The position numbers and the translations under genes are program-made. From assembly GCA_025354865.1 (NCBI GenBank), contig JANXMB010000148.1, positions 1 through 58,982 on the forward strand: 58,982 bases of DNA, read 5' to 3'. The notes under the pieces were generated by a model. The model was not told the DNA's origin. It did no database searches and saw nothing but the letters and a program-made list of their open reading frames with translations. Shown one piece after another: positions 1 through 58,982 of the stretch (position 1 is its first letter; each line of letters begins with the position of its first letter). The DNA is from Acetobacteraceae bacterium. GTDB taxonomy: Bacteria > Pseudomonadota > Alphaproteobacteria > Acetobacterales > Acetobacteraceae.

Positions 1-187
1 GTGCGGTCGGTGGAGGCGGTTGGGTCGGAACCGTGAATCGCACGCTCAAATCTAGCGTGCGGTCGGTGGAGGCGGTTGGGTCGGAACCGTGAATCGCACG
101 CTCGAATCTAGCGTGCGGTCGGTGGAGGCGGTGGAGCCGGAACCGTGAATCGCACGCTCGAATCTAGCGTGGAGGCGGTTGGGCCGG
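1..187. repeat. 56-bp tandem repeat carrying hairpins
   Basis: Three near-identical 56-bp units lie at 1-56, 57-112 and 113-168, followed by a fourth partial copy (169-187) that lacks about 9 bases. Each unit contains a perfect 8-bp inverted repeat, CGCACGCT and AGCGTGCG, around a 7-base loop, and the hairpin spans the junction between units. The array starts at the window edge, so its full length is unknown. It lies just downstream of the minus-strand acetamidase gene. I see no coding signal in it. Confidence 0.85.
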
Positions 188-199
188 CGCGGACGCAGG

Positions 200-1150
200 C
201 TAGAACAGCAGGCCCTTCCGCAGCAGCCCGTGCACGCCTTTTTCGCCGTTTACCGTCTGCGTCACGTGGAAATCGACCGCGAGGGAGCAGAACTGATAGG
301 CCTGCTCCCGCGACAAGTTTGATCGCTCGGCGATGAACGCAATCATCTGCCGCAGCGCCTGCTTCATCGCCTGATCCAGGTCTTCGTGCATACCCATGCT
401 AATATAATGGGTCGGGGTTTCCGCACGCGGGTAGGTTGCTAGCGGCGCGCCGGAGGCCTTGTGCAGCACGAAGGTGAAGGTGCCGGTCAGGCAGATCTCC
501 AGCGCGTTGATGCAGACCTCCCCATCGCCTTGCACGCCGTGCCCGTCGCCAGCCGAAAACAGCGCGCCTTCCGCCCACACGGGCAGGAAAAGCGTGGAAC
601 CCTGGGTCAGTTCCTTGTTGTCGAGGTTGCCGCCATGCTCGCGCGGCTGAATGGTAGAGATGGTGCCGTAGCCCGGTGGCGGCGCGACGCCCATGACGCC
701 GAAAAATGGCGCGAGCTTCAATTCCGTGCCCCATGGCAGCGTGCACACGCCGCGGGCGCGATCCACCGGAATATGGGACAGGAATTTTTCGGGGAAATCT
801 TCGGGCAACGTGCCGGCCAGCGGACGAAAGCCGCAGTAGCCCCAATCGGCACCGACCTCGATCTTATCGATCCGCACCTCCAGCAGATCGCCGGGCATGG
901 CACCGGCGATCGCCACCGGCCCGGTCAGGATGTGCCCTGGCGCTCGCGGCGGATTGGCAGCGTGGAGGGCGGCCAAAGCGGGCGGGACGGTCAGCCCCGA
1001 CCCGGGTGGTGGCATAACCTCCGGCCCGCCGGACAAGCATTCCAGCACCACCGTGTCCCCGGAGTTGACCAGAACGACCGGCTTATACGCGGCATCGAAC
1101 GTGCCCCACCGAATGGTCGACGCGATTGCGGGAATGCGGTGCATGGCCAT
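200..1150 (-). CDS. Acetamidase/formamidase family protein
   Basis: This 316-residue protein belongs to the FmdA/AmdA family, cytoplasmic metal-dependent hydrolases that release ammonia from formamide or short amides. Family features visible are the early HRIPA segment, GDTV near residue 32, a glycine-rich GPVAIAGAMPGDLLEV stretch near 77-92, HGGNLDNKEL near 172 and AGDGHGVQGDGEVC near 201, which carries probable metal-ligand histidines and aspartates. The length fits the shorter members of the family. An alternative ATG lies two codons in. The substrate cannot be told from sequence. It stands alone, followed by the tandem repeat array. Confidence 0.85.
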   Translation of the reverse strand: MAMHRIPAIASTIRWGTFDAAYKPVVLVNSGDTVVLECLSGGPEVMPPPGSGLTVPPALAALHAANPPRAPGHILTGPVAIAGAMPGDLLEVRIDKIEVGADWGYCGFRPLAGTLPEDFPEKFLSHIPVDRARGVCTLPWGTELKLAPFFGVMGVAPPPGYGTISTIQPREHGGNLDNKELTQGSTLFLPVWAEGALFSAGDGHGVQGDGEVCINALEICLTGTFTFVLHKASGAPLATYPRAETPTHYISMGMHEDLDQAMKQALRQMIAFIAERSNLSREQAYQFCSLAVDFHVTQTVNGEKGVHGLLRKGLLF

Positions 1151-1177
1151 CGGCTGGACTCCGGCGGAACAGTCGGT

Positions 1178-1414
1178 TCAGCGGGTTGTGGTGGATTCGC
1201 GCGTGGTCGCCGAGGCCTGCGCCCCTGGAAGGGTGCCAGCCGGCTTGTCCGCCGCAGCTTCCATCGACGCATCGTCGGGTTCGGCCATGTTCTTCTTGAA
1301 GGATTTGATGCCCTTCGCGAAGTCGCCCATCAGGCTGCTGACCTTGCCGCCGCCGAACAGCAGCAGAACGACCAGCAGCACCACCATCCAGTGCCAGATG
1401 CTGAAACTACCCAT
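1178..1414 (-). CDS. tatA: Sec-independent translocase subunit TatA/E
   Basis: A 78-residue TatA-family protein of the twin-arginine translocation pore. The N-terminal transmembrane helix (about residues 5-22, ending LLLFGGGKV) is followed by an amphipathic helix with the typical [10 protein letters not shown] pattern and then a polar, poorly conserved tail. GGAGG-like bases precede the ATG. No tatB or tatC is adjacent, although in many alphaproteobacteria tatABC are clustered, so the other components must be elsewhere. The upstream neighbour on the same strand is outside this transcription unit, and the acetamidase gene lies downstream. Confidence 0.9.
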
Positions 1415-1742
1415 GAAACCTCCATCCCAGTATGGACGTATGCAGAAACGCCCATCCGTAAGACCTCTCTATAGGCGCACAGGCGCGGGCTGCCAACGGA
1501 TTGTACGGACGCCGAGCGCCCGGTGCGCATCGCCTGCGGCACGTCGCGTTTTGTCGTGCGGATTTCGTTGCGATTGACCGTGAGAAAGCGTAGCCTTTTC
1601 AAGGCCGGTAAACCAGGACGATCAGAACGGTGTCCAGGATACCGCCGGAGGGAGGGCGTGACGGCCTAAAAGCCGACCGCCCGCGTTCAACAGGGCGTCT
1701 GGCCGACGGCTCGGAACGCTCGCAGGCAGAAAGGCGACGTCG
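1415..1742. other. Gene-free stretch between tatA and the cold-shock gene
   Basis: This 328-base interval separates the divergent tatA and cold-shock genes and must hold both promoters. Cold-shock genes often have long 5' leaders, but I could not identify a cold box, a terminator or a confident promoter here. Confidence 0.4.
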
Positions 1743-1949
1743 ATGCCCCAGGGCATTGTTAAATGGTTCAATCCGACCAAAGGCTTCAGAGTCATCGCGC
1801 CGGACACCGGGGGCAAAGACGTTTTCGTCCATATTAGCGCCGTCCAGAAAGCCGGACTGCGGACGCTGAACGAAAACCAGAAACTCGGCTTCGATGTCGA
1901 ACAGCAGCAGAACGGACGCGCAGCAGCGGTCAACCTCGTGCCCTCCTGA
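1743..1949 (+). CDS. Cold-shock domain protein (CspA family)
   Basis: A 68-residue single cold-shock domain, the usual length for the family, which binds single-stranded RNA or DNA and acts as an RNA chaperone. KWFN at residues 7-10 and the RNP2 motif VFVHI are intact. The RNP1 motif is altered: the usual KGFGFI is KGFRVI at residues 13-18, so one of the stacking aromatics is lost and an arginine added. A weak AAAGG ribosome site precedes the start. It is monocistronic, with pmtA following after a gap. The family call is secure, but the altered RNP1 makes nucleic-acid affinity uncertain. Confidence 0.9.
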   Translation: MPQGIVKWFNPTKGFRVIAPDTGGKDVFVHISAVQKAGLRTLNENQKLGFDVEQQQNGRAAAVNLVPS

Positions 1950-2082
1950 TTGGGTATACCGGAATTGGGTGTTGCGGGCGGCGCAAGGCACGTCCCACCG
2001 ACCGGCGGGGCGTGAATATCGCTTGCCCTTGCATCGATCGGCTCACTCCACTAGGCAGGGGGCGGCAAAATGAAATTCGTGA

Positions 2083-2763
2083 ATGAATCATACACTGGAT
2101 GACAGGCGCGATAGACGCGCGGGCCCCGGTTTAACGCCGCTTTCGTCGCTTGATACTGCTTCCATCCAAGAGGCATATCGGCGCTGGGCCGGCGTTTACG
2201 ACTCGCTGTTCGGGGCAGTTTCGGCGGCTGCGCGCCGTCGTGCGATCGCCGCAGTCAACCGCCTGCCCGGCCGCGACGTGCTCGAAGTCGGGGTCGGGAC
2301 CGGCTTGGCGTTGCCGCATTACAACACCGACAAGCGGATCACCGGAATCGATCTGTCGGTCGATATGCTGCGTCAAGCCCGCAGCCGCGTGGCCCGCCTG
2401 GGACTCCATTCGGTGCAGGCACTGCACGAGATGGACGCCGAAGCGACCGATTTCCCCGACGATAGTTTCGATACTGCGGTCGCGATGTTCGTCGCATCGG
2501 TCGTGCCCAACCCAAGGCGGCTGCTCGCGGAAATGCGTCGAGTCGTTAAACCCGGCGGCAACATATTGTTTGTAAACCATTTTGCCGCCCCAAAGGGGCC
2601 GCGATGGTGGATCGAACGCGGCATGGCGCCGGCATCCCGAGCACTGGGCTGGCATCCGGATTTTGCGCTAGAGGCGCTGTTTTCTCCCGAAGACCTAGGG
2701 CAGGCGACCATCGACGCCGCGCCGCCGCTCGGCATTTTTACCCTCGCCCGGTTGGCGAATTAA
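2083..2763 (+). CDS. pmtA: SAM-dependent methyltransferase, PmtA-type phosphatidylethanolamine N-methyltransferase
   Basis: A 226-residue class I methyltransferase. SAM motif I is VLEVGVGTG near residues 66-74, with an acidic residue ending strand 2 in ITGIDLS and the later VVPNPRRLLAEMRRVVKPGG and FVNHF segments. The opening YRRWAGVYDSLFGAV and closing PPLGIFTLARL match the Rhodobacter-type PmtA lineage, which methylates phosphatidylethanolamine to phosphatidylcholine at the membrane surface. The N-terminus is about 20 residues longer than usual, so translation may start further in. Other small methyltransferases share the fold, so the substrate is inferred. Confidence 0.75.
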   Translation: MNHTLDDRRDRRAGPGLTPLSSLDTASIQEAYRRWAGVYDSLFGAVSAAARRRAIAAVNRLPGRDVLEVGVGTGLALPHYNTDKRITGIDLSVDMLRQARSRVARLGLHSVQALHEMDAEATDFPDDSFDTAVAMFVASVVPNPRRLLAEMRRVVKPGGNILFVNHFAAPKGPRWWIERGMAPASRALGWHPDFALEALFSPEDLGQATIDAAPPLGIFTLARLAN

Positions 2764-2934
2764 GCCGATCTTCGTCGTGCGGACCGGGTCTGCGCTGGAA
2801 AAATACCTTTATCGCGACAGCAGTCCCGCTGGCATCTTGATCTCCGGCCGTCTGTCCGGTACGCGGTGGGGCACGAGCTTGTCTCGCGGCGCAATGCTGC
2901 TTGGACAACCAATACGGAACGGGTGGGTAGGCTG

Positions 2935-3807
2935 ATGAAGCTTCTTCGACGGTTTTATGCCGCGCTGACGATAACAATCCTGGCGCCGCTGGCGATGCCG
3001 GGTGCGCACGGTGCTTTCGCGCAAGCGCCGAAGCCATGGGAAGTCGGCATGCAGCCGGCGGCGAATCTGATCAAACAGAAAATTATCGACCTGCACGATC
3101 TGGTTTTCTGGATCATCGCGCTGACCACGGTCTTCGTCGCGGCGCTGTTGGTGGTCGTGATGGTGCGTTTCAACGCGAAGGCGAACCCGGTCCCAAGCAG
3201 GACCAGCCATCATACGGGGCTGGAAATCGCGTGGACGGTGATCCCCGTGCTGCTGCTCGTGGTGATGTCGATCCCGTCTTTCCGCCTGATTTATTACCAG
3301 GATCGCACCCCGAACCCCGACCTGACCATCAAGGTCGTGGCGCACCAGTGGTATTGGGAATATGCCTACCCCGACCAAGGCGATTTCTCGATCGAAAGCC
3401 GCTACGTGCGCGACGAAGATCTGAAACCCGGCCAACTCCGCCTGCTCGACGTCGACAATCAGATGGTCGTGCCGGTCGGCAAGAACATCCGCATCCTGAC
3501 CAGCAGCCCGGAAGTGATCCATAGCTTCTTCGTCCCGTCGCTGGGTGTGCAGCGCTACGCGATCCCGGGCCGCACGATCGAGACGTGGTTCTCGGTGGAT
3601 CGCCCTGGCGTTTACTACGGCCAGTGCAACCAGATCTGCGGCGCGGATCACAGCAAGATGCCCATCGCGGTGCACGCGGTGTCGGAACAGGAATTCAAGA
3701 CCTGGACCGAGCAGCAGAAGAAATCGGCCGATGCGGGCGCACCCGCCGGGGCGCCGCCCCGGTTGCTGGCGGCGACCGACACGACGGCGAATCAGGTTCA
3801 GCGCTAA
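2935..3807 (+). CDS. ctaC: Cytochrome c oxidase subunit II
   Basis: Subunit II of the aa3 oxidase accepts electrons from cytochrome c. I chose the ATG at 2935 because it gives a clean signal peptide (KLLRR, hydrophobic core, Ala-Phe-Ala cleavage site); the open frame extends further upstream. Two membrane helices follow (about residues 55-80 and 95-120), with an aromatic QWYWEY segment, then a cupredoxin domain. The CuA ligands are visible as His196, Cys231, Cys235, His239 and Met242. The usual glutamate between the cysteines is Gln233, which should be tolerated because that ligand uses the backbone carbonyl. It is the first gene of the oxidase operon. Confidence 0.97.
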   Translation: MKLLRRFYAALTITILAPLAMPGAHGAFAQAPKPWEVGMQPAANLIKQKIIDLHDLVFWIIALTTVFVAALLVVVMVRFNAKANPVPSRTSHHTGLEIAWTVIPVLLLVVMSIPSFRLIYYQDRTPNPDLTIKVVAHQWYWEYAYPDQGDFSIESRYVRDEDLKPGQLRLLDVDNQMVVPVGKNIRILTSSPEVIHSFFVPSLGVQRYAIPGRTIETWFSVDRPGVYYGQCNQICGADHSKMPIAVHAVSEQEFKTWTEQQKKSADAGAPAGAPPRLLAATDTTANQVQR

Positions 3808-3837
3808 CCGCTGGTTGGCGCGCGAAGGAGACAGACC

Positions 3838-5451
3838 ATGGCCGATACGACCCACGATCATGCGCACGGGCACGATGCCCACGGCCACGATCATCACGAC
3901 CACAAGCCCGGTTTCGTGGCTCGCTGGTTCTTCAGCACCAACCATAAGGATATCGGCACCCTCTATCTGATCTTCGCCGTCGTCGGCGGCGTGGTCGGCG
4001 GGATCCTGTCCGAGATCATGCGTGCGCAGCTCCAGTTCCCCAACAACCACATCGTCACCGATGGGCAACAGTGGAACACGATCATCACCACCCACGGGCT
4101 GCTGATGATCTTCTTCTCTGTCATGCCCGCGCTGATTGGCGGCTTCGGCAACTGGTTCATTCCGCTGATGATCGGCGCGCCCGATATGGCGTTCCCCCGC
4201 TTGAACAACATCAGCTTCTGGCTGCTGCCGCCGGCCTTCGTGCTGATCTGCATCGGCTTGTTCATGGGCGAATCGGGCTCCGGCTGGACGCTTTATCCGC
4301 CGTTGTCGAATGCCACCTACGAACACGGCATGGGCATGGATTGCACCCTGTTCGCCCTCCATCTTGCTGGCGCCAGTTCGCTGCTCGGCGCGATGAACTT
4401 CATCACGACGATCTTCAACATGCGCGCACCCGGCATGACCATGCATAAGCTGCCGCTGTTCGTCTGGGCGTCGCTGGTTACGGCTTGGCTGCTGGTGTTA
4501 GCCGTGCCGGTGCTCGCGGGCGCCATCACGATGCTGATCTGCGACCGCAACTTCGGCACCGCGTTCTTCGATCCGCAGGGCGGCGGCGATCCGGTGCTGT
4601 TCCAGCATCTGTTCTGGTTCTTCGGCCACCCCGAAGTGTACATCATGATCCTGCCGGGCTTCGGCGTGATCAGCCACGTGATCTCGACCTTCAGCAAAAA
4701 ACCGGTGTTCGGTTACCTGGGCATGGTCTACGCGATGGTCGGCATCGGCGTGGTCGGTTTCGTCGTCTGGGCGCACCACATGTATCTGTCGGGCATGGAC
4801 GTCGACACCCGCGCCTACTTCATGGGTGCGACCATGGTGATCGCGGTGCCGACCGGGGTGAAAATCTTCTCCTGGATCGCCACCATGTGGGGCGGCTCCA
4901 TCGAGTTCAAAACCCCGATGCTCTGGGCGATCGGCTTCCTGTTCGTGTTCACCATCGGCGGCGTGACCGGGGTGGTCTGCGCCAACGCCGGCATCGATGA
5001 GGTGATCCACAACACCTACTACGTCATTGCCCACTTCCACTACGTGCTGTCGCTGGGCGCGGTGTTCTCGATCTTCTGCGGGTTCTACTACTGGATTGGC
5101 AAGATGTCCGGCCGGCAGTATCCGGAATTCTGGGGCCGTGTGCATTTCTGGCTGTTCTTCATCGGCGTGAACCTGACGTTCTTCCCGCAGCATTTCCTCG
5201 GGCTGGCCGGCATGCCGCGCCGTTACCCCGACTACCCCGATGCTTTTGCCGGCTGGAACTATGTCTCGTCGGTCGGGTCCTACATCTCCGGCGTGTCGAT
5301 GCTGGTCTTCATGTATGTCTGCTTCAAAACCTTCACCTCGAAGGTTCCGGTCGCCGACAACTACTGGGGCGAAGGCGCGACCACGCTGGAATGGACCCAA
5401 TCGTCCCCGCCCGCGTTCCACACCTACACGGAACTTCCCAGGATTCTCTGA
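3838..5451 (+). CDS. ctaD: Cytochrome c oxidase subunit I (aa3 type)
   Basis: This 537-residue catalytic subunit carries heme a, heme a3 and CuB and pumps protons. [17 protein letters not shown] holds the CuB histidine, the cross-linked tyrosine and the D-channel glutamate; VWAHHMY holds the other CuB histidines; HFHYVLS holds the heme ligands. The D-channel aspartate ([10 protein letters not shown]) and the K-channel lysine (PTGVKIFSW) are present, so it is an A1-type oxidase. The first 22 residues contain nine histidines in an HDH/HGH pattern, an unusual potential metal-binding tail. A GAAGGAG ribosome site precedes the ATG, 30 bases after ctaC. Confidence 0.98.
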
Positions 5452-5454
5452 GCT

Positions 5455-6417
5455 TTGAGCGACCTGACCGCACCATCGGCCGGCAACGACAGGGGGGAGC
5501 AATCCTCCCTGTCTGCTCATGAGGCCGGCACAGAAGACGACGTTCGCGACTGGATCGCGCTGCTGAAACCCCGCGTCATGAGCTTGGTGGTCTTCACCGG
5601 CATGATCGGCGTCGTCGTCGCACCGGGACACCTGCACCCGATCCTGGCATTCACCGCTGTGCTGTGCATCGCCGTTGCCGCAGGGGCCTGCGGGGCCATC
5701 AACATGTGGTACGATCGCGACATCGACGCGGTCATGCGACGGACCCAAAGCCGCCCCATCCCATCCGGCCGAATCGCCGCCGGCGGTGCCCTCGGCTTCG
5801 GCATCGTGCTGGCCGTGGGGTCGGTGATCGTCATGGAGGTCGCGGTAAACCTCGTGGCTGCCATCGTGCTGGCGATCTCCATCGGGTTCTATGTTTTCAT
5901 CTACACCATGTGGCTGAAGCGTCGCACCCCGCAGAACATCGTGATCGGCGGCGCCGCCGGGGCATTCCCGCCGGTCATCGGCTGGGCCGCCGTGACCGGA
6001 TCGGTGGACCTTATCCCCCTCATCCTGTTCGCCATCGTGTTCATCTGGACACCGCCGCATTTCTGGTCCCTCGCGCTCTGGGCGAACGAGGATTACCGAC
6101 GCGCCGGCGTGCCCATGCTGCCGGTCGTGGCAGGGGCCAAGGAAACCCGCAAGCAGATCGTGCTTTATTCGCTGCTGTTGGTGCCGCTGTCGCTGGTACC
6201 GTGGTTCCTGCACTTTTCCGGCGCGCTCTACGGCGGCACGGCCATCGTCCTGGGCATCGGCTTTCTGGTTTGCGTGGCGCGGGTCTACCGCGATAAACAG
6301 GACGAAGGCGGCAACAGCCTGACGAACGACGCACCGGCACGCGCCGCGTTCAAATTCTCCATCCTGTATCTGTTCATCCTCTTTGCTGCTTTGGCCGTCG
6401 ACCGGCTGATCGGTTGA
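5455..6417 (+). CDS. ctaB: Protoheme IX farnesyltransferase (heme O synthase)
   Basis: A 320-residue UbiA-family membrane prenyltransferase that farnesylates heme b to heme O, the precursor of heme a. The first aspartate-rich motif NMWYDRDIDAVMRRTQSRPIP (about residues 83-103) and the second region around WANEDYRRAGVPMLPVV are clear, with about nine membrane helices. The start is a TTG three bases after the ctaD stop. Position within the oxidase operon agrees with the function. Confidence 0.96.
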   Translation: MSDLTAPSAGNDRGEQSSLSAHEAGTEDDVRDWIALLKPRVMSLVVFTGMIGVVVAPGHLHPILAFTAVLCIAVAAGACGAINMWYDRDIDAVMRRTQSRPIPSGRIAAGGALGFGIVLAVGSVIVMEVAVNLVAAIVLAISIGFYVFIYTMWLKRRTPQNIVIGGAAGAFPPVIGWAAVTGSVDLIPLILFAIVFIWTPPHFWSLALWANEDYRRAGVPMLPVVAGAKETRKQIVLYSLLLVPLSLVPWFLHFSGALYGGTAIVLGIGFLVCVARVYRDKQDEGGNSLTNDAPARAAFKFSILYLFILFAALAVDRLIG

Positions 6418-6422
6418 ATCCC

Positions 6423-6572
6423 ATGGCTGACTTCCCCCGCCCCCTCGTCGGCACCGAAGCCGACACGTTCCGCCGTCGCCGGCGCGGGCGCAATCTGGCG
6501 ATCGTCCTGGTGCTCGCCGGGCTCTCGGTCCTGTTCTATGCCATCACCATCGTGAAGTTGGTGCAGCACTGA
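6423..6572 (+). CDS. Small single-helix membrane protein of the oxidase operon (CoxF-like)
   Basis: A 49-residue protein starting at the ATG five bases after ctaB and ending one base before ctaG. It has a basic RRRRRGR patch (about residues 18-23) followed by one hydrophobic helix of roughly 21 residues and a short KLVQH end. Many alphaproteobacteria have such a small protein at exactly this position between ctaB and ctaG, often labelled CoxF or an oxidase-assembly small protein. The function is unproven; the call rests on position and architecture rather than on conserved catalytic residues. Confidence 0.8.
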   Translation: MADFPRPLVGTEADTFRRRRRGRNLAIVLVLAGLSVLFYAITIVKLVQH

Positions 6573-6573
6573 C

Positions 6574-7170
6574 ATGCGAACCCGCACGAGCAATCGCGTC
6601 GTCGGGTTCGCCCTCGCCTCGGTCATCGTCGGCATGGTCGGCCTGTCGTTCGCCGCCATCCCGCTTTACCGAGCGTTCTGTGCCGCAACCGGTTATGGCG
6701 GCACACCGAAGATCGGGATCGCGGCGGCGCCCGGCGGCAACGGCAAAACCATCCGAGTCCGCTTCAACGCCGACACCAACCCCGGCCTTCCCTGGCAATT
6801 CGCCCCCGACGTCACCGAAATGACGGTGCCGCTCGGCGAGGACCATTTGGCGGCCTACCACGCCCACAACAAGGCAAACCGAGCGGTGACGGGCGTGGCG
6901 CTCTATAATGTCACACCCGAAAAGGCCGCCAAATATTTCCACAAGACCGCGTGCTTCTGTTTCAACGAACAGACGCTGGAACCCGGCGAAGACATGAGCT
7001 TCCCGCTCAGCTTCTGGATCGACCCGGAAATCGCCAACGACCCGAACACCGCCGATGTGCACGACATCGTGCTGTCCTACACTTTTTACAAAGCGCTGGA
7101 CGACGCGGCGAAGTCCGGAGCGCTGGCGAAGGCCGGTCCGCATGTCGGTTCCGGTCCGAAGACGAATTGA
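6574..7170 (+). CDS. ctaG: Cytochrome c oxidase assembly protein CtaG (Cox11 family)
   Basis: A 198-residue Cox11-type copper chaperone that delivers copper to CuB of subunit I. There is one N-terminal transmembrane helix (residues 8-30), then PLYRAFCAATGYGG, then a periplasmic immunoglobulin-like domain bearing the copper-binding CFCF motif in KTACFCFNEQTLEPGE. The length matches the family. It begins one base after the preceding small gene, so translational coupling is likely. Confidence 0.96.
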   Translation: MRTRTSNRVVGFALASVIVGMVGLSFAAIPLYRAFCAATGYGGTPKIGIAAAPGGNGKTIRVRFNADTNPGLPWQFAPDVTEMTVPLGEDHLAAYHAHNKANRAVTGVALYNVTPEKAAKYFHKTACFCFNEQTLEPGEDMSFPLSFWIDPEIANDPNTADVHDIVLSYTFYKALDDAAKSGALAKAGPHVGSGPKTN

Positions 7171-7263
7171 ACTGCGCCCGCCCCTTGAACTTGGGCGGAA
7201 ATTGGCGATTATGGGCCAGCCGTGCCGGGGCGGTTTCCCCGGCGGAATTGTAATGGATTCGGC

Positions 7264-8112
7264 ATGAGCAGCGACGCACACGATGCCCCGGCCCCGGCAG
7301 GTCACGGACTGAAACAACCCTACCATCTGGTGGACCCCAGCCCGTGGCCGATCATTGGCGCACTCGGTGGCTTCCTGACCGTGTTCGGTATCGTCCTGGC
7401 CGCGCACTACAACAACTACATGGTGCTCGTGGCCGGCGCCTTGATCGTGATCGCAACCATGGCCGGCTGGTGGCGCGACGTCGTCAAGGAAAGCCGCACT
7501 CCCGGCCTGCACAGCAAGGTTGTGCAACTCGGTTTGCGTTACGGCATGCTGCTTTTCATCTCCAGCGAGGTGATGTTCTTCGTCGGCTTCTTCTGGGCCT
7601 ACTTCAACTTCCTGCTGTTCCCGGAAACCCAGGGCAACGGGCAGACCGTCTGGCCGCCGGCCAACGTCTTCACCTTCGATCCGTTCCATCTGCCGCTGTT
7701 GAACACGATGATCCTGCTGCTCTCGGGCACCACGGTGACCTGGGCGCATCATGCGCTGCTGGAAGGCAACCGCCGCGACTTGCTGCGCGGGCTGGGCCTG
7801 ACGGTGATCCTGGGCGTGCTGTTCACCTGCTGTCAGGCGCTGGAATACTCCCACGCGCCGTTCAAGTTCTCCGGCGGTGGCGTCTATTCCTCGGTGTTCT
7901 TCCTCGCAACCGGCTTCCACGGCTTCCACGTCATCGTCGGCACCACCTTCCTGGCCGTCTGCTGGTTCCGTGCCAAGGCGAACCACTTCACGCCGGAGCG
8001 CCACTTCGGGTTCGAAGCCGCCGCCTGGTATTGGCACTTCGTCGACGTCGTGTGGCTGTTCCTGTTCGCCTGCATCTACTGGTATGGCGCAGGTCAGATC
8101 GCCGCCGAGTAA
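7264..8112 (+). CDS. ctaE: Cytochrome c oxidase subunit III
   Basis: Subunit III of the aa3 oxidase, 282 residues from the ATG at 7264 (an upstream in-frame start exists but the homologous N-terminus begins here with the KQPYHLVDPSPWP segment). Seven hydrophobic helices are apparent. Conserved segments include SEVMFFVGFFWAYF, WAHHALLEG, GFHGFHVIVGTTFL and a final WYWHFVDVVWLFLF. The subunit stabilises proton pumping by subunit I. Confidence 0.96.
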   Translation: MSSDAHDAPAPAGHGLKQPYHLVDPSPWPIIGALGGFLTVFGIVLAAHYNNYMVLVAGALIVIATMAGWWRDVVKESRTPGLHSKVVQLGLRYGMLLFISSEVMFFVGFFWAYFNFLLFPETQGNGQTVWPPANVFTFDPFHLPLLNTMILLLSGTTVTWAHHALLEGNRRDLLRGLGLTVILGVLFTCCQALEYSHAPFKFSGGGVYSSVFFLATGFHGFHVIVGTTFLAVCWFRAKANHFTPERHFGFEAAAWYWHFVDVVWLFLFACIYWYGAGQIAAE

Positions 8113-8118
8113 GACCGC

Positions 8119-8478
8119 GTGACCGACACCCCGGTCCATTCGGTGCAAACGATACTGAGTTGCCGCTGCCCGCGATGCGGGCGCGGCAAACTCTTTAATG
8201 GGGTGCTGTCCGTCCCCGAACGTTGCCCGGTCTGCGAACTCGATCTCCGCCAAAGCGACACCGGCGACGCGGGCGCCGTGCCCGTGATCGTCCTGCTCGG
8301 CGCAATCGTCGGCGGCCTTGCCATATGGACGGAATTTCGCTTCGAACCGCCGTGGTGGGTGCATGCGGCGATATGGCCGATCGTCACCATCCCCGCCGCC
8401 ATCGGCCTCATGCGGATCGCAAAATCCGCCATGATCGCCATGCAGTTCCGCCACCGATCCACCGAGATGGGATTGTGA
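8119..8478 (+). CDS. DUF983 family membrane protein
   Basis: A 119-residue DUF983 protein starting at a GTG six bases after ctaE. The N-terminus carries a zinc-ribbon-like pair of CxxC knuckles (CPRCG and CPVC, residues about 17-41), followed by two membrane helices. Members commonly sit in alphaproteobacterial cox operons between ctaE and surf1, as here, but a biochemical role is not established. Its stop overlaps the surf1 start in a GTGA. Confidence 0.85.
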   Translation: MTDTPVHSVQTILSCRCPRCGRGKLFNGVLSVPERCPVCELDLRQSDTGDAGAVPVIVLLGAIVGGLAIWTEFRFEPPWWVHAAIWPIVTIPAAIGLMRIAKSAMIAMQFRHRSTEMGL

Positions 8479-9170
8479 CACAAGCATACCGCCGCCTGCT
8501 TTGGCCGGCGGCGACGACCGTCGCGATGCTGGTCGTGCTTCTGGCACTCGGTTTCTGGCAGGTGCAGCGCCTGCACTGGAAGCAGGACGTCATCGCCCGA
8601 ATCGCCCGCGCCGAAGCCGCGCCGCCAACCCCGTTAGCGGCCGATCCCGAACCCTACAGCAAGGTCGTGGTCCAGGGGCGCCTGCGGGAGGATCTGGCCG
8701 CTCAATACGGGGCCGAGGTGCGAGAAACCCCGATCGGCCCGAAGATGGGCGCTCATGCCATCGTGCCCTTGGAACGCGACAATGCGCCGGCGTTGCTGGT
8801 CGATCTCGGTTGGGTGCCGCTGACGCCGAATGCGGCGCTCGAACGCTTTGCCAGTCCCGTCAGCCTGACCGGATTCGTCCATCCGCCCGAGGATCGCGGC
8901 TGGTTCAGCGCCACCGACAACATGGCGGAGCGGCGGTTCTACACCCTCGATCCAACGACCATCGCCGCCGCATTGCGGCTGGAGAACGCCGAACCCTATG
9001 TGCTGGTGGTTATCGGCCCGAAACCGGCGTCCTTGTGGCCGGAGCCGGCACATCGGCTGCCGCGGCCGTTGAACAATCATCTGTCCTACGCGATCACATG
9101 GTTCGGCCTCGCGGTCGCGCTGGTGGTGGTGTTCGTCGTCTATGCCCGCAAAGGCTTTGAGCATGCCTAA
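8475..9170 (+). CDS. surf1: SURF1-family oxidase assembly protein
   Basis: SURF1 helps insert heme a into subunit I. The open frame runs further upstream, but homology begins at the GTG at 8475, overlapping the DUF983 stop by 4 bases; this gives 231 residues. Features are an N-terminal helix ending LGFWQVQRLHWK, a central soluble domain with the family-typical LVDLGWVP segment, and a C-terminal helix preceded by NNHLSYAITWFGLA. It closes the oxidase operon, although the carboxypeptidase start lies within its last codons. Confidence 0.93.
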   Translation: MTQAYRRLLWPAATTVAMLVVLLALGFWQVQRLHWKQDVIARIARAEAAPPTPLAADPEPYSKVVVQGRLREDLAAQYGAEVRETPIGPKMGAHAIVPLERDNAPALLVDLGWVPLTPNAALERFASPVSLTGFVHPPEDRGWFSATDNMAERRFYTLDPTTIAAALRLENAEPYVLVVIGPKPASLWPEPAHRLPRPLNNHLSYAITWFGLAVALVVVFVVYARKGFEHA

Positions 9171-10659
9171 CGCTGCCTACGATCGTCTGACCGACCGTTT
9201 CGCCCGCATCGCGACAATCGGTGAGTGTGCTTCGATGCTCGGCTGGGACGCTGCGGCCATGATGCCGTCCGGCGGGGCCAAAGCGCGCGGCGACCAACTG
9301 GCTGTCCTGGCCGGCCTGTCGCATGCCCAACTCACCGACGCCGCCACCGGCGACGATCTGATTGCGGCCGAGACGACGCGCGGCGGCGCCGATCCCTGGC
9401 AGACCGCAAATCTGGCCCTCATGCGGCAGGCCTACACACGAGCCACCGCGCTGCCCGGCGATCTGGTCGAAGCGCAGGCTCGGGCCAACGCGGCGTGCGA
9501 GAAAGTGTGGCGGGACGCACGGCAAGCGTCGGATTTCAAGCAGGTCGCGCCGTTCCTGACCGAGGTCCTGCGCCTGACCCGGGAGGCAGCCACTGCCCTG
9601 GCCCCGGCACTCGGCCTTGCCCCGTACGACGCGCTGATGGACGGCAATCAACGCGGGGTGCGCAGCGCCGATGTCGCGCCGATCTTCGCGGCCTACGAGG
9701 CTTTTTTGGCCACCGCCCTTCCGCAAGCCGAGGCACTACAGGCCCGCCGCCCCGCCCCGATGCGCCCGCAAGGCCCCTTCCCCATCGCCCGGCAGGAAGA
9801 CCTATGCCGTCGCCTGTCCGAACGGCTCGGGTTGGATTTCGACCATGCGCGGTTGGACCGCTCGGCGCACCCGTTCTCGGGCGGCACGCAGACCGATGTG
9901 CGCATCACCACGCGCTACATCGAGCAGGATTTCACCCAGGCCGTGCTGGCCGTGGTACACGAAACCGGCCACGCATTGTATGAACGCGGCCTGCCGCCCG
10001 CTTACGCTCGACAACCGGTCGGCGAGCCTGCCGGCATGGGCGTGCACGAAAGCCAATCGCTGATCGTGGAAATGCAGGCCTACCGATCGGATGCGTTTCT
10101 GTCGTGGCTGGGGCCGGAACTCGCGGCGACCTTCGGCGGCGCCCCCGAACCCTACGCGCCGGACAATCTTGGGCGGCTGTGGCGGCGGGTGGAACGCAGC
10201 TTCATCCGTGTCGATGCCGACGAGATGACATACCCCGCGCATGTGATCCTGCGCTTCCGGCTGGAACAGGCGTTGATCGCCGGAGACCTCGTTGTTGCCG
10301 ATCTGCCCGGCGCGTGGAACGACGGGTTGCAAGCGCTGCTGGGAATCGTGCCGCCCGACGATGCAAGGGGCTGTTTGCAGGACATCCATTGGTACGATGG
10401 CGCATTCGGGTATTTCCCCAGCTACACCCTGGGCGCGATGGCCGCCGCGCAATTGATGAACGCGGCACGCCGAGCGGTGCCGACCCTCGACGATGGCTTG
10501 GCGAGAGGCGATCTGTCCCCGCTGCTCGGCTGGCTCCGGACCAACGTGCACGCCCAGGGCAGCCGGCTGGGTTTCAACGACCTGCTGCGAGCCGCGACGG
10601 GAAAGCCGCTCGACCCCGCAGATTTTCAGGCCCATTTGACCGCCCGGTATTTGGTGTGA
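9163..10659 (+). CDS. M32-family metallocarboxypeptidase
   Basis: A 498-residue thermostable carboxypeptidase 1 (Taq) type enzyme that removes C-terminal residues from peptides in the cytoplasm. The zinc motif HETGH lies in VVHETGHALYERGLP, followed by GMGVHESQS, characteristic of the M32 family. DVRITTRY and the late DIHWYDGAFGYFPSYTLGA segment are also typical. The ATG at 9163 overlaps the surf1 end by 8 bases, so the two are probably cotranscribed, although there is no known link between M32 peptidases and oxidase assembly. Confidence 0.93.
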   Translation: MPNAAYDRLTDRFARIATIGECASMLGWDAAAMMPSGGAKARGDQLAVLAGLSHAQLTDAATGDDLIAAETTRGGADPWQTANLALMRQAYTRATALPGDLVEAQARANAACEKVWRDARQASDFKQVAPFLTEVLRLTREAATALAPALGLAPYDALMDGNQRGVRSADVAPIFAAYEAFLATALPQAEALQARRPAPMRPQGPFPIARQEDLCRRLSERLGLDFDHARLDRSAHPFSGGTQTDVRITTRYIEQDFTQAVLAVVHETGHALYERGLPPAYARQPVGEPAGMGVHESQSLIVEMQAYRSDAFLSWLGPELAATFGGAPEPYAPDNLGRLWRRVERSFIRVDADEMTYPAHVILRFRLEQALIAGDLVVADLPGAWNDGLQALLGIVPPDDARGCLQDIHWYDGAFGYFPSYTLGAMAAAQLMNAARRAVPTLDDGLARGDLSPLLGWLRTNVHAQGSRLGFNDLLRAATGKPLDPADFQAHLTARYLV

Positions 10660-11002
10660 CCGCTCGCCCGCGCGCTGGATCGGGGTGGGAACGCGATTGC
10701 ATTTGGATCGCCCGTTGAGCGGACGGACCGGGCGTCGTGCTTCTTGCGGTGTGTTTGCTGGCGCGTGTAGCAAGGCTCCGGTCGGTGCCGTAGATCGACG
10801 GTACGGTGGCGATTTTAGTGCTTTGCACGGCCCGGATATCCGAAACCGTGATTCCGGACTCCCACCGGATCGTCCCGGCTTGTAAAAGGAACGCCGAAGA
10901 CCGGAGGCGAGGGTCGCAGCTGACACGCGACCGTATCATCGTCGGCCCGGACTCGACACAACCCGCGACTGGCCGGCCCTCGCCGCGCCCCTTCGAATTC
11001 GG
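10660..11002. other. Gene-free stretch
   Basis: About 343 bases between the carboxypeptidase and the following membrane protein. Short open frames exist on both strands but none has a recognisable product or a good ribosome site. No terminator with a T-run was found. A promoter for the downstream gene is expected but could not be placed. Confidence 0.4.
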
Positions 11003-13369
11003 ATGTTCCCTGGAATGAATGCCGCGCACTCCCCACACCTCGCCCGCTCGGCTTTGGCGGTTTCCGGCTTTTTCGCGCTGCTGACGGCCGTGTCGTGGGT
11101 CACCCTGGATCGGATCAAATATCTGTATCTGGCGGCGGGTCGCGCCAACCTTGCCGACATTTTGCTCAAAGATCCGACGGCGATGGACATCGGCCTTGTG
11201 CTGCTGACCGCACTGGCCGGCGCCGGCATTCTCGTCGTCGGGTTCCGCGATCGGGCGCTGATTCGGCTATGTGCGGGCGAACAGCCGTTCTGGCTCTACG
11301 TCGTCACGGCCGCTGTGCTGCTGTGGATGGGCCACGCCGTCCTGTCGCCCGGCTTGTTGGTAACCGGCGACGCCGGCACCCATGTCGCGCGCGTCAGCCA
11401 TCTGGCGGCGGCGCTGCGCGGCGGCGATTCGCTCTATTGGGACAACTATTTTTTCGGCGGCTCGACCCTGTTGCAGTTTACCGGTCCGGTTTTCCATTGG
11501 CTGGCCGCTGCAACGGCATTGGCGATCGGGGATGCAACAACGGCGATCAAGGTCGTCGCGTCCGTGGCCCGCGGGCTGGCAGCCTTCTTCGCCTATCGGC
11601 TGGTGCGCAAACTTGGCGCCGAGCGTCCGGCGGCGTGCCTGACGGCGCTGTTCTATGGCGGCGCTTTTCAAATGACCTACATGGAGGTCATTCGATCCTC
11701 CGTCCCCCAGTTGATCAATTTCGCCGCCATGCCAGCCGTGCTCTATGCCATCGAGTGTCTCTGGGCTCGCCCGGCCCTGCTGGGGGCACCGGCAGCGGGT
11801 TTGGCGCTGGCGGCGATCTGTCTAATCGGCAGCCACCAACCGACCGCGATGATCTTCGCCGGCTACGCCATGCTGTATATTGCGGCCCGCATCGCGCTGG
11901 ATCGCAAACGCCTGAACGTGCTGCCGGGGTTGGTCGGCGCGGGGGTGGCAGCGGGCCTAGGAAGCTGCTTCTTCCTCGTGCCCTTCGCGTTGGAGCGCGG
12001 GATGACGGCGGACAATTTCTCCACCGGCTCGCTGCTCGGTTTGGCACTGCCCGCAGTTTCCACCCTGCGCGACATCGTGGTGTGGGGCAGCGCCGGGACG
12101 GGCGCCGAATATGCCACCTATCTCGGACTGCCGATGTTGCTGTGCGCGACTTTGGGTGGGTTGCTGACGGTGGTGCGGCTGGAGTCGGCGCGGCTGCGGC
12201 AGGCATGGGCGCTGCTGTTCGGCCTCGCGCTGCTCAGTCTGTTCGTGCGCGGCGCCTATGTGCGGCACACCACCTTCACCTTCCTGTTCCTGTGTCTGGC
12301 CGCTGGACTAGGGGCCGAGGCAGTGTTCCGGATCGCACCGCAGCGGCGGATGCTGCCATTGCTGCTGTTCGCCGCGACCGTGCTGGACGCAGCACCGCTG
12401 GCGGTGCAGCCCTGGACCCGCAGCGATATGCAGGGGATCGTCGCCGCCGGGGACGATCTGGCCCGACGCGCGGCGGATAGCCGGGTGTTGGAGGTTTGGT
12501 ACCTGACCGGAAACCCCGATGTGTCGGTTGGCCCCGATAGCTCCCCTTTGGCATACGCGCGCCTGCAAATGCTGTCGGGGCCGCATAAGCAGGACGCCAC
12601 GCCCGCACATAATGCCAACGCCACCGTTCTGAAGGTCGCACAGGCGGATCTACATGCAACCGGCACGCTGTCCGACGCGACCCGCACCCTGTTGGCCAGC
12701 GCCAATATCGGATGGGTCGTCGGGACCGGTCCGACTACGCCCGGCCTGCCGGCAAGTTTCGGCGGCACGACCCCCGACCCGACCCTCGGCCCCTATTGGC
12801 GCATTGCTGAGGCGACGCCCTTCCTTGTATCGGGCCGGCTGGAGCAGGCCGACCGCCCGCCGTCCTTCGATGCGTCGCCTTTCTGGAACACGGACTTCGA
12901 CGCGGCCATCCCCGAAACAGCGGAAGCGTTGGACGCCGTGCGGCGGTTCGCAACGCGCATGGCTGCCGATCCGGGGCACCACCGAGCGGAGGTGCTGCTG
13001 GTGCCGAGGGTCCCGGCTGGCGAGGAGTGGCAACCGAAGGCCGAAGCCCCGCGCCAGGTGCGACAACTGGCATACAAGGTCGAGCCGGGCCGCGTCGCAT
13101 TGTCGCTGGAAACGGATCGGCCTGGCTTCGTCCGGCTGGTCCACCCGATGGCCGCCACGGTGTCGGTCACCCGCGATGGCGTTCGTGTGGCAGCGATCGC
13201 CGACGTCGGATCGGCGATCGTGCTGCCCATCCATGCTGGAACAAACACGATTGTGGTCACGGCGGCGCCGTCCTGGCTCCGTACCCTCTCCTTTTGGCTG
13301 TCTGCCGCCACGGTCGTGTTGCTCGCAGTGCGGCTCACCTTCATGCGCGCCGGCAACCCGCGTACGTAA
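11003..13369 (+). CDS. Large polytopic membrane protein, GT-C glycosyltransferase-like
   Basis: This 788-residue protein has about a dozen hydrophobic segments in its first 460 residues, a soluble region of some 300 residues and a final helix followed by RLTFMRAG. The first large loop has TGDAGTHVARVSHLAAALRGG and a WDNYFFGG segment, resembling the catalytic loop of GT-C-fold enzymes that use lipid-linked sugars. Proteins of this type are often annotated only as membrane proteins related to 6-pyruvoyl-tetrahydropterin synthase or YfhO. A role in surface glycan or protein glycosylation is inferred from architecture and the nearby ligase. An alternative ATG lies at 11015. Confidence 0.6.
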   Translation: MFPGMNAAHSPHLARSALAVSGFFALLTAVSWVTLDRIKYLYLAAGRANLADILLKDPTAMDIGLVLLTALAGAGILVVGFRDRALIRLCAGEQPFWLYVVTAAVLLWMGHAVLSPGLLVTGDAGTHVARVSHLAAALRGGDSLYWDNYFFGGSTLLQFTGPVFHWLAAATALAIGDATTAIKVVASVARGLAAFFAYRLVRKLGAERPAACLTALFYGGAFQMTYMEVIRSSVPQLINFAAMPAVLYAIECLWARPALLGAPAAGLALAAICLIGSHQPTAMIFAGYAMLYIAARIALDRKRLNVLPGLVGAGVAAGLGSCFFLVPFALERGMTADNFSTGSLLGLALPAVSTLRDIVVWGSAGTGAEYATYLGLPMLLCATLGGLLTVVRLESARLRQAWALLFGLALLSLFVRGAYVRHTTFTFLFLCLAAGLGAEAVFRIAPQRRMLPLLLFAATVLDAAPLAVQPWTRSDMQGIVAAGDDLARRAADSRVLEVWYLTGNPDVSVGPDSSPLAYARLQMLSGPHKQDATPAHNANATVLKVAQADLHATGTLSDATRTLLASANIGWVVGTGPTTPGLPASFGGTTPDPTLGPYWRIAEATPFLVSGRLEQADRPPSFDASPFWNTDFDAAIPETAEALDAVRRFATRMAADPGHHRAEVLLVPRVPAGEEWQPKAEAPRQVRQLAYKVEPGRVALSLETDRPGFVRLVHPMAATVSVTRDGVRVAAIADVGSAIVLPIHAGTNTIVVTAAPSWLRTLSFWLSAATVVLLAVRLTFMRAGNPRT

Positions 13370-13502
13370 CCCCCCACGGACGCAGCGCCGGTATCGCAGC
13401 GCGGACCGAACCTTGGAGCGGTTTTTCCTGGTTCGCCCCCAGGCCGCGTTGGTATAGAATCGGCGGCGGTTGGCCGCAGTGGTATGAAGGGACGACACCA
13501 CC

Positions 13503-13694
13503 ATGCTCGATATCGCGGGAATTCTGTTCAGTGCGATCATGATACTGATCGTGATCGTGCGGGCCGCGCAGTTGGACAGCCGCAACCCGTGGTTCGAAAC
13601 GCCGCCCGACGCCAATGCGCCGATGACCGGACTCGAACGGGCGCGGGCCAACGCTGCCCGCCACATACCGGCATGGCGCAAGCAAAACCAATGA
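13503..13694 (+). CDS. Small single-helix protein, function unknown
   Basis: A 63-residue open frame starting after a GAAGGGA ribosome-like sequence. Residues 3-22 form one hydrophobic helix; the rest is polar and basic, ending in AWRKQNQ. It lies between the two large membrane proteins and ends about 40 bases before the O-ligase gene. No family recognised. The ribosome site and membrane-anchor pattern favour it over the overlapping alternative frame. Confidence 0.5.
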   Translation: MLDIAGILFSAIMILIVIVRAAQLDSRNPWFETPPDANAPMTGLERARANAARHIPAWRKQNQ

Positions 13695-13735
13695 CACCGC
13701 ACCCAGCCACCCCGCGCCCCGCTCGGTAATCCGCC

Positions 13736-15106
13736 ATGCTACGAAGCATGCTGCTGCTGCTCGTTTTCGTCTCCTTCCTGGGACTGGGGGCTTCGGCACC
13801 GTTCATCCTGGCGCTGGGTTATGTCTGGGTCGATACGTTCCGGCCGCAAGACGTGGCCTATATCATCCTGAACCAACTACCGGTCGCGTTCATCATGGGC
13901 GCTGGGGCCATCGGCGCTTATCTTGTGTTCGATCGGCGCGATCCGCCCCGCATGACCCTGGCGGGCATGGCCCCGGCGCTGCTGGCCGTCTGGACAACGA
14001 TCACCATGGCATGGGCCGTGGCCGGCGATTTCGCCTGGACCAAGTGGGATTGGGCCTTCAAGGCGCTGCTTTTTGCGACGTTCCTGCCATACGTGATCCG
14101 ATCCCGCGTCCAGATCGAGGCGATGGCCCAGGTCTATCTATTCGCCCTCGCCGCGAACATCGTCCCGTTCGGGGTCAAAACCCTGATCAGCGGCGGTGGT
14201 TATGGGCAGAACCTGGGGCTGGCCGGCGGCAATGCCGGTCTGGCGGAAGGAGGTCAGCTTTCGACGTTCTGCCTAATGGCCGTTCCGATCGCCTTTTACC
14301 TGTCCAAACACGGACAGTTGATTCCCAGAAATCTCGCGACGAATATCGCCTACAAGATCATCATCGTCCTCTCGGTCGTGACCGCACTCGGCACATTCGA
14401 GCGTAGCGCGCTGCTTGGTTCTGCCGTCCTTGGTATCTACATGTTCATGCGGGCACGGCAAAAAGTCCTGTTCGGCACCGTGCTCGCCATCGCCACGGCG
14501 ATTCTGATCTACACCTCGTCGTCCGCGTTCATGAACCGGATGAACACCATTGGCACCTACCAGGCGGATAGCTCCGCCATGGTCCGTATCATGGTGTGGA
14601 AATGGACGCTCGAATTCGTCGCCACACATCCGCTGGGCGGTGGGTTGAATTGTTACATTATCAACGTGATCGAAGTCCCCGGCGACGGCGTAAACCCCCC
14701 GTTTGTCGACCATTCCCGCGCCTTCCACAGCAGCTACTTCGAGGTATTGGGCGAACTCGGCATCCCCGGTTTTGCGCTATTCATCGCAGCCATTGCCAGT
14801 ACCCTCCTGGCGCTGCGCCGCCTCGCCAAGCGATGTCGGAATATCCCGCATCTCGCGTGGTGCGTCGATATGTCCGACGCCTTGCAAAGCGGAATCATGG
14901 TCTTCGCCACCTCGGGCGCCTTCGTGGGATTGGCGTTTCAGCCGATTTTCTGGTACTTTATCGCAATGTCTGTCAGCTTGCGGGAATATGTCCGCCGGGT
15001 CGAGAATATGACCACGACGACGGCGGCCCCCGGTTGGCGCGGCCGAGCAGTCAAGGCCACGTCGGGTGGCGCATTGGCTGCGGTCGCGGGGTGGCGGCAA
15101 CGGTGA
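13736..15106 (+). CDS. O-antigen ligase / Wzy-like membrane protein (PEP_O_lig type)
   Basis: A 456-residue polytopic protein with roughly ten membrane helices and the large periplasmic loop typical of the O-antigen ligase/polymerase superfamily. The segment near residues 320-345, with DHSRAFHSSYFEVLGELGIPG, matches the conserved HN.YLE.L.ElG signature, and GTFERSALLG matches the conserved arginine-containing region. It resembles the putative O-glycosylation ligases found with exosortase systems, though no exosortase or PEP-CTERM gene is in the window. It probably transfers or polymerises lipid-linked glycans on the periplasmic face; substrate unknown. Confidence 0.75.
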   Translation: MLRSMLLLLVFVSFLGLGASAPFILALGYVWVDTFRPQDVAYIILNQLPVAFIMGAGAIGAYLVFDRRDPPRMTLAGMAPALLAVWTTITMAWAVAGDFAWTKWDWAFKALLFATFLPYVIRSRVQIEAMAQVYLFALAANIVPFGVKTLISGGGYGQNLGLAGGNAGLAEGGQLSTFCLMAVPIAFYLSKHGQLIPRNLATNIAYKIIIVLSVVTALGTFERSALLGSAVLGIYMFMRARQKVLFGTVLAIATAILIYTSSSAFMNRMNTIGTYQADSSAMVRIMVWKWTLEFVATHPLGGGLNCYIINVIEVPGDGVNPPFVDHSRAFHSSYFEVLGELGIPGFALFIAAIASTLLALRRLAKRCRNIPHLAWCVDMSDALQSGIMVFATSGAFVGLAFQPIFWYFIAMSVSLREYVRRVENMTTTTAAPGWRGRAVKATSGGALAAVAGWRQR

Positions 15107-15142
15107 CCTGGGTCGGGTCGCCCCGACCCGGCCTTCACCCGA

Positions 15143-15808
15143 TCAGCCCAGGTGTTTGGCGAAGAATTCGATCGTGCGTTGCTGCGCCAGATCGTAGTCG
15201 GGCTTGCTGTAGCTGCCGCGCTCGTCGCAGCCGAAGCCGTGCTGCGCGCCGATGTAAACATGCGACTCGGACTTCGGTTGCACCGCCCGAATGGCATCCA
15301 CATCGGTCATCGGGATCGAGGCATCTTTCTCCCCGAAATGCATCTGCACCGGGCAGTTCATGCTCTCGTTTTTGGTGCCCGCGATGCCGCCTCCGTACCA
15401 GCAAGATGCTGCGGCAAAGCTTTTGCTGCGGGTGGAGCCCCACCACGACACCGTGCCGCCGAAGCAATAGCCGACGATACCCAGCTGCTTCCCCGCCAGA
15501 TGGGCGGCAGCGGCTTCGACATCGGCCATGACCTGAGCGTCCGACAGTTTCATGCGGTAGCCGCGGCCGGCATCGACGTCGGCTTGGGTGTAGCCCAGTT
15601 CCACGCCCCGTTCGGTGCGATCGAACAGCGCTGGCGCGACGACGGCATAGCCCAAGGCGGCGAACCGATCCGCCATGTCGCGGATATGATGGTTGACGCC
15701 GAAAATCTCCTGAATCACGACAATGCCCTTGGTGGCGTCGGCGGGTCCGGCGACATAGGCCGCGAATGTGTGGCCGTCGGCGGCCGTCAGGTCGATCGTT
15801 TTGCCCAT
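15143..15808 (-). CDS. Dienelactone hydrolase family protein
   Basis: A 221-residue single-domain alpha/beta hydrolase. The nucleophile elbow is GYCFGG with cysteine as nucleophile, as in carboxymethylenebutenolidase, rather than serine. The acid is in GEKDASIP and the histidine in GAQHGFGCDERGSY, giving the Cys-Asp-His triad. IQEIFGVNHHIRDMADRFAALGYAVVAP is typical of the family. A ring-cleavage dienelactone is the classical substrate, but many paralogs act elsewhere. An AGGA ribosome site precedes the start. Upstream lies a dispersed hairpin element, which may carry a transcription boundary. Confidence 0.88.
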   Translation of the reverse strand: MGKTIDLTAADGHTFAAYVAGPADATKGIVVIQEIFGVNHHIRDMADRFAALGYAVVAPALFDRTERGVELGYTQADVDAGRGYRMKLSDAQVMADVEAAAAHLAGKQLGIVGYCFGGTVSWWGSTRSKSFAAASCWYGGGIAGTKNESMNCPVQMHFGEKDASIPMTDVDAIRAVQPKSESHVYIGAQHGFGCDERGSYSKPDYDLAQQRTIEFFAKHLG

Positions 15809-15817
15809 GGTATCCTC

Positions 15818-15923
15818 CTAGAGCGCGATGACCGCAGGTGGAATCACCGGAGGTCTGAATCGCGCGAACAAACAATAGGTTAGATCGCGATACGGGAGCG
15901 AGAGCGAACGGATCGCGATCTAA
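15818..15923. repeat. Dispersed two-part intergenic element, copy A
   Basis: The first part (about 15818-15866) is nearly identical to 57897-57945 and includes GGTGGAATCACCGGAGGTCT. The second part is a perfect 12-bp inverted repeat, TTAGATCGCGAT at 15880-15891 and ATCGCGATCTAA at 15912-15923, around a 20-base loop. Copy B has the same layout with a compensating base change in both arms, so the stem appears to be maintained. Confidence 0.8.
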
Positions 15924-15972
15924 AGATGGATTGCGGTAACGCGGCGCATAGGCCCTGCGCGGCGGCGATCCG

Positions 15973-16464
15973 TCAATCGCCGGGTTGTGAAAACGGCGCA
16001 AAGGACGCCGCCAGGATTTCGTAGATCGGGCGCTTGAAATCCACCGCCAGCGCGGGCAACTCCGCCAAATCGGCCCAGCGCCAGGCGTCGAACTCCGGGT
16101 GGGGATCGAGGTCCAGGCGGATGTCCGCGTCGGTCCCGGTGAAGCGTAGGGCGAACCAGCGCTGCCGCTGCCCGCGCCACCGTCCATGCAAGGCCTTGCC
16201 GATCAACGCGGCCGGCAGATCGTATGTCAGCCAGTCCGGGTGCTCGCCCAGGATTTCCGCCCGATCGGTGCCGATTTCTTCCGCCAGCTCGCGCAACACC
16301 GCCGCGCGCGGGTCTTCGTCCGCGTCGATACCGCCTTGCGGCAATTGCCAGCCGCCGGCCGCGCCCTCGGCATTGGGGAAATTGGCACGCCGTGCGACGA
16401 ACACGCGCCCGTCGCGGTTGAACAGGGCCGCCCCGACATTCGGGCGATAGGGGCGTTCGGTCAT
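15973..16464 (-). CDS. rppH: RNA pyrophosphohydrolase (Nudix)
   Basis: A 163-residue Nudix hydrolase that removes pyrophosphate from 5'-triphosphorylated RNA and starts mRNA decay. It begins with YRPNVGAALFN and has the Nudix box GGIDADEDPRAAVLRELAEE followed by IG (about residues 44-66), preceded by the characteristic WQLPQGG. LTYDLP, GQRQRWFALRF and the C-terminal VDFKRPIYE segment are hallmarks of the RppH/IalA branch. Its start overlaps the deacetylase stop by 4 bases. Confidence 0.94.
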   Translation of the reverse strand: MTERPYRPNVGAALFNRDGRVFVARRANFPNAEGAAGGWQLPQGGIDADEDPRAAVLRELAEEIGTDRAEILGEHPDWLTYDLPAALIGKALHGRWRGQRQRWFALRFTGTDADIRLDLDPHPEFDAWRWADLAELPALAVDFKRPIYEILAASFAPFSQPGD

Positions 16465-17540
16465 TTCGGCGCTTCCTGTTCCGTCTTTGGCGGCAGCATC
16501 GTGGCGGATGCCGGTGCCAGCGCCAGCCCCCGATTGGCGAGACCGGTCGTCCAGGCCGCAATCCGCTCGACGGTCACCGGGCGCGGGGCGACGGCCAATC
16601 CCAAAGCGGTGCCGCGATCCCGCGCCAATACCTCCAGCGCGGCAAGCCGAGCATCGATATCGACGGCGGTGGCGGGTTCGTCGATGACGAGATCGATGCC
16701 TCGGCTCCAGACATACGGGACCGGCGCGGTTTGACCGGGTGCCGCGACATACAACAGACCGCGACGGTCGAGTTCCGCCAGCATCGGCCCGATCTGATCC
16801 GGCATGTCCGCCAGACGTTCCCCCCGCAGGGCGCCCAGAATGGACGTCGCGCCGACATAGCCTTTGAATTTGCTCAGCGCGGCCAGCAGACGCGGGCGGT
16901 TCTGCTCCGGCGACAGCGTGGTTGCCAACGCGTTCGCACCGGCATCGCTCAGCGGGAATCGCAGCGGCTCCATCGGGATCGACAGCAAATACTCGTGGCC
17001 CAGCAACCGCGCGGAGGCCAACAGCGGTTCGGGATCGACGGAATAGGGGGACACCGCGAACGAAACCTGCGCCGGCAGATCGGCGATCGCCCGTTTGCTG
17101 TCGGCAAAACTCAGACCCATGCCGGCTAAAATCAGGCCGACGCGAGGGCGTTTGGTCGTGGGATCGAACCCGGCGGCGTACTCCTGCATGGGCTTGCGTC
17201 CATCGCGAGCGACGCGCGGCAGCGAGTCGGGCGGCAATCCGGGGGCGGATTCAAGCAGCGCTGGATCGGGATCGGCGACCGGTCCCGGAAGATCCCGGCC
17301 GGGACGATCCGATACCGCTCGACCAGAGTGCTCGGGGGTAAGAACCGCTCCCTGGTGTGTGGCTTCCGGCTGCGGCGGGGCATCCTGCTTCGCCACGGGT
17401 TTCGCGGGGGCCGCAGGGTGGATGGGCGGCGGTCCGAGCAGGGCCAAGGTGGCGAGGATGCTTGCAACGCAGACCGCGATTAGCCCCCAGAACCGCCCCA
17501 GGCCGCGCCAACCGCCGAAAAATCCTGCGACTGTCGGCAT
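16461..17540 (-). CDS. Divergent polysaccharide deacetylase family protein
   Basis: A 359-residue protein of the divergent polysaccharide deacetylase (DUF610/YibQ) family. An N-terminal membrane anchor (about residues 17-38) is followed by a proline-rich linker of some 90 residues and the domain from PRVGLILAGMGLS onward. HEYLLSIPMEP and GYVGATSILGA are family hallmarks. The canonical metal-binding deacetylase triad is not evident, as in the rest of this family. It sits between ctpA and rppH, and an envelope role linked to peptidoglycan turnover is inferred from the adjacent ctpA and envC. Confidence 0.88.
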   Translation of the reverse strand: MPTVAGFFGGWRGLGRFWGLIAVCVASILATLALLGPPPIHPAAPAKPVAKQDAPPQPEATHQGAVLTPEHSGRAVSDRPGRDLPGPVADPDPALLESAPGLPPDSLPRVARDGRKPMQEYAAGFDPTTKRPRVGLILAGMGLSFADSKRAIADLPAQVSFAVSPYSVDPEPLLASARLLGHEYLLSIPMEPLRFPLSDAGANALATTLSPEQNRPRLLAALSKFKGYVGATSILGALRGERLADMPDQIGPMLAELDRRGLLYVAAPGQTAPVPYVWSRGIDLVIDEPATAVDIDARLAALEVLARDRGTALGLAVAPRPVTVERIAAWTTGLANRGLALAPASATMLPPKTEQEAPK

Positions 17541-17558
17541 GGCGGGTACGGTCCGGGA

Positions 17559-18938
17559 TCAGCGCGCGGACGCGCTTTTTTGCGCGATCATCGCCTTGGC
17601 CAGCACCAGACCTTGCTGCAACTGGAAGTCGGTTTCCGCCGGCTTCATCGGATCGTATTTCGGGAAGCCCTCGGGCGGCTTTTTGGGGATCTCGGACACG
17701 ATGGGCGGCAGGTCGGTGCGGGGTTCGACCTTATCCGGCGCGGTGCCGCCTTTGTTGGCGATGATACGGTTCAGATCGGCCTCGCGGTCGCCGCCGAAGC
17801 TGGCCACTTCTTCCCGGGTTTCCGAAACCGAGACTTCCGGCTCGATCCCAAGGCCTTGGATGGATCGGCCGGACGGCGTGTAATACCGCGCCGTGGTCAG
17901 CCGCATCGCGCCGTTGCCGGGCAGCGGGATGACCGTCTGCACCGATCCCTTGCCGAAGCTGCGGGTGCCCAGAAGGATCGCGCGGCGGTGATCCTGCAAC
18001 GCGCCGGCGACAATTTCCGACGCGGACGCCGACCCACCGTTGATCAGCACGACCAGCGGTAGGCCGTTCAGCAGATCGTTGCCTTTGGCATTCCAGCGGT
18101 TGCTTTCCTCGGGGTGCCGGGCGCGGGTGGAAACGATTTCCCCTTTGTCGATGAAGTCGGCCGACACATTGACCGCCTGATCCAGCAACCCACCGGGATT
18201 GTTCCGCAGATCGAGGATCAGCGCCTTCAACTTCCCATCCGACTTCGCGCGCAGCGATCGGATCGCATCGCGCAGGCCGGGATCGGCTTGTTCGGTGAAC
18301 TGCGACAGACGAATGTAGCCAATATTATCGGCCTCCATCCGCGATTTGATCACCTGGATGTGGATGGTTTCCCGGATCAGCACCACTTCCAGCGGCCGGT
18401 CGAGGCCCTGGCGCTTGATCGTCAGGGTAATCTTGGCATTGGGCGGGCCGCGCATCTTTTCGACGGCGTCGTTCAGCGACAAGCCCTGCACCGTCTTGCC
18501 GTCCAGTGCGGTGATGATATCGCCCGATTTGATCCCGGCCCGGAATGCAGGGGTATCGTCGATCGGGGACACGACCTTGATGAAGCCGTTGTCCTGGGTG
18601 ACTTCGATCCCCAGCCCGCCGAACTCGCCCTTGGTCTGAATTTGCATGTCCTTGTACGCTTTCGCGTTCATGTAGGAGCTATGCGCATCCAGCCCGGTCA
18701 GCATGCCGTTGATGCCGTTTTCGATCAGTTCGCGATCGTCGGGCGCCTGCACGTAATCGGCCCTCACCCGTTCGACGACATCGCCGAACTCTTTGAGAAG
18801 CTGGTACATCTGGGCACTGCCGGCCTTCTGCGCGAAGGCGCCGCCAAGCAGACCGGTCGCTGGGGCGACAGTAATACCGGCCACGAATGCCGTGCCGAGC
18901 ATCAAAGCGGTGCGCAGGCGCCGCTGCCGGAAATCCAT
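17559..18938 (-). CDS. ctpA: C-terminal processing peptidase, S41 family
   Basis: A 459-residue periplasmic serine protease. The N-terminus has a signal sequence (RQRRLRTALMLG, hydrophobic to about residue 36). A PDZ domain follows at about 95-180 (GEFGGLGIEVTQDNGFIKVVSPIDDTPAFRAGIKSGD). The S41 core contains LRNNPGGLLDQAV, the catalytic serine in GGSASASEIVAGAL and the lysine in SFGKGSVQT. In other bacteria such enzymes trim proteins or murein hydrolases. Next to it, on the same strand, are an EnvC-like activator and a divergent deacetylase, the usual alphaproteobacterial trio. Confidence 0.95.
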   Translation of the reverse strand: MDFRQRRLRTALMLGTAFVAGITVAPATGLLGGAFAQKAGSAQMYQLLKEFGDVVERVRADYVQAPDDRELIENGINGMLTGLDAHSSYMNAKAYKDMQIQTKGEFGGLGIEVTQDNGFIKVVSPIDDTPAFRAGIKSGDIITALDGKTVQGLSLNDAVEKMRGPPNAKITLTIKRQGLDRPLEVVLIRETIHIQVIKSRMEADNIGYIRLSQFTEQADPGLRDAIRSLRAKSDGKLKALILDLRNNPGGLLDQAVNVSADFIDKGEIVSTRARHPEESNRWNAKGNDLLNGLPLVVLINGGSASASEIVAGALQDHRRAILLGTRSFGKGSVQTVIPLPGNGAMRLTTARYYTPSGRSIQGLGIEPEVSVSETREEVASFGGDREADLNRIIANKGGTAPDKVEPRTDLPPIVSEIPKKPPEGFPKYDPMKPAETDFQLQQGLVLAKAMIAQKSASAR

Positions 18939-18973
18939 ATTTGTATCCCTCTAGCCGCCGCCACGGGGGAGGC

Positions 18974-19027
18974 TTCCACAAACTGCCCTACGGGCCGATG
19001 TTCCACAAACTGCCCTACGGGCCGATG
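18974..19027. repeat. 27-bp direct tandem repeat (two copies)
   Basis: Two identical 27-bp units lie head to tail at 18974-19000 and 19001-19027, each containing ACAAACTGCCCTACGGGCC. They occupy the interval between envC and the ctpA start, so they fall in the presumed ctpA leader or promoter. Each unit holds a short GGGC-rich core; I see no coding role. Confidence 0.85.
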
Positions 19028-19093
19028 AACATTACACTATGAACGCCGCGCCCGCGCCAGCGTCCAGTATTCTTTTGGTAAGATTCGCCCGCC

Positions 19094-20377
19094 CTACCCT
19101 TTGGACCGCAGCCACGCGGCCGGATCGACCGGCTGCCCGTCGCGCCGCAACTCCATATACAGCGCCGGATGCCGGCCGCTACCGCCCGGTTCCCAATGCG
19201 GCATGACCCCCAAAGGCTCCCCCGCTTGCACCGATTGTCCCACCCGGGCGTCCAATCGTTCGAGGCCGGACAAAACCGCGTGATAACCGCCGCCGCAATC
19301 GACGATCAGCAATTGGCCATAGGTGCGGAATTTGTCGGCGAACGCCACCCGACCGCTACAGGGGGCGACAACCCGAGCATTCGGCGGCGCTTGGTACGAT
19401 AGGCCGGTGGCCGGTCCGGCCTCGGTCGGGTCGCCGTAGCTACGGATCACCCGTCCGGCCACCGGGGCTGCCAATTGGCCCTTGCCGGCGCCGCCGCTGC
19501 TCAGGCTCGCGGGGGGATGGGCCAGGGCGGCTTCCCGGGCATGAGCGGCCTCGGCGTCGGCGGCGCGCTTTTGCTTTTCGGCGCGGATTGCGTCCTCGTG
19601 CGCGCGGGCTTCCTCCGCCTTCCGTTCCGCCTCCAACGCCGCCAGCGCTGCCCGCAGCGTCTCTGCTCGGGATGCCTCTGCGGCGCCGCGTTTGGCAGCG
19701 GCATCGCCAGCGGACTCGGCTTGTTGGCGCTTTTCCCTAGCCCCCTCGATCAGGCGATCGAGACCTGCCGCCCGTTCGGCCTGGGCCGCGAGGGCCGATG
19801 CCAGATGCGGCGCTTCGCTGGCGAGCGCGGCGCTGGCGGCATCGATGTCCGCCCGATCCCGCCGCAGGGCCGCAGCCTCGATTTCCACCCGACGCGACAG
19901 GCCCTGCAACACCACGAGGGCGCGCAGCCGATCTTCCGGGGTGGCCGGCACCGCCAGCAACGTCTCCGCCGGATAGAGCGACAGACGCTCGATCAACGGC
20001 AGCAAGGGCTGCATCGCTTCCGCGCGTTTGGCCAGGCGCGCCTCGGCATCGCGGCGACGGGCGGCGAGGGTTTCCATTCGAGCCGCCGCGTCGGCGGTCG
20101 CGACCTCGGTTATGCGGAGGGTTTCCGCCGCTTCGATGCGCGCGCGGGCGAAACGCTGTTCCTCGGCGGTGGCGGCAGCAGCCCGCGCGGCAGCATCCTT
20201 TTGCGCCGTCAACTCCACCGCTCGGGCACGCTCCACCGCGCGCAGATCCTGGGGCGTCGCCGTCGGTTTCGCCGCCGGTTCGGCCCGCACGGCAGGCATC
20301 GGCGACAGGGCCGCAAGGACGGCCGGCAGCAGCAGAACGCGCAGGCTACGCGGCGGGGCGGGCCGCATCGGTGGCAA
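19094..20377 (-). CDS. EnvC-like murein hydrolase activator (LytM/M23 domain)
   Basis: A 427-residue secreted protein. A signal peptide (residues 1-32) is followed by a long alanine- and glutamate-rich coiled coil (about 40-280) and a C-terminal LytM domain from APVAGRVIRSYGDP to the end. The domain appears degenerate: the zinc-binding HxxxD and HxH pairs of active M23 peptidases are not both present (GGGYHAVLSGL, LYMELRRDG). This matches EnvC, which activates amidases rather than cutting murein. Its start overlaps gpmI by 32 bases; an alternative ATG three codons in reduces the overlap. Confidence 0.88.
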   Translation of the reverse strand: MPPMRPAPPRSLRVLLLPAVLAALSPMPAVRAEPAAKPTATPQDLRAVERARAVELTAQKDAAARAAAATAEEQRFARARIEAAETLRITEVATADAAARMETLAARRRDAEARLAKRAEAMQPLLPLIERLSLYPAETLLAVPATPEDRLRALVVLQGLSRRVEIEAAALRRDRADIDAASAALASEAPHLASALAAQAERAAGLDRLIEGAREKRQQAESAGDAAAKRGAAEASRAETLRAALAALEAERKAEEARAHEDAIRAEKQKRAADAEAAHAREAALAHPPASLSSGGAGKGQLAAPVAGRVIRSYGDPTEAGPATGLSYQAPPNARVVAPCSGRVAFADKFRTYGQLLIVDCGGGYHAVLSGLERLDARVGQSVQAGEPLGVMPHWEPGGSGRHPALYMELRRDGQPVDPAAWLRSKG

Positions 20378-21893
20378 ACAGCGGGGTTCCGGTCATCTCG
20401 GCCGGTTGCGCCAGCCCCATCAGCGACAGCAGCGTCGGGGCGACATCGGCCAGGATCCCGTCCCGCAACATCGTCGCGTCGCTGCCCATCAGCAGGACCG
20501 GCACCAGATTGGTGGTGTGGGATGTATGCGGCCCCTGGCTGACGGGGTCGTACATGGTTTCGCAATTGCCGTGATCGGCGGTAACCAGCAGCGCGCCGCC
20601 TTTGGCTTGCACGGCGGCGGCAATCCGGCCCAGGCCGATATCGACCGCTTCCACCGCCGCAATCGCCGCGTCCAGCTTGCCGGTGTGACCGACCATGTCG
20701 GGATTGGCATAGTTCAACACGATCAGATCGTATTGTTCGCCGCCGATCGCCGCGACCGCCTTGTCGGTCAGTTTTCCGGCCGACATAGCCGGTTGCAGAT
20801 CGTAGGTTTTCACCTTGGGCGAAGGCTCCAGATAGCGGTCTTCGCCCGGATACTCCTTCTCCCACCCGCCATTGAGAAAGAATGTCACGTGGGCGAATTT
20901 CTCGGTTTCTGCCATGCGAAGCTGGGTGCGTCCGGCATCGGACACCACCTGCCCCAATACGTTCGGCAGCGGCACGGGGCTGAGGATGCTGCCCATCAGC
21001 GGCGCCAGCGCATCGGAATACCGCGTCATCCCGACCGCCGCCGCGAACCGGATCGGCTGCGGACGGGCGAACCCATCGAATGCCGGGTCGAGCAACGCGG
21101 TCATAATCTCCCGCACCCGATCTGCGCGGAAATTGAAACACAGAATGCCGTCGCCGTCCCGCATGCCGGCATAATCGCCAATTGCCGACGCGGGTAGATT
21201 TTCGTCGGTCTGACCTGCCTCGTAGCCGGCGCGTACCGCCGCCAGCGCATCGGGGTAGCGTTTGCCATCGGCCCCGACCAGGACCGCGTAAGCCTGGGCG
21301 ACGCGATCCCAGTTCTTATCTCGGTCCATCGCCCAGAATCGGCCGGTTACGGTGGCAATCGGGACATCGGCCGGCAGATCGCGCAACAACCCCGTGAGAT
21401 CGTCGAGCGACGATTTCGGCGGGGTATCGCGCCCATCGGTGAACGCATGCACCACCGTCGGAATCCCCTCGGCTCGGAGCACCTTGGCGAGGTCGGCGGC
21501 GTTGTCCTGGTGCGCATGCACCCCACCAGGGGACGCCAAACCCATCAGATGGCAAGTGCCACCGGTTTTGCGCAGTTGGCTCACGAGGTTGCCGAAGGCG
21601 GCGATTTTGGCGATCGAGCCGTCCGACACGGCATCCTTAACCCGTTTGAAATCCTGTTCGACCACCCGCCCGGCGCCGATGTTCTGATGCCCGGCCTCCG
21701 AATTGCCCATCTGGCCGACGGGCAGGCCGGCATAGGGGCCGAAGGTTTTCAGGAAGGCGTGCGGGCAATGCGCCCAGAGCCGGTCGAAGTTCGGTTTGCG
21801 GGCATGGGTGACGGCATTGTCCGGCGTGTTCTCCCGCCAGCCGAACCCGTCCAGGATGACCAGCATCACCGGCCGGGTCGTCTGTACTGCCAT
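20346..21893 (-). CDS. gpmI: 2,3-bisphosphoglycerate-independent phosphoglycerate mutase
   Basis: A 515-residue glycolytic enzyme interconverting 3- and 2-phosphoglycerate through a phosphoserine. The early LVILDGFGWR metal site, the catalytic serine in GNSEAGHQNIGAGR (about residues 61-74), FTDGRDTPP, TVTGRFWAMDRDKNWDR, NYANPDMVGHTG and TADHGNCE are all present, supplying the two-manganese site. The length is standard. It lies upstream of envC and ctpA, a common alphaproteobacterial order. Confidence 0.97.
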   Translation of the reverse strand: MAVQTTRPVMLVILDGFGWRENTPDNAVTHARKPNFDRLWAHCPHAFLKTFGPYAGLPVGQMGNSEAGHQNIGAGRVVEQDFKRVKDAVSDGSIAKIAAFGNLVSQLRKTGGTCHLMGLASPGGVHAHQDNAADLAKVLRAEGIPTVVHAFTDGRDTPPKSSLDDLTGLLRDLPADVPIATVTGRFWAMDRDKNWDRVAQAYAVLVGADGKRYPDALAAVRAGYEAGQTDENLPASAIGDYAGMRDGDGILCFNFRADRVREIMTALLDPAFDGFARPQPIRFAAAVGMTRYSDALAPLMGSILSPVPLPNVLGQVVSDAGRTQLRMAETEKFAHVTFFLNGGWEKEYPGEDRYLEPSPKVKTYDLQPAMSAGKLTDKAVAAIGGEQYDLIVLNYANPDMVGHTGKLDAAIAAVEAVDIGLGRIAAAVQAKGGALLVTADHGNCETMYDPVSQGPHTSHTTNLVPVLLMGSDATMLRDGILADVAPTLLSLMGLAQPAEMTGTPLFATDAARPAA

Positions 21894-21918
21894 CGTCGCC
21901 CTCTCGTCAGCGGGAAAT

Positions 21919-21942
21919 CCCGAGCGCTGCGTAGCGCTCGGG
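21919..21942. other. Perfect 10-bp hairpin between gpmI and the GlcG-like gene
   Basis: CCCGAGCGCT at 21919-21928 pairs with AGCGCTCGGG at 21933-21942 around a GCGT loop. It lies between two minus-strand genes, just upstream of the gpmI start. On the minus strand only a short ATTTC follows, so it is a weak intrinsic terminator or a processing and stability element. Confidence 0.55.
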
Positions 21943-21958
21943 GTCGTCGCTTACAAGA

Positions 21959-22531
21959 TCACTTGGTGGCGATCGCTTCCAGCCCGGCCTTCGCGGTCAC
22001 CGCATCCTGGCTGGACAAGCCGCCGCTGGCGCCGATTGCGCCGATCAGTTTGCCACCGACGACGATCGGGAATCCGCCCTCGGACGGCGCGCCGTTGGTC
22101 AGCGCCATCAAGCCGAGGACCGAGGGGCGGCCGCCACTATTCACCGCATCTTCGAACACTTTGCTGGGGCGGCGATATTGCGCCGCAGTCCGCGCCTTGC
22201 CTTGGGAGATGGCGATCGACGCGTATTGCGTGCCGTCCATCGTGGCGTGCGCCACCAGATTGCCGGCGGGATCGACGACGCTGATCGACATTTTCCAGTT
22301 GTGTTTCTTCGCTTCGGCTGCAGCGGCGGCGATCGCCTTGTGGGCGACGTCCATGGAAATGGGGGCGCCGTAGGGGATGTCGAACGGCATGACCTCGGGG
22401 ACTGCGGGCGCGGCGGGGGCCGCAGGGACAGGTGCGGCGGCAGGGGCGGCGGCGGGCGCCTGCGCCTGGGCAGCGGAACCGGCGAGAATGGTCGCGGCGA
22501 TCGCCGCGAGAATGAGACGATGAGTCGGCAT
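21959..22531 (-). CDS. Secreted GlcG/HbpS-family protein
   Basis: A 190-residue protein with a signal peptide (THRLILAAIAATILAGSAAQAQ), an alanine-proline linker and a GlcG/HbpS domain from about residue 60. The family signature is visible in WKMSISVVDPAGNLVAHATMDG, SIAISQGKARTAA and GGFPIVVGGKLIGAIGASGG. HbpS binds heme and some relatives bind cobalamin or act in glycolate loci; ligand unknown here. I chose the ATG at 22531 because it starts the signal peptide and has a GGGAG site; the open frame runs further upstream without homology. Confidence 0.85.
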   Translation of the reverse strand: MPTHRLILAAIAATILAGSAAQAQAPAAAPAAAPVPAAPAAPAVPEVMPFDIPYGAPISMDVAHKAIAAAAAEAKKHNWKMSISVVDPAGNLVAHATMDGTQYASIAISQGKARTAAQYRRPSKVFEDAVNSGGRPSVLGLMALTNGAPSEGGFPIVVGGKLIGAIGASGGLSSQDAVTAKAGLEAIATK

Positions 22532-22979
22532 AATGTGATCGCTCCCTGTATGTTCGGTTTTGTTTCGACGCCCGCCGTCGGTATGGGTTCGACGCCTCGG
22601 CGGGCGCATCATTCCGTAAGCCGGGCAACAAAATCCGACAAGGGCACAGCGGGCTTCTACGCGGGTTTTGGCGACACACGGCCGGCGAGCGCGGCGCGGC
22701 AGATTTCGTCGCCCGGAAGCGGGGCAGCGTCGGGGCCACGCAACGAACAAGGCATCGCCGGGGCGCCTAAAACACGGGCGCACCAGATGCAGGTGGAACG
22801 GCAATCGTCGTTCGGCACGGCGGAACTCCCCATGTAATTGATAAAAGGTATATGATAGATTGATCCCAAAGGAAAGTGGGAACGCACGGCGGGCCGAACG
22901 CCGACCCAAAACGACCACGGATTGCCGCCGCGACGGGGCGGCGGTAGCTTGCGCCACCGCACCGGAGGGAGATCCCGTC
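22532..22979. other. Divergent intergenic region before the F420 module
   Basis: About 448 bases separate the GlcG-like gene from the divergent fgd-like gene. A markedly AT-rich patch at about 22834-22870 (TAATTGATAAAAGGTATATG and onward) is a plausible promoter area but no convincing pair of boxes could be fixed. A minus-strand frame ending near 22657 encodes a cysteine-containing stretch but lacks a ribosome site. Confidence 0.4.
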
Positions 22980-23984
22980 ATGCTCAAGCTTGGCTACAAG
23001 GCGTCAGCCGAACAATTCGCACCGAAACCGCTGCTGGATTTTTCCGTGCTGGCCGAGCAGTGCGGATTCGATAGCGTGTTTATCAGCGATCACTTCCAGC
23101 CTTGGAAGCACACGGACGGGCATGCCCCCTCGGCTTTGGCCTGGATGGGCGCGCTGGGCGCCAGCACGTCCCGCATCGTGATGGGCACGTCGGTCCTGAC
23201 CCCGACCTTCCGCTACCACCCGTCGATCGTGGCGCAGGTGTTCGGCACTCTGGGCTCGATGTTTCCCGACCGGGTGATCCTGGGCGTCGGCACCGGCGAA
23301 GGCCTGAACGAGGTGCCGGCGATGGGCATCGTCTGGCCGGAAACCAAGGAACGCTTCGCCCGCATGCGGGAAGCCCTGACCCTGATCCGCAAACTGTGGT
23401 CCGAAGACCGGGTCAGCTTCGAAGGCGAGTTCTACCGCACCGAGAATGCAACCATCTACGACAAGCCGAAGACCCCGGTCCCCATCTACGTCGCCGGCGC
23501 CGGTCCGGCGGTGGCCAAATACGCCGGACGGATGGCCGAAGGCTTTATCTGCACGTCCGGCAAGGCGTGGAAACTGTACAACGAGACGTTGCTGCCCAAC
23601 GTGCAGGAAGGTCTGGGCCTGTCCAGCAAGCCGAAGCCGAACTACGACCGCATGATCGAGATGAAGGTGTCGTTCGATACCGACAAGGATCGCGCGTTGC
23701 AGGACACTCGGCACTGGGCGGCTCTGGCGTTGACCCCGGAAGAAAAAATGTCGGTGGAAGACCCGGTTGAGATGGAACGCCTCGCCGATGCGCTGCCGGT
23801 GGAACGCGCCGCGAGCCGGTGGATCGTGTCGAACGATCCCGACGAGCACATCGAGCGGATCAAGCCCTACATCGAGATGGGCTTCCGCCATCTGGTGTTC
23901 CACGCGCCCGGCCCGGATCAGGCCCGCTTCCTCAAGCTCTACGGGGAACAGGTCCTGCCGAAGCTCCGTGCTCGGTTCGATTGA
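22980..23984 (+). CDS. fgd: F420-dependent glucose-6-phosphate dehydrogenase-like LLM enzyme
   Basis: A 334-residue luciferase-like enzyme matching mycobacterial Fgd1 in length and motifs: KLGYKASAEQFAP, SDHFQPW, TSVLTPTFRY, VGTGE, AGAGPAVAKYAGR, FICTSGK, RWIV, HLVFHAPGPDQ. Residues equivalent to the Fgd1 active site (His40, Trp44, Glu109) are His38, Trp42 and Glu107. Those that hold the sugar phosphate (Lys198, Lys259, Arg283) are Lys195, Lys256 and Arg280. It should oxidise glucose-6-phosphate to 6-phosphogluconolactone with reduction of F420. The ATG at 22980 follows GGAGGGA. It heads the cofE-cofD-cofC run. A related sugar-phosphate specificity cannot be excluded. Confidence 0.85.
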   Translation: MLKLGYKASAEQFAPKPLLDFSVLAEQCGFDSVFISDHFQPWKHTDGHAPSALAWMGALGASTSRIVMGTSVLTPTFRYHPSIVAQVFGTLGSMFPDRVILGVGTGEGLNEVPAMGIVWPETKERFARMREALTLIRKLWSEDRVSFEGEFYRTENATIYDKPKTPVPIYVAGAGPAVAKYAGRMAEGFICTSGKAWKLYNETLLPNVQEGLGLSSKPKPNYDRMIEMKVSFDTDKDRALQDTRHWAALALTPEEKMSVEDPVEMERLADALPVERAASRWIVSNDPDEHIERIKPYIEMGFRHLVFHAPGPDQARFLKLYGEQVLPKLRARFD

Positions 23985-24055
23985 CCGCATCCGTGCTTCT
24001 CTCGCGCGTTCTGGCGGGCGACGGCCTGCCATTTGCGACCGGTCCGATGGCACCC

Positions 24056-24119
24056 CGGCGCGGCTGGGTCGGCTCGCGCCATCGGCGCGGCTGGGTCGAC
24101 TCGTGCCATCGGCGCGGCC
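24056..24119. repeat. 27-bp tandem repeat upstream of cofE
   Basis: Two 27-bp units (24056-24082 and 24083-24109, two mismatches) and a 10-base third partial copy lie between fgd and cofE. Each starts CGGCGCGGCTGGGTCG. They are in phase with an upstream extension of the cofE frame and would encode a nine-residue GSARAIGAA-type repeat, but the cofE homology starts later. Confidence 0.75.
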
Positions 24120-24134
24120 GCCCGGTCTGATCGG

Positions 24135-24902
24135 ATGGCCGCCCGCCTCGAACTTTTCGCGATCCCGGACTTCCCCATGGTGCAGGAGGGCGATCCCCTC
24201 CCGACCTTGATCGCCGATGGGTTGCGCCGCGCCGATCTGACACTGCAAGACGGCGATGTCGTCGTGTTGGCGCAGAAAATCGTGTCCAAATCCGAAGGGC
24301 GCAGCGTCGATCTGGCCACCGTCGAACCGACCGAAGCGGCGATCGCTCTGGCCGAGGAAGTGGGCAAAGACCCCCGCATCGTCCAGGTCGTGCTGTCGGA
24401 ATCGGTCAAGGTCGTGCGCAGCCGGCCCAACCTGATGATCATGCAGCACCGGCTGGGTTTCGTGATGGCCAATGCCGGCGTGGACCAATCCAACGTCGCC
24501 CCAACCGATGACGTGCAACGTGCGCTGCTGCTGCCGCTGGACCCCGACGGATCCGCCGAAACCATCCGATCAGCGTTGGCGGAGCGATTGGGGGTGAAAC
24601 TGGGGGTGGTGATCAGCGACAGTTTCGGCCGCCCCTGGCGCCGCGGCACGGCCGGGGTCGCGATCGGGTGCGCCGGGTTGCCGTCCTTCATCGACCTGCG
24701 CGGCCACCCCGATCTGTTCGGCCGCATCCTGGAAGTCAGCATTGTCGGTTTCGTCGATGAAATCGCCGCCGCCGCATCGCTGCTGCAAGGCCAGGCGGCC
24801 GAGGGCCAGCCGGTCGTCGTCGTTCGCGGTCTAACCTGGACCGCACCCGAGGCGCCGGTCAAAGAGCTGGTTCGCCCCCCCGAGGAGGATCTGTTCCAGT
24901 GA
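24135..24902 (+). CDS. cofE: Coenzyme F420-0:L-glutamate ligase
   Basis: A 255-residue CofE/FbiB-N domain enzyme that adds glutamate to F420-0 using GTP. DGDVVVLAQKIVSKSEGR near residue 35, VLSESVKVVRSR, the metal-binding GFVMANAGVDQSN and VVISDSFGRPWRRGTAGVAIG are all family signatures. It is a single-domain form without the C-terminal nitroreductase-like domain of mycobacterial FbiB, so F420-0 dehydration or reduction must be handled by another protein. I start it at the ATG at 24135, where homology begins. Its stop overlaps the cofD GTG start in a GTGA. Confidence 0.94.
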   Translation: MAARLELFAIPDFPMVQEGDPLPTLIADGLRRADLTLQDGDVVVLAQKIVSKSEGRSVDLATVEPTEAAIALAEEVGKDPRIVQVVLSESVKVVRSRPNLMIMQHRLGFVMANAGVDQSNVAPTDDVQRALLLPLDPDGSAETIRSALAERLGVKLGVVISDSFGRPWRRGTAGVAIGCAGLPSFIDLRGHPDLFGRILEVSIVGFVDEIAAAASLLQGQAAEGQPVVVVRGLTWTAPEAPVKELVRPPEEDLFQ

Positions 24903-25837
24903 TTATAGCCCTGTCCGGCGGGGTGGGCGGCGCGAAGCTTGCCCTCGGTCTGTCCCGCATTCTGCCGCCGGAAGAACTGATGGTGGTCGTCAATACCGGC
25001 GACGATTTCGAACATCTGGGGCTGTCCATCTCCCCCGACATCGACACCGTGACATACACCCTGTCGGGGTTGGCGAATCGGGAACTCGGCTGGGGTCGGC
25101 ACGACGAGACTTGGTCGTTCATGGAGACCATGGAAAGCCTGGGCGGGGAGACATGGTTTCGCCTCGGTGATCGCGATGTGGCGCTGCACGTGGTGCGCAC
25201 CCGCCGCCTGCGCGCCGGGGAAACGCTGTCGGCGGTCACCGCCGATCTGTGCAAACGCCTGGGCATCGGCCCGCGGGTGATACCGATGACCGACGACCGG
25301 GTGCGCACAAGGCTGCTGACCGACGCCGGTTGGCTCGATTTCCAAGACTATTTCGTCAACCGCAAATGCGAGCCGGTGGTGCGCGAACTGGCCTTCGAAG
25401 GCGCGGCGGAGGCGACACCGCATCCCGCATTCATGGCGGCTTTGGCCGATCCGGCGCTGCAAGCCGTGGTCATCTGCCCATCCAACCCATTCATCAGCGT
25501 CGAACCGATCCTGGCCATTCCCGGCGTGCGCGACGCACTCGCCAACTGCAAAGCCCCGATCATCGCCGTGTCCCCCATCATTGCCGGCCGAGCGGTCAAG
25601 GGGCCGACCGCGAAGATGATGACCGAACTCGGGATCGATCCGTCCGCCGGTTCGGTCGCGCACCGCTATGCCGACTTGCTCGACGGCTACGTCATCGACC
25701 ATGCCGACATGGCCGAAGTGGTGTCGATCGACGCCCGCGTCACCCTGGCACAGACCATGATGACCACGATCGAGGACCGGGAGGCCCTTGCCCGCACCGT
25801 GCTGGAGGCCGCCGCCGTGCTGCGGCGTCGCAAGTGA
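24899..25837 (+). CDS. cofD: 2-phospho-L-lactate transferase family protein
   Basis: A 312-residue CofD/FbiA enzyme that transfers a phospholactyl, phosphoenolpyruvyl or related group from the GDP- or GTP-activated donor to FO, giving F420-0 or its dehydro form. The N-terminal GGVGGAKLALGL loop, VNTGDDFEHLGLSISPDIDT, LGDRD, PMTDDRVRT, CPSNPFISVEPIL and SPIIAGRAVKGPTAKMM are all diagnostic. It starts with GTG overlapping cofE and ends in a GTGA overlapping cofC, which implies a tightly coupled operon. Confidence 0.96.
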   Translation: MIIALSGGVGGAKLALGLSRILPPEELMVVVNTGDDFEHLGLSISPDIDTVTYTLSGLANRELGWGRHDETWSFMETMESLGGETWFRLGDRDVALHVVRTRRLRAGETLSAVTADLCKRLGIGPRVIPMTDDRVRTRLLTDAGWLDFQDYFVNRKCEPVVRELAFEGAAEATPHPAFMAALADPALQAVVICPSNPFISVEPILAIPGVRDALANCKAPIIAVSPIIAGRAVKGPTAKMMTELGIDPSAGSVAHRYADLLDGYVIDHADMAEVVSIDARVTLAQTMMTTIEDREALARTVLEAAAVLRRRK

Positions 25838-26478
25838 CTCCTGTTTACGCCTGCGTGCCGGTGAAGGCGTTTACCGGCGCGAAATCCCGCCTGTCGGCAT
25901 TCCTGTCCCCCGCCCAACGCGAAACCCTGGCTGCGACGATGCTGGAAGACGTGCTGGCGGCCCTCGCCGGCGCGACCAGGCTGGCGGGCATTCTGGTGAA
26001 CACCGTGGACAGCCGAGCAGCGACGCTCGCGACGCGCTACGGCGCTCGGGTTGTCACCGAAGGGGCGCTCGACGGACATACCGGCGCAGTCATGGGCATG
26101 GCGCGGATCCTAGCGCGGGAAGATGCGGGCGCGTTGCTGACCATGCCGGGGGATATCCCGCGCGTGACTTCGGCCGAGGTCGATGCGGTTGTCTCCTCCT
26201 GTCTGGAAGCCCCGTCCTTCACCATCGTGCCGGCGCACGACGAACTCGGCTCGAACGCGGTCCTGTGCAATCCGGCCTTCGCGGTGCCGTTGCGTTTCGG
26301 CGACAATAGTTACTTCCCGCATCTGAGAGCCGCCCGCCGCTGCGGTATCGAGCCCACCATCGTGCGCGTGCCGGGGATCGGGCTGGACATCGACCACCCC
26401 GTGGATTTGCGGGCGTTCCTAAGGGCGCCGCGCAAGCCGACCCGGACCCTGACGCTGCTGGAAACGTTCGGGCTTTAG
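25834..26478 (+). CDS. cofC: Phospholactate/phosphoenolpyruvate guanylyltransferase (CofC/FbiD)
   Basis: A 214-residue nucleotidyltransferase that makes the activated donor for CofD. The N-terminus VYACVPVKAFTGAKSRLSAFLSPAQR matches the CofC signature; LLTMPGDIPRVT and DELGSNAVLCNP form the metal and GTP site, and FGDNSYFPHLRAA and LDIDHPVDL close the domain. The open frame extends far upstream, but homology starts at the GTG at 25834, overlapping cofD by 4 bases. Family members differ in using 2-phospholactate, phosphoenolpyruvate or 3-phosphoglycerate, and I cannot decide among them from sequence alone. Confidence 0.93.
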   Translation: MTPVYACVPVKAFTGAKSRLSAFLSPAQRETLAATMLEDVLAALAGATRLAGILVNTVDSRAATLATRYGARVVTEGALDGHTGAVMGMARILAREDAGALLTMPGDIPRVTSAEVDAVVSSCLEAPSFTIVPAHDELGSNAVLCNPAFAVPLRFGDNSYFPHLRAARRCGIEPTIVRVPGIGLDIDHPVDLRAFLRAPRKPTRTLTLLETFGL

Positions 26479-26529
26479 ACCATGATCGTTTGAGGTTGCA
26501 CGCGATCTCGGCGTTGGATCATGGTCTAA
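26475..26529. repeat. TTAGA...TCTAA hairpin between cofC and fbiC (copy C)
   Basis: A perfect 13-bp inverted repeat, TTAGACCATGATC at 26475-26487 and GATCATGGTCTAA at 26517-26529, with a 29-base loop. The left arm contains the cofC stop codon. It lies between the convergent cofC and fbiC genes, so it may act as a bidirectional terminator, although no T-run follows. The outer TTAGA/TCTAA matches copies A and B, while the inner stem differs. Confidence 0.75.
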
Positions 26530-26609
26530 GCCTTTGTTTGAGAGGGTGATTCACGCCCGAGGTTGAAGTCAACCTCAGGCGATCACGCTCTAGATCGCGA
26601 CGACCGGGC

Positions 26610-28970
26610 CTACTCCCCGACCAACACCTTGCGCGGCGGTGTCTGCACCACCGGCGCCAGTTCCGCGGCGCTGAAGGATACGACCTGCCGTTCGTTCGAC
26701 ACGCCGCCATACGCCGTGGAACGCTGCACCGGTTGGCGGCCGATGCCGTGGATCAGGCCCTCCATCGCCTCGGGCGGGAATTCCTGGCCGTGTTGCGTTC
26801 CGGCGGCGCGGCTGATGCTCTCGTTCATCAGCGTGCCACCCATATCGTTGGCGCCGGCGTTCAGGCACAAGGCCGCGCCCTCCGGCCCCATTTTCACCCA
26901 GGATGTCTGGATGTTGGGGATCAACGGATGCAGCGCAAGCCGAGCAACCGCGTGCATCAACACGGCTTCTCGGGTGGTGGGGCCTTTGCGGGCCATGCCG
27001 CGCAAGTACATCGGCGCTTCCATATGCACGAACGGCAGCGGAACGAATTCGGTAAAACCGCCGGTTTCGGCTTGCAGATCGCGCAACACCAGCAAATGCC
27101 GCGCCCAATTCAGCGGGGATTCAACATGCCCATACATAATCGTCGAGGTCGTCCGCAGCCCCAGCCCATGCGCCGCTCGGGCCACATCCACCCATTGTTG
27201 CGTATTGATTTTGTCCGGGCAGATGATCGCGCGAATTTCGTCGTCCAGGATTTCCGCTGCCGTGCCGGGCAACGTGCCCAATCCCGCGTCTTTCAACCGC
27301 GCGAGGAATTCCGTCAGGGTCAGGCCTAGCGTGGCCGCACCCTGGGTCACTTCCAACGGCGAGAAAGCGTGAATATGCATGTCCGGCACGGCGGCTTTGA
27401 TCGCCTTGCAAATGCCGATATACGTTTCGCCAGTGTAATCGGGATGGATGCCGCCTTGCAGGCAGACCTCGGTCGCACCGCGCTCCCACGCTTCTTCGGA
27501 GCGGCGCACAATCTCCGCCCAATCGAGGTCGTACGGCGTGCCGCGCAGGTTCTCGTGCGTTTTGCCTTTGGAGAACGCGCAGAATTTGCAGCGGTAGTAA
27601 CAAATGTTGGTATAGTTGATGTTGCGGTTGACAACGTAGCGCACCACGTCGCCGCTGACCGCCTGCCGGAGTTCGTCGGCAGCCGTGATGACCCGCTCGT
27701 AATCCGCGTCGCGGGCGGCGAACAGGCGGACGATTTCGGCCTCGTTCAGGCGTTGGCCTTGCATGGCCTTGGCGATGGCGCCTTCGACCGCCGGATCGAC
27801 CGAAGCCAGCCGCACCTGCCGCAGCTTCGGCGCGAAGGTCAGGCCGGGCGCCCAGTCGTCGTCGCGCGCCCAGCCCTCGGAGTCGGCGTGCTGCATGATG
27901 CGGGTGGCAATTTTCGGATGCGCCCACCGCGCGGTATCGGCCGCGTAGGACGGGTAGACGGGCAGCCGAGCGATCAGGATTTTGTCCATTTCGGCGGTGC
28001 GGTCGGCCAAGGCCTCCAGTTCCGGCCAGGGGGCTTCCGGATTCACATGATCGGGGGTGACCGGCGACACGCCGCCCCAATCGTCGATGCCGGCGCCGAT
28101 CAATTTCTGGTACACGCCGGGGGAGAGATTGGGCGGCGCCTGCACATGCACGTCCGCCGGCAGGATCGTGCGCGCGGCAGCGATGGTCCACAGCAGGTCG
28201 TCCAGCCCCGGCTCATCCGCGCCCGCCAGCTTGGTATCCTCTTTTGCCCTGAAGTTCTGGACGATGACTTCCTGGATATGCCCGTGCGCGGCGTGCAGAT
28301 CGCGGATGGCGAACAGGGCGTCCAGCCGCTCGTCCACCGTTTCCCCGATGCCGATCAGGATGCCGGTGGTGAAAGGCACCGCCAGCTCGCCGGCCAGCCG
28401 CAAGGTTTCCAGCCGCACCGCCGGCTTCTTGTCCGGCGATCCGAAATGCACCCCACCGGGCTCGCACAACCGGTCGGAGGTCGATTCCAACATCACGCCC
28501 TGGCTGGCCGAGACCTCCCGCAGGGAGGCGATTTCCTCCCGCGTCATCACGCCGGGATTGACGTGCGGCAACAGGGTCGTTTCCTTCAAAACAAGCGCAC
28601 ACATCGCGCGCAGATATTGAATGGTGGTTTCGTGTCCCAGCGCGGCCAGCGCGTCCCGCGCCGCGCGATGGCGCAATTCCGGTTTATCGCCCAGGGTGAA
28701 CAGCGCTTCGGTGCAGCCGGCCGCCTGCCCGGCGCGGGCGATGGCCAGCACTTCGTCGCCCGACAGATAGGCAGCGTGACCGGGGCGCGGATGTTCGGCG
28801 AAGGTGCAATAATGGCACACATCGCGGCACAGTTTCGTGAGCGGGATGAACACTTTCCGCGAATAGGAGATTGCCCGGCCATAGGCCGCATCGCGCCGCG
28901 CCGCAGCGGCGGCCATCAGCGTGGGCAGAGGAGTAGCGTGCAACCACGCCCGCAAATCGGAATCGTTCAT
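26610..28970 (-). CDS. fbiC: FO synthase, fused CofG-CofH radical SAM protein
   Basis: This 786-residue protein joins two radical SAM enzymes that make 7,8-didemethyl-8-hydroxy-5-deazariboflavin (FO) from tyrosine and a flavin-pathway intermediate. The N-terminal CofG half has CRDVCHYC (Cys48, Cys52, Cys55); the C-terminal CofH half has CYYRCKFC (Cys457, Cys461, Cys464), so both iron-sulfur clusters can form. The order is the same as in actinobacterial FbiC, slightly shorter than the mycobacterial form. It faces the cofEDC operon and its start overlaps the upstream LLM gene stop by 4 bases. Confidence 0.97.
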   Translation of the reverse strand: MNDSDLRAWLHATPLPTLMAAAAARRDAAYGRAISYSRKVFIPLTKLCRDVCHYCTFAEHPRPGHAAYLSGDEVLAIARAGQAAGCTEALFTLGDKPELRHRAARDALAALGHETTIQYLRAMCALVLKETTLLPHVNPGVMTREEIASLREVSASQGVMLESTSDRLCEPGGVHFGSPDKKPAVRLETLRLAGELAVPFTTGILIGIGETVDERLDALFAIRDLHAAHGHIQEVIVQNFRAKEDTKLAGADEPGLDDLLWTIAAARTILPADVHVQAPPNLSPGVYQKLIGAGIDDWGGVSPVTPDHVNPEAPWPELEALADRTAEMDKILIARLPVYPSYAADTARWAHPKIATRIMQHADSEGWARDDDWAPGLTFAPKLRQVRLASVDPAVEGAIAKAMQGQRLNEAEIVRLFAARDADYERVITAADELRQAVSGDVVRYVVNRNINYTNICYYRCKFCAFSKGKTHENLRGTPYDLDWAEIVRRSEEAWERGATEVCLQGGIHPDYTGETYIGICKAIKAAVPDMHIHAFSPLEVTQGAATLGLTLTEFLARLKDAGLGTLPGTAAEILDDEIRAIICPDKINTQQWVDVARAAHGLGLRTTSTIMYGHVESPLNWARHLLVLRDLQAETGGFTEFVPLPFVHMEAPMYLRGMARKGPTTREAVLMHAVARLALHPLIPNIQTSWVKMGPEGAALCLNAGANDMGGTLMNESISRAAGTQHGQEFPPEAMEGLIHGIGRQPVQRSTAYGGVSNERQVVSFSAAELAPVVQTPPRKVLVGE

Positions 28971-29947
28971 GATGCCTTCCGTATCACGTCTTCGGCGAAC
29001 CGCTCGGTCAATTCCATCGTCTGCTCGATCGTCGGGCGTTGCAGATAGAAAATCAGATTGCGTACGCCGATCACTTTTAGCGCAGCGACGTCTTCCAGCA
29101 TATCGTCCCCGCTGCCGCTGAACATCTGCCGTTTGCCGTCGGCGCCGATGCGCGCCTTCCAGCTTGGCGGCATGAACCAGACATAGGCGACATCGATGCT
29201 GCTGGGATCGCGCCCGGCTTTCTCGACCGCCCGATGCATGCGCCCGATGCCCGCCCCCAGCAATTCAGGCGTGTTCAGCAGCACCTGCGCATTGTTCGAG
29301 ACCGGGTACCAGCCATCGCCGAGTTCGGCCACGCGCCGCAGCGAGCGCGGGCTTTCGCCGCCTACCCAAATCGGCGGATGCGGTTTGGACACCGGCTTCG
29401 GCTCGAACACGACATTGGAGAAGGACGCGTATTTGCCGGCCATCTCCGGCCGATCCTGCGTCCACAGCGTCTTCCATGCCTTGATATACTCGTCGGTGAC
29501 CGCGCCGCGTTCGGCAAAGGGCGGGGTGCCGAGGGCGGCGAATTCCTCCGGCATCCAACCGGCACCGACACCGGCAATGATTCGACCGTCCGACAGCACA
29601 TCGGCGGTGGCGAACAGCTTCGCGGTCAGGACGGGCTGGCGATGCGGCACCACGATGACCGATGTCAGCAGCTTGATCCGCTGCGTGCAGCCGGCGAGGA
29701 ACGCCAGCACCGCCAGCGTGTCCATGCATTCGCCGGTCGGCGCGCCCGGCCAGACCCCATCGGCGGTATAGGGGTAGCGCACCCCGGTCGTCACGGGGGC
29801 GATCACATGGTCGGCAACCCCGAGAATGTCGTAGCCTAAAGCCTCCGCCCTTGTGCCAAGCGTCATGATGTTGGCGCGCGTCGTCATGCAGCCCCGTGGG
29901 CCGATATGGATGCCGAACTTCACCCGCTTGTCCTCCTCGGTTGCCAT
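28967..29947 (-). CDS. LLM-class F420-dependent oxidoreductase
   Basis: A 326-residue luciferase-like TIM-barrel protein. VKFGIHIGPRGCMTT begins the barrel; GVADHVIAPV, LTSVIVVPHRQPVLTAKLFATADVLSDGRI and GVGAGWMPEEF are typical of the F420-dependent subgroup, and PPIWVGGESPRSLRRVAELGDGWYP is the cofactor phosphate region. The substrate is unknown. It precedes fbiC with a 4-base overlap, so cofactor synthesis and use are cotranscribed. An in-frame start 12 bases upstream is possible; the gene is divergent from the next LLM gene. Confidence 0.88.
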   Translation of the reverse strand: MATEEDKRVKFGIHIGPRGCMTTRANIMTLGTRAEALGYDILGVADHVIAPVTTGVRYPYTADGVWPGAPTGECMDTLAVLAFLAGCTQRIKLLTSVIVVPHRQPVLTAKLFATADVLSDGRIIAGVGAGWMPEEFAALGTPPFAERGAVTDEYIKAWKTLWTQDRPEMAGKYASFSNVVFEPKPVSKPHPPIWVGGESPRSLRRVAELGDGWYPVSNNAQVLLNTPELLGAGIGRMHRAVEKAGRDPSSIDVAYVWFMPPSWKARIGADGKRQMFSGSGDDMLEDVAALKVIGVRNLIFYLQRPTIEQTMELTERFAEDVIRKAS

Positions 29948-30008
29948 TGGCGGTCGCATCGTGTGCTATCGGGGCCTACAGCGCAAACGCACACGGAAGG
30001 ATTTCATC

Positions 30009-30960
30009 ATGCAGATCGGTTGCAGCGCACCCAGCAGCGGACCCCTCATCGGCCCCGACAGCCTGACACGCATCGCCACCGAGGCCGAGATGCTCGGTTT
30101 TGATTACGTAACAGTCAGCGATCACGATGATCCCGACATCGATCGCTTCCAGGTATCCTTACTCGGATTCCGGCGAATTCCCCTCCGGCGCCGCAGCGGA
30201 TCGGTTGGAGCAGTTGACGGCGGCCACCTTCATCGCCGCCGTGACGTCGAAGTTGCGGATCGTGACCTCGGTCATGGTCGTGCCGCACCGCCCGGCCGTG
30301 TTGACGGCGAAAATCCTGGCGACTTTGGATGTCCTGTCCAAAGGCCGCATCACCCTGGGCATCGGCGCAGGCTGGTGCGAGGAAGAATTCATCGCCATTG
30401 GCGCCCCGCCCTTCGCCGAGCGTGGCGCGGTGACGGACGAATGGATGATGGTCTGCAAGGAACTGTGGACCTCCGACGCGCCCAAATTCGAGGGCAAGTA
30501 CGTCCAGTTCAAGGATGTCTTGTTCCCGCCCAAGCCGGTGCAGCAACCCATCCCCATCTGGGTCGGTGGCGAGAGCGGCCCGGCCCTGCGCCGCACCGCG
30601 AAATACGGCGACGCCTGGTACCCGATCGGTACCAACCCGCAATTCCCGATGGACACGCTGACCCGCTTCAAGGCCGGTGCCGCGAAGCTCGCGGGCCTGA
30701 CCGAGAAAGCCGGCCGCGACCCGAAGGCGGTGGGTCTCGCCTATCGCGTGTCGTCCAACCCCGAGGCGCAACCAAAGGGCAGCGTGGACGGGGAGCGCAA
30801 GCTTTTCACCGGCAGCGCCGCCGATTTCGCGGGCGATATCAAGGCTTTGGAGGATGTCGGCGTGACCAGCTTCGATTTCGGCCTGTTCGGACCGAGCCTG
30901 GATGCGACCGTGGACAATATGCGTCGGTTCCGGGACGACGTGATCGGGAAGCTGCGCTAA
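30009..30960 (+). pseudogene. LLM-class oxidoreductase gene broken by a frameshift
   Basis: Translation from the ATG at 30009 (behind GGAAGGA) gives the normal N-terminus MQIGCSAPSSGPLIGPDSL...VTVSDH, but homology then continues in another frame from 30127 (RYPYSDSGEFP onward) to the stop at 30960. The paralog at 31939 has an intact codon where this copy has a single G at 30126, so about two bases appear to be lost. The downstream part is otherwise complete, with GIGAGWCEEEF, PIPIWVGGESGPALRR and the C-terminal MRRFRDDVIGKLR. It is either a recent pseudogene or a sequencing error. Confidence 0.8.
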
Positions 30961-31152
30961 CCGACCTCCGGCGGATTGGATGGGTGCAAGATCGGATCGC
31001 CGGCGGGTACTCCCAAGGGGTCTCGTCGGCGAAACTTGTTGCCTATCGGCCTTCATCCGCGATAGAAACGAAACAGTCGGGATCTGCTCTCCGGACGGGC
31101 CATCGCGATAGGCGATATCTTGCTGTATCGTTCCAACACACAGGAGTGAAAG

Positions 31153-31830
31153 ATGGCCGGTTTCGCGGGCTTCGATTGTTTCGCTTACCCTGGTGCGGCG
31201 CAAATGGCGTGGCTGAAGGCGAACACCAATTTCGTCTGGTGCGGCTATTATCTGGCCCCGGCACCCAGCCACGGCGATAAAAGCTGGATGGGACAGCGCG
31301 CCGGGCTGGCGGCTGCGGGCTGGGGCATCGCCCCGGTTTATGTCGGGCAGCAACTCGCCGGACCCGGCAGCCACGCGGTGAACGGGCCGCAGGGCACTAC
31401 CGACGGCAACGCCGCCGCCGCGCTGATGGCCGCCGATGGATTTCCGCCCGGCAGTTGCGTCTATCTGGACCTGGAGGACGGGCCGCCTTTCGTCGCGCCC
31501 CGCACCGATTACACCGGCGCCTGGGTCGCCGCAGTCCGGTCCGCAGGCTTCCTTCCCGGTATTTACTGCTCGCACGGGTTTGCGGCCCAGGTGCAGGCGG
31601 CATATCCCGACGCTCGTGTCTGGGCTTACAAGGTCGCCACCACCCAACAGCATACAGTCCCCGGCACCGCCTTCCCCGACGGCGATCCGTCCGGTTCGGG
31701 GTTTCCAGGCGCCTTCGCATGGCAACTGGCGCAGAATTGCGTCCTCGCTCTGCCGGGTGCACCGATCCCCGCGCCGGTCGTCGATCTGGATAGCGCGGCG
31801 AACCCCGATCCCAGCGCGCCCAACGCCTGA
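31153..31830 (+). CDS. DUF1906 glycoside-hydrolase-like protein
   Basis: A 225-residue protein with the DUF1906 (Rv2525c-like) TIM-barrel fold related to GH25 lysozymes. GFAGFDCFAYPG at the start, FVWCGYYLAPAPSH, WGIAPVYVGQQ, CVYLDLEDG, GIYCSH and VWAYKV match the family pattern; the Asp and Glu of YLDLEDG are candidate catalytic residues. No signal peptide is seen. Such proteins are thought to act on cell-wall glycans, but activity is not proven. It has a good GGAG site and lies between two LLM paralogs. Confidence 0.8.
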   Translation: MAGFAGFDCFAYPGAAQMAWLKANTNFVWCGYYLAPAPSHGDKSWMGQRAGLAAAGWGIAPVYVGQQLAGPGSHAVNGPQGTTDGNAAAALMAADGFPPGSCVYLDLEDGPPFVAPRTDYTGAWVAAVRSAGFLPGIYCSHGFAAQVQAAYPDARVWAYKVATTQQHTVPGTAFPDGDPSGSGFPGAFAWQLAQNCVLALPGAPIPAPVVDLDSAANPDPSAPNA

Positions 31831-31938
31831 AAACCGGGGCGTCGAAACCCAAGCGGTCCCGGCGCTTGACGGCGGCGGGCGCTTGATGCCCCCTCCTGCG
31901 AACGGCCGGATCGGGCCGAGCAGCTTTGGGAGATCGAC

Positions 31939-32904
31939 GTGCAGATCGGATTCAACGCCCCAACTTCCGGCCCGTTGATCGAGCCGGATTCGTTATCGCG
32001 CATCGTCGTTGAAGGCGAGGAACTCGGTTTCGATTACGTGACCATCAGCGACCACATCATGGTGCCGCGCAATCTGGACTCCAAATATCCCTATACCGAC
32101 ACGGGAGAATTCCCGGCCGGCACCCAGGCCGCGTGGCTCGACCAGCTCGCCACCACCGCCTGGATCGCGGCCATGACGAAGAAACTACGTTTCGTGCTCT
32201 CGGTCATGGTCGTGCCCTATCGGCCGGCGGTGCTGACGGCGAAACTGTTGTCCACCATCGATTTTCTGTCCAAGGGCCGCTTGACCTGCGGCATCGGCGT
32301 CGGCTGGTGCAAGGAAGAATTCGAGGCCTTGTCCTCCCCGCCGTTCGATGAGCGTGGGGCCGTCACCGACGAATGGATGGCGGCGTGCATGGAACTCTGG
32401 ACTGCCGAAGCGCCCAAATTCGCCGGCAAATACACTAAATTCGACGACGTGCAGTTCACCCCGAAACCGGCGCAGAAACCCATCCCCATCTGGGTCGGCG
32501 GCGAGAGCGGGCCGGCGCTGCGACGAACGGTGAAATATGCGCATGGCTGGTACCCCGTCGGCACCAATCCGCAATTTCCGATGAACACGATCGGGCGCTT
32601 CAAGAAGGGTATCGAGCGGTTTCGCGGGTTCGCCGAAAAAGCCGGCCGCGATCCGTCGGAAATCGCCCTGGCCCTGCGCGTGCTGGCCGCACCGGGACAG
32701 AAGCCGCGCGGCACGATCGACGGCGAGCCCGAGATGTTCACCGGCAGCGACGCCGACTGGGTTGCCGATATCCGGGCGCTGGAAGCCCTCGGGGTCTCGG
32801 CGGTGGATGTCCGCCTGTTCGGCCGCACCCGCGATGAGGTCGTCGATCAGACGATCGGCAACATGCGCCGCTTCAAGGACGGCGTGCTGGACCGCCTACG
32901 CTGA
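31939..32904 (+). CDS. LLM-class F420-dependent oxidoreductase
   Basis: A 321-residue protein of the same subgroup as the frameshifted gene at 30009, sharing the opening MQIG..AP.SGPLI.PDSL, the RPAVLTAK...LSKGR region, PIPIWVGGESGPALRRT and the C-terminal GNMRRFKDGVLDRLR. It starts at a GTG after GGGAG. The two are tandem duplicates separated by the DUF1906 gene. Substrate unknown; cofactor F420 is inferred from subfamily and from the F420 genes nearby. The stop lies within the start region of the FAH-family gene. Confidence 0.88.
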   Translation: MQIGFNAPTSGPLIEPDSLSRIVVEGEELGFDYVTISDHIMVPRNLDSKYPYTDTGEFPAGTQAAWLDQLATTAWIAAMTKKLRFVLSVMVVPYRPAVLTAKLLSTIDFLSKGRLTCGIGVGWCKEEFEALSSPPFDERGAVTDEWMAACMELWTAEAPKFAGKYTKFDDVQFTPKPAQKPIPIWVGGESGPALRRTVKYAHGWYPVGTNPQFPMNTIGRFKKGIERFRGFAEKAGRDPSEIALALRVLAAPGQKPRGTIDGEPEMFTGSDADWVADIRALEALGVSAVDVRLFGRTRDEVVDQTIGNMRRFKDGVLDRLR

Positions 32905-33671
32905 GCGACCTTGCTCGGCAGCTTTGGGATGCACGGCGACTCGGCCAGGTACTGCGACCGGACGATATCGACCCACCGCGCACCATGGCCGAGGCGCTGG
33001 CCGTCCAACACGCCATCGCGGCGCTGTCGGGTTATCCATCCCGAGGCTTCAAGGTCGGTTCGACCAGTCTGGAGGCGCAGCGCATCCTCGGCACCGATGA
33101 ACCGGGGGCGGGCATTCTGTTGGCGCCGTATGTGTTCGACAGCCCGGCGCGCATTGCGATTGTCCCCGAGCACACGCCTGCGGTCGAGGCGGAGTTTGCA
33201 CTGCGCCTCGGTCGCGATCTTCCGGCCCGCAGCGCGCCGTATACGCTGGCAGATGTCGCCGACGCGGTGGATGCGGTTGCCGGGGCTATCGAGGTGGTCG
33301 GATCGCGCTTCGTCGGCGGTCTAGCGGGGCAGGGCCGTTTGCTGACGACGGCCGATTGCAGCGCCAATATCGCGTTTGTCGTCGGCAAGTGGCATCCCGG
33401 CTTCCCGCTGGCCGATCTCCCCGATCATGGTGTCGCGATGTATGTCGGCGGGGCCGCACGCGGATCGGGGACGGGGCGGCGCGCGCTGGGCGGTCCACTG
33501 AATGTGCTGCTGTGGCTGGCGAACAAGCAATCGGCGGCCGGGCGCGGCCTGCAAGCGGGGGAGGTCGTGTCCACCGGCACCTGCACCGGCCTGGATGCGG
33601 TCGCCCCGGGCGATAGCGTGCGCGCCGATTTCGGCATTTTGGGCGCCGTCGAAATCGCGTTTGTCCGATAA
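32901..33671 (+). CDS. Fumarylacetoacetate hydrolase / 2-keto-4-pentenoate hydratase-like protein
   Basis: Conserved segments are AVQHAIAALSG, FKVGSTSLEAQRILG, VEAEFALRLGRDLP (with acidic metal ligands), IEVVGSR, CSANIAFVVGKW and LGGPLNVLLWLAN, typical of the hydratase branch of the FAH family that acts on 2-keto acids in aromatic or lactone breakdown. The first ATG is at 32985, but the frame upstream reads LSDLARQLWDARRLGQVLRP, the expected family N-terminus. It runs back to a CTG at 32901 that overlaps the LLM stop as CTGA. I therefore place the start at 32901 as a probable CTG start. Confidence 0.8.
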   Translation: MSDLARQLWDARRLGQVLRPDDIDPPRTMAEALAVQHAIAALSGYPSRGFKVGSTSLEAQRILGTDEPGAGILLAPYVFDSPARIAIVPEHTPAVEAEFALRLGRDLPARSAPYTLADVADAVDAVAGAIEVVGSRFVGGLAGQGRLLTTADCSANIAFVVGKWHPGFPLADLPDHGVAMYVGGAARGSGTGRRALGGPLNVLLWLANKQSAAGRGLQAGEVVSTGTCTGLDAVAPGDSVRADFGILGAVEIAFVR

Positions 33672-33751
33672 CCCGCGCGCGTCTGCCAATCCCGCTCGGT
33701 GGACGGAACCGCCCCCCGGCGTTACCGTCGGGCAAAATGCAGGAGCCGCCT

Positions 33752-34561
33752 ATGCCCCATTTCCAGCCAACGCCCGACTGCGAAATGTTCTACCGGGACG
33801 ACGATTTCACCGATCCCTGGACCAAGCCCGAAACAATCCTGATGTTGCACGGCAACGCCGAGAGCAGCCAGTCCTGGTACGCCTGGGCACCCAAACTGGC
33901 TCGGCATTACCGGGTTATCCGCCCGGATATGCGCGGTTTCGGCCAATCCTCCGCCATGCCGGCCGACTATCCCTGGACGATGGACAGCCTCACCGAAGAT
34001 TTCTGCGCCCTGATGGACCATCTCGGTATCGAGACATTCCATCTTGTCGCCGCCAAGATCGGCGGGACCATTGCCCGAGCTTTCGCGGCACGACGCCCGG
34101 ATCGGGTCAAAACCTTGAGCGTCATCGGCACCCCGCCCCCGCTGCGTGTCGGCGTGAAAGAGCGGGTGCCGCAATTGGTCGCCAACCTCCAGGCCCATGG
34201 GGTCGAAGCGTGGGCGCTGGAAAACATGGGCACCCGCCTCGGTTCCGCATTCCCGCCCGAAGGCGTTGCATGGTGGGGCCAGTTCATGGGTCGTACCGCG
34301 CTGTCCACCCAGTTGGGCTTCATGGGCACCATCGCCTGCGCGGATATCCGAGCGGACTTGCCAAAGATTGCGTGCCCGACTTTGGTTGTGACGACGGAAA
34401 AAAGCGGGCTTGGCACCCCGGCGGAAACCCGCGCATGGCAGGAGCAAATTCGGCGTTCGGAGCTGGTGATTTTGCCGGGCGATTCGTACCATGTCGCAAC
34501 GTCGCACGCCGAACCGGCGGCTGAGGCGGTGCTGGCATTTATCGATCGACATCGCGGATAA
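33752..34561 (+). CDS. Alpha/beta hydrolase-fold protein lacking the nucleophile serine
   Basis: A 269-residue alpha/beta hydrolase homolog. The oxyanion loop LMLHGNAESS and RPDMRGFGQSS are normal, and a histidine is present in GDSYHVATSHAE. The nucleophile elbow, usually G-x-S-x-G, reads AAKIGG with Lys102 where the serine should be, so classical ester hydrolysis is unlikely. The ATG at 33752 has an AGGAG site; an upstream ATG at 33737 does not. It follows the FAH-family gene and may belong to the same catabolic unit. A lyase-like or binding role is possible. Confidence 0.8.
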   Translation: MPHFQPTPDCEMFYRDDDFTDPWTKPETILMLHGNAESSQSWYAWAPKLARHYRVIRPDMRGFGQSSAMPADYPWTMDSLTEDFCALMDHLGIETFHLVAAKIGGTIARAFAARRPDRVKTLSVIGTPPPLRVGVKERVPQLVANLQAHGVEAWALENMGTRLGSAFPPEGVAWWGQFMGRTALSTQLGFMGTIACADIRADLPKIACPTLVVTTEKSGLGTPAETRAWQEQIRRSELVILPGDSYHVATSHAEPAAEAVLAFIDRHRG

Positions 34562-34641
34562 ATTGGATCGCAGCCGGGACCGACCGGCACTCGCCGAAGG
34601 GCGGCACTCGAATTTCGCTTTCGCTCGCCAGGAATCCGCAC

Positions 34642-35448
34642 ATGCTCGTCACCGGAACCACCGCCGTCGTCGCCATTATCGGCAACCCCATCGTGCAGGT
34701 GAAATCGCCCGGCGCGATGAACCGCTATTTCGCCGACCATGGCCTCGATGCCACCCTGATGCCGATGGAAATCGCCCCCGACGCCATCCCCGGCTTTGTC
34801 GCGATGGTGCGGCGTTGGACCAACTGCAAGGGCATTATCGTTACGGTCCCCTACAAGCAGGTCGTCGCCCCGCTGCTAGACGCGCTGACACCCCGCGCCG
34901 CCCGCTTCTCCACCGTGAACGTCTTCCGCCGCGATCCCGACGGCACCCTGACCGGGGAAATGTTCGACGGTGTGGGGTTTATCGCCGCCGCCGCCCACCA
35001 TGGCGTCGATCCCGCCGGCAAACGCGCGGCGGTGGTCGGTGCCGGCGGCGTCGCCTGCGCCATCGCCAATTCCCTGTGCGAGACAGGGGTGTCGCATCTG
35101 GCGATCCAGGACCTCGATACCGCCAAACAGGACGCTTTGATCGCGAAATTGCGCGACGCTTTTCCGGCGATCGAGATCGTTGCCGGTGTGGCGACGACAG
35201 CGGGCTTGGACATCCTGGTCAACGGCACCCCCGTCGGCATGAACGGCGACCCACGGCTGCCTTTGGCCGATGCCGAACTGAGCGGCCTCGGCGCGCATTG
35301 TTTCGTCGCCGACGTTGTCACCGCCCCGACGATCACCCCATTCCTGGCTTTCGCGCAGGCGCGCGGCTGTACGATCCAGACCGGCTTGGAAATGACCGAA
35401 ACCCAGTTGGTCTCGCTCGCCGTCTTCATGGGGGTCGCCGCGCCGTGA
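34642..35448 (+). CDS. Shikimate dehydrogenase-like oxidoreductase (AroE family)
   Basis: A 268-residue AroE-fold protein. IIGNPIVQVKSPGAMNRYF is the substrate region, where the usual HSLSP is KSPG. TVPYK carries the catalytic lysine, NVFRR is the conserved asparagine region and VVGAGGVACAIAN is the nucleotide-binding loop. DILVNGTPVGM and QTGLEMTETQ follow. The altered substrate loop and catabolic neighbours suggest a shikimate or quinate paralog rather than the housekeeping AroE. Its stop overlaps the MFS start in a GTGA. Confidence 0.82.
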   Translation: MLVTGTTAVVAIIGNPIVQVKSPGAMNRYFADHGLDATLMPMEIAPDAIPGFVAMVRRWTNCKGIIVTVPYKQVVAPLLDALTPRAARFSTVNVFRRDPDGTLTGEMFDGVGFIAAAAHHGVDPAGKRAAVVGAGGVACAIANSLCETGVSHLAIQDLDTAKQDALIAKLRDAFPAIEIVAGVATTAGLDILVNGTPVGMNGDPRLPLADAELSGLGAHCFVADVVTAPTITPFLAFAQARGCTIQTGLEMTETQLVSLAVFMGVAAP

Positions 35449-36593
35449 AACGTTCCGTCGTCGTCTCGACGCTCGGCATTACCCAGACCTTGTCCTGGGG
35501 ATCGAGCTACTACCTGACGGCGGTATTTGCCGATCCGATCGCCACCGACCTGCATATCTCGAAAACCTGGTTCTTCGGCGTCTACTCCGCCGCGCTGCTG
35601 CTATCCGGCCTGCTGGGGCCATGGGCGGGGCGCACGATCGATCGGCGGGGCGGCCGCGATGTGCTGGCCTGCACCAACCTCGTGTTCGCCGCCGGCCTCG
35701 CGCTGCTGGGCTGCGCCAACGGCCCGATCGGCCTGATCGCGGCCTGGGCGGTCATCGGCGTCGGCATGGGCTTCGGCCTGTACGAGGCATCCTTCGCCAC
35801 CGTCGCCGGCCTATATGGGCGGGAAGCGCGGAACGCCATCACCGGAATCACCTTGGTCGCCGGCTTCGCCAGCACCGTCGGCTGGCCGCTCAGCGCCTGG
35901 ATGATCGACGCCTTCGGCTGGCGCGGGGCCTGCTTCGGCTGGGCCGCGCTGCACGTGACGATCGGCCTGCCGCTGAACCGATTGCTGGTGCCGCAAGCCC
36001 CACCGCCAGAGCCTCTGCCGGCCGCATCCCATGCCGCAGACGGAACAATATCCTGGACCATGATCGTGCTCGCTGGGGTATTCGCCGCCACCTGGTTCGT
36101 GTCCGCCGCCATGGCGTCCCATCTGCCCCGCCTGTTGCAGGCGATGGGGTCCACCCCGGCCGCCGCCATCGCCGCCGCAGCCCTCGTCGGCCCTGCACAA
36201 GTCGCCGCTCGGATTGCCGAGTTCACCCTGATGCGCAACGCCTCCCCCCTGCTATCCGCCCGCGTCGCGGCAGCCATGCACCCGATCGGCGCCGTCTTTC
36301 TGGCGATCCTCGGCGCACCGGCAGCGGTCGCCTTCGTGCTGCTGCACGGTGGTGGCAACGGCATCATGACCATCGCCCGAGGCACCCTGCCCCTCGCGCT
36401 GTTCGGCGCCGCCGGGTACGGCCTGCGCACCGGCATCCTGGCAATGCCGACCCGCATTCTGCAGGGCGGGGCGCCGCTGCTGTTCCAACTCGTGCTGGAC
36501 GACGCCGGCCCCTACGCCGCCCTGGCGTTGTCCAGCACGCTGATCGGGGCTTCGTTTTTGCTGCTGCTGTTCGTCCGCCCGCCCCGGCAGTAA
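35445..36593 (+). CDS. MFS transporter
   Basis: A 382-residue major facilitator with about twelve hydrophobic helices. WGSSYYLTAVFADPIATDL begins the first helix pair, and the loop GPWAGRTIDRRGGRD between helices 2 and 3 matches the MFS signature G-x-x-x-D-R-x-G-R. The open frame extends upstream, but homology starts at the GTG at 35445, coupled to the AroE-like gene. It may import an organic acid used by the neighbouring enzymes; the substrate is not readable from sequence. Confidence 0.88.
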   Translation: MKRSVVVSTLGITQTLSWGSSYYLTAVFADPIATDLHISKTWFFGVYSAALLLSGLLGPWAGRTIDRRGGRDVLACTNLVFAAGLALLGCANGPIGLIAAWAVIGVGMGFGLYEASFATVAGLYGREARNAITGITLVAGFASTVGWPLSAWMIDAFGWRGACFGWAALHVTIGLPLNRLLVPQAPPPEPLPAASHAADGTISWTMIVLAGVFAATWFVSAAMASHLPRLLQAMGSTPAAAIAAAALVGPAQVAARIAEFTLMRNASPLLSARVAAAMHPIGAVFLAILGAPAAVAFVLLHGGGNGIMTIARGTLPLALFGAAGYGLRTGILAMPTRILQGGAPLLFQLVLDDAGPYAALALSSTLIGASFLLLLFVRPPRQ

Positions 36594-36621
36594 CCTGTCG
36601 CCAACTTAAACGGAGGACACC

Positions 36622-37818
36622 ATGACCCAAGCCCTGACCGGCATTCGCGTTATCGACATGACGCACAATCAGGCAGGCCCCGCCTGCGCGCAGATCCTCG
36701 GCTTCCTCGGCGCCGATGTGATCAAATTGGAGGAACCGAAAGGCGGCGACGTCGCCCGCACCAACATGCGCGACAAAGCCGACAGCGACAGCCTGTTCTT
36801 CCTGATCCTGAACGCCAACAAGAAGAGCCTGACGCTCAATCTGAAAACCGACGAAGGCAAGGCGCTGTTCAAGAAAGTCATTGCCGAGTCCGACGTGCTA
36901 CTGGAGAATTTCGGTCCCGGCGCGCTGGATCGCCTCGGGCTGGGCTACGACGTGTTGAAAGAACTCAATCCGCGTCTGATCTATTCCACCATCAAAGGCT
37001 TCGGCACCTACGGCCCCTATAGCGGGTTCAAAAGCTTCGAGCCGATCGCCCAAGCCATGGGCGGCGCGATGTGCGTCACCGGCACCGCCGACGGGCCGCC
37101 GATGTTCAACTTCCCGGCCATCGGCGACAGCGGCACCGGCATGCATATGGCGATCGGCATCCTGGCCGCGCTGCAACAACGCCACACCACCGGCAAAGGC
37201 CAGCACGTCGAAGTGTCGATGCAGGATGCGGTGGTCAACCTCATCCGAGTTTCGTTGCGCGACCATCAACGCTACGGCCACCCGCCGACCCGATCCGGCA
37301 ATCAGTTGGGTCGAACCGTACCCGGCACGACCTTTCGCTGCGCGCCGGGCGGACCCAACGACTACGTCTACATCTTCTGCCAACCGCAAATGTGGAAAGC
37401 CTTCGTCGGTGTGCTCGGCCAACCCGACCTGCCGACCGATCCCCGCTTCGCAACCCCCGAAGCCCGCTGGGACAACAAAGCCGCGCTGGAGGACATCGTC
37501 ACCGCCTGGACCATGCAACGATCCAAGCACGATGTCATGAAATCGATGGGCGATGCCGGCGTGCCCTGCGGCGCATGCCTCGACACCGGGGAGGTCCTGG
37601 CCGATCCGCATCTGCGCGAACGCGAGATGGTGCTGGACATCGATTACCCGACACGCGGGGTCTACCAAACCGTGGGCTCGCCGATCAAATTGTCGGATTC
37701 GCCGGTCACCGTCACCCGCCCGCCGCTGCTGGGCGAACACACGGCCGCTTTGCTGGGGGAATTGTGCGGGGTTTCGCCGGACGACGCCCAGGCGCTTAAG
37801 GCGAAAGGCGTGGTTTGA
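36622..37818 (+). CDS. CaiB/BaiF CoA-transferase, formyl-CoA transferase-like
   Basis: A 398-residue class III CoA transferase. The opening LTGIRVIDMTHNQAGPACAQILGFLGADVIKLE and the nucleophile region AIGDSGTGMHMAIGILAAL (catalytic aspartate near residue 170) resemble formyl-CoA:oxalate CoA-transferase, as do GQHVEVSMQDAVVNLIR and the terminal PLLGEHT. No oxalyl-CoA decarboxylase is adjacent, so the acid exchanged may not be oxalate. A strong GGAGG site precedes the ATG. It follows the MFS gene by 28 bases and likely shares its transcript. Confidence 0.88.
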   Translation: MTQALTGIRVIDMTHNQAGPACAQILGFLGADVIKLEEPKGGDVARTNMRDKADSDSLFFLILNANKKSLTLNLKTDEGKALFKKVIAESDVLLENFGPGALDRLGLGYDVLKELNPRLIYSTIKGFGTYGPYSGFKSFEPIAQAMGGAMCVTGTADGPPMFNFPAIGDSGTGMHMAIGILAALQQRHTTGKGQHVEVSMQDAVVNLIRVSLRDHQRYGHPPTRSGNQLGRTVPGTTFRCAPGGPNDYVYIFCQPQMWKAFVGVLGQPDLPTDPRFATPEARWDNKAALEDIVTAWTMQRSKHDVMKSMGDAGVPCGACLDTGEVLADPHLREREMVLDIDYPTRGVYQTVGSPIKLSDSPVTVTRPPLLGEHTAALLGELCGVSPDDAQALKAKGVV

Positions 37819-37867
37819 TGCCGGGCATGTCCGTTAATTTATCGGAACATTACGATTGGATAAGACC

Positions 37868-39217
37868 ATGACCGTCACCGCCGAACTGTGCGAAAAAATC
37901 GTTGCGCAGACATGGGATTCGCTGACACCGGACGCCATCGCCGCCGCGCGCCGGCTGGTGCTGGACGGCATATCCATCGCCCTCGCCGGGACCGAGGAAG
38001 AGGCGATGCAAATCCTGGGCGCGCATTATCGCAATTTCGGCGCCCGCAACGACTGCACCGCGATCGGCCACGGCTTCCGCACCGCACCGACACTGGCCGC
38101 CGCGCTGAACGGGGCGGCGATGCATGTGCTGGATTTCGAGCCGATGTGGACACCGTCCAACCACGCCTTGTCCACCACTCTGCCCGCCATCCTGGCGCTG
38201 GCCGAAACCCGCGATGTGTCGGGACGCGAAGTCATTACGGCCTTGGTCAAAGGGATCGAGCTGCAAGGATGGATCCGCCACGCCGGGCATCTTTACGAAA
38301 ACGGCAGCATCCGCTTCCACCCACCGGCTTTGGTCGGCCCGATGGGATCGGCCGTGGCGGCGGGCCATGTCCTCGGCCTTACCGCCCCGCAACTGGCCTA
38401 TGCGCTCGGCATGGCATCGTCGCGCTGCGGCGGCATGGCGGCCAATATCGGAACCATGACGAAATCGACCCATTGCGGCAACGCCGCTTCGTCCGGGTTG
38501 GAATGCGCGATGCTCGCCGCTCACGGGTTCGATGCGAATCCAGAACCGTTCGAGGCATTCAACGGCTACGGAAAAATGATGTTCGGCGATACGTTCGAGC
38601 CGCGCGACCTACTGAATTTCGGCGCCCCCTGGCGGATCGTTTCGCCCGGCTATGCGATCAAGATGTTCCCCAGCCAGTTCGGCACCCATTTCGCCATCAC
38701 CGCCGGGTTGCAACTTCGCCCGCAGATCCCCGATCCCGAGAAAATCGCCAAGGTCGTGCTGAAAACTCCGGTCATGCCGTACGTGAACCGCCCGCTTCCC
38801 GACACGGGACTGGCAGGCAAATTCAGCCTGCAATACACATTCGCCAGCGGCCTTTTGCGCGGGGAGGTCAAGATCGATACCTTCACCGACGCCGAAGTCG
38901 AAAAACCCGACATGGCCGCGCTGCTCGGCAAGATCGAAATGAATATGACCCGGGAGATACCGGCTCGTTTCGATCGCATGTGGATCGAGGCGGATGTCGA
39001 AATGACCGACGGCACCAAGCTGCACACACGTTGCAACGGGCCGAAAGGCATCTGGGGCACGCCGCCGATCTCGGCCGAGGATCATCTGGTCAAAATTCGC
39101 GACTGCCTGTCCCGCCGCCTGCCCCACGACAAGGCGGAACAACTGATCGCCCTGGCGCTCAGGATCGACGACCTGGACGCGGCGGGGGTGCGGCAGATGG
39201 TGTCCCTCGCAATGTAA
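37868..39217 (+). CDS. MmgE/PrpD family protein
   Basis: A 449-residue protein of the 2-methylcitrate dehydratase/iminodisuccinate epimerase superfamily. Features are RRLVLDGISIALAG near the N-terminus, ALNGAAMHVLDFEPMWT, PAILALAE, a helical core with GTMTKSTHCGNAASSGLECAMLAAHGF and a late KFSLQYTFASGLL segment. The usual HALDYDD is changed to HVLDFEP. I prefer the ATG at 37868 to the TTG at 37856. It is convergent with and overlaps the DMT transporter gene by 59 bases. Substrate unknown. Confidence 0.85.
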   Translation: MTVTAELCEKIVAQTWDSLTPDAIAAARRLVLDGISIALAGTEEEAMQILGAHYRNFGARNDCTAIGHGFRTAPTLAAALNGAAMHVLDFEPMWTPSNHALSTTLPAILALAETRDVSGREVITALVKGIELQGWIRHAGHLYENGSIRFHPPALVGPMGSAVAAGHVLGLTAPQLAYALGMASSRCGGMAANIGTMTKSTHCGNAASSGLECAMLAAHGFDANPEPFEAFNGYGKMMFGDTFEPRDLLNFGAPWRIVSPGYAIKMFPSQFGTHFAITAGLQLRPQIPDPEKIAKVVLKTPVMPYVNRPLPDTGLAGKFSLQYTFASGLLRGEVKIDTFTDAEVEKPDMAALLGKIEMNMTREIPARFDRMWIEADVEMTDGTKLHTRCNGPKGIWGTPPISAEDHLVKIRDCLSRRLPHDKAEQLIALALRIDDLDAAGVRQMVSLAM

Positions 39218-40058
39218 CGAGACAGCATCCGACCGATGCCACAACCAGACCGGCAACGGCGAGCGGGGCCAACCGTTCCCCGAAGGCGACCCAGGACAAC
39301 AAGGCGGCGGTGCCGGGCACGAGGTAGAAATTGGCCGATACCCGGGCCGCCGACCCGCGCGAGAGCATGAAGGCATATAGCCCCATGCCCGCAAGGGACA
39401 CGACGACCGTGTTCCAGGCCATCGATACGATTGCGGAACCGGTCCAATGGGCAACAGGCGTTTCGAACGCCCATGCCGCGAGGCAAGAGACGGCTGCACT
39501 GCCGAGGAATTGTCCGGCGGCGCCCGGCAACGGCGGAATGTTGCGGCAAAACTGCCGATAATACAGCGTGCCAGTCACCAGCCCGACCACACCGATGAAC
39601 GCGAGTCCCACACCCTCCAACTGGGTTGCGCTCGCAAGGGCTGCCGGGCCGACGACGAGCGCGACGCCGCCGACGCCGAGCAGAAGGCCGAGATATTGTC
39701 GGGGTTGCAACGGTTCGTGGAGGATGGCGACCCCCAGCGCAGCTGTCAGCAGTGGCGTGAGCGACTGCACCAGCGCGATATGCGCCGCCGGAACCAACAG
39801 CATGGCGGCATGCGGCGGCATCAGCGCGACCGCGTGCAAGAGCGTCCCGGCGATTGCGCAATGAAACCATTTCCAACCCGCCAGCGGGCGCCAGGATTGC
39901 CGCCGGAGCGCCATGGCCAGGCAGAGGACCGCCGCGCAGAGCACCAGTCGGATGGCCACGAACAGCAGCGGCGACAAATCTCGCAATCCGGTTTTCGACG
40001 CGATGAACGCCGAACTCCAGAGGAGGACGAATAGGAATGGGACAAGGCGGACCGGCAA
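39159..40058 (-). CDS. EamA/DMT-superfamily transporter
   Basis: A 299-residue protein with ten predicted helices in two EamA repeats. The opening LVPFLFVLLWSSAFIASKTGL, with tryptophan and serine in the first helix, LVQSLTPLLTAALGVAILHEPL at the end of repeat one and LVPGTAALLSWVAFGERLAPLAVAGLVVASVGCCLV at the end of repeat two are typical. It probably exports amino acids or related metabolites. Its 3' end overlaps the MmgE/PrpD gene on the opposite strand. Confidence 0.88.
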   Translation of the reverse strand: MPVRLVPFLFVLLWSSAFIASKTGLRDLSPLLFVAIRLVLCAAVLCLAMALRRQSWRPLAGWKWFHCAIAGTLLHAVALMPPHAAMLLVPAAHIALVQSLTPLLTAALGVAILHEPLQPRQYLGLLLGVGGVALVVGPAALASATQLEGVGLAFIGVVGLVTGTLYYRQFCRNIPPLPGAAGQFLGSAAVSCLAAWAFETPVAHWTGSAIVSMAWNTVVVSLAGMGLYAFMLSRGSAARVSANFYLVPGTAALLSWVAFGERLAPLAVAGLVVASVGCCLVTLRGTPSAAPPPRPGRRS

Positions 40059-40134
40059 TTTCGTATCCCGACAATCCGCCCAGGACGATCGGGCGTGGGC
40101 TAGCGCAATAGATGGCTACCGTCGCATAGGTTCC

Positions 40135-40581
40135 TTATTGGAAGAAGGGGAAGCATCTTTGCTGCACGCTTTGGAATCTTTTTGTCTCTGGATCGATATG
40201 GTCTTCGATACGATTTATATCGAACGGTATTTCGGCATCGGCGGGCGGCATCGCTTCGTTGTTGAAAACCAAATGAGAATGGGCCTCGAAAAGCGTTTCT
40301 GTGCAGATGCCGGTTGCATTGAAAGCCATCGCGTACCTCCGTTCCCACCCACCGCTTATACGTTCGTAGATTGCAACTATGCCGCCATTGCCAAGCCGCA
40401 CGACGGTGGTCGGTTCCGATCCCACGATCGCGATCGCGTCCTGATAATACAACCGCCTCGGAGGCGTATCGCGCGACGGCCCACAGGCAATAATCGACAG
40501 GCAAATTGCAACCGACGCCATACAAGGTAGGCATGCCCGCCCGACGCGGGAAACCGATTGGCCATTCTGGATAGGTTGCAT
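40135..40581 (-). CDS. Small putative lipoprotein, function unknown
   Basis: A 148-residue protein. The N-terminus has arginines (RVGRAC) before a hydrophobic segment ending in a lipobox-like SIIAC-G, so Cys33 may be lipidated. The mature part is about 115 residues with no family I recognise; it contains an EPTTVVRLGNGGIVAIYERISGGWERRY stretch suggestive of a beta-rich domain. The region is less GC-rich than its surroundings and lies alone between larger genes, which hints at recent acquisition. A shorter start at 40521 would remove the positive charges of the signal. Confidence 0.5.
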   Translation of the reverse strand: MQPIQNGQSVSRVGRACLPCMASVAICLSIIACGPSRDTPPRRLYYQDAIAIVGSEPTTVVRLGNGGIVAIYERISGGWERRYAMAFNATGICTETLFEAHSHLVFNNEAMPPADAEIPFDINRIEDHIDPETKRFQSVQQRCFPFFQ

Positions 40582-40738
40582 TTTCGTTTACCTTCCGACT
40601 CCGGGACTGCGGCACTCGGTATGATCGTTTCCAAAACCGATGCGCGTCGTGTCGAACGCCGTTTTGTCGTTGGGGCGCCTCCCCTTCCCCAATCCTCCCC
40701 CCAGCGCCAAACTCCCCCGAAATGCCGGAGACGCCACG

Positions 40739-42133
40739 ATGACCATCGCACGCCAGATCGCCGATCGTATCCACGCCCTGCGCTTCGAGGATATTTCGCC
40801 CGAGGCCTTGGAATGGACCCGACATGCGTTCACCGACACCGTCGGCTGCGCCCTAGCCGGCACCGTCGATGCAGGGCCGCGCATTCTGATGTCCGTCCCC
40901 GGCGTGGCCGAGGCGCCGGGGCCGGCGCTGATCTATGCCAGCAACATCCGGACATCGGTCCTCGACGCCGCCTTGGTCAACGGCACTGCGTCGCATGCCC
41001 TCGACTACGACGATGTTGCGGCATCGATGGGCGGCCATCCCTCCGCCGTGCTCGTCGCGCCCGCCATTGCGCTGGGGGAAATGACGCAGGCCACCGGCCG
41101 CGATCTGGCCTTGGCCTACGTCGTCGGTTTCGAAACGGAGTGCCGCATCGGGCGCGGCGTCAATTTCCACCATTACGAGAAAGGCTGGCACCCGACCGCG
41201 ACCCTGGGCATTTTCGGCACCGTCGCGGCTGCGGCCCGCTTGCTCGATCTGTCGCCGGATATCACCGCTGTCGCGCTGGGGATGGCGGCGTCGTTCGCCT
41301 CCGGGCTCAAGGCGAATTTCGGCACCATGACAAAGCCGCTGCATGTCGGCCACACCGTGCGCAGCGGGCTCTTTGCGGCGCTGATGGCACAGCGGGGCTA
41401 CACCGCGAACCCCGGCGCGTTCGAACATGGGCACGGCTTCCTGGATGTATTCAACGGGGCCGGCACCTACGATGTCGATAAGATGCTAGCCGACTGGTAC
41501 GCGCCGCTGGAGGCCGGGGGTTACGGCGATCCCGGCCTAAAACCCTACCCCTGCTGCGGGTCCACCCATGCCTCCATTGCGCGGATGATCGACCTCGCCA
41601 CCGCGCACGACCTTACGCCCGACCGGGTTGCCCGGATCGAGGTCATGCCCCACGCCCGCCGGCTGCCGCATACCGACAATCCCGACCCGCAGACGCCCCT
41701 CGGCGCCAAGTTCTCCATCCAATATTGCATTGCCCGAGCACTGGACGAACGCGCGGTGACGCTGCGGCATTTCGAGGAGGATGCCCAATTCGACCCGGCG
41801 ATTCGGTCGATCATGGCGCGGGTCGAAGCCAAGCCGCACCCCGAAATCTCCGCCGACGGGCGGTATCCCTGGGGGGCCGAGGTGATCGTGCACACCACCG
41901 ACGGGCAGCGTTTGGCCTCCCGCCTGGACGACTACCCAAGTCGCGGGCCGGCGGGCGTGCCGATGACGCGGGACGAGTTGTGGACCAAGTTTTCCGATTG
42001 CGGCCAATTGGCACTGCCCGCCGCGCAGGTCGCGCCGCTGTTCGAGAAGCTGATGGCGATCGAAACAATCCCGTCCACCGCCGAGCTGACCCATTTGCTG
42101 GAGGCACCGGCCGTCCGTTCGCGGGCCGCTTGA
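40739..42133 (+). CDS. MmgE/PrpD family protein
   Basis: A second, more canonical member of this superfamily, 464 residues from the ATG at 40739. HAFTDTVGCALAGT, NGTASHALDYDDVAASMGGHPSAVLVAP (with the HALDYDD catalytic region), GWHPTATLGIFGTVAAAARLL, FGTMTKPLHVGHTVRSGLFAALMA and KPYPCCGSTHASIA are all hallmarks. Members act as dehydratases or epimerases on tricarboxylic or related acids. It is the only plus-strand gene in its immediate vicinity; an upstream in-frame start at 40640 gives an N-terminal extension without homology. Confidence 0.9.
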   Translation: MTIARQIADRIHALRFEDISPEALEWTRHAFTDTVGCALAGTVDAGPRILMSVPGVAEAPGPALIYASNIRTSVLDAALVNGTASHALDYDDVAASMGGHPSAVLVAPAIALGEMTQATGRDLALAYVVGFETECRIGRGVNFHHYEKGWHPTATLGIFGTVAAAARLLDLSPDITAVALGMAASFASGLKANFGTMTKPLHVGHTVRSGLFAALMAQRGYTANPGAFEHGHGFLDVFNGAGTYDVDKMLADWYAPLEAGGYGDPGLKPYPCCGSTHASIARMIDLATAHDLTPDRVARIEVMPHARRLPHTDNPDPQTPLGAKFSIQYCIARALDERAVTLRHFEEDAQFDPAIRSIMARVEAKPHPEISADGRYPWGAEVIVHTTDGQRLASRLDDYPSRGPAGVPMTRDELWTKFSDCGQLALPAAQVAPLFEKLMAIETIPSTAELTHLLEAPAVRSRAA

Positions 42134-42149
42134 AAAAACTTTGCCGGCG

Positions 42150-42165
42150 TTAACTTTTCGTTAAC
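42150..42165 (+). promoter_or_regulatory. CtrA-type binding site (TTAA-N7-TTAAC)
   Basis: The sequence TTAACTTTTCGTTAAC matches the alphaproteobacterial CtrA consensus TTAA-N7-TTAAC exactly. It lies between a stop codon at 42133 and the FlaG-like gene, about 55-70 bases upstream of its start, in a short AT-rich patch. This is a sensible location for a response-regulator site. Confidence 0.65.
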
Positions 42166-42232
42166 ACATCGGGGGTAAAGCAGGAGAAATCCCCGGCGCC
42201 AGAACGGCGCGGTTTTCCTGGTGACAACCGCC

Positions 42233-42595
42233 ATGCCGAACGAATTGACCATCCCCGCCGTGCAACCGACCAGCCCCACCGGCCCCAGGGGGCACCCGCC
42301 GACACCCCCCGTGCCCACGGCACCGGGGCCCGTCCAGCCATACACCAACCCCTCCCTCCGCCTCGATCCCGGGCTCGGTCTCGTCGTGATCGAGTTCCGC
42401 AACGACGCCGGGGCAGTCACCCGTTCGATCCCGAGCAAGCAGCAGATCGAGGCCTACCGCACGCACGAACAAACCCCGCCCGGCCCCGATGGGAAGACCC
42501 CCGCTGGGAAGACCCCCGACGCGACGGCCCCCGACGGGAAGGCCCCCGACGGGAAGGCCAACGACGCGACGGCAGGGCGAGAACAACCGCCATGA
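42233..42595 (+). CDS. Proline-rich protein with FlaG-like segment
   Basis: A 120-residue protein. The N-terminal third is proline- and threonine-rich. The middle (about residues 42-75, NPSLRLDPGLGLVVIEFRN then GAVTRSIPSKQQIEAYR) resembles the FlaG pattern of a short LD..LG.VVI strand followed by G-x-V-x-x-x-I-P. The C-terminal 35 residues are low-complexity with repeated DGK and PDGKAPDGK units. A GTG at 42221 is an alternative start. A CtrA-type box lies upstream and the next gene overlaps by 4 bases. A link to motility is inferred, not shown. Confidence 0.6.
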   Translation: MPNELTIPAVQPTSPTGPRGHPPTPPVPTAPGPVQPYTNPSLRLDPGLGLVVIEFRNDAGAVTRSIPSKQQIEAYRTHEQTPPGPDGKTPAGKTPDATAPDGKAPDGKANDATAGREQPP

Positions 42596-43515
42596 CCCGG
42601 CTGCTGCTGGCCGATCGGGTCAAAACGGAGGCCGATAGCTTCCTGCGCCCGCTGCTGCCGGCGCTGCGACGCGCCTTCGATGTGCGCTTCGTCTCCCTCG
42701 GTCCGGGGGACGCATTGGCCCAGGCGATCGACTGGGCCGATATCGTGTGGTTGGAATGGTGCTGGGATCATGCGGTCTGGGCCACGACCAGCGGCGTGCT
42801 GCGGGGCAAGCCCTGCATTGTCCGCCTGCATTCCATCGAAGCGCTGCAAACCGACTATCCTGGCCGGGTGGATTGGCGCCAGGTCGCCTGCCTGACCACG
42901 GTCGGACAGGATATCGCAGAAACCCTGCGCGCCCGCTTCCCCGCATCGCCCGAAGCCGCCATCCTGCCCAACGGCATCGACATGGACCGCTTCGCGCTGG
43001 GCAACCCCGATCGGTTCCGCATCGCCTGGGTCGGCCATCTGGAGCCGAAGAAGAACCCGATGCTGTTGCTGCAGATCGCCCATCGTCTGGTTGCGCTGGA
43101 TTCTCGCTATACCGTCCGCGTCGCGGGGGCGCTCACCGACCTGCGCACCGCGCGCTACTTGCAGCAAATGGTGCCCGCCTTGGGCCTGAGCAACGCGATC
43201 GCCTTCGACGGTGCGGTCGCCGACATGCCCGCTTGGTACGCGGACAAAGGCGTGCTGCTCTCGACATCCATGTACGAAAGCTTCGGTCTGAACATCGGGG
43301 AGGCGATGGCAACCGGCGCCTTCCCGGTGGTGCACGCGTTCCCCGGCGCGGATCGGATTTGGCCGACCGAGTGCCTGTTCGCCAGCATCGAAGACGCCGT
43401 CGCCTCAATCCGAGCGGCGCGGACAGGATTGTATAGGGGGTGGGTGGGGGATCGTTATGGATTGGATCGGCAGATCGCTGCCACGATCGCACTGATCGAA
43501 CGGGCAGCTGCGTAA
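42592..43515 (+). CDS. Glycosyltransferase family 4 protein
   Basis: A 307-residue GT-B glycosyltransferase. The C-terminal donor domain is clear: IAWVGHLEPKKNPMLLLQIAHRL, the IAFDGAVADMPAWYADKGVLLSTSMYESFGLNIGEAMATGAFPVV stretch with the E-x7-E motif (Glu in YESFG and GEAMA). The N-terminal acceptor domain is short, with ADIVWLEWCWDHAVW. It overlaps the FlaG-like gene by ATGA, so the two are probably translated together, which raises the possibility of flagellar or surface-protein glycosylation. Confidence 0.85.
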   Translation: MTRLLLADRVKTEADSFLRPLLPALRRAFDVRFVSLGPGDALAQAIDWADIVWLEWCWDHAVWATTSGVLRGKPCIVRLHSIEALQTDYPGRVDWRQVACLTTVGQDIAETLRARFPASPEAAILPNGIDMDRFALGNPDRFRIAWVGHLEPKKNPMLLLQIAHRLVALDSRYTVRVAGALTDLRTARYLQQMVPALGLSNAIAFDGAVADMPAWYADKGVLLSTSMYESFGLNIGEAMATGAFPVVHAFPGADRIWPTECLFASIEDAVASIRAARTGLYRGWVGDRYGLDRQIAATIALIERAAA

Positions 43516-43519
43516 CCGG

Positions 43520-44128
43520 TCAGCCGGCCAGGATTGCTTCTTCCACGTCCCGCAGACGATCCTTGCCGAAATAGATCGCATCGCCGACGAAGAACGTGGG
43601 CGAACCGAAACAGCCGCGGGCGACCGATGCTTCCGTGTTGGCGACCAGCGTCGCTTTGACGGCGGGATCCCCGATGCGGTCCAAAACCCGCCCGCCATCG
43701 AGGCCGGCGGCATCGAGCGCCGACCGAATCACCGCCGGCTCATCCATTTTCAGCCCGTCTTCCCACATCGCTCGGTAGACCGCTTCGACATAAGCGGCCA
43801 ACCCGCCGTCGCTGTCCGCTGCCACCGCACCGCGCATGATCTGCAACGTGTTGACCGGGAAGAACGGGTTGCGGCGGTAGCGTGTCAGGCCGTGGCGCTG
43901 GACGAACCGCTGCACCTCCAGCGCATCGTATTCGCGTTTGTTCTTGATACCGGCAAAGGCCTCGGCCGGGGATCGATTGCCGGTGGCTTTGAACACGCCG
44001 CCGAGCAGGACGGGCACGTAGCGGAAGCGGGCGCCGGTGCGGGTTTCGATGGCTTGGATGACCCGATGTGCCATATAGGCGTTGGGACTGCCGAAATCGA
44101 AATGGAATTCGACTGTCGGTATCACCAT
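43520..44128 (-). CDS. 2-hydroxychromene-2-carboxylate isomerase family protein
   Basis: A 202-residue DsbA/GST-kappa-like protein. VEFHFDFGSPNAYMAHRV supplies the conserved SPNAY with the active-site serine of glutathione-dependent isomerases, followed by VPVLLGGVFKATGN, FFPVNTLQIMRGA and the C-terminal GCFGSPTFFVGDAIYFGKDRL. NahD-type enzymes isomerise 2-hydroxychromene-2-carboxylate in naphthalene breakdown, but many relatives have unknown substrates. Its start lies 7 bases inside the end of the SDR gene, so they are probably cotranscribed. Confidence 0.88.
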   Translation of the reverse strand: MVIPTVEFHFDFGSPNAYMAHRVIQAIETRTGARFRYVPVLLGGVFKATGNRSPAEAFAGIKNKREYDALEVQRFVQRHGLTRYRRNPFFPVNTLQIMRGAVAADSDGGLAAYVEAVYRAMWEDGLKMDEPAVIRSALDAAGLDGGRVLDRIGDPAVKATLVANTEASVARGCFGSPTFFVGDAIYFGKDRLRDVEEAILAG

Positions 44129-44853
44129 TTCTCTCCGTACGGCCGCAAATCCATCTCATGCGTCCAGCCATCGCGCGGCTGATTGTGCAGCTGCCAATAG
44201 GCTTCGGCGATGGTGGCGGGATTCATCAATCGATCCGGTTCGAGGCGTTGGCTCGCGCCCCGCGCTTCGATCCGTGCGCGCACCCACGCGGTATCGACGC
44301 CGGAATCGATCACGAGATGAGCGACATGGATGCCGGTCGGCCCCAACTCGCGCGCCATGCTCTGGGCGACCGCGCGCAGCCCGAATTTGGCGCTGGCGAA
44401 GGCGGCGTAGCCCACGCCGCCGCGCATGCTGGCGGTGGCGCCGGTAAAAAAGATCGAGCCGGCGCCGCGCGGCCCCATCAGGCGGGCGGCTTCCCGACCG
44501 GTCAGAAATCCGCCGTAGCATGCCAGTTCCCAAACTTTGCGGAACACCCGTTCGGTGGTGTCCAGCAGGGGGAAGTTCACATTGGCACCGACATTGAAGA
44601 CGCAGACGGTCAGCGGCGCGATTGCCTCGGCCTCCTGTAGGAAGGCGGCGACATCGGTTTCGTCGCGGGCATCGAGGGATCGCCCGGAGCAGCGACCGCC
44701 GGCCGCCTGGATTTCAGCGATGAGCGGGGCCAGTTTGTCGCCGTTGCGGCGGCCGCAGACGACGGCGAAGCCTTCGCGCGCGAACCGCCGAGCGATGGCC
44801 GCACCGATATAGTCCCCAGCGCCAACGATGGCGATCGATCCCTGCTGGGTCAT
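44122..44853 (-). CDS. SDR-family protein lacking the catalytic tyrosine
   Basis: A 243-residue short-chain dehydrogenase homolog from the ATG at 44853. The nucleotide loop is VGAGDYIGAAIARRFA. FNVGAN replaces the usual NNAG. The conserved serine is Ser142 in TGATASMRGG and the lysine is Lys156, but the tyrosine four residues before the lysine is Phe152 (AFASAKFGL), so ordinary SDR chemistry is doubtful. GIHVAHLVIDSGVDT follows. The start overlaps the DedA stop as ATGA. It may be a pseudoenzyme or use another proton donor. Confidence 0.85.
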   Translation of the reverse strand: MTQQGSIAIVGAGDYIGAAIARRFAREGFAVVCGRRNGDKLAPLIAEIQAAGGRCSGRSLDARDETDVAAFLQEAEAIAPLTVCVFNVGANVNFPLLDTTERVFRKVWELACYGGFLTGREAARLMGPRGAGSIFFTGATASMRGGVGYAAFASAKFGLRAVAQSMARELGPTGIHVAHLVIDSGVDTAWVRARIEARGASQRLEPDRLMNPATIAEAYWQLHNQPRDGWTHEMDLRPYGEKW

Positions 44854-45473
44854 CGCGCGCGCACCACGACCACCCGATGGGCGACCCAGGCGCCGCCACA
44901 GCAGCAGGCCAGCAGACTGCCCCACAGGGCGACCGCGATCCAATCGCCGTCGCGCAGCGCATCCAGCATCAGGCCGGCGAATTGCGCGGGATAGACATGG
45001 GCCGGTGCCCAGACAAAGGCGGAGGCGACATTGGCGATCACGAACCGCCGGCGCGGCATGCCGGTCATGCCGGCCACCAGCGGGACGGTGGACCGCAGCA
45101 CCGGCAGAAAGCGGCACAATGCGACGCTGGCGGTGCCGTAACGATCGAAGAACCAGTCGGCGCGGGCCAACAATTCGGGTCGGGTGGCGAACGGCCACAT
45201 GGTCCGCAAAGTCGCGGCGTAGCGTGTGCCGAACCAGAAGGACACGAAATCGCCGATGGTGGCACCGATGATCGCCACCACCAGATAGGGCAGCATCGGC
45301 TGGCCGGATGCGGCGGCCGCACCGGTCACCGCCATCAGGATCGGTGTGCCGGGAATAAGGATACCGAGCACCGCAACGGCCTCGATAATCGCGCCGGCAA
45401 AGGCGATGGCCAACGCCCAACTTGGGTATTGAGCAACCAGCCCAACGATGGAATCGACCCAGGACCAAATCAT
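44850..45473 (-). CDS. DedA/VTT-family membrane protein
   Basis: A 207-residue DedA-family membrane protein. EAVAVLGILIPGTPILMAVTGAAAA contains the conserved glutamate and the P-G re-entrant loop; IIGATIGDFVSFWFGTRYA and FFDRYGTASVALCRFLPVLRSTVPLVAGMTGMPRRRF contain the family-typical GD, the F.R..P..R and the arginine-rich end. Such proteins are thought to move lipids such as undecaprenyl phosphate across the membrane. I chose the inner ATG at 45473; a start at 45509 adds 12 polar residues. Confidence 0.88.
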   Translation of the reverse strand: MIWSWVDSIVGLVAQYPSWALAIAFAGAIIEAVAVLGILIPGTPILMAVTGAAAASGQPMLPYLVVAIIGATIGDFVSFWFGTRYAATLRTMWPFATRPELLARADWFFDRYGTASVALCRFLPVLRSTVPLVAGMTGMPRRRFVIANVASAFVWAPAHVYPAQFAGLMLDALRDGDWIAVALWGSLLACCCGGAWVAHRVVVVRAR

Positions 45474-45543
45474 GATGCGTGGACGGCCTAAAACTGTGGA
45501 TTTCTCCACCGATTATGGGGATCCGTCCCCGCAAAGGGAAGCG

Positions 45544-46377
45544 TCAACCGCCCCCCGAATCCGTCATCCGAAAGATAACCGAGCCGGACAATGTCTCCCC
45601 GGGCGGAAGCATCGTCATGCCTTGGGCGACGGCGATCCCGTTGGGGCGATGGGTCACCGGTTCGACACAGAAGAAATCCTGGCCCTCCGGCGTGTAGACT
45701 TGCAGGTAGCGGAAGGCCTGGCTGGCCTCGATCGTCACTTTCGTCGGGCCGAGGTCGATGTCCGCCCGGCCGTCCCATCCGGCGAAGCAATTGTCCAGCG
45801 GGGCGGAACCCACGGCCTTGCCCTGCGCGTGGTTCCAAAGATCGGGCACCGCCACTTCGCCGACCGGCAGCGCGGTCTGGTCGTTGAGCCACACGGTTGC
45901 CGCGGAAAAGCGCAGGGACGCGCCCTCCGGCCGGCGAAAATAGGGGTGCAGCCCGAGGCCGGCGGGGGCCGGTATGTCCTGCCGATTGGTCATCCTGATG
46001 TCGATCCGCAGAAAATCGTCCCCCAGCTCGAAATACTGCTCGGCCGTGAAGCGCAGCGGCCAGCCGCCGAAGCCGTCATGTACCAGCGTCAGGCGCGCGT
46101 TGTCGGTGCCCACGCCCTCGATCTTCCAGGGGCGTTGCCAGCCGATGCCGTGGATACTGTGCGGGTGATCGCCGAAATTCAGCGGCACCTGGTACGACAT
46201 GCCCTGGGAGCGGAATTTCCCGAACGCGATACGGTTGGCATAGGGCACCAGGGGGAAACACCCGACGCCACGAACCGCTTTCAGCACCGGCCGATGGGCG
46301 AACCGCCAGTCGAAGATGGCGCCCCCGTGTTCCGGCGCGAGTTGCAGGGACGATTGCCCGGCCCGCAGATTTATCAT
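45544..46377 (-). CDS. Aldose 1-epimerase family protein
   Basis: A 277-residue galactose-mutarotase-like protein. FPLVPYANRIAFGKF gives the N.RI substrate region, HSIHGIGWQRPW the first catalytic histidine, and GLGLHPYFRRPEG the second histidine; the glutamate is near the C-terminus in FCVEPVTHRPNGI. Members interconvert alpha and beta anomers of hexoses. Its start overlaps the reductase stop by 4 bases. Confidence 0.9.
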   Translation of the reverse strand: MINLRAGQSSLQLAPEHGGAIFDWRFAHRPVLKAVRGVGCFPLVPYANRIAFGKFRSQGMSYQVPLNFGDHPHSIHGIGWQRPWKIEGVGTDNARLTLVHDGFGGWPLRFTAEQYFELGDDFLRIDIRMTNRQDIPAPAGLGLHPYFRRPEGASLRFSAATVWLNDQTALPVGEVAVPDLWNHAQGKAVGSAPLDNCFAGWDGRADIDLGPTKVTIEASQAFRYLQVYTPEGQDFFCVEPVTHRPNGIAVAQGMTMLPPGETLSGSVIFRMTDSGGG

Positions 46378-47294
46378 GGCGTGCCGTTGGTATAGGGCTT
46401 CAGCGCCGCGTTGATGAAGGCATTGGCCGGGGTTGGCACCCCCAGTTCCTTGCCCAGCGAGACCACCCGTCCGGCGAGCCAGGGCAATTCGATGCGGTTG
46501 CCTCGGATCAGGTCGTGCGCCATCGACGCCATCACCGTCGGCGGCGATTTCCGCAATCCCGCGAGGTGTTTGTCGGCCGCGCCGTCCAGGCCCGGCACAC
46601 CTTTGGCTTTGCCCAATGCCTCGGTCTCCCGCATCGTCGACTCGAACAAGCCGAACACGTCGGGGTCGTCGCGCAGCTTGCCGAGCGGCAGGCGGGTCAG
46701 GGCGGTAACGCCGCTGACGCCGGTGAGCAGGATGAATTTAGTCCAGATCGCGGTTTCGATCGCCGATGACAACGTCACGTTGAAGCCGGCTTTCTGCGCG
46801 AGGGCCAGCAAGCGTTCGCCGCGCGGGCTGGCGCGGCCGTCCAGTTCGCCGAACGACATTTGCATCATGGTGCCAACCTGCGCGATCAGGCCCGGCGCGC
46901 CGATGGTGGCGCTGATCCCCACGGTGCCGCCCATGAGCGCCTGCGCGCCGAGGATCGGGGTGAGCCGTGCAGCTGCGTCGATGCCGTTTTGCAGGGGGAT
47001 AACGGCGGTATCCGGCCCAACCATGCCGGCGATGGCGGCGCCCGCCGTTTCGACATCCCATAGTTTCACGCAGAACAGCACGATATCGACGATGCCGATG
47101 GCGGCTGGATCGTCGGTTGCCTGAACGGGGTGGATCAGGGTGTTGCCGCGATCGCCTTCGACCCGCAGACCGTTTGCGCGCATGGCGGCCAAATGGGCGC
47201 CTCGGGCCAAGAAGGTTACGTCGCCACCGGCCTTGGCCAAGGCCGCGCCGAACGCGCCACCCACGCCGCCGGTCCCGATCACCGCGATGCGCAT
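46374..47294 (-). CDS. panE: 2-dehydropantoate 2-reductase family protein
   Basis: A 306-residue ketopantoate reductase-fold protein. The NADP loop IGTGGVGGAFGAALAKAG, LFCVKLWDVE, PLQNGID with the conserved asparagine and IWTKFILLTGVSGVTALTR with the catalytic lysine are present, followed by a helical C-terminal domain containing RKSPPTVMASMAHDLIRGNRIELPWLAGRVV. Paralogs with other 2-keto substrates are common, so the pantothenate role is only probable. It runs divergently from the F0 ATP synthase operon. Confidence 0.8.
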   Translation of the reverse strand: MRIAVIGTGGVGGAFGAALAKAGGDVTFLARGAHLAAMRANGLRVEGDRGNTLIHPVQATDDPAAIGIVDIVLFCVKLWDVETAGAAIAGMVGPDTAVIPLQNGIDAAARLTPILGAQALMGGTVGISATIGAPGLIAQVGTMMQMSFGELDGRASPRGERLLALAQKAGFNVTLSSAIETAIWTKFILLTGVSGVTALTRLPLGKLRDDPDVFGLFESTMRETEALGKAKGVPGLDGAADKHLAGLRKSPPTVMASMAHDLIRGNRIELPWLAGRVVSLGKELGVPTPANAFINAALKPYTNGTP

Positions 47295-47320
47295 CTCGCA
47301 CTCCTGTCTTTTACGTTATA

Positions 47321-47362
47321 GGCGGTGTACCACACCGATATTGCGGGCGGTGTACCACACCG
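47321..47362. promoter_or_regulatory. Repeated dyad, candidate operator upstream of the F0 operon
   Basis: The 17-base sequence GGCGGTGTACCACACCG occurs at 47321-47337 and again at 47346-47362. Each copy contains GGTGT-ACC-ACACC, an inverted repeat, at 47324-47336 and 47349-47361 with 25 bases between equivalent positions. It lies in the divergent interval between panE and atpI, where a protein-binding site could control either gene. No known regulator consensus was matched. Confidence 0.5.
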
Positions 47363-47463
47363 TCGGGCATTCCGCACGGGGCAGGCGGGCACGTTCTTGA
47401 CACGCCCCGAACCCGCCTGTAGCAAGCGCCGGCTTTCCGGCAACACGACTGCCAGGAGAGCGC

Positions 47464-47787
47464 ATGAACATGGATACGGGCGGCCCCGACGATAGGGACG
47501 CGGACGGCTCGTTCGAAAGCCGTTTGCAAGCCGCACGGGTCAAGCAGGGCCTCCATACCCCGCCGAAACCCACGGACGACACGTCCGAGGGCAACGGCGC
47601 TTCGGCATGGAGAATCGGCTTGCGGTTGAGTGTGGAGCTGGTTTCCGCTCTGGTCGTGGCGCTTGCCATCGGCTACGGGTTGGATCGAGCGTTTGGCACG
47701 AAGCCGTTCCTGTTGATCGCGTCTCTGCCGCTTGGTATCGCGGCCGGGATTTTGAATGTGTGGCGCCTGATCGGGCGAGAGGTATAG
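47464..47787 (+). CDS. atpI: ATP synthase protein I
   Basis: A 107-residue AtpI-family protein. A polar, charged N-terminal half precedes two membrane helices (about residues 52-75 and 82-103) with the conserved GYGLDRAFGTKP loop between them and a final LNVWRLIG. AtpI assists assembly of the c-ring. It opens the F0 operon, with a CAGGAGA site near the start. The N-terminal extension is typical of alphaproteobacteria. Confidence 0.9.
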   Translation: MNMDTGGPDDRDADGSFESRLQAARVKQGLHTPPKPTDDTSEGNGASAWRIGLRLSVELVSALVVALAIGYGLDRAFGTKPFLLIASLPLGIAAGILNVWRLIGREV

Positions 47788-47798
47788 GGGTACGGCGA

Positions 47799-48557
47799 GT
47801 GGCGGCCGAAGCACATACGGGTATCGACGCACTGGGCCAGTTCAAGCTGGAACCGGCACTTGGGGCGATCGGCCATTCGGTGAATTTCACCCAAGCTAAC
47901 CTTATGATGGTGGTGGCGAGCGGTCTTGTACTGGCGCTGCTGTTCCTGGGCATGCGCCCCCGCGCCATGGTGCCGGGCCGGCTGCAATCCGCTGCGGAAA
48001 TGTGCTACGAAACCGTGATGGGCATGTGCACCGAACAGATCGGGCACGAGGGGAAGAAGTTCTTCCCGCTGGTGTTCTGCCTCTTCTTCTTCATCCTGTT
48101 CGGTAATCTCCTCGGGGTGTTCCCGTATTTCTTCACGTTCACCAGCCATATCGCGGTGACGCTGGCGATGTCCCTGTTCGTCTTCCTGCTGGTCACCTTC
48201 GTGGCGATCAAGGAACACGGCATGCACTTCTTCAGCTACTTCCTGCCCAAAGGTGTCCCCGGCGCGCTGGCGCCGCTGATGATACTGATCGAAATCATCT
48301 CCTACCTTTCCCGCATTGTGTCGCTGTCCGTGCGTCTGTTCGCCAACATGATGGCGGGCCACGTGATGCTGGAAGTCTTCGGAAGCTTCATCGTCATGCT
48401 CGGCGGCCTCGGCCTGCTCGGCTACTTCCCTGCCGGCCTCTCGCTCGGTGTGAACACGATGCTGATCGGCTTCGAACTCCTCGTTGCAACGCTGCAGGCC
48501 TATGTCTTCGCTATCCTGACCTGCATCTACCTCCACGACGCGGTTCATCTGCACTGA
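47799..48557 (+). CDS. atpB: F0F1 ATP synthase subunit a
   Basis: A 252-residue subunit a, the proton-channel half of F0. The key arginine is in SYLSRIVSLSVRLFANMMAGH (R in VRLFAN), with further channel residues in FELLVATLQAYVFAILTCIYL. Five to six helices are visible, and GVFPYFFTFTSHI is conserved. The start is a GTG at 47799, 11 bases after atpI; an upstream open frame is not homologous. Confidence 0.96.
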   Translation: MAAEAHTGIDALGQFKLEPALGAIGHSVNFTQANLMMVVASGLVLALLFLGMRPRAMVPGRLQSAAEMCYETVMGMCTEQIGHEGKKFFPLVFCLFFFILFGNLLGVFPYFFTFTSHIAVTLAMSLFVFLLVTFVAIKEHGMHFFSYFLPKGVPGALAPLMILIEIISYLSRIVSLSVRLFANMMAGHVMLEVFGSFIVMLGGLGLLGYFPAGLSLGVNTMLIGFELLVATLQAYVFAILTCIYLHDAVHLH

Positions 48558-48623
48558 GCGCGTCGCTACTCCCCCTCGACCAGCGCGGGCAAGAATACCC
48601 GCATACGAAAGGAATACCGGACT

Positions 48624-48848
48624 ATGGACGTTGCTGCCGCTAAAATGCTGGGTGCCGGCATTGCCATGATTGCTCTCGCCGGTGTCGGCGTCGGCATGGG
48701 CTCGATCTTCTCCTCGCTGGTCTCCAGCGTGGCGCGCAACCCCGCCTCGCGCAGCAGCGTGTTTGGCCTGGCCATTCTCGGCTTCGCGTTGACGGAAGCG
48801 GTGGCGCTCTACGCGCTGGTTATCGCCTTCATCATCCTGTTCGTCTGA
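48624..48848 (+). CDS. atpE: F0F1 ATP synthase subunit c
   Basis: A 74-residue two-helix subunit c. The first helix has the [14 protein letters not shown] glycine pattern, the polar loop is [12 protein letters not shown], and the proton-binding glutamate is in [11 protein letters not shown] (about residue 58). No sodium-binding signature is seen, so protons are the likely ion. A hairpin follows its stop codon. Confidence 0.97.
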
Positions 48849-48869
48849 CCTTTCCGTCTGATTGGGGCG

Positions 48870-48892
48870 GGCGCGCTTTTGCGGCGCGCCCG
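48870..48892 (+). other. Hairpin in the atpE-atpF' spacer
   Basis: GGGCGCGC at 48870-48877 pairs perfectly with GCGCGCCC at 48885-48892 around a 7-base loop. It lies between the subunit c stop and the b' start, with no T-run after it. Such a stem could protect the upstream mRNA segment or set the ratio of c to b subunits. Confidence 0.5.
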
Positions 48893-48901
48893 AACAACGA
48901 C

Positions 48902-49480
48902 ATGCAGCCGCTTCGCCGGGTCATCCCGTTTGCCGTGAGTCTCCTGCTGCCCGTCTCCGCCATGGCGGCCGGCGGCATGCCGCAGATGGACTCAGAGAAT
49001 CCTCTGACCTACTGGCAGGTGGTGTGGGGCGCGATCATTTTCATCGTGCTCTACATCGTCGCGTCCCGCTTCGCCCTCCCGAAGGTCGGCGCGGTGCTGG
49101 AAGAGCGTGCGGCCCATATCGCCCGGGACTTGGAAGCCGCCCAGGCGTCCAAAGCCCAGGCCGATTCCGGTATGGCGGAAGCCACCGCCGCCATCGCCAA
49201 AGCCAGGAATGAGGCCCAAACCGCGATCAACTCCGCCCTCGACGCCGCCAAAGGCGCCGCAGCGGAGCAGGCCGCAACCCTCAATACCCGCCTGGAAAAG
49301 CAACTGGCCGAATCCGAAGGGCAAATCGCCCAGGCTCGGACCCAGGCCATGAGCGCCCTGCGCGAAGTGGCTACCGAAACCGCTGGCACCATCGTGGCAC
49401 GCCTGACCGGGCAGGCACCCGATCCGCAACGGCTGAACGGCGCAATCGGCGCCGCACTGGCCGCTCGCGGCGCCGGCTGA
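48902..49480 (+). CDS. atpG: F0F1 ATP synthase subunit b' (first b-type subunit)
   Basis: A 192-residue b-type stalk subunit. A leader-like hydrophobic N-terminus is followed by a membrane helix (TYWQVVWGAIIFIVLYIVASRFAL) and a long alanine-, glutamine- and glutamate-rich coiled coil to the end. Paired b' and b genes are usual in photosynthetic bacteria and alphaproteobacteria, where they form a heterodimeric stalk. The symbol atpG here means b' (also called atpF' or atpX). Confidence 0.9.
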   Translation: MQPLRRVIPFAVSLLLPVSAMAAGGMPQMDSENPLTYWQVVWGAIIFIVLYIVASRFALPKVGAVLEERAAHIARDLEAAQASKAQADSGMAEATAAIAKARNEAQTAINSALDAAKGAAAEQAATLNTRLEKQLAESEGQIAQARTQAMSALREVATETAGTIVARLTGQAPDPQRLNGAIGAALAARGAG

Positions 49481-49495
49481 GCAGGAGTTTACGCC

Positions 49496-50008
49496 ATGCA
49501 CGAACACGCAGGCTTTTTCGCCGACCCGCAAAACTGGGTCTTCATCGCCTTCGTCATCTTCTTCGTGCTGTTCGGCAAGAAGATTTGGGGCGCACTGGCG
49601 GCGATGCTCGACGAACGCGCAACGAAAGTCCGAGCGGAACTCGAAGAAGCATCGAGGCTCCGTAAGGAGGCGGAGGCTATGCTGAAAGCGGCCCAAAAAA
49701 GCCGCGACGAAGCACTGACCGACGCCAAGAAGCTGATCGCAGGCGCCCAGGCCGAAGCCGCCCGCCTGACCGCTGCGACCGCAGCCGAGGCTGAAGCTGC
49801 CGCCAAACGCCGCGAACAGATGGCCATCGACCGAATCGCCGCAGCCGAGAAAGCCGCCGTCGACGAAGTCCGCTACGCCGCCGTCGACGTCGCCAGCGTC
49901 GCCGCTCGGCAGGTCATCGCCGAAGGGCTGACGTCCGACACTAGCATTGCGCTGGTCGATCAGGCGATCGCCCAACTGCCCACCGCCTTGGCACGACGCG
50001 CTGCCTAA
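49496..50008 (+). CDS. atpF: F0F1 ATP synthase subunit b
   Basis: A 170-residue b subunit. FFADPQNWVFIAFVIFFVLFGKKIWGAL is the membrane segment, followed by LDERATKVRAELEEASRLRKEAE and an alanine-rich coiled coil ending in VDQAIAQLPTALARRAA. A GCAGGAG site precedes the ATG, 15 bases after b'. It is the last gene of the F0 operon; no F1 genes are present, as in other alphaproteobacteria with split atp operons. Confidence 0.93.
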   Translation: MHEHAGFFADPQNWVFIAFVIFFVLFGKKIWGALAAMLDERATKVRAELEEASRLRKEAEAMLKAAQKSRDEALTDAKKLIAGAQAEAARLTAATAAEAEAAAKRREQMAIDRIAAAEKAAVDEVRYAAVDVASVAARQVIAEGLTSDTSIALVDQAIAQLPTALARRAA

Positions 50009-50033
50009 GTGCCCCTTCCCCGACAACAGGACA

Positions 50034-50062
50034 GGCCGGATCCGACGATCCGGCCTTTTTTT
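50034..50062 (+). terminator. Rho-independent terminator of the F0 operon
   Basis: GGCCGGATC (50034-50042) and GATCCGGCC (50047-50055) form a perfect 9-bp stem with a CGAC loop, immediately followed by seven T residues. It lies about 26 bases after the atpF stop and is the clearest intrinsic terminator in the window. Confidence 0.95.
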
Positions 50063-50087
50063 ATGCCAATCGGGCGCCCGATGCGGT

Positions 50088-51119
50088 TTACGCCGCCGAT
50101 AACAAGTCCGCCACAAGCCGACGCGCGTCGTTGGGCAGCGGCACGCCATGGCTGGCGATAGCGGAATCCGTCCCCTTGTCGATTGCGAACGATAAAAACT
50201 CCCGCACCGCCGCACCGCGCGCCTTGTTCCGGGGATTGCGCGGGAAAATGGCATAGGTCGGCAGGACCAACGGCCACACCCCGGCCCCCGGCAAGTCGGT
50301 CGCATCGACAACCATGTTACCCGGCACCTTCCAGTCCACATGCGCCACCGCAGCGCCCACGCCCTCGGGCCCGACGCCGACCGTCTCTCCGCCTTTGTTG
50401 ACCAATTTCACCATGGGCAGCTTGTTCGCCAGCGCGGTGCCCAGCGCCATGAAACCGATGCCGCCCGAACGCGCTGCGACCACCGGAACCATCGCGGCCG
50501 CGTCTGGGACCATCGACCCGGTCGCCCAACGCGTGCGTAACCCCGTGGGGTAACGCGCCCGCCAGTCGGCATTCGTGGCAATCAAATAGCGCGCCAACGT
50601 CGTGGAGGTGCTGAAAACCGACCCGCTGGGATCGCCCAGAAACACCGGGTGGATATCGACATTCGGCAAGGTGCGGCCGGGGTTCGCGGCGGCGATTCGC
50701 GGATCCGCCCAATTCCGTATGCCGCCGGAGAATATCCCGCCCAGCAGGGTTGCATCCAAACGCAGCTCCCCGTCGGCGACGCCGTCGATATTGACGACGA
50801 GGGTCATGCCGCCAAAAACAACCGGCACCTGGATCAGATTGCCCATTGCCAGCTTGTCCGGCGACATCGGCAGTTCCACGGCCGCGAAATCGATATCGCC
50901 TGCCAGGATTTGGTTTTGCGCTGCGCCGGTGCCCAGGACCTCATACCGAACATTCAGGTCATGCGCCTGTGCGGCCTTGACCCAGCCCGCCATGACCGGT
51001 CGGACGAAGCTGGAGCCGCCACCGACGATCGGTATGGGGGCAGCAACCGCCGATAACGGTATCGCAACAGAAGCCCCGACCGAGGCCCGTAAAACGGCAC
51101 GTCTCGTCATGTTGGCCAT
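50088..51119 (-). CDS. PstS-like phosphate substrate-binding protein
   Basis: A 343-residue periplasmic binding protein of the PstS family. The N-terminus has TRRAVLRASVGASVAIPLSAVAA, a Sec or Tat-like signal. VGGGSSFVRPVMAGWVKAA, YEVLGTGAAQNQILAGDIDFAAVELPMS, IFSGGIRNWADPRI and FLGDPSGSVFSTSTTLARYL correspond to the phosphate-binding loops, and GGIGFMALGTALANKLPMVKLVNKGG is the second-lobe hinge. No pstCAB or phoU is nearby, so it may be an orphan binding protein. A decayed paralog lies upstream on the same strand. Confidence 0.85.
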   Translation of the reverse strand: MANMTRRAVLRASVGASVAIPLSAVAAPIPIVGGGSSFVRPVMAGWVKAAQAHDLNVRYEVLGTGAAQNQILAGDIDFAAVELPMSPDKLAMGNLIQVPVVFGGMTLVVNIDGVADGELRLDATLLGGIFSGGIRNWADPRIAAANPGRTLPNVDIHPVFLGDPSGSVFSTSTTLARYLIATNADWRARYPTGLRTRWATGSMVPDAAAMVPVVAARSGGIGFMALGTALANKLPMVKLVNKGGETVGVGPEGVGAAVAHVDWKVPGNMVVDATDLPGAGVWPLVLPTYAIFPRNPRNKARGAAVREFLSFAIDKGTDSAIASHGVPLPNDARRLVADLLSAA

Positions 51120-51440
51120 GATTCTAGTCCGTATCGATTGGTGTTAGCAGTCCCATCGTCGATACGAGGCCAATTTCCACAAGTCAACGACATTCCCACT
51201 GCAAATCGCTAGACTATTATCATCGGTTCGATTTTTGATCCGTCTCTTTTTCGCTCGATTGACAAGAAAATATTTATTGGTCCAACCTGAAGCACTGTTC
51301 TTTTTTCTAGATAAGGCCAGTGAAGCCAGATTTCCAGGGTTTCTCTGTCCCACCGATGAACAATCGATCGTCAGCATTTTTTGCCGGCGTTTAATTGCAT
51401 CCAATAATTCTATCATTTCCAATTTTATGATAAGTTCGGA
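51120..51440. other. AT-rich island upstream of pstS
   Basis: About 320 bases that are much poorer in G and C than the rest of the window, with runs such as AAAATATTTATTGG and TTCTTTTTTCTAG. It should contain the pstS promoter. A minus-strand frame at 51144-51443 would encode 99 residues with no recognisable family; I do not call it a gene. Confidence 0.5.
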
Positions 51441-51645
51441 CATTCCGCATGAGGCACCTTCGGTCGTCGCGGGCGATCGAGACGACGGTGGCGAATTTGC
51501 CGCTGAGAGCGGTACCGAGGACCATGTAGCCGATGCTGCCGGGCCAGCAGCCGCTTCACCTCCCCGCCATGGCGTCCGCCGTCGCTGCCATGGACCTTAC
51601 AGCCCAGCGTCGCCTGCCCATCGCCTCGCGGAATTTGGCGCGCCA
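51441..51645 (-). pseudogene. Decayed pstS remnant
   Basis: Reading the minus strand from 51645 gives WRAKFREAMGRRRWAVRSM..., then an in-frame stop, then GSIGYMVLGTALSGKF. This matches the intact PstS nearby (WRARYPTGLRTRWATGSM...GGIGFMALGTALANKL) at the same spacing. Only the second-lobe hinge region is recognisable, and flanking sequence on both sides no longer aligns. It is therefore a degraded second copy of the gene, possibly left by duplication or by replacement through the AT-rich insertion. Confidence 0.65.
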
Positions 51646-51820
51646 TGCCGTTCCCACCACCGAAGACGCCAACAAAATGCCAGACCTGTATATGCGATGG
51701 GCGACGACGCTTTATTCTACGGCCGATTGGGAGAATATTCGATATACGATGATATCCGTTAGACAGGCCTTAAGAAAAATATCCCCCATTTGAGGCGCAA
51801 GGAGATCGTATTTTTCCTAT
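51646..51820. other. Unassigned stretch beside the pstS remnant
   Basis: No gene recognised. It is mildly AT-rich towards its right end and may include further decayed pstS sequence, but I could not align it. Confidence 0.35.
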
Positions 51821-51821
51821 G

Positions 51822-51845
51822 AAAAAGGGGCCGCTCGGGCCCCTT
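51822..51845 (-). terminator. Rho-independent terminator of the etfB-etfA-hbd operon
   Basis: On the minus strand, AAGGGGCC and GGCCCCTT form a perfect 8-bp stem around a 5-base loop, followed by further T residues (the five A residues at 51822-51826 on the plus strand). It begins about 11 bases after the hbd stop. Confidence 0.9.
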
Positions 51846-51856
51846 GTTCCGAAAAC

Positions 51857-52786
51857 CTACCGTGTCGGACGGGGTGGGCTTTGCGTGTAGTCGTAAAAGC
51901 CACGACCCGATTTGCGGCCGAGCCAACCGGCTTCGACGTATTTCACCAATAGGGGACAGGGGCGGTATTTGCTGTCGGACAGGCCCTCATACAGGACCTG
52001 CATGATCGACAGGCAGGTATCCAGACCGATGAAGTCGCCCAGTTCCAGCGGTCCCATCGGATGGTTGGCGCCCAGGCGCATGGATGTGTCGATCGCCGAT
52101 ACCGAACCGACGCCTTCGTAAAGGGCGTAAACGGCCTCGTTGATCATCGGCACCAGGATGCGGTTCACGATGAACGCCGGAAAGTCTTCCGACACGGCGG
52201 TCGTCTTGTTCAGCTTCCGCGCCAGATTCTGGATGGCCTGGAAGGTGGGTTCGTCGGTGGCGATGCCGCGGATAACCTCGACCAATTTCATGACCGGGAC
52301 CGGGTTCATGAAATGCATGCCGATGAATTTTTCCGCCCGATCGGTCGATGCGCCCAGACGGGTGATCGAAATCGAGGAGGTGTTGGACGCCAGCAGGCAC
52401 GAAGACTTCAAACTCGGGGTCAGCGCCTTGAAGATGGCGCGCTTGACGTCCTCTTTCTCGGTCGCGGCTTCCAGCACCAGATCGACGTCCGCGAAGGCGG
52501 CGTAATCGGTGGATGTCACGATCCGCGCCAGCGCCGCGTCGCGGTCTTCGCCGGTGATGACGGATCGGTTGACCTGGCGACCCATATTACGGTCGATGAT
52601 CGACAAGGCTTTGGTCAATGCGTCCGGCTTGACGTCGATCAGGGTCACGGGCAGCCCCGCCAGCGCGCAGACATGCGCGATGCCGCTGCCCATCTGTCCC
52701 GCCCCGACGATACCGATATGCGCGATATCGGGCGGCAGAACCGCCATGGGGGCAGACTCGAAACCCGGATTGACGTCGACGTTCAT
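51857..52786 (-). CDS. hbd: 3-hydroxybutyryl-CoA dehydrogenase
   Basis: A 309-residue NAD-dependent 3-hydroxyacyl-CoA dehydrogenase. HIGIVGAGQMGSGIAHVCALAGLPVTLID is the NAD site; SNTSSISITRLG contains the conserved serine, IGMHFMNPVPVMKLVEVI the catalytic histidine and FPAFIVNRILVPMINEAVYALYEGVGS the interdomain region with the active-site asparagine. It ends GRGFYDY. The enzyme oxidises 3-hydroxybutyryl-CoA in butyrate, polyhydroxybutyrate or fatty-acid metabolism. It follows etfA directly, so the operon couples acyl-CoA oxidation to electron transfer flavoprotein. Confidence 0.94.
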   Translation of the reverse strand: MNVDVNPGFESAPMAVLPPDIAHIGIVGAGQMGSGIAHVCALAGLPVTLIDVKPDALTKALSIIDRNMGRQVNRSVITGEDRDAALARIVTSTDYAAFADVDLVLEAATEKEDVKRAIFKALTPSLKSSCLLASNTSSISITRLGASTDRAEKFIGMHFMNPVPVMKLVEVIRGIATDEPTFQAIQNLARKLNKTTAVSEDFPAFIVNRILVPMINEAVYALYEGVGSVSAIDTSMRLGANHPMGPLELGDFIGLDTCLSIMQVLYEGLSDSKYRPCPLLVKYVEAGWLGRKSGRGFYDYTQSPPRPTR

Positions 52787-53722
52787 TCAGGAGCGCTCCA
52801 GTTCCGCCGCCAGTTCGGGCAGCGCGGTGAACAGATCGGCGACCAGGCCGTAATCGGCGACCTGGAAGATTGGCGCTTCCTCGTCCTTGTTGATCGCAAC
52901 GATCACCTTGCTGTCCTTCATGCCGGCAAGGTGCTGGATGGCACCGGAAATACCGACGGCGATATACAGCTCGGGCGCAACGATCTTGCCGGTTTGTCCG
53001 ACTTGGAATTCGTTCGGCACGAAGCCGGCGTCAACAGCCGCGCGAGACGCACCGACGGCGGCCCCGAGCTTGTCTGCGATCGGATCGAGCAGGGAGAAGT
53101 TATCGCCGTTCTGCATGCCCCGTCCACCGGAAATCACGATCCGGGCCGCCGTCAGCTCGGGGCGTTCGCTTTTGGACAGTTCCGCGCCGACGAACGACGA
53201 CAGGTTGGGTAGGTCGCCGACCGATACGGCTTCGACCGAGGCAGACCCGCCCTCGGCCATGACCGGATCGAAGCTGGCGGCGCGCACAGTGATGACTTTC
53301 TTCGCGTCGGACGATTTCACCGTCGCCATGCCGCTGCCGGCATAGATCGGGCGGACGAACGTATCGGCGTCGATCACCGCGGCAATGTCGGAGATCGGCT
53401 GCACGTCCAGCAGCGCGGCGGCGCGCGGCAGCACGTTTTTACCGACCGCCGTGGTGGCAGCCAGGATGTGGCTATAGGCCGGGGCCAGCGCCACCAGCAG
53501 CGCGGCGGTCTGTTCCGCCATGGCATGGTCCAGCGCGGCCGCTTCGGCAACCAGCACTTTGCTCACACCCGGCAGCTTCGCAGCGGCGGCCGATGCGGCA
53601 GCCAGGTCCACGCCGGCGACCAGAACATGCACATCGCCAAGGGCCGAGGCTGCGGCGACGGCGCTGCGCGACGGCTGTTTGATGCCGGTCGCGTCGAATT
53701 CCAACAGGACAAGGGCGGTCAT
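52787..53722 (-). CDS. etfA: Electron transfer flavoprotein subunit alpha
   Basis: A 311-residue ETF alpha subunit that binds FAD. The C-terminal FAD domain contains [16 protein letters not shown], then [80 protein letters not shown], all diagnostic. With EtfB it passes electrons from acyl-CoA dehydrogenases to the quinone pool through ETF-QO, which is not in this window. It follows etfB after two bases. Confidence 0.97.
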
Positions 53723-53724
53723 TG

Positions 53725-54474
53725 TCAGATCACCTTCGCTTCGTTCTTCAGTTTGCTCACGAGTTCGGCAACCGAACCCACCTTCACGCCCGCCTTACGG
53801 CTCGGCGGTTCGTCCACCCGAATGGTGGTCAGGCGCGGCGTCGGGTCCACCCCGTAATCGGCGGGCTTTTTGTTGTCGATCGGTTTTTTCCGAGCCTTCA
53901 TGATGTTCGGCAGCGACGCGTAGCGCGGCTCGTTCAGGCGCAGGTCGGTCGTGACGATCGAGGGCAGCTTCAGCGCCACCGTTTCCAGGCCGCCGTCGAC
54001 TTCGCGGGTGACGGTCAGGGTCTCACCCTCGACCGTCAGCTTGCTGGCGAAGGTGCCTTGCGACCAGCCGAGCAGCGCGGCCAGCATCTGGCCGGTGGCG
54101 CTCATGTCGTCGTCGATGGCTTGCTTGCCCAGGACGATCATCCCCGGCTGTTCGACGTCGGCGATCGCCTTCAACAGCTTGGCCACGGCCAGCGGCTGCA
54201 ATTCGACGTCGGTTTCCACCAGAATGCCGCGATCGGCACCCATGGCCAGCGCGGTGCGGATGGTTTCGGCGCACTGTGCCACGCCCATCGAAATCGCCAC
54301 GATCTCGGTCGCGACGCCTTTTTCTTTCAGGCGCACCGCTTCTTCGACCGCAATCTCGTCGAACGGGTTCATGGACATTTTGACGCCTGCGGTTTCAATG
54401 CCGGAGCCGTCGGTCTTCACGCGGACCTTGACGTTGTAGTCAACCACCCGCTTGACGGGGACGAGGATTTTCAT
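53725..54474 (-). CDS. etfB: Electron transfer flavoprotein subunit beta
   Basis: A 249-residue ETF beta subunit. I start it at the ATG at 54474 ([20 protein letters not shown]), although the open frame extends 44 codons upstream. [53 protein letters not shown] and [16 protein letters not shown] are standard signatures. The length matches bacterial housekeeping ETF. It is the first gene of the etfB-etfA-hbd run. Confidence 0.96.
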
Positions 54475-54622
54475 GGGGGAGATCCGAGCCGTTTCCTGGG
54501 ATGAGGTTAAGGCGCGCGGCGTGCAGGCGAACCCGCTTCCGGACTCGCCCTTCGCACCCGCAACAGAGGCGGCGGACGGTATGCACAGCACGCCCGCCCG
54601 TGTCAAACGAGTGAAACGGCTA

Positions 54623-54817
54623 TCAGCCGCGCAACATGCTCATGAGCACGACGATCAGGATCAGCGCGCCGCCCTGCAGCAGCACGCGGTACTGCATGAT
54701 CTTGTTGGAACGGCGCGGATCCGGGTTGCCCCGGGCGAGTCCCACCATGCCCACCGCCAGCGTGCCGAGCACCGATAACAGGGCCAGCCCCACGAGAATG
54801 TTCAGAAACATGTGCAT
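54623..54817 (-). CDS. HIG1-type twin-transmembrane protein
   Basis: A 64-residue protein with two hydrophobic helices (about residues 4-27 and 46-62) joined by a basic loop containing [21 protein letters not shown]. This is the alphaproteobacterial twin-transmembrane form of the HIG1 domain, related to mitochondrial respiratory supercomplex factors. It is commonly found upstream of etfB, as here. Its function in bacteria is not established; a link to respiratory complexes is plausible since the oxidase genes share this window. Confidence 0.8.
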
Positions 54818-54884
54818 TCAGGGATGATAAGTATATTCGGCCCGATATGCATCCCCTTTCGGCATCCCCCTTTTGGACATTCCG

Positions 54885-57170
54885 ATGATTCGCCTGCTGC
54901 TCACGATCGCAATTCTCCTGGCCTCGGCGCCGCGCATGGGTCTGACGGCCGAACCGGCCCCGCCGATTTCCGCCGATCAGGCCAAGGCCGCGCTCGACGT
55001 GCTCAACGATCCGAAGAAACGCGCCGTGTTCGAGGCGACGTTGCAGGCCATCGTGAAGGCCCGCGCCGCCGAAACACCGGCTGCCGCAGCTCAACCGCGC
55101 GCGCCTGCATCGGCGGCATCGGCCGCACCCCAACCGGCCTCACCCGCACCGGCCGCAGGGCCGACAGCGCTGGAACCCGGCAGCATGGGCGCCCAGGTGC
55201 TACTGCGGGCCAATGCCACCGTCGCGCAATTCGGCGAGCAAATTCGCACAACCCTCCAATCCGCCCAAAGCGCCCCCCTGCTCTGGAGCTGGATGATCGT
55301 CATGGCCACCAATCCGCTCGGACAGGCAATCCTGTGGGATGTCGGCTGGCGACTCGCGCTGGCCGTCGCTGCGGGAGCGTTCGCGTATTGGTTCCTCCGC
55401 CGGGCGCTGCGCGGCCTGACCCGGCGACTGGACCGCGCGGCGGCCGCGCTGGCGCCGGTGCCGATCGATCCGGAGGCGAAGGCGGAAAGCGGCGATGTCG
55501 AAGGGGCAACCGTCGCCGTCGGCCAAATCGGCACGCTGATCCAAACGCTGTTGCTGGCGTTGCGGCGATTCGGGCTGGCGCTGCTGCCGCTGCTGGGCCT
55601 GCTGGCAGCCGGGCACCTCGTCGTCATCCTGGTCGGCGGCCCCCAGTCCAGCGGATTGGCGACCGAAGCCGTGCTGGGCGCCACGGTCCTGACCATGTCC
55701 CTACAAAAAGCCATGCGTATCGTCCTCGCGCCGCGAGAGCCCCGCTTGCGCCTGGTCGCACTGGACGATCGGACTGCCATCTACGCGATGCGCTGGTCGC
55801 ACCGGCTGATCGTCGTCGCCGTCGGCGGCTACACCATCGCCGAGGTCGGCGCGCTCTTGGGCCTTTCGGACCCCGGGCACGATGCCGCGCTGCGTGCGAC
55901 CGGGCTGGTGCTGACGATTTGCCTCGGCATCGTCGTCATCGCCCAACGCCGCGCGGTGCGGGCGTTGTTGCGCGCGCCGGCCTTGGCAAACGGTCCGGTG
56001 GCGAAAATGCGCAATGCCGCCGCCCGGATCTGGCATTGGCTCGCGCTGATCGGCCTGGGCGGAGTCTGGTTGAGCTGGGCGGTGGACGGATCGGTCTACG
56101 GCGCGGCAACCACCCGCGCTTTGCTGTCGATCCTGGCGATCCTGGCCGGCAGCCGGCTGATCCTGATGGCAATGCTCGGCCAGATCGACCGCATCCCGGC
56201 AATCGGCGCGCAAATGGCGGATCGCTACCCGGGGCTGGAGGATCGCCTGCAACTGTACCACCCCGCTCTGCGCGCGGCGGCACGAGCCGGCATCCATCTC
56301 CTGGCCCTACTGGCAGCGCTCGAAGTGCTCGGTGCCGGCGCGCTGGTGTGGCTATGGGCGACGCCCGGCGGCCAACGGGTTCTGTCGGGCATCCTGACCA
56401 TGGCCATCACCCTGGTGACCGCCGTCGCGGTCTGGGAACTGGCGAACGCCGCCATCCAGCGCCATCTCGACGGTCTGCTGCAAGACGCGCAGGTGGCACG
56501 CTCCGCCCGGTTGCGCACTTTGCTGCCTCTGCTGCGCACCGCCCTGCTGGTGTCGATCGGCATCGTGTCGGTGCTGATGATCCTGAGCGAGATCGGCGTG
56601 AACATCGCCCCGCTGCTGGCCGGCGCGGGAATCCTGGGCGTCGCGATCGGCTTCGGTTCGCAGAAACTGGTACAAGATCTGATCACCGGCATCTTCCTGC
56701 TGTTGGAAAACGCCTTGCAGGTCGGCGACTGGGTGAACGTCGCCGGACTGTCCGGCAAGGTGGAGGGTCTGTCCGTTCGCACCATCCGCCTCCGCGCCGC
56801 CGACGGCGCCGTCCACATCGTCCCCTTCAGCTCGGTTGGCAGCGTCACCAATCACACCCGTGGCATCGGCAATGCCGATATTCGCGCCATTGTCGAATTC
56901 GACGTCGATACCGACCGAGTGGCAGAAATCATGCGCAGCATCGTCGCCGAGATGCGCAGCGAACCCGACTACGAAGCCAAGATCGTGCAGGATTTCCAAC
57001 TGTTCGGTGTGGATCGGATCGACGCCAGCGGGGTGACCGTCATCGGGCAGGTGGCCTGCACCGATTCGGGCCGTTGGTCCGTGCAACGCGAGATCAACCG
57101 GCGCATCAAGCTGCGCTTCCACCAAGCCGGCATCCGGTTTTTCAGCCAACCCCTTCAGTTCGGCGAATGA
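54885..57170 (+). CDS. Large MscS-family mechanosensitive channel
   Basis: A 761-residue protein from the ATG at 54885, which begins a signal peptide (IRLLLTIAILLASAPRMGLTA); a TTG 12 bases upstream is less likely. A periplasmic region of about 110 residues with an alanine-proline linker is followed by roughly eleven membrane helices. The MscS core is near residue 560-640: IGVNIAPLLAGAGILGVAIGFGSQKLVQDLITGIF, the pore helix, then LLENALQVGDWVNVAGLSGKVEGLSVRTIRLRAADGAVHIVPF. It should act in osmotic release. The extended form resembles MscK/YbiO-like members. Confidence 0.92.
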   Translation: MIRLLLTIAILLASAPRMGLTAEPAPPISADQAKAALDVLNDPKKRAVFEATLQAIVKARAAETPAAAAQPRAPASAASAAPQPASPAPAAGPTALEPGSMGAQVLLRANATVAQFGEQIRTTLQSAQSAPLLWSWMIVMATNPLGQAILWDVGWRLALAVAAGAFAYWFLRRALRGLTRRLDRAAAALAPVPIDPEAKAESGDVEGATVAVGQIGTLIQTLLLALRRFGLALLPLLGLLAAGHLVVILVGGPQSSGLATEAVLGATVLTMSLQKAMRIVLAPREPRLRLVALDDRTAIYAMRWSHRLIVVAVGGYTIAEVGALLGLSDPGHDAALRATGLVLTICLGIVVIAQRRAVRALLRAPALANGPVAKMRNAAARIWHWLALIGLGGVWLSWAVDGSVYGAATTRALLSILAILAGSRLILMAMLGQIDRIPAIGAQMADRYPGLEDRLQLYHPALRAAARAGIHLLALLAALEVLGAGALVWLWATPGGQRVLSGILTMAITLVTAVAVWELANAAIQRHLDGLLQDAQVARSARLRTLLPLLRTALLVSIGIVSVLMILSEIGVNIAPLLAGAGILGVAIGFGSQKLVQDLITGIFLLLENALQVGDWVNVAGLSGKVEGLSVRTIRLRAADGAVHIVPFSSVGSVTNHTRGIGNADIRAIVEFDVDTDRVAEIMRSIVAEMRSEPDYEAKIVQDFQLFGVDRIDASGVTVIGQVACTDSGRWSVQREINRRIKLRFHQAGIRFFSQPLQFGE

Positions 57171-57174
57171 CGAC

Positions 57175-57900
57175 ATGAACGATTTGATCCGAACCATCCG
57201 CGAGTCCGGATTCGCCTTCGTTCGGTCCGATCGGATGCGCGCCGCCGTCGCGGCGTACGGCTCGCTCCCGGATTGGGACGCGTTCGCCGCGAGTTGGAAC
57301 GACCTTGGCCAAGATACCTATATGGCGGACGGTGGGCGCTATCGGAAACGCCGGCACGCGGCATTCCGAGTCGTCGGCGGTGCGGTGGAACGCCTGCCCG
57401 CCCAACCGCACTACCAAAGCCGGGACTACAACAGTCTGAACGGCGGTATCGAGCGCTGGTTCCAGCCGGTGTTGCCGGCGATCGCCACCGGGCCGACGAT
57501 GGCTGCCATCCTGCGCTTCTGTGCGGGGCTGTTCGGCGAGCTGACTCCCGCGCCCGCCTGGTTCGTGGAAATGCATCAGTTCCGGATCGAAGCCCGAGCC
57601 GGGGAGTCCGGTCGGCCAACGCCGGAGGGGATGCATCGCGACGGTGTGGATCATGTGCTGGTGCTGATGATCGGCCGGACAAACGTGTGCAGCGGCGTCA
57701 CCTCGGTCCACGATCTGACCGGTCGCGCGCTGGGGTCGTTCACTCTGACCGAACCCTTCGACGCGGCCCTAGTGGAGGACCGGCGCGCCATGCACGGTGT
57801 GACCCCGGTGGAACCGGTGGACCCCGATTCGGTCGGATACCGCGACGTGCTGGTCGTCACCTTCAAACAGGAAGATCGGGCCCAGCCCGCAAACGGCTAG
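57175..57900 (+). CDS. 2-oxoglutarate/Fe(II) dioxygenase family protein
   Basis: A 241-residue protein of the 2OG-Fe dioxygenase family that includes bacterial free-amino-acid hydroxylases (PF10014-like). EGMHRDGVDHVLVLMIGR gives the His-x-Asp iron ligands, RRAMHGVTPVEP the distal histidine, and GYRDVLVVTFK the end of the barrel, where an arginine would bind 2-oxoglutarate. NVCSGVTSVHD replaces the usual N..GG segment. Substrate unknown; isoleucine-type hydroxylation is known for relatives. It starts five bases after the channel gene and its stop abuts the second dispersed hairpin element. Confidence 0.8.
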   Translation: MNDLIRTIRESGFAFVRSDRMRAAVAAYGSLPDWDAFAASWNDLGQDTYMADGGRYRKRRHAAFRVVGGAVERLPAQPHYQSRDYNSLNGGIERWFQPVLPAIATGPTMAAILRFCAGLFGELTPAPAWFVEMHQFRIEARAGESGRPTPEGMHRDGVDHVLVLMIGRTNVCSGVTSVHDLTGRALGSFTLTEPFDAALVEDRRAMHGVTPVEPVDPDSVGYRDVLVVTFKQEDRAQPANG

Positions 57901-58003
57901 ACCGCGATGACCGGAGGTGGAATCACCGGAGGTCTGAATCGCGCGATCGAACACAGACGTTAGACCGCGATGACCGATCGGATACGATCGCATCGCGGTC
58001 TAA
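57897..58003. repeat. Dispersed two-part intergenic element, copy B
   Basis: The first part (about 57897-57945) repeats the copy A sequence near 15818-15866 almost exactly. The second part is a perfect 12-bp inverted repeat, TTAGACCGCGAT at 57960-57971 and ATCGCGGTCTAA at 57992-58003, with a 20-base loop. Compared with copy A (TTAGATCGCGAT), one base pair is changed in both arms. The right arm overlaps the stop codon of the convergent minus-strand gene, and the element starts at the stop of the dioxygenase gene. Confidence 0.8.
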
Positions 58004-58982
58004 CGTCCGAACACCAGAAACGCAGGGGCGAGCGGGTCCAAAACCACCCCGAAGCGCCGCTCGCCGCATGCCCGGACAGATGGACCGCCGCCCGCCACCA
58101 GGGTCGTCAGCGTTCCGGCGCCCAGCAATCGCGGTGCGCCGCAGTCCTCGGTGCCGGCCGGTACCCGGACCTCGATCCGCACCGGTCCGCTGCCCGGTAG
58201 AAGCGTTTGCAAGCTCAGGATTGTTGCCCCAGCGCGGCGGAACCAACGGCCGGAAATCCCGGTTGCGGGCAGCCCGTGGGCGCCGAGCAGCGCGGCGCGC
58301 GGGCGGATCGGCAGTTCGTTGGAGAATGTGGCAAGGGCGGCGGGTGTGTCGGTTCCGCCGACGATCAGCATTGCCTCCGGCACGCTGGCGATTGCGGGTG
58401 ACGGGGACGCGCGGCGGCGGCTATGGCCGTCGAACAGGGCGGCTTCGGTGTCGGCCAGGACCCTCCCGCCGGCTTGTCGGAACGCCTGGATCTCCGCAAC
58501 CTCGGCATCCGACAGGGCGATCGCATGCGGTAAAATAAGAACCCGGATACCGTCGCGACGGAGTGCCCCGGCCTCCAACATCGCCGACGACAGCAGATGC
58601 GGGGCCAGCGCCAGTTGTTCCAACCGGCGGAGTATCTGCCGACGGGCGGCGGTCCAGGCGTTGTCCTCGTACTCGCGGGCGGCGTCGCGGTCCCACCAGC
58701 GATGGTCCCCCGCCCGCCGGTCGAGGATCCATCGGGTGCGAAAACTGGCTTGCGAGACCAGCACGGCAATCGGATCGCGCATGGGTTCGGACCCGAACAG
58801 CAGCGGCGCGACTGCCCGCATCCGACCGACCAGCGCCGCCAGTTCGCGCCCGCGCGGCAAAGCCACCCCATCCGGTCGCACGACTGTGCCGGCATCGTCC
58901 CACACGATGGTGCCACGACCGCCGAGCAGCAAATGGCGCCATGCGGCGTGGTCGTCATGGGCGGCAAAGCTGGTGCGCAGGG
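58000..58982 (-). CDS. Partial protein, C-terminal part, possibly glycosidase-related
   Basis: The frame is open to the window edge, so the start lies outside; about 327 residues are visible. The upstream frame reads LRTSFAAHDDHAAWRHLLLGGRGTIVWDD, then an ILPHAIALSDAEVAEIQAFRQAGGRVLADTEAALFDGH stretch that resembles the class-I-glutamine-amidotransferase-like (beta-galactosidase trimerisation) domain of large glycoside hydrolases. The remainder is beta-rich and ends PLAPAFLVFGR. Enzyme class cannot be assigned without the N-terminal catalytic region. A TTG at 58932 is not a convincing start because homology-like sequence continues upstream. Confidence 0.6.
   Translation of the reverse strand, partial: LRTSFAAHDDHAAWRHLLLGGRGTIVWDDAGTVVRPDGVALPRGRELAALVGRMRAVAPLLFGSEPMRDPIAVLVSQASFRTRWILDRRAGDHRWWDRDAAREYEDNAWTAARRQILRRLEQLALAPHLLSSAMLEAGALRRDGIRVLILPHAIALSDAEVAEIQAFRQAGGRVLADTEAALFDGHSRRRASPSPAIASVPEAMLIVGGTDTPAALATFSNELPIRPRAALLGAHGLPATGISGRWFRRAGATILSLQTLLPGSGPVRIEVRVPAGTEDCGAPRLLGAGTLTTLVAGGGPSVRACGERRFGVVLDPLAPAFLVFGR

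Follow-up and report, generated by a model that had tools for sequence, protein, structure and literature searches.

The window, a 58,982-nucleotide stretch of DNA whose host is most likely an Acetobacteraceae bacterium, contained a compact gene cluster that very probably represents a conserved alphaproteobacterial F420 module, with FbiC, CofC/CofD, and CofE for synthesis, Fgd for reduction with glucose-6-phosphate (G6P), and LLM-class enzymes as users. The cluster is largely one more example of a known and common Fgd-linked arrangement. The first-pass annotation had singled out the linkage of an Fgd to F420 genes in a proteobacterium as noteworthy, but the presence of Fgd in alphaproteobacterial F420 producers was already stated in a 2021 review (PMC8498797). 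In the proposed scheme, FbiC would make FO, CofC and CofD would attach a three-carbon phospho-acid through a guanylylated intermediate, and CofE would attach the glutamate tail. Fgd would then reduce F420 to F420H2 with G6P, and perhaps with other sugar-6-phosphates, and neighbouring and dispersed LLM oxidoreductases would consume the F420H2. A cell with these genes would be expected to produce F420.

Gene content and order of the module

The dehydrogenase gene fgd (22980-23984, + strand, 334 aa) was followed by cofE (24135-24902, +, 255 aa) for the F420-0 gamma-glutamyl ligase, cofD (24899-25837, +, 312 aa) for the phospho-carboxylate transferase to FO, and cofC (25834-26478, +, 214 aa) for the guanylyltransferase. 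Convergent with cofC lay fbiC (26610-28970, - strand, 786 aa), which encoded a fused CofG-CofH FO synthase. All five module proteins exceeded a family cut-off in NCBIfam. CofE scored 276.9 bits with TIGR01916 (cut-off 180.65), CofD 311.6 bits with TIGR01819 (cut-off 257.45), CofC 125.9 bits with TIGR03552 (cut-off 105), and FbiC 1141 bits with the CofGH model NF006687 (cut-off 1018), so that an FO synthase and homologues of CofC, CofD, and CofE, the complete set for F420 biosynthesis, were each represented. With a second model, NF009809, CofE scored 258.4 bits, below the cut-off of 274. Solved relatives were 7uld and 2phn for CofE and 3c3d and 6uvx for CofD, and CofC was aligned to 7p97 and 6bwg. 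The GTG start of cofD overlapped the stop of cofE, and the GTG start of cofC overlapped the stop of cofD. Both GTGA junctions were read in the sequence, in agreement with the first-pass annotation, which had also described the convergent fused FO synthase. This coupling by overlap did not extend to fgd, which was separated from cofE by 150 bases holding a 27-base tandem repeat (24056..24118, no strand, 2.3 copies).

Three LLM-class oxidoreductase genes matching TIGR03619 (cut-off 166.9) flanked the module. The first (28967..29959, -), encoding a predicted F420 user, overlapped the start of fbiC and scored 243.7 bits. The second (30127..30960, +) scored 207.8 bits over profile positions 28-243, and its frame opened only from inside the N-terminal part of the family. 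The third (31939..32904, +) scored 210.4 bits. The wider LLM model TIGR03557 gave 66 matches in the genome, one of them above its cut-off.

Fgd above the cut-off was found in 38 of 150 genomes of the family of the window and in 9 of 385 of its class, its own genome included. A scan found at least 576 fgd loci, and among the 80 best named ones the order fgd-cofE-cofD-cofC occurred in 42 of the 70 loci assessable by reach. Where enough sequence followed cofC in loci of this order, again among the best 80 named, fbiC was convergent in 17 of 33 and co-directional in 4. The sets of Bradyrhizobium, Reyranella, Dankookia, Caldovatus, and other alphaproteobacteria shared the gene order of the window, with fbiC convergent or the sequence too short to see it, but differed in sequence and in the flanking LLM genes. 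No conserved non-LLM partner gene emerged within 2.5 kb of the module, since no neighbour cluster exceeded 5 loci except one of 6 loci, which was probably an antisense ORF. The 5-locus clusters resembled a short-chain dehydrogenase and an alpha/beta hydrolase by eye. The ORFs for this comparison were chosen by composition, a procedure that overlooked some known cof genes. Those conserved neighbours that were inspected at the sequence level were recognised by eye as LLM proteins.

The dehydrogenase and its sugar substrate

Fgd matched TIGR03554 over residues 2-330 with 474.5 bits, above the curated equivalog cut-off of 420 (NCBIfam), and its best solved structures, 5lxe and 3b4y, were both FGD1. 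Residues H38, W42, E107, K195, K256, and R280 aligned with His40, Trp44, Glu109, Lys198, Lys259, and Arg283 of Mycobacterium tuberculosis FGD1, of which we take the first three to serve catalysis and the last three to bind phosphate. The family cut-offs and this alignment upheld the central claim of the first-pass annotation, that F420 synthesis genes sit together with an F420 reductase of the Fgd type whose sugar-phosphate site is intact, and the three phosphate-site residues, whose misalignment had been named beforehand as a possible refutation, were all found in register. The six-residue site was invariant in 9 alphaproteobacterial sequences (alignment A1). All 165 non-outgroup Fgds carried the equivalents of Lys198, Lys259, and Arg283, a conservation that is partly due to selection because most of these sequences were fetched for passing the Fgd model. 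Of the five outgroup LLM proteins, 0, 2, and 3, respectively, had these residues. Homology to the mycobacterial and Rhodococcus FGD1 proteins was full-length. However, the identity to M. tuberculosis FGD1 (3b4y) was 57.3%, an ordinary value among the proteobacterial members compared, and the supposed unusual closeness to mycobacterial Fgd1 disappeared. The protein also differed from these FGD1s in having Ala where they have Gly at position 177, in belonging to a separate clade, and in the linkage of its gene to synthesis genes.

The residues thus stood as described, but the argument drawn from them for G6P was weaker than first stated, since the phosphate residues are reported to be the same in G6P-specific FGDs and in the broader FSDs (PMC6279831). 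The same source gives position 177 as the marker, with Gly in G6P-specific FGDs and Ser in FSDs. The window protein has Ala174 at this site, neither the Gly of a strict FGD nor the Ser of an FSD, and 80 of the 84 sequences of a mainly alphaproteobacterial set had Ala here, while 3 had Ser and 1 had Gly. Strict G6P specificity is therefore not assured, and the protein was filed as FGD/FSD-type. It may even be a broad, FSD-like sugar-6-phosphate dehydrogenase instead of a G6P-specific FGD, a reading we judge less likely than not. With FSDs, as described in PMC6279831, it shares the phosphate residues and a non-Gly residue at position 177. Furthermore, it was nearer to a second actinobacterial clade of 10 rows (67-70% identity for five members and 60-67% for the other five) than to the FGD1 clade (55-61%), and position 177 in the second clade was Ser in 7, Ala in 2, and Gly in 1. 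Herbiconiux carried both kinds of Fgd, in line with the FGD and FSD reported for Micrococcales (PMC6279831). However, the equation of the second clade with FSDs is presumptive, as the Fgd tree was built from sequences other than those of the assayed FSDs, and according to the published table FSDs, too, prefer G6P to the other phosphorylated sugars (PMC6279831).

The gene neighbourhoods of relatives also point to G6P. In four gammaproteobacterial MAG loci (L103, L105, L113, and L116), with Fgds 67-70% identical to that of the window, fgd lay directly after a 6-phosphogluconolactonase gene (pgl), and in L103 and L105 a 6-phosphogluconate dehydrogenase gene (gnd) adjoined as well. Both genes were within 5 kb of fgd in L101 and L106 and at about 7 kb in L095. 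The pgl linkage was seen in 6 of the best 80 named loci of at least 576, none of the 6 from Acetobacteraceae. R. jostii fgd sits between genes annotated as gnd and pgi. No pgl was present at the fgd of the window itself, and searches with gammaproteobacterial queries found neither pgl nor gnd at E 1e-5 on the 20 kb piece of the window genome carrying zwf. Because fgd adjoins pgl in these relatives, G6P is better supported than by the residues, and it is the likeliest electron source of Fgd in the window organism. The mycobacterial-type electron source suggested by the first-pass annotation is retained as the likeliest, more on the grounds of this linkage than of the phosphate residues, which do not separate Fgd from the broader FSDs. 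The pgl-fgd-gnd arrangements further suggest that, beyond the actinobacteria, an oxidative pentose phosphate path is coupled to F420 in gammaproteobacteria. An NADP-type zwf in the window genome (576.6 bits) indicated that Fgd would not be the sole route from G6P. Alphaproteobacteria are said to have Fno as well (PMC8498797), but a search of the draft genome with the Fno model TIGR01915 gave no match at E <= 0.001, which left Fgd as the only known F420-reducing dehydrogenase seen there.

Relationship to actinobacterial F420 genes

The first-pass annotation had allowed for either an actinobacterial origin of the whole module by transfer or a shared ancient set, and had proposed a phylogeny, which we ran for Fgd, FbiC, and CofD. 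In all three trees, the window genes grouped with proteobacterial ones, those of Acetobacteraceae among them. The clade of mycobacterial-type Fgds stood apart (support 100/99), and the actinobacterial CofDs (21 rows) and FbiCs (16 rows) each formed one side of a branch with supports of 100 and 98. For both FbiC and CofD, the branch that set off the actinobacteria left the Chloroflexota rows together with the proteobacterial ones. This placement is consistent with an old gene set shared by bacteria, which passed between proteobacteria and Chloroflexota and of which the actinobacterial genes form a remote branch, a reading to which we give nearly even credence. On the other side, the FbiC and CofD trees were quick and unrooted, with only four Chloroflexota rows for FbiC, and monophyly was rejected neither for the proteobacterial (p-AU 0.606) nor for the actinobacterial Fgds (p-AU 0.567). 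Since the deep Fgd order was left unsettled by these tests and the other two trees were unrooted, an ancient form of the actinobacterial transfer may have taken place. A recent move of the whole module from an actinobacterium is highly improbable: Gram-negative F420 genes are described as most likely acquired from actinobacteria by horizontal transfer (PMC8764529), but the nesting of the window genes and the separation of the actinobacterial branches in the three trees speak against it, as does the identity of the window FbiC, which was 56-65% to the four Chloroflexota fusions and, among the actinobacterial FbiCs, 46-48% for the majority, 40-42% for three, and 53% for a single one.

The CofC pocket and the completion of F420

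The best-scoring solved CofC was the 3PG enzyme of Mycetohabitans, in which type Ser or Thr at position 162 marks the 3PG-F420 route (PMC8764529). However, this route was rejected for the window on account of Gly156 at the diagnostic site, where Gly was found in 53 of 53 proteobacterial CofCs examined. Judged from its residues, the predicted pocket of CofC is of the 2PL/PEP type, not the 3PG type. At the site of the PEP-contacting Leu92 of M. tuberculosis FbiD, the window protein has His82, as His occurred in 43 of 53 proteobacterial and 3 of 9 Chloroflexota CofCs; this His may mean nothing, since the site also varies in Chloroflexota.

The FbiC, CofC/FbiD, CofD/FbiA, and CofE homologues resemble those of the actinobacterial and Thermomicrobial PEP route. 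In contrast to that route, the window CofE had no FbiB C-terminal domain, and neither this domain nor a stand-alone FbiE was detected in the draft genome (best match 23.7 bits, cut-off 249.55). It has been published before that the CofE of most F420 producers lacks this reductase domain (PMC7253369). A weak FbiB-model match beside zwf (C31, 23.4 bits, 285-aa frame) was rejected as an FbiE, as it resembled a general nitroreductase by eye. None of 25 Fgd-bearing genomes of the class gave an FbiE-like match above 63 bits. Among the controls, 5 of 6 Actinomycetes exceeded the cut-off of 249.55 (272-336 bits), with none in the sixth, Herbiconiux, and 5 of 5 Chloroflexota had matches of 143-149 bits, under the cut-off, within 1 kb of cofD. 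The search used the family model, which a reductase unrelated to FbiB/FbiE would escape. If PEP is the precursor, one step would lack a recognisable enzyme. Alphaproteobacteria with the module might therefore finish F420 by a non-actinobacterial route, an idea we put forward tentatively: a bacterial 2-phospho-L-lactate pathway, an unrelated dehydro-F420 reductase, or the use of dehydro-F420 as such. Should ordinary F420 be made without FbiE, the source of its lactyl group in these bacteria would be an open question. The cluster packs the other known genes into 6 kb, and would be a convenient unit for testing the finishing step.

Gene order and active-site residues

Analysis of the draft genome (4.76 Mb, 99.25% complete, 3.56% contaminated; the window is its contig C6) revealed that fgd, cofE, cofD, and cofC occupied 22980-26478 of the forward strand, and that fbiC, the fused CofG-CofH gene, ran against cofC on the reverse strand at 26610-28970. 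GTGA overlaps joined cofE to cofD and cofD to cofC, and the 150 bases separating fgd from cofE, which did not overlap, held a 27-base tandem repeat. The layout described in the first-pass annotation was confirmed from the sequence and the family cut-offs: all five proteins passed an NCBIfam cut-off, and CofE fell below that of a second CofE model. The wider LLM oxidoreductase model TIGR03557 had 66 matches genome-wide, with only the window Fgd above its cut-off.

Next to the module, beyond fbiC, came three LLM oxidoreductases of family TIGR03619. The one at 30127-30960 (forward strand) was without the family's N-terminal part in its own frame, and an LLM-like N-terminal stretch was found upstream in another frame, inside the ORF 29853-31280 (region 29853-30960, forward strand); the gene is either frame-broken or affected by a sequence error. 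At 36622-42133 on the forward strand, a gene for a class III CoA-transferase (36622-37818) and, after it, two genes of the MmgE/PrpD family (37868-39217 and 40640-42133) possibly form a catabolic set. The forward-strand ORF 11003-13369 (788 residues) had a coding-like composition and no Pfam matches at E 1e-8.

Six residues known from Fgd1 for catalysis and phosphate binding had been recognized in the window Fgd, and alignment to M. tuberculosis FGD1 agreed with all of them (H38, W42, E107, K195, K256, and R280), including the phosphate-site lysines and arginine (K195, K256, and R280). All six were invariant in nine alphaproteobacterial Fgds. In a set of 165 Fgds (from proteobacteria, actinobacteria, Chloroflexota, and one labelled Planctomycetota), every sequence carried the histidine, glutamate, arginine, and both lysines, and 164 carried the tryptophan. 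Selection accounts for part of this count, since most of the sequences had been retrieved because they pass the Fgd model. Among five outgroup LLM proteins, Lys198 was found in none, Lys259 in two, and Arg283 in three. These residues do not mark the sugar specificity of Fgd, because the available part of PMC6279831 reports the same phosphate residues in G6P-specific FGDs and in the broader FSDs. The marker given there is position 177, occupied by Gly in FGD and by Ser in FSD. At this position the window Fgd has Ala, as did 80 of 84 sequences in a mainly alphaproteobacterial set (Ser in three, Gly in one).

Relationships and origin of the module

Among the best 80 of at least 576 named relatives, the nearest Fgds belonged to L042 (92%) and L043 (90%), both uncultured Acetobacteraceae, and to L044, Rhodospirillales bacterium 69-11 (87%); on this gene similarity the window genome is most likely from Acetobacteraceae. 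The protein had been described as unusually close to mycobacterial Fgd1, which was not borne out: identity to M. tuberculosis FGD1 was 57.3%, against 59-69% to the sampled Chloroflexota Fgds. For a second actinobacterial clade it was 60-70%, with the five members that are named (from Herbiconiux and Nakamurella) at 67-70%. In the Fgd tree (91 rows), the mycobacterial type (100/99) and the second actinobacterial clade (100/100) were each separate, and the window grouped with Acetobacteraceae (four rows 99/94, five rows 100/96) within 19 alphaproteobacterial rows (94/83). Herbiconiux carried two Fgds of the mycobacterial type and one of the second type. For the deeper branching order of Fgd, topology tests rejected neither a single proteobacterial clade (p-AU 0.606) nor a single actinobacterial clade (p-AU 0.567). 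In the contigs of the MAGs L101 (labelled Planctomycetota) and L098 (labelled Bordetella parapertussis), Fgd and the F420 genes were proteobacteria-like, and these labels may be wrong.

FbiC (46 rows) and CofD (63 rows) were also placed in quick, unrooted trees. The window again grouped with Acetobacteraceae in both, and the actinobacteria lay to one side of a branch supported at 98 (FbiC) or 100 (CofD), with the Chloroflexota proteins on the proteobacterial side. A divergent actinobacterial FbiC (L247) formed a long branch adjoining this division. A recent transfer of the whole module from actinobacteria was left unsupported by the Fgd, FbiC, and CofD trees. Because the FbiC and CofD trees are unrooted, they speak against a recent import but not against an ancient one. 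Transfer from actinobacteria is considered most likely in the consulted portion of PMC8764529, and the accessible text of the review PMC8498797 describes a stepwise horizontal spread of F420 genes, partly from actinobacteria.

Fgd as the predicted F420 reductant

In our analysis, independent support for the predicted G6P role came from relatives rather than from the window. A 6-phosphogluconolactonase gene (pgl) lay directly before fgd in four gammaproteobacterial MAGs whose Fgds were 67-70% identical to that of the window (regions: L103, 8747-12019; L105, 8305-10999; L113, 9281-10999; L116, 2877-4503). The gnd gene followed fgd in L103, a gnd-type gene preceded pgl in L105, and both pgl and gnd were within 5 kb in L101 and L106. 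All six lactonases scored above the cut-off of TIGR01198; of the gnd genes, the three tested (L101, L103, and L105) passed a cut-off for 6-phosphogluconate dehydrogenase. The gammaproteobacterial sets appear to be F420-linked oxidative pentose phosphate operons. Residue 177 of the six linked Fgds was Ala in four, Gly in one, and Ser in one. Linkage to pgl was seen in six of the 80 named loci (the best 80 of at least 576), with pgl and gnd about 7 kb off in L095; with one query each, from L103, neither gene was seen at the Acetobacteraceae loci among them. In an R. jostii plasmid, fgd lay in the middle of the order gnd, fgd, pgi.

An NADP-type zwf was also present in the window genome. Because npdG/Fno had no match there at E <= 0.001, Fgd is, within what is known, the probable F420 reductant of this genome. 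The chemistry proposed in the first-pass annotation was right in outline.

Finishing step and distribution

The window CofE was stand-alone, and the best match to the FbiB C-terminal (dehydro-F420 reductase) model in the window genome reached 23.7 bits. In 36 chosen genomes, none of the 25 Fgd-bearing genomes of the same class exceeded 63 bits (six had matches of 44-63 bits); the model scored 272-336 bits in five of six Actinomycetes, with none in Herbiconiux, and 143-149 bits in all five Chloroflexota, where the gene was less than 1 kb from cofD. The non-match in the class is weak evidence, since an unrelated or diverged reductase would escape the model. According to the part of PMC7253369 consulted, most F420 producers outside mycobacteria have no reductase domain in CofE, and PMC8498797, as far as covered, notes stand-alone FbiE in several producers. 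The diagnostic residue of CofC was Gly (non-3PG) in all 53 proteobacterial sequences examined. The CofC proteins of Paracoccus denitrificans and Oligotropha carboxidovorans used 2PL best in vitro, but the assay does not show whether 2PL or PEP is the substrate in vivo (PMC8764529, in part). The finished lactyl group of these bacteria could thus have more than one source, and the unassigned reduction step is the part of the system worth specialist attention.

The system is of a known kind. No paper on F420 and cofE in Acetobacteraceae turned up in the literature collection searched. Within the family, 38 of 150 genomes held an Fgd above the cut-off, and within the class 9 of 385 did, both counts including the window genome; so did 36 of 197 Actinomycetes and 22 of 201 genomes of the Chloroflexota phylum sample. 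A scan of named genomes gave at least 576 Fgd relatives. The analysis retained the top 80, and 70 of these were long enough to judge gene order: cofE directly followed fgd in 56, fgd-cofE-cofD was found in 45, and fgd-cofE-cofD-cofC in 42. Where the sequence of these last loci sufficed, fbiC was convergent in 17 of 33 and co-directional in four.

In two Ancylobacter loci (L071 and L077), cofE followed fgd with no cofD match, and a cofC-like stretch (39-41%) stood at the usual cofD start. More than one ORF had fgd as best match in the neighbourhoods L064, L075, L091, and L095, which may reflect a second copy of an Fgd-like or LLM gene. Close to the module, upstream of fgd in the three related loci L051, L053, and L054, an ORF of about 286 residues resembled by eye the isocitrate lyase/PEP mutase superfamily. 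Near the module in L088, a protein of about 181 residues, with relatives in L117 and L120, resembled by eye the pyridoxamine-oxidase fold (FDOR-type).
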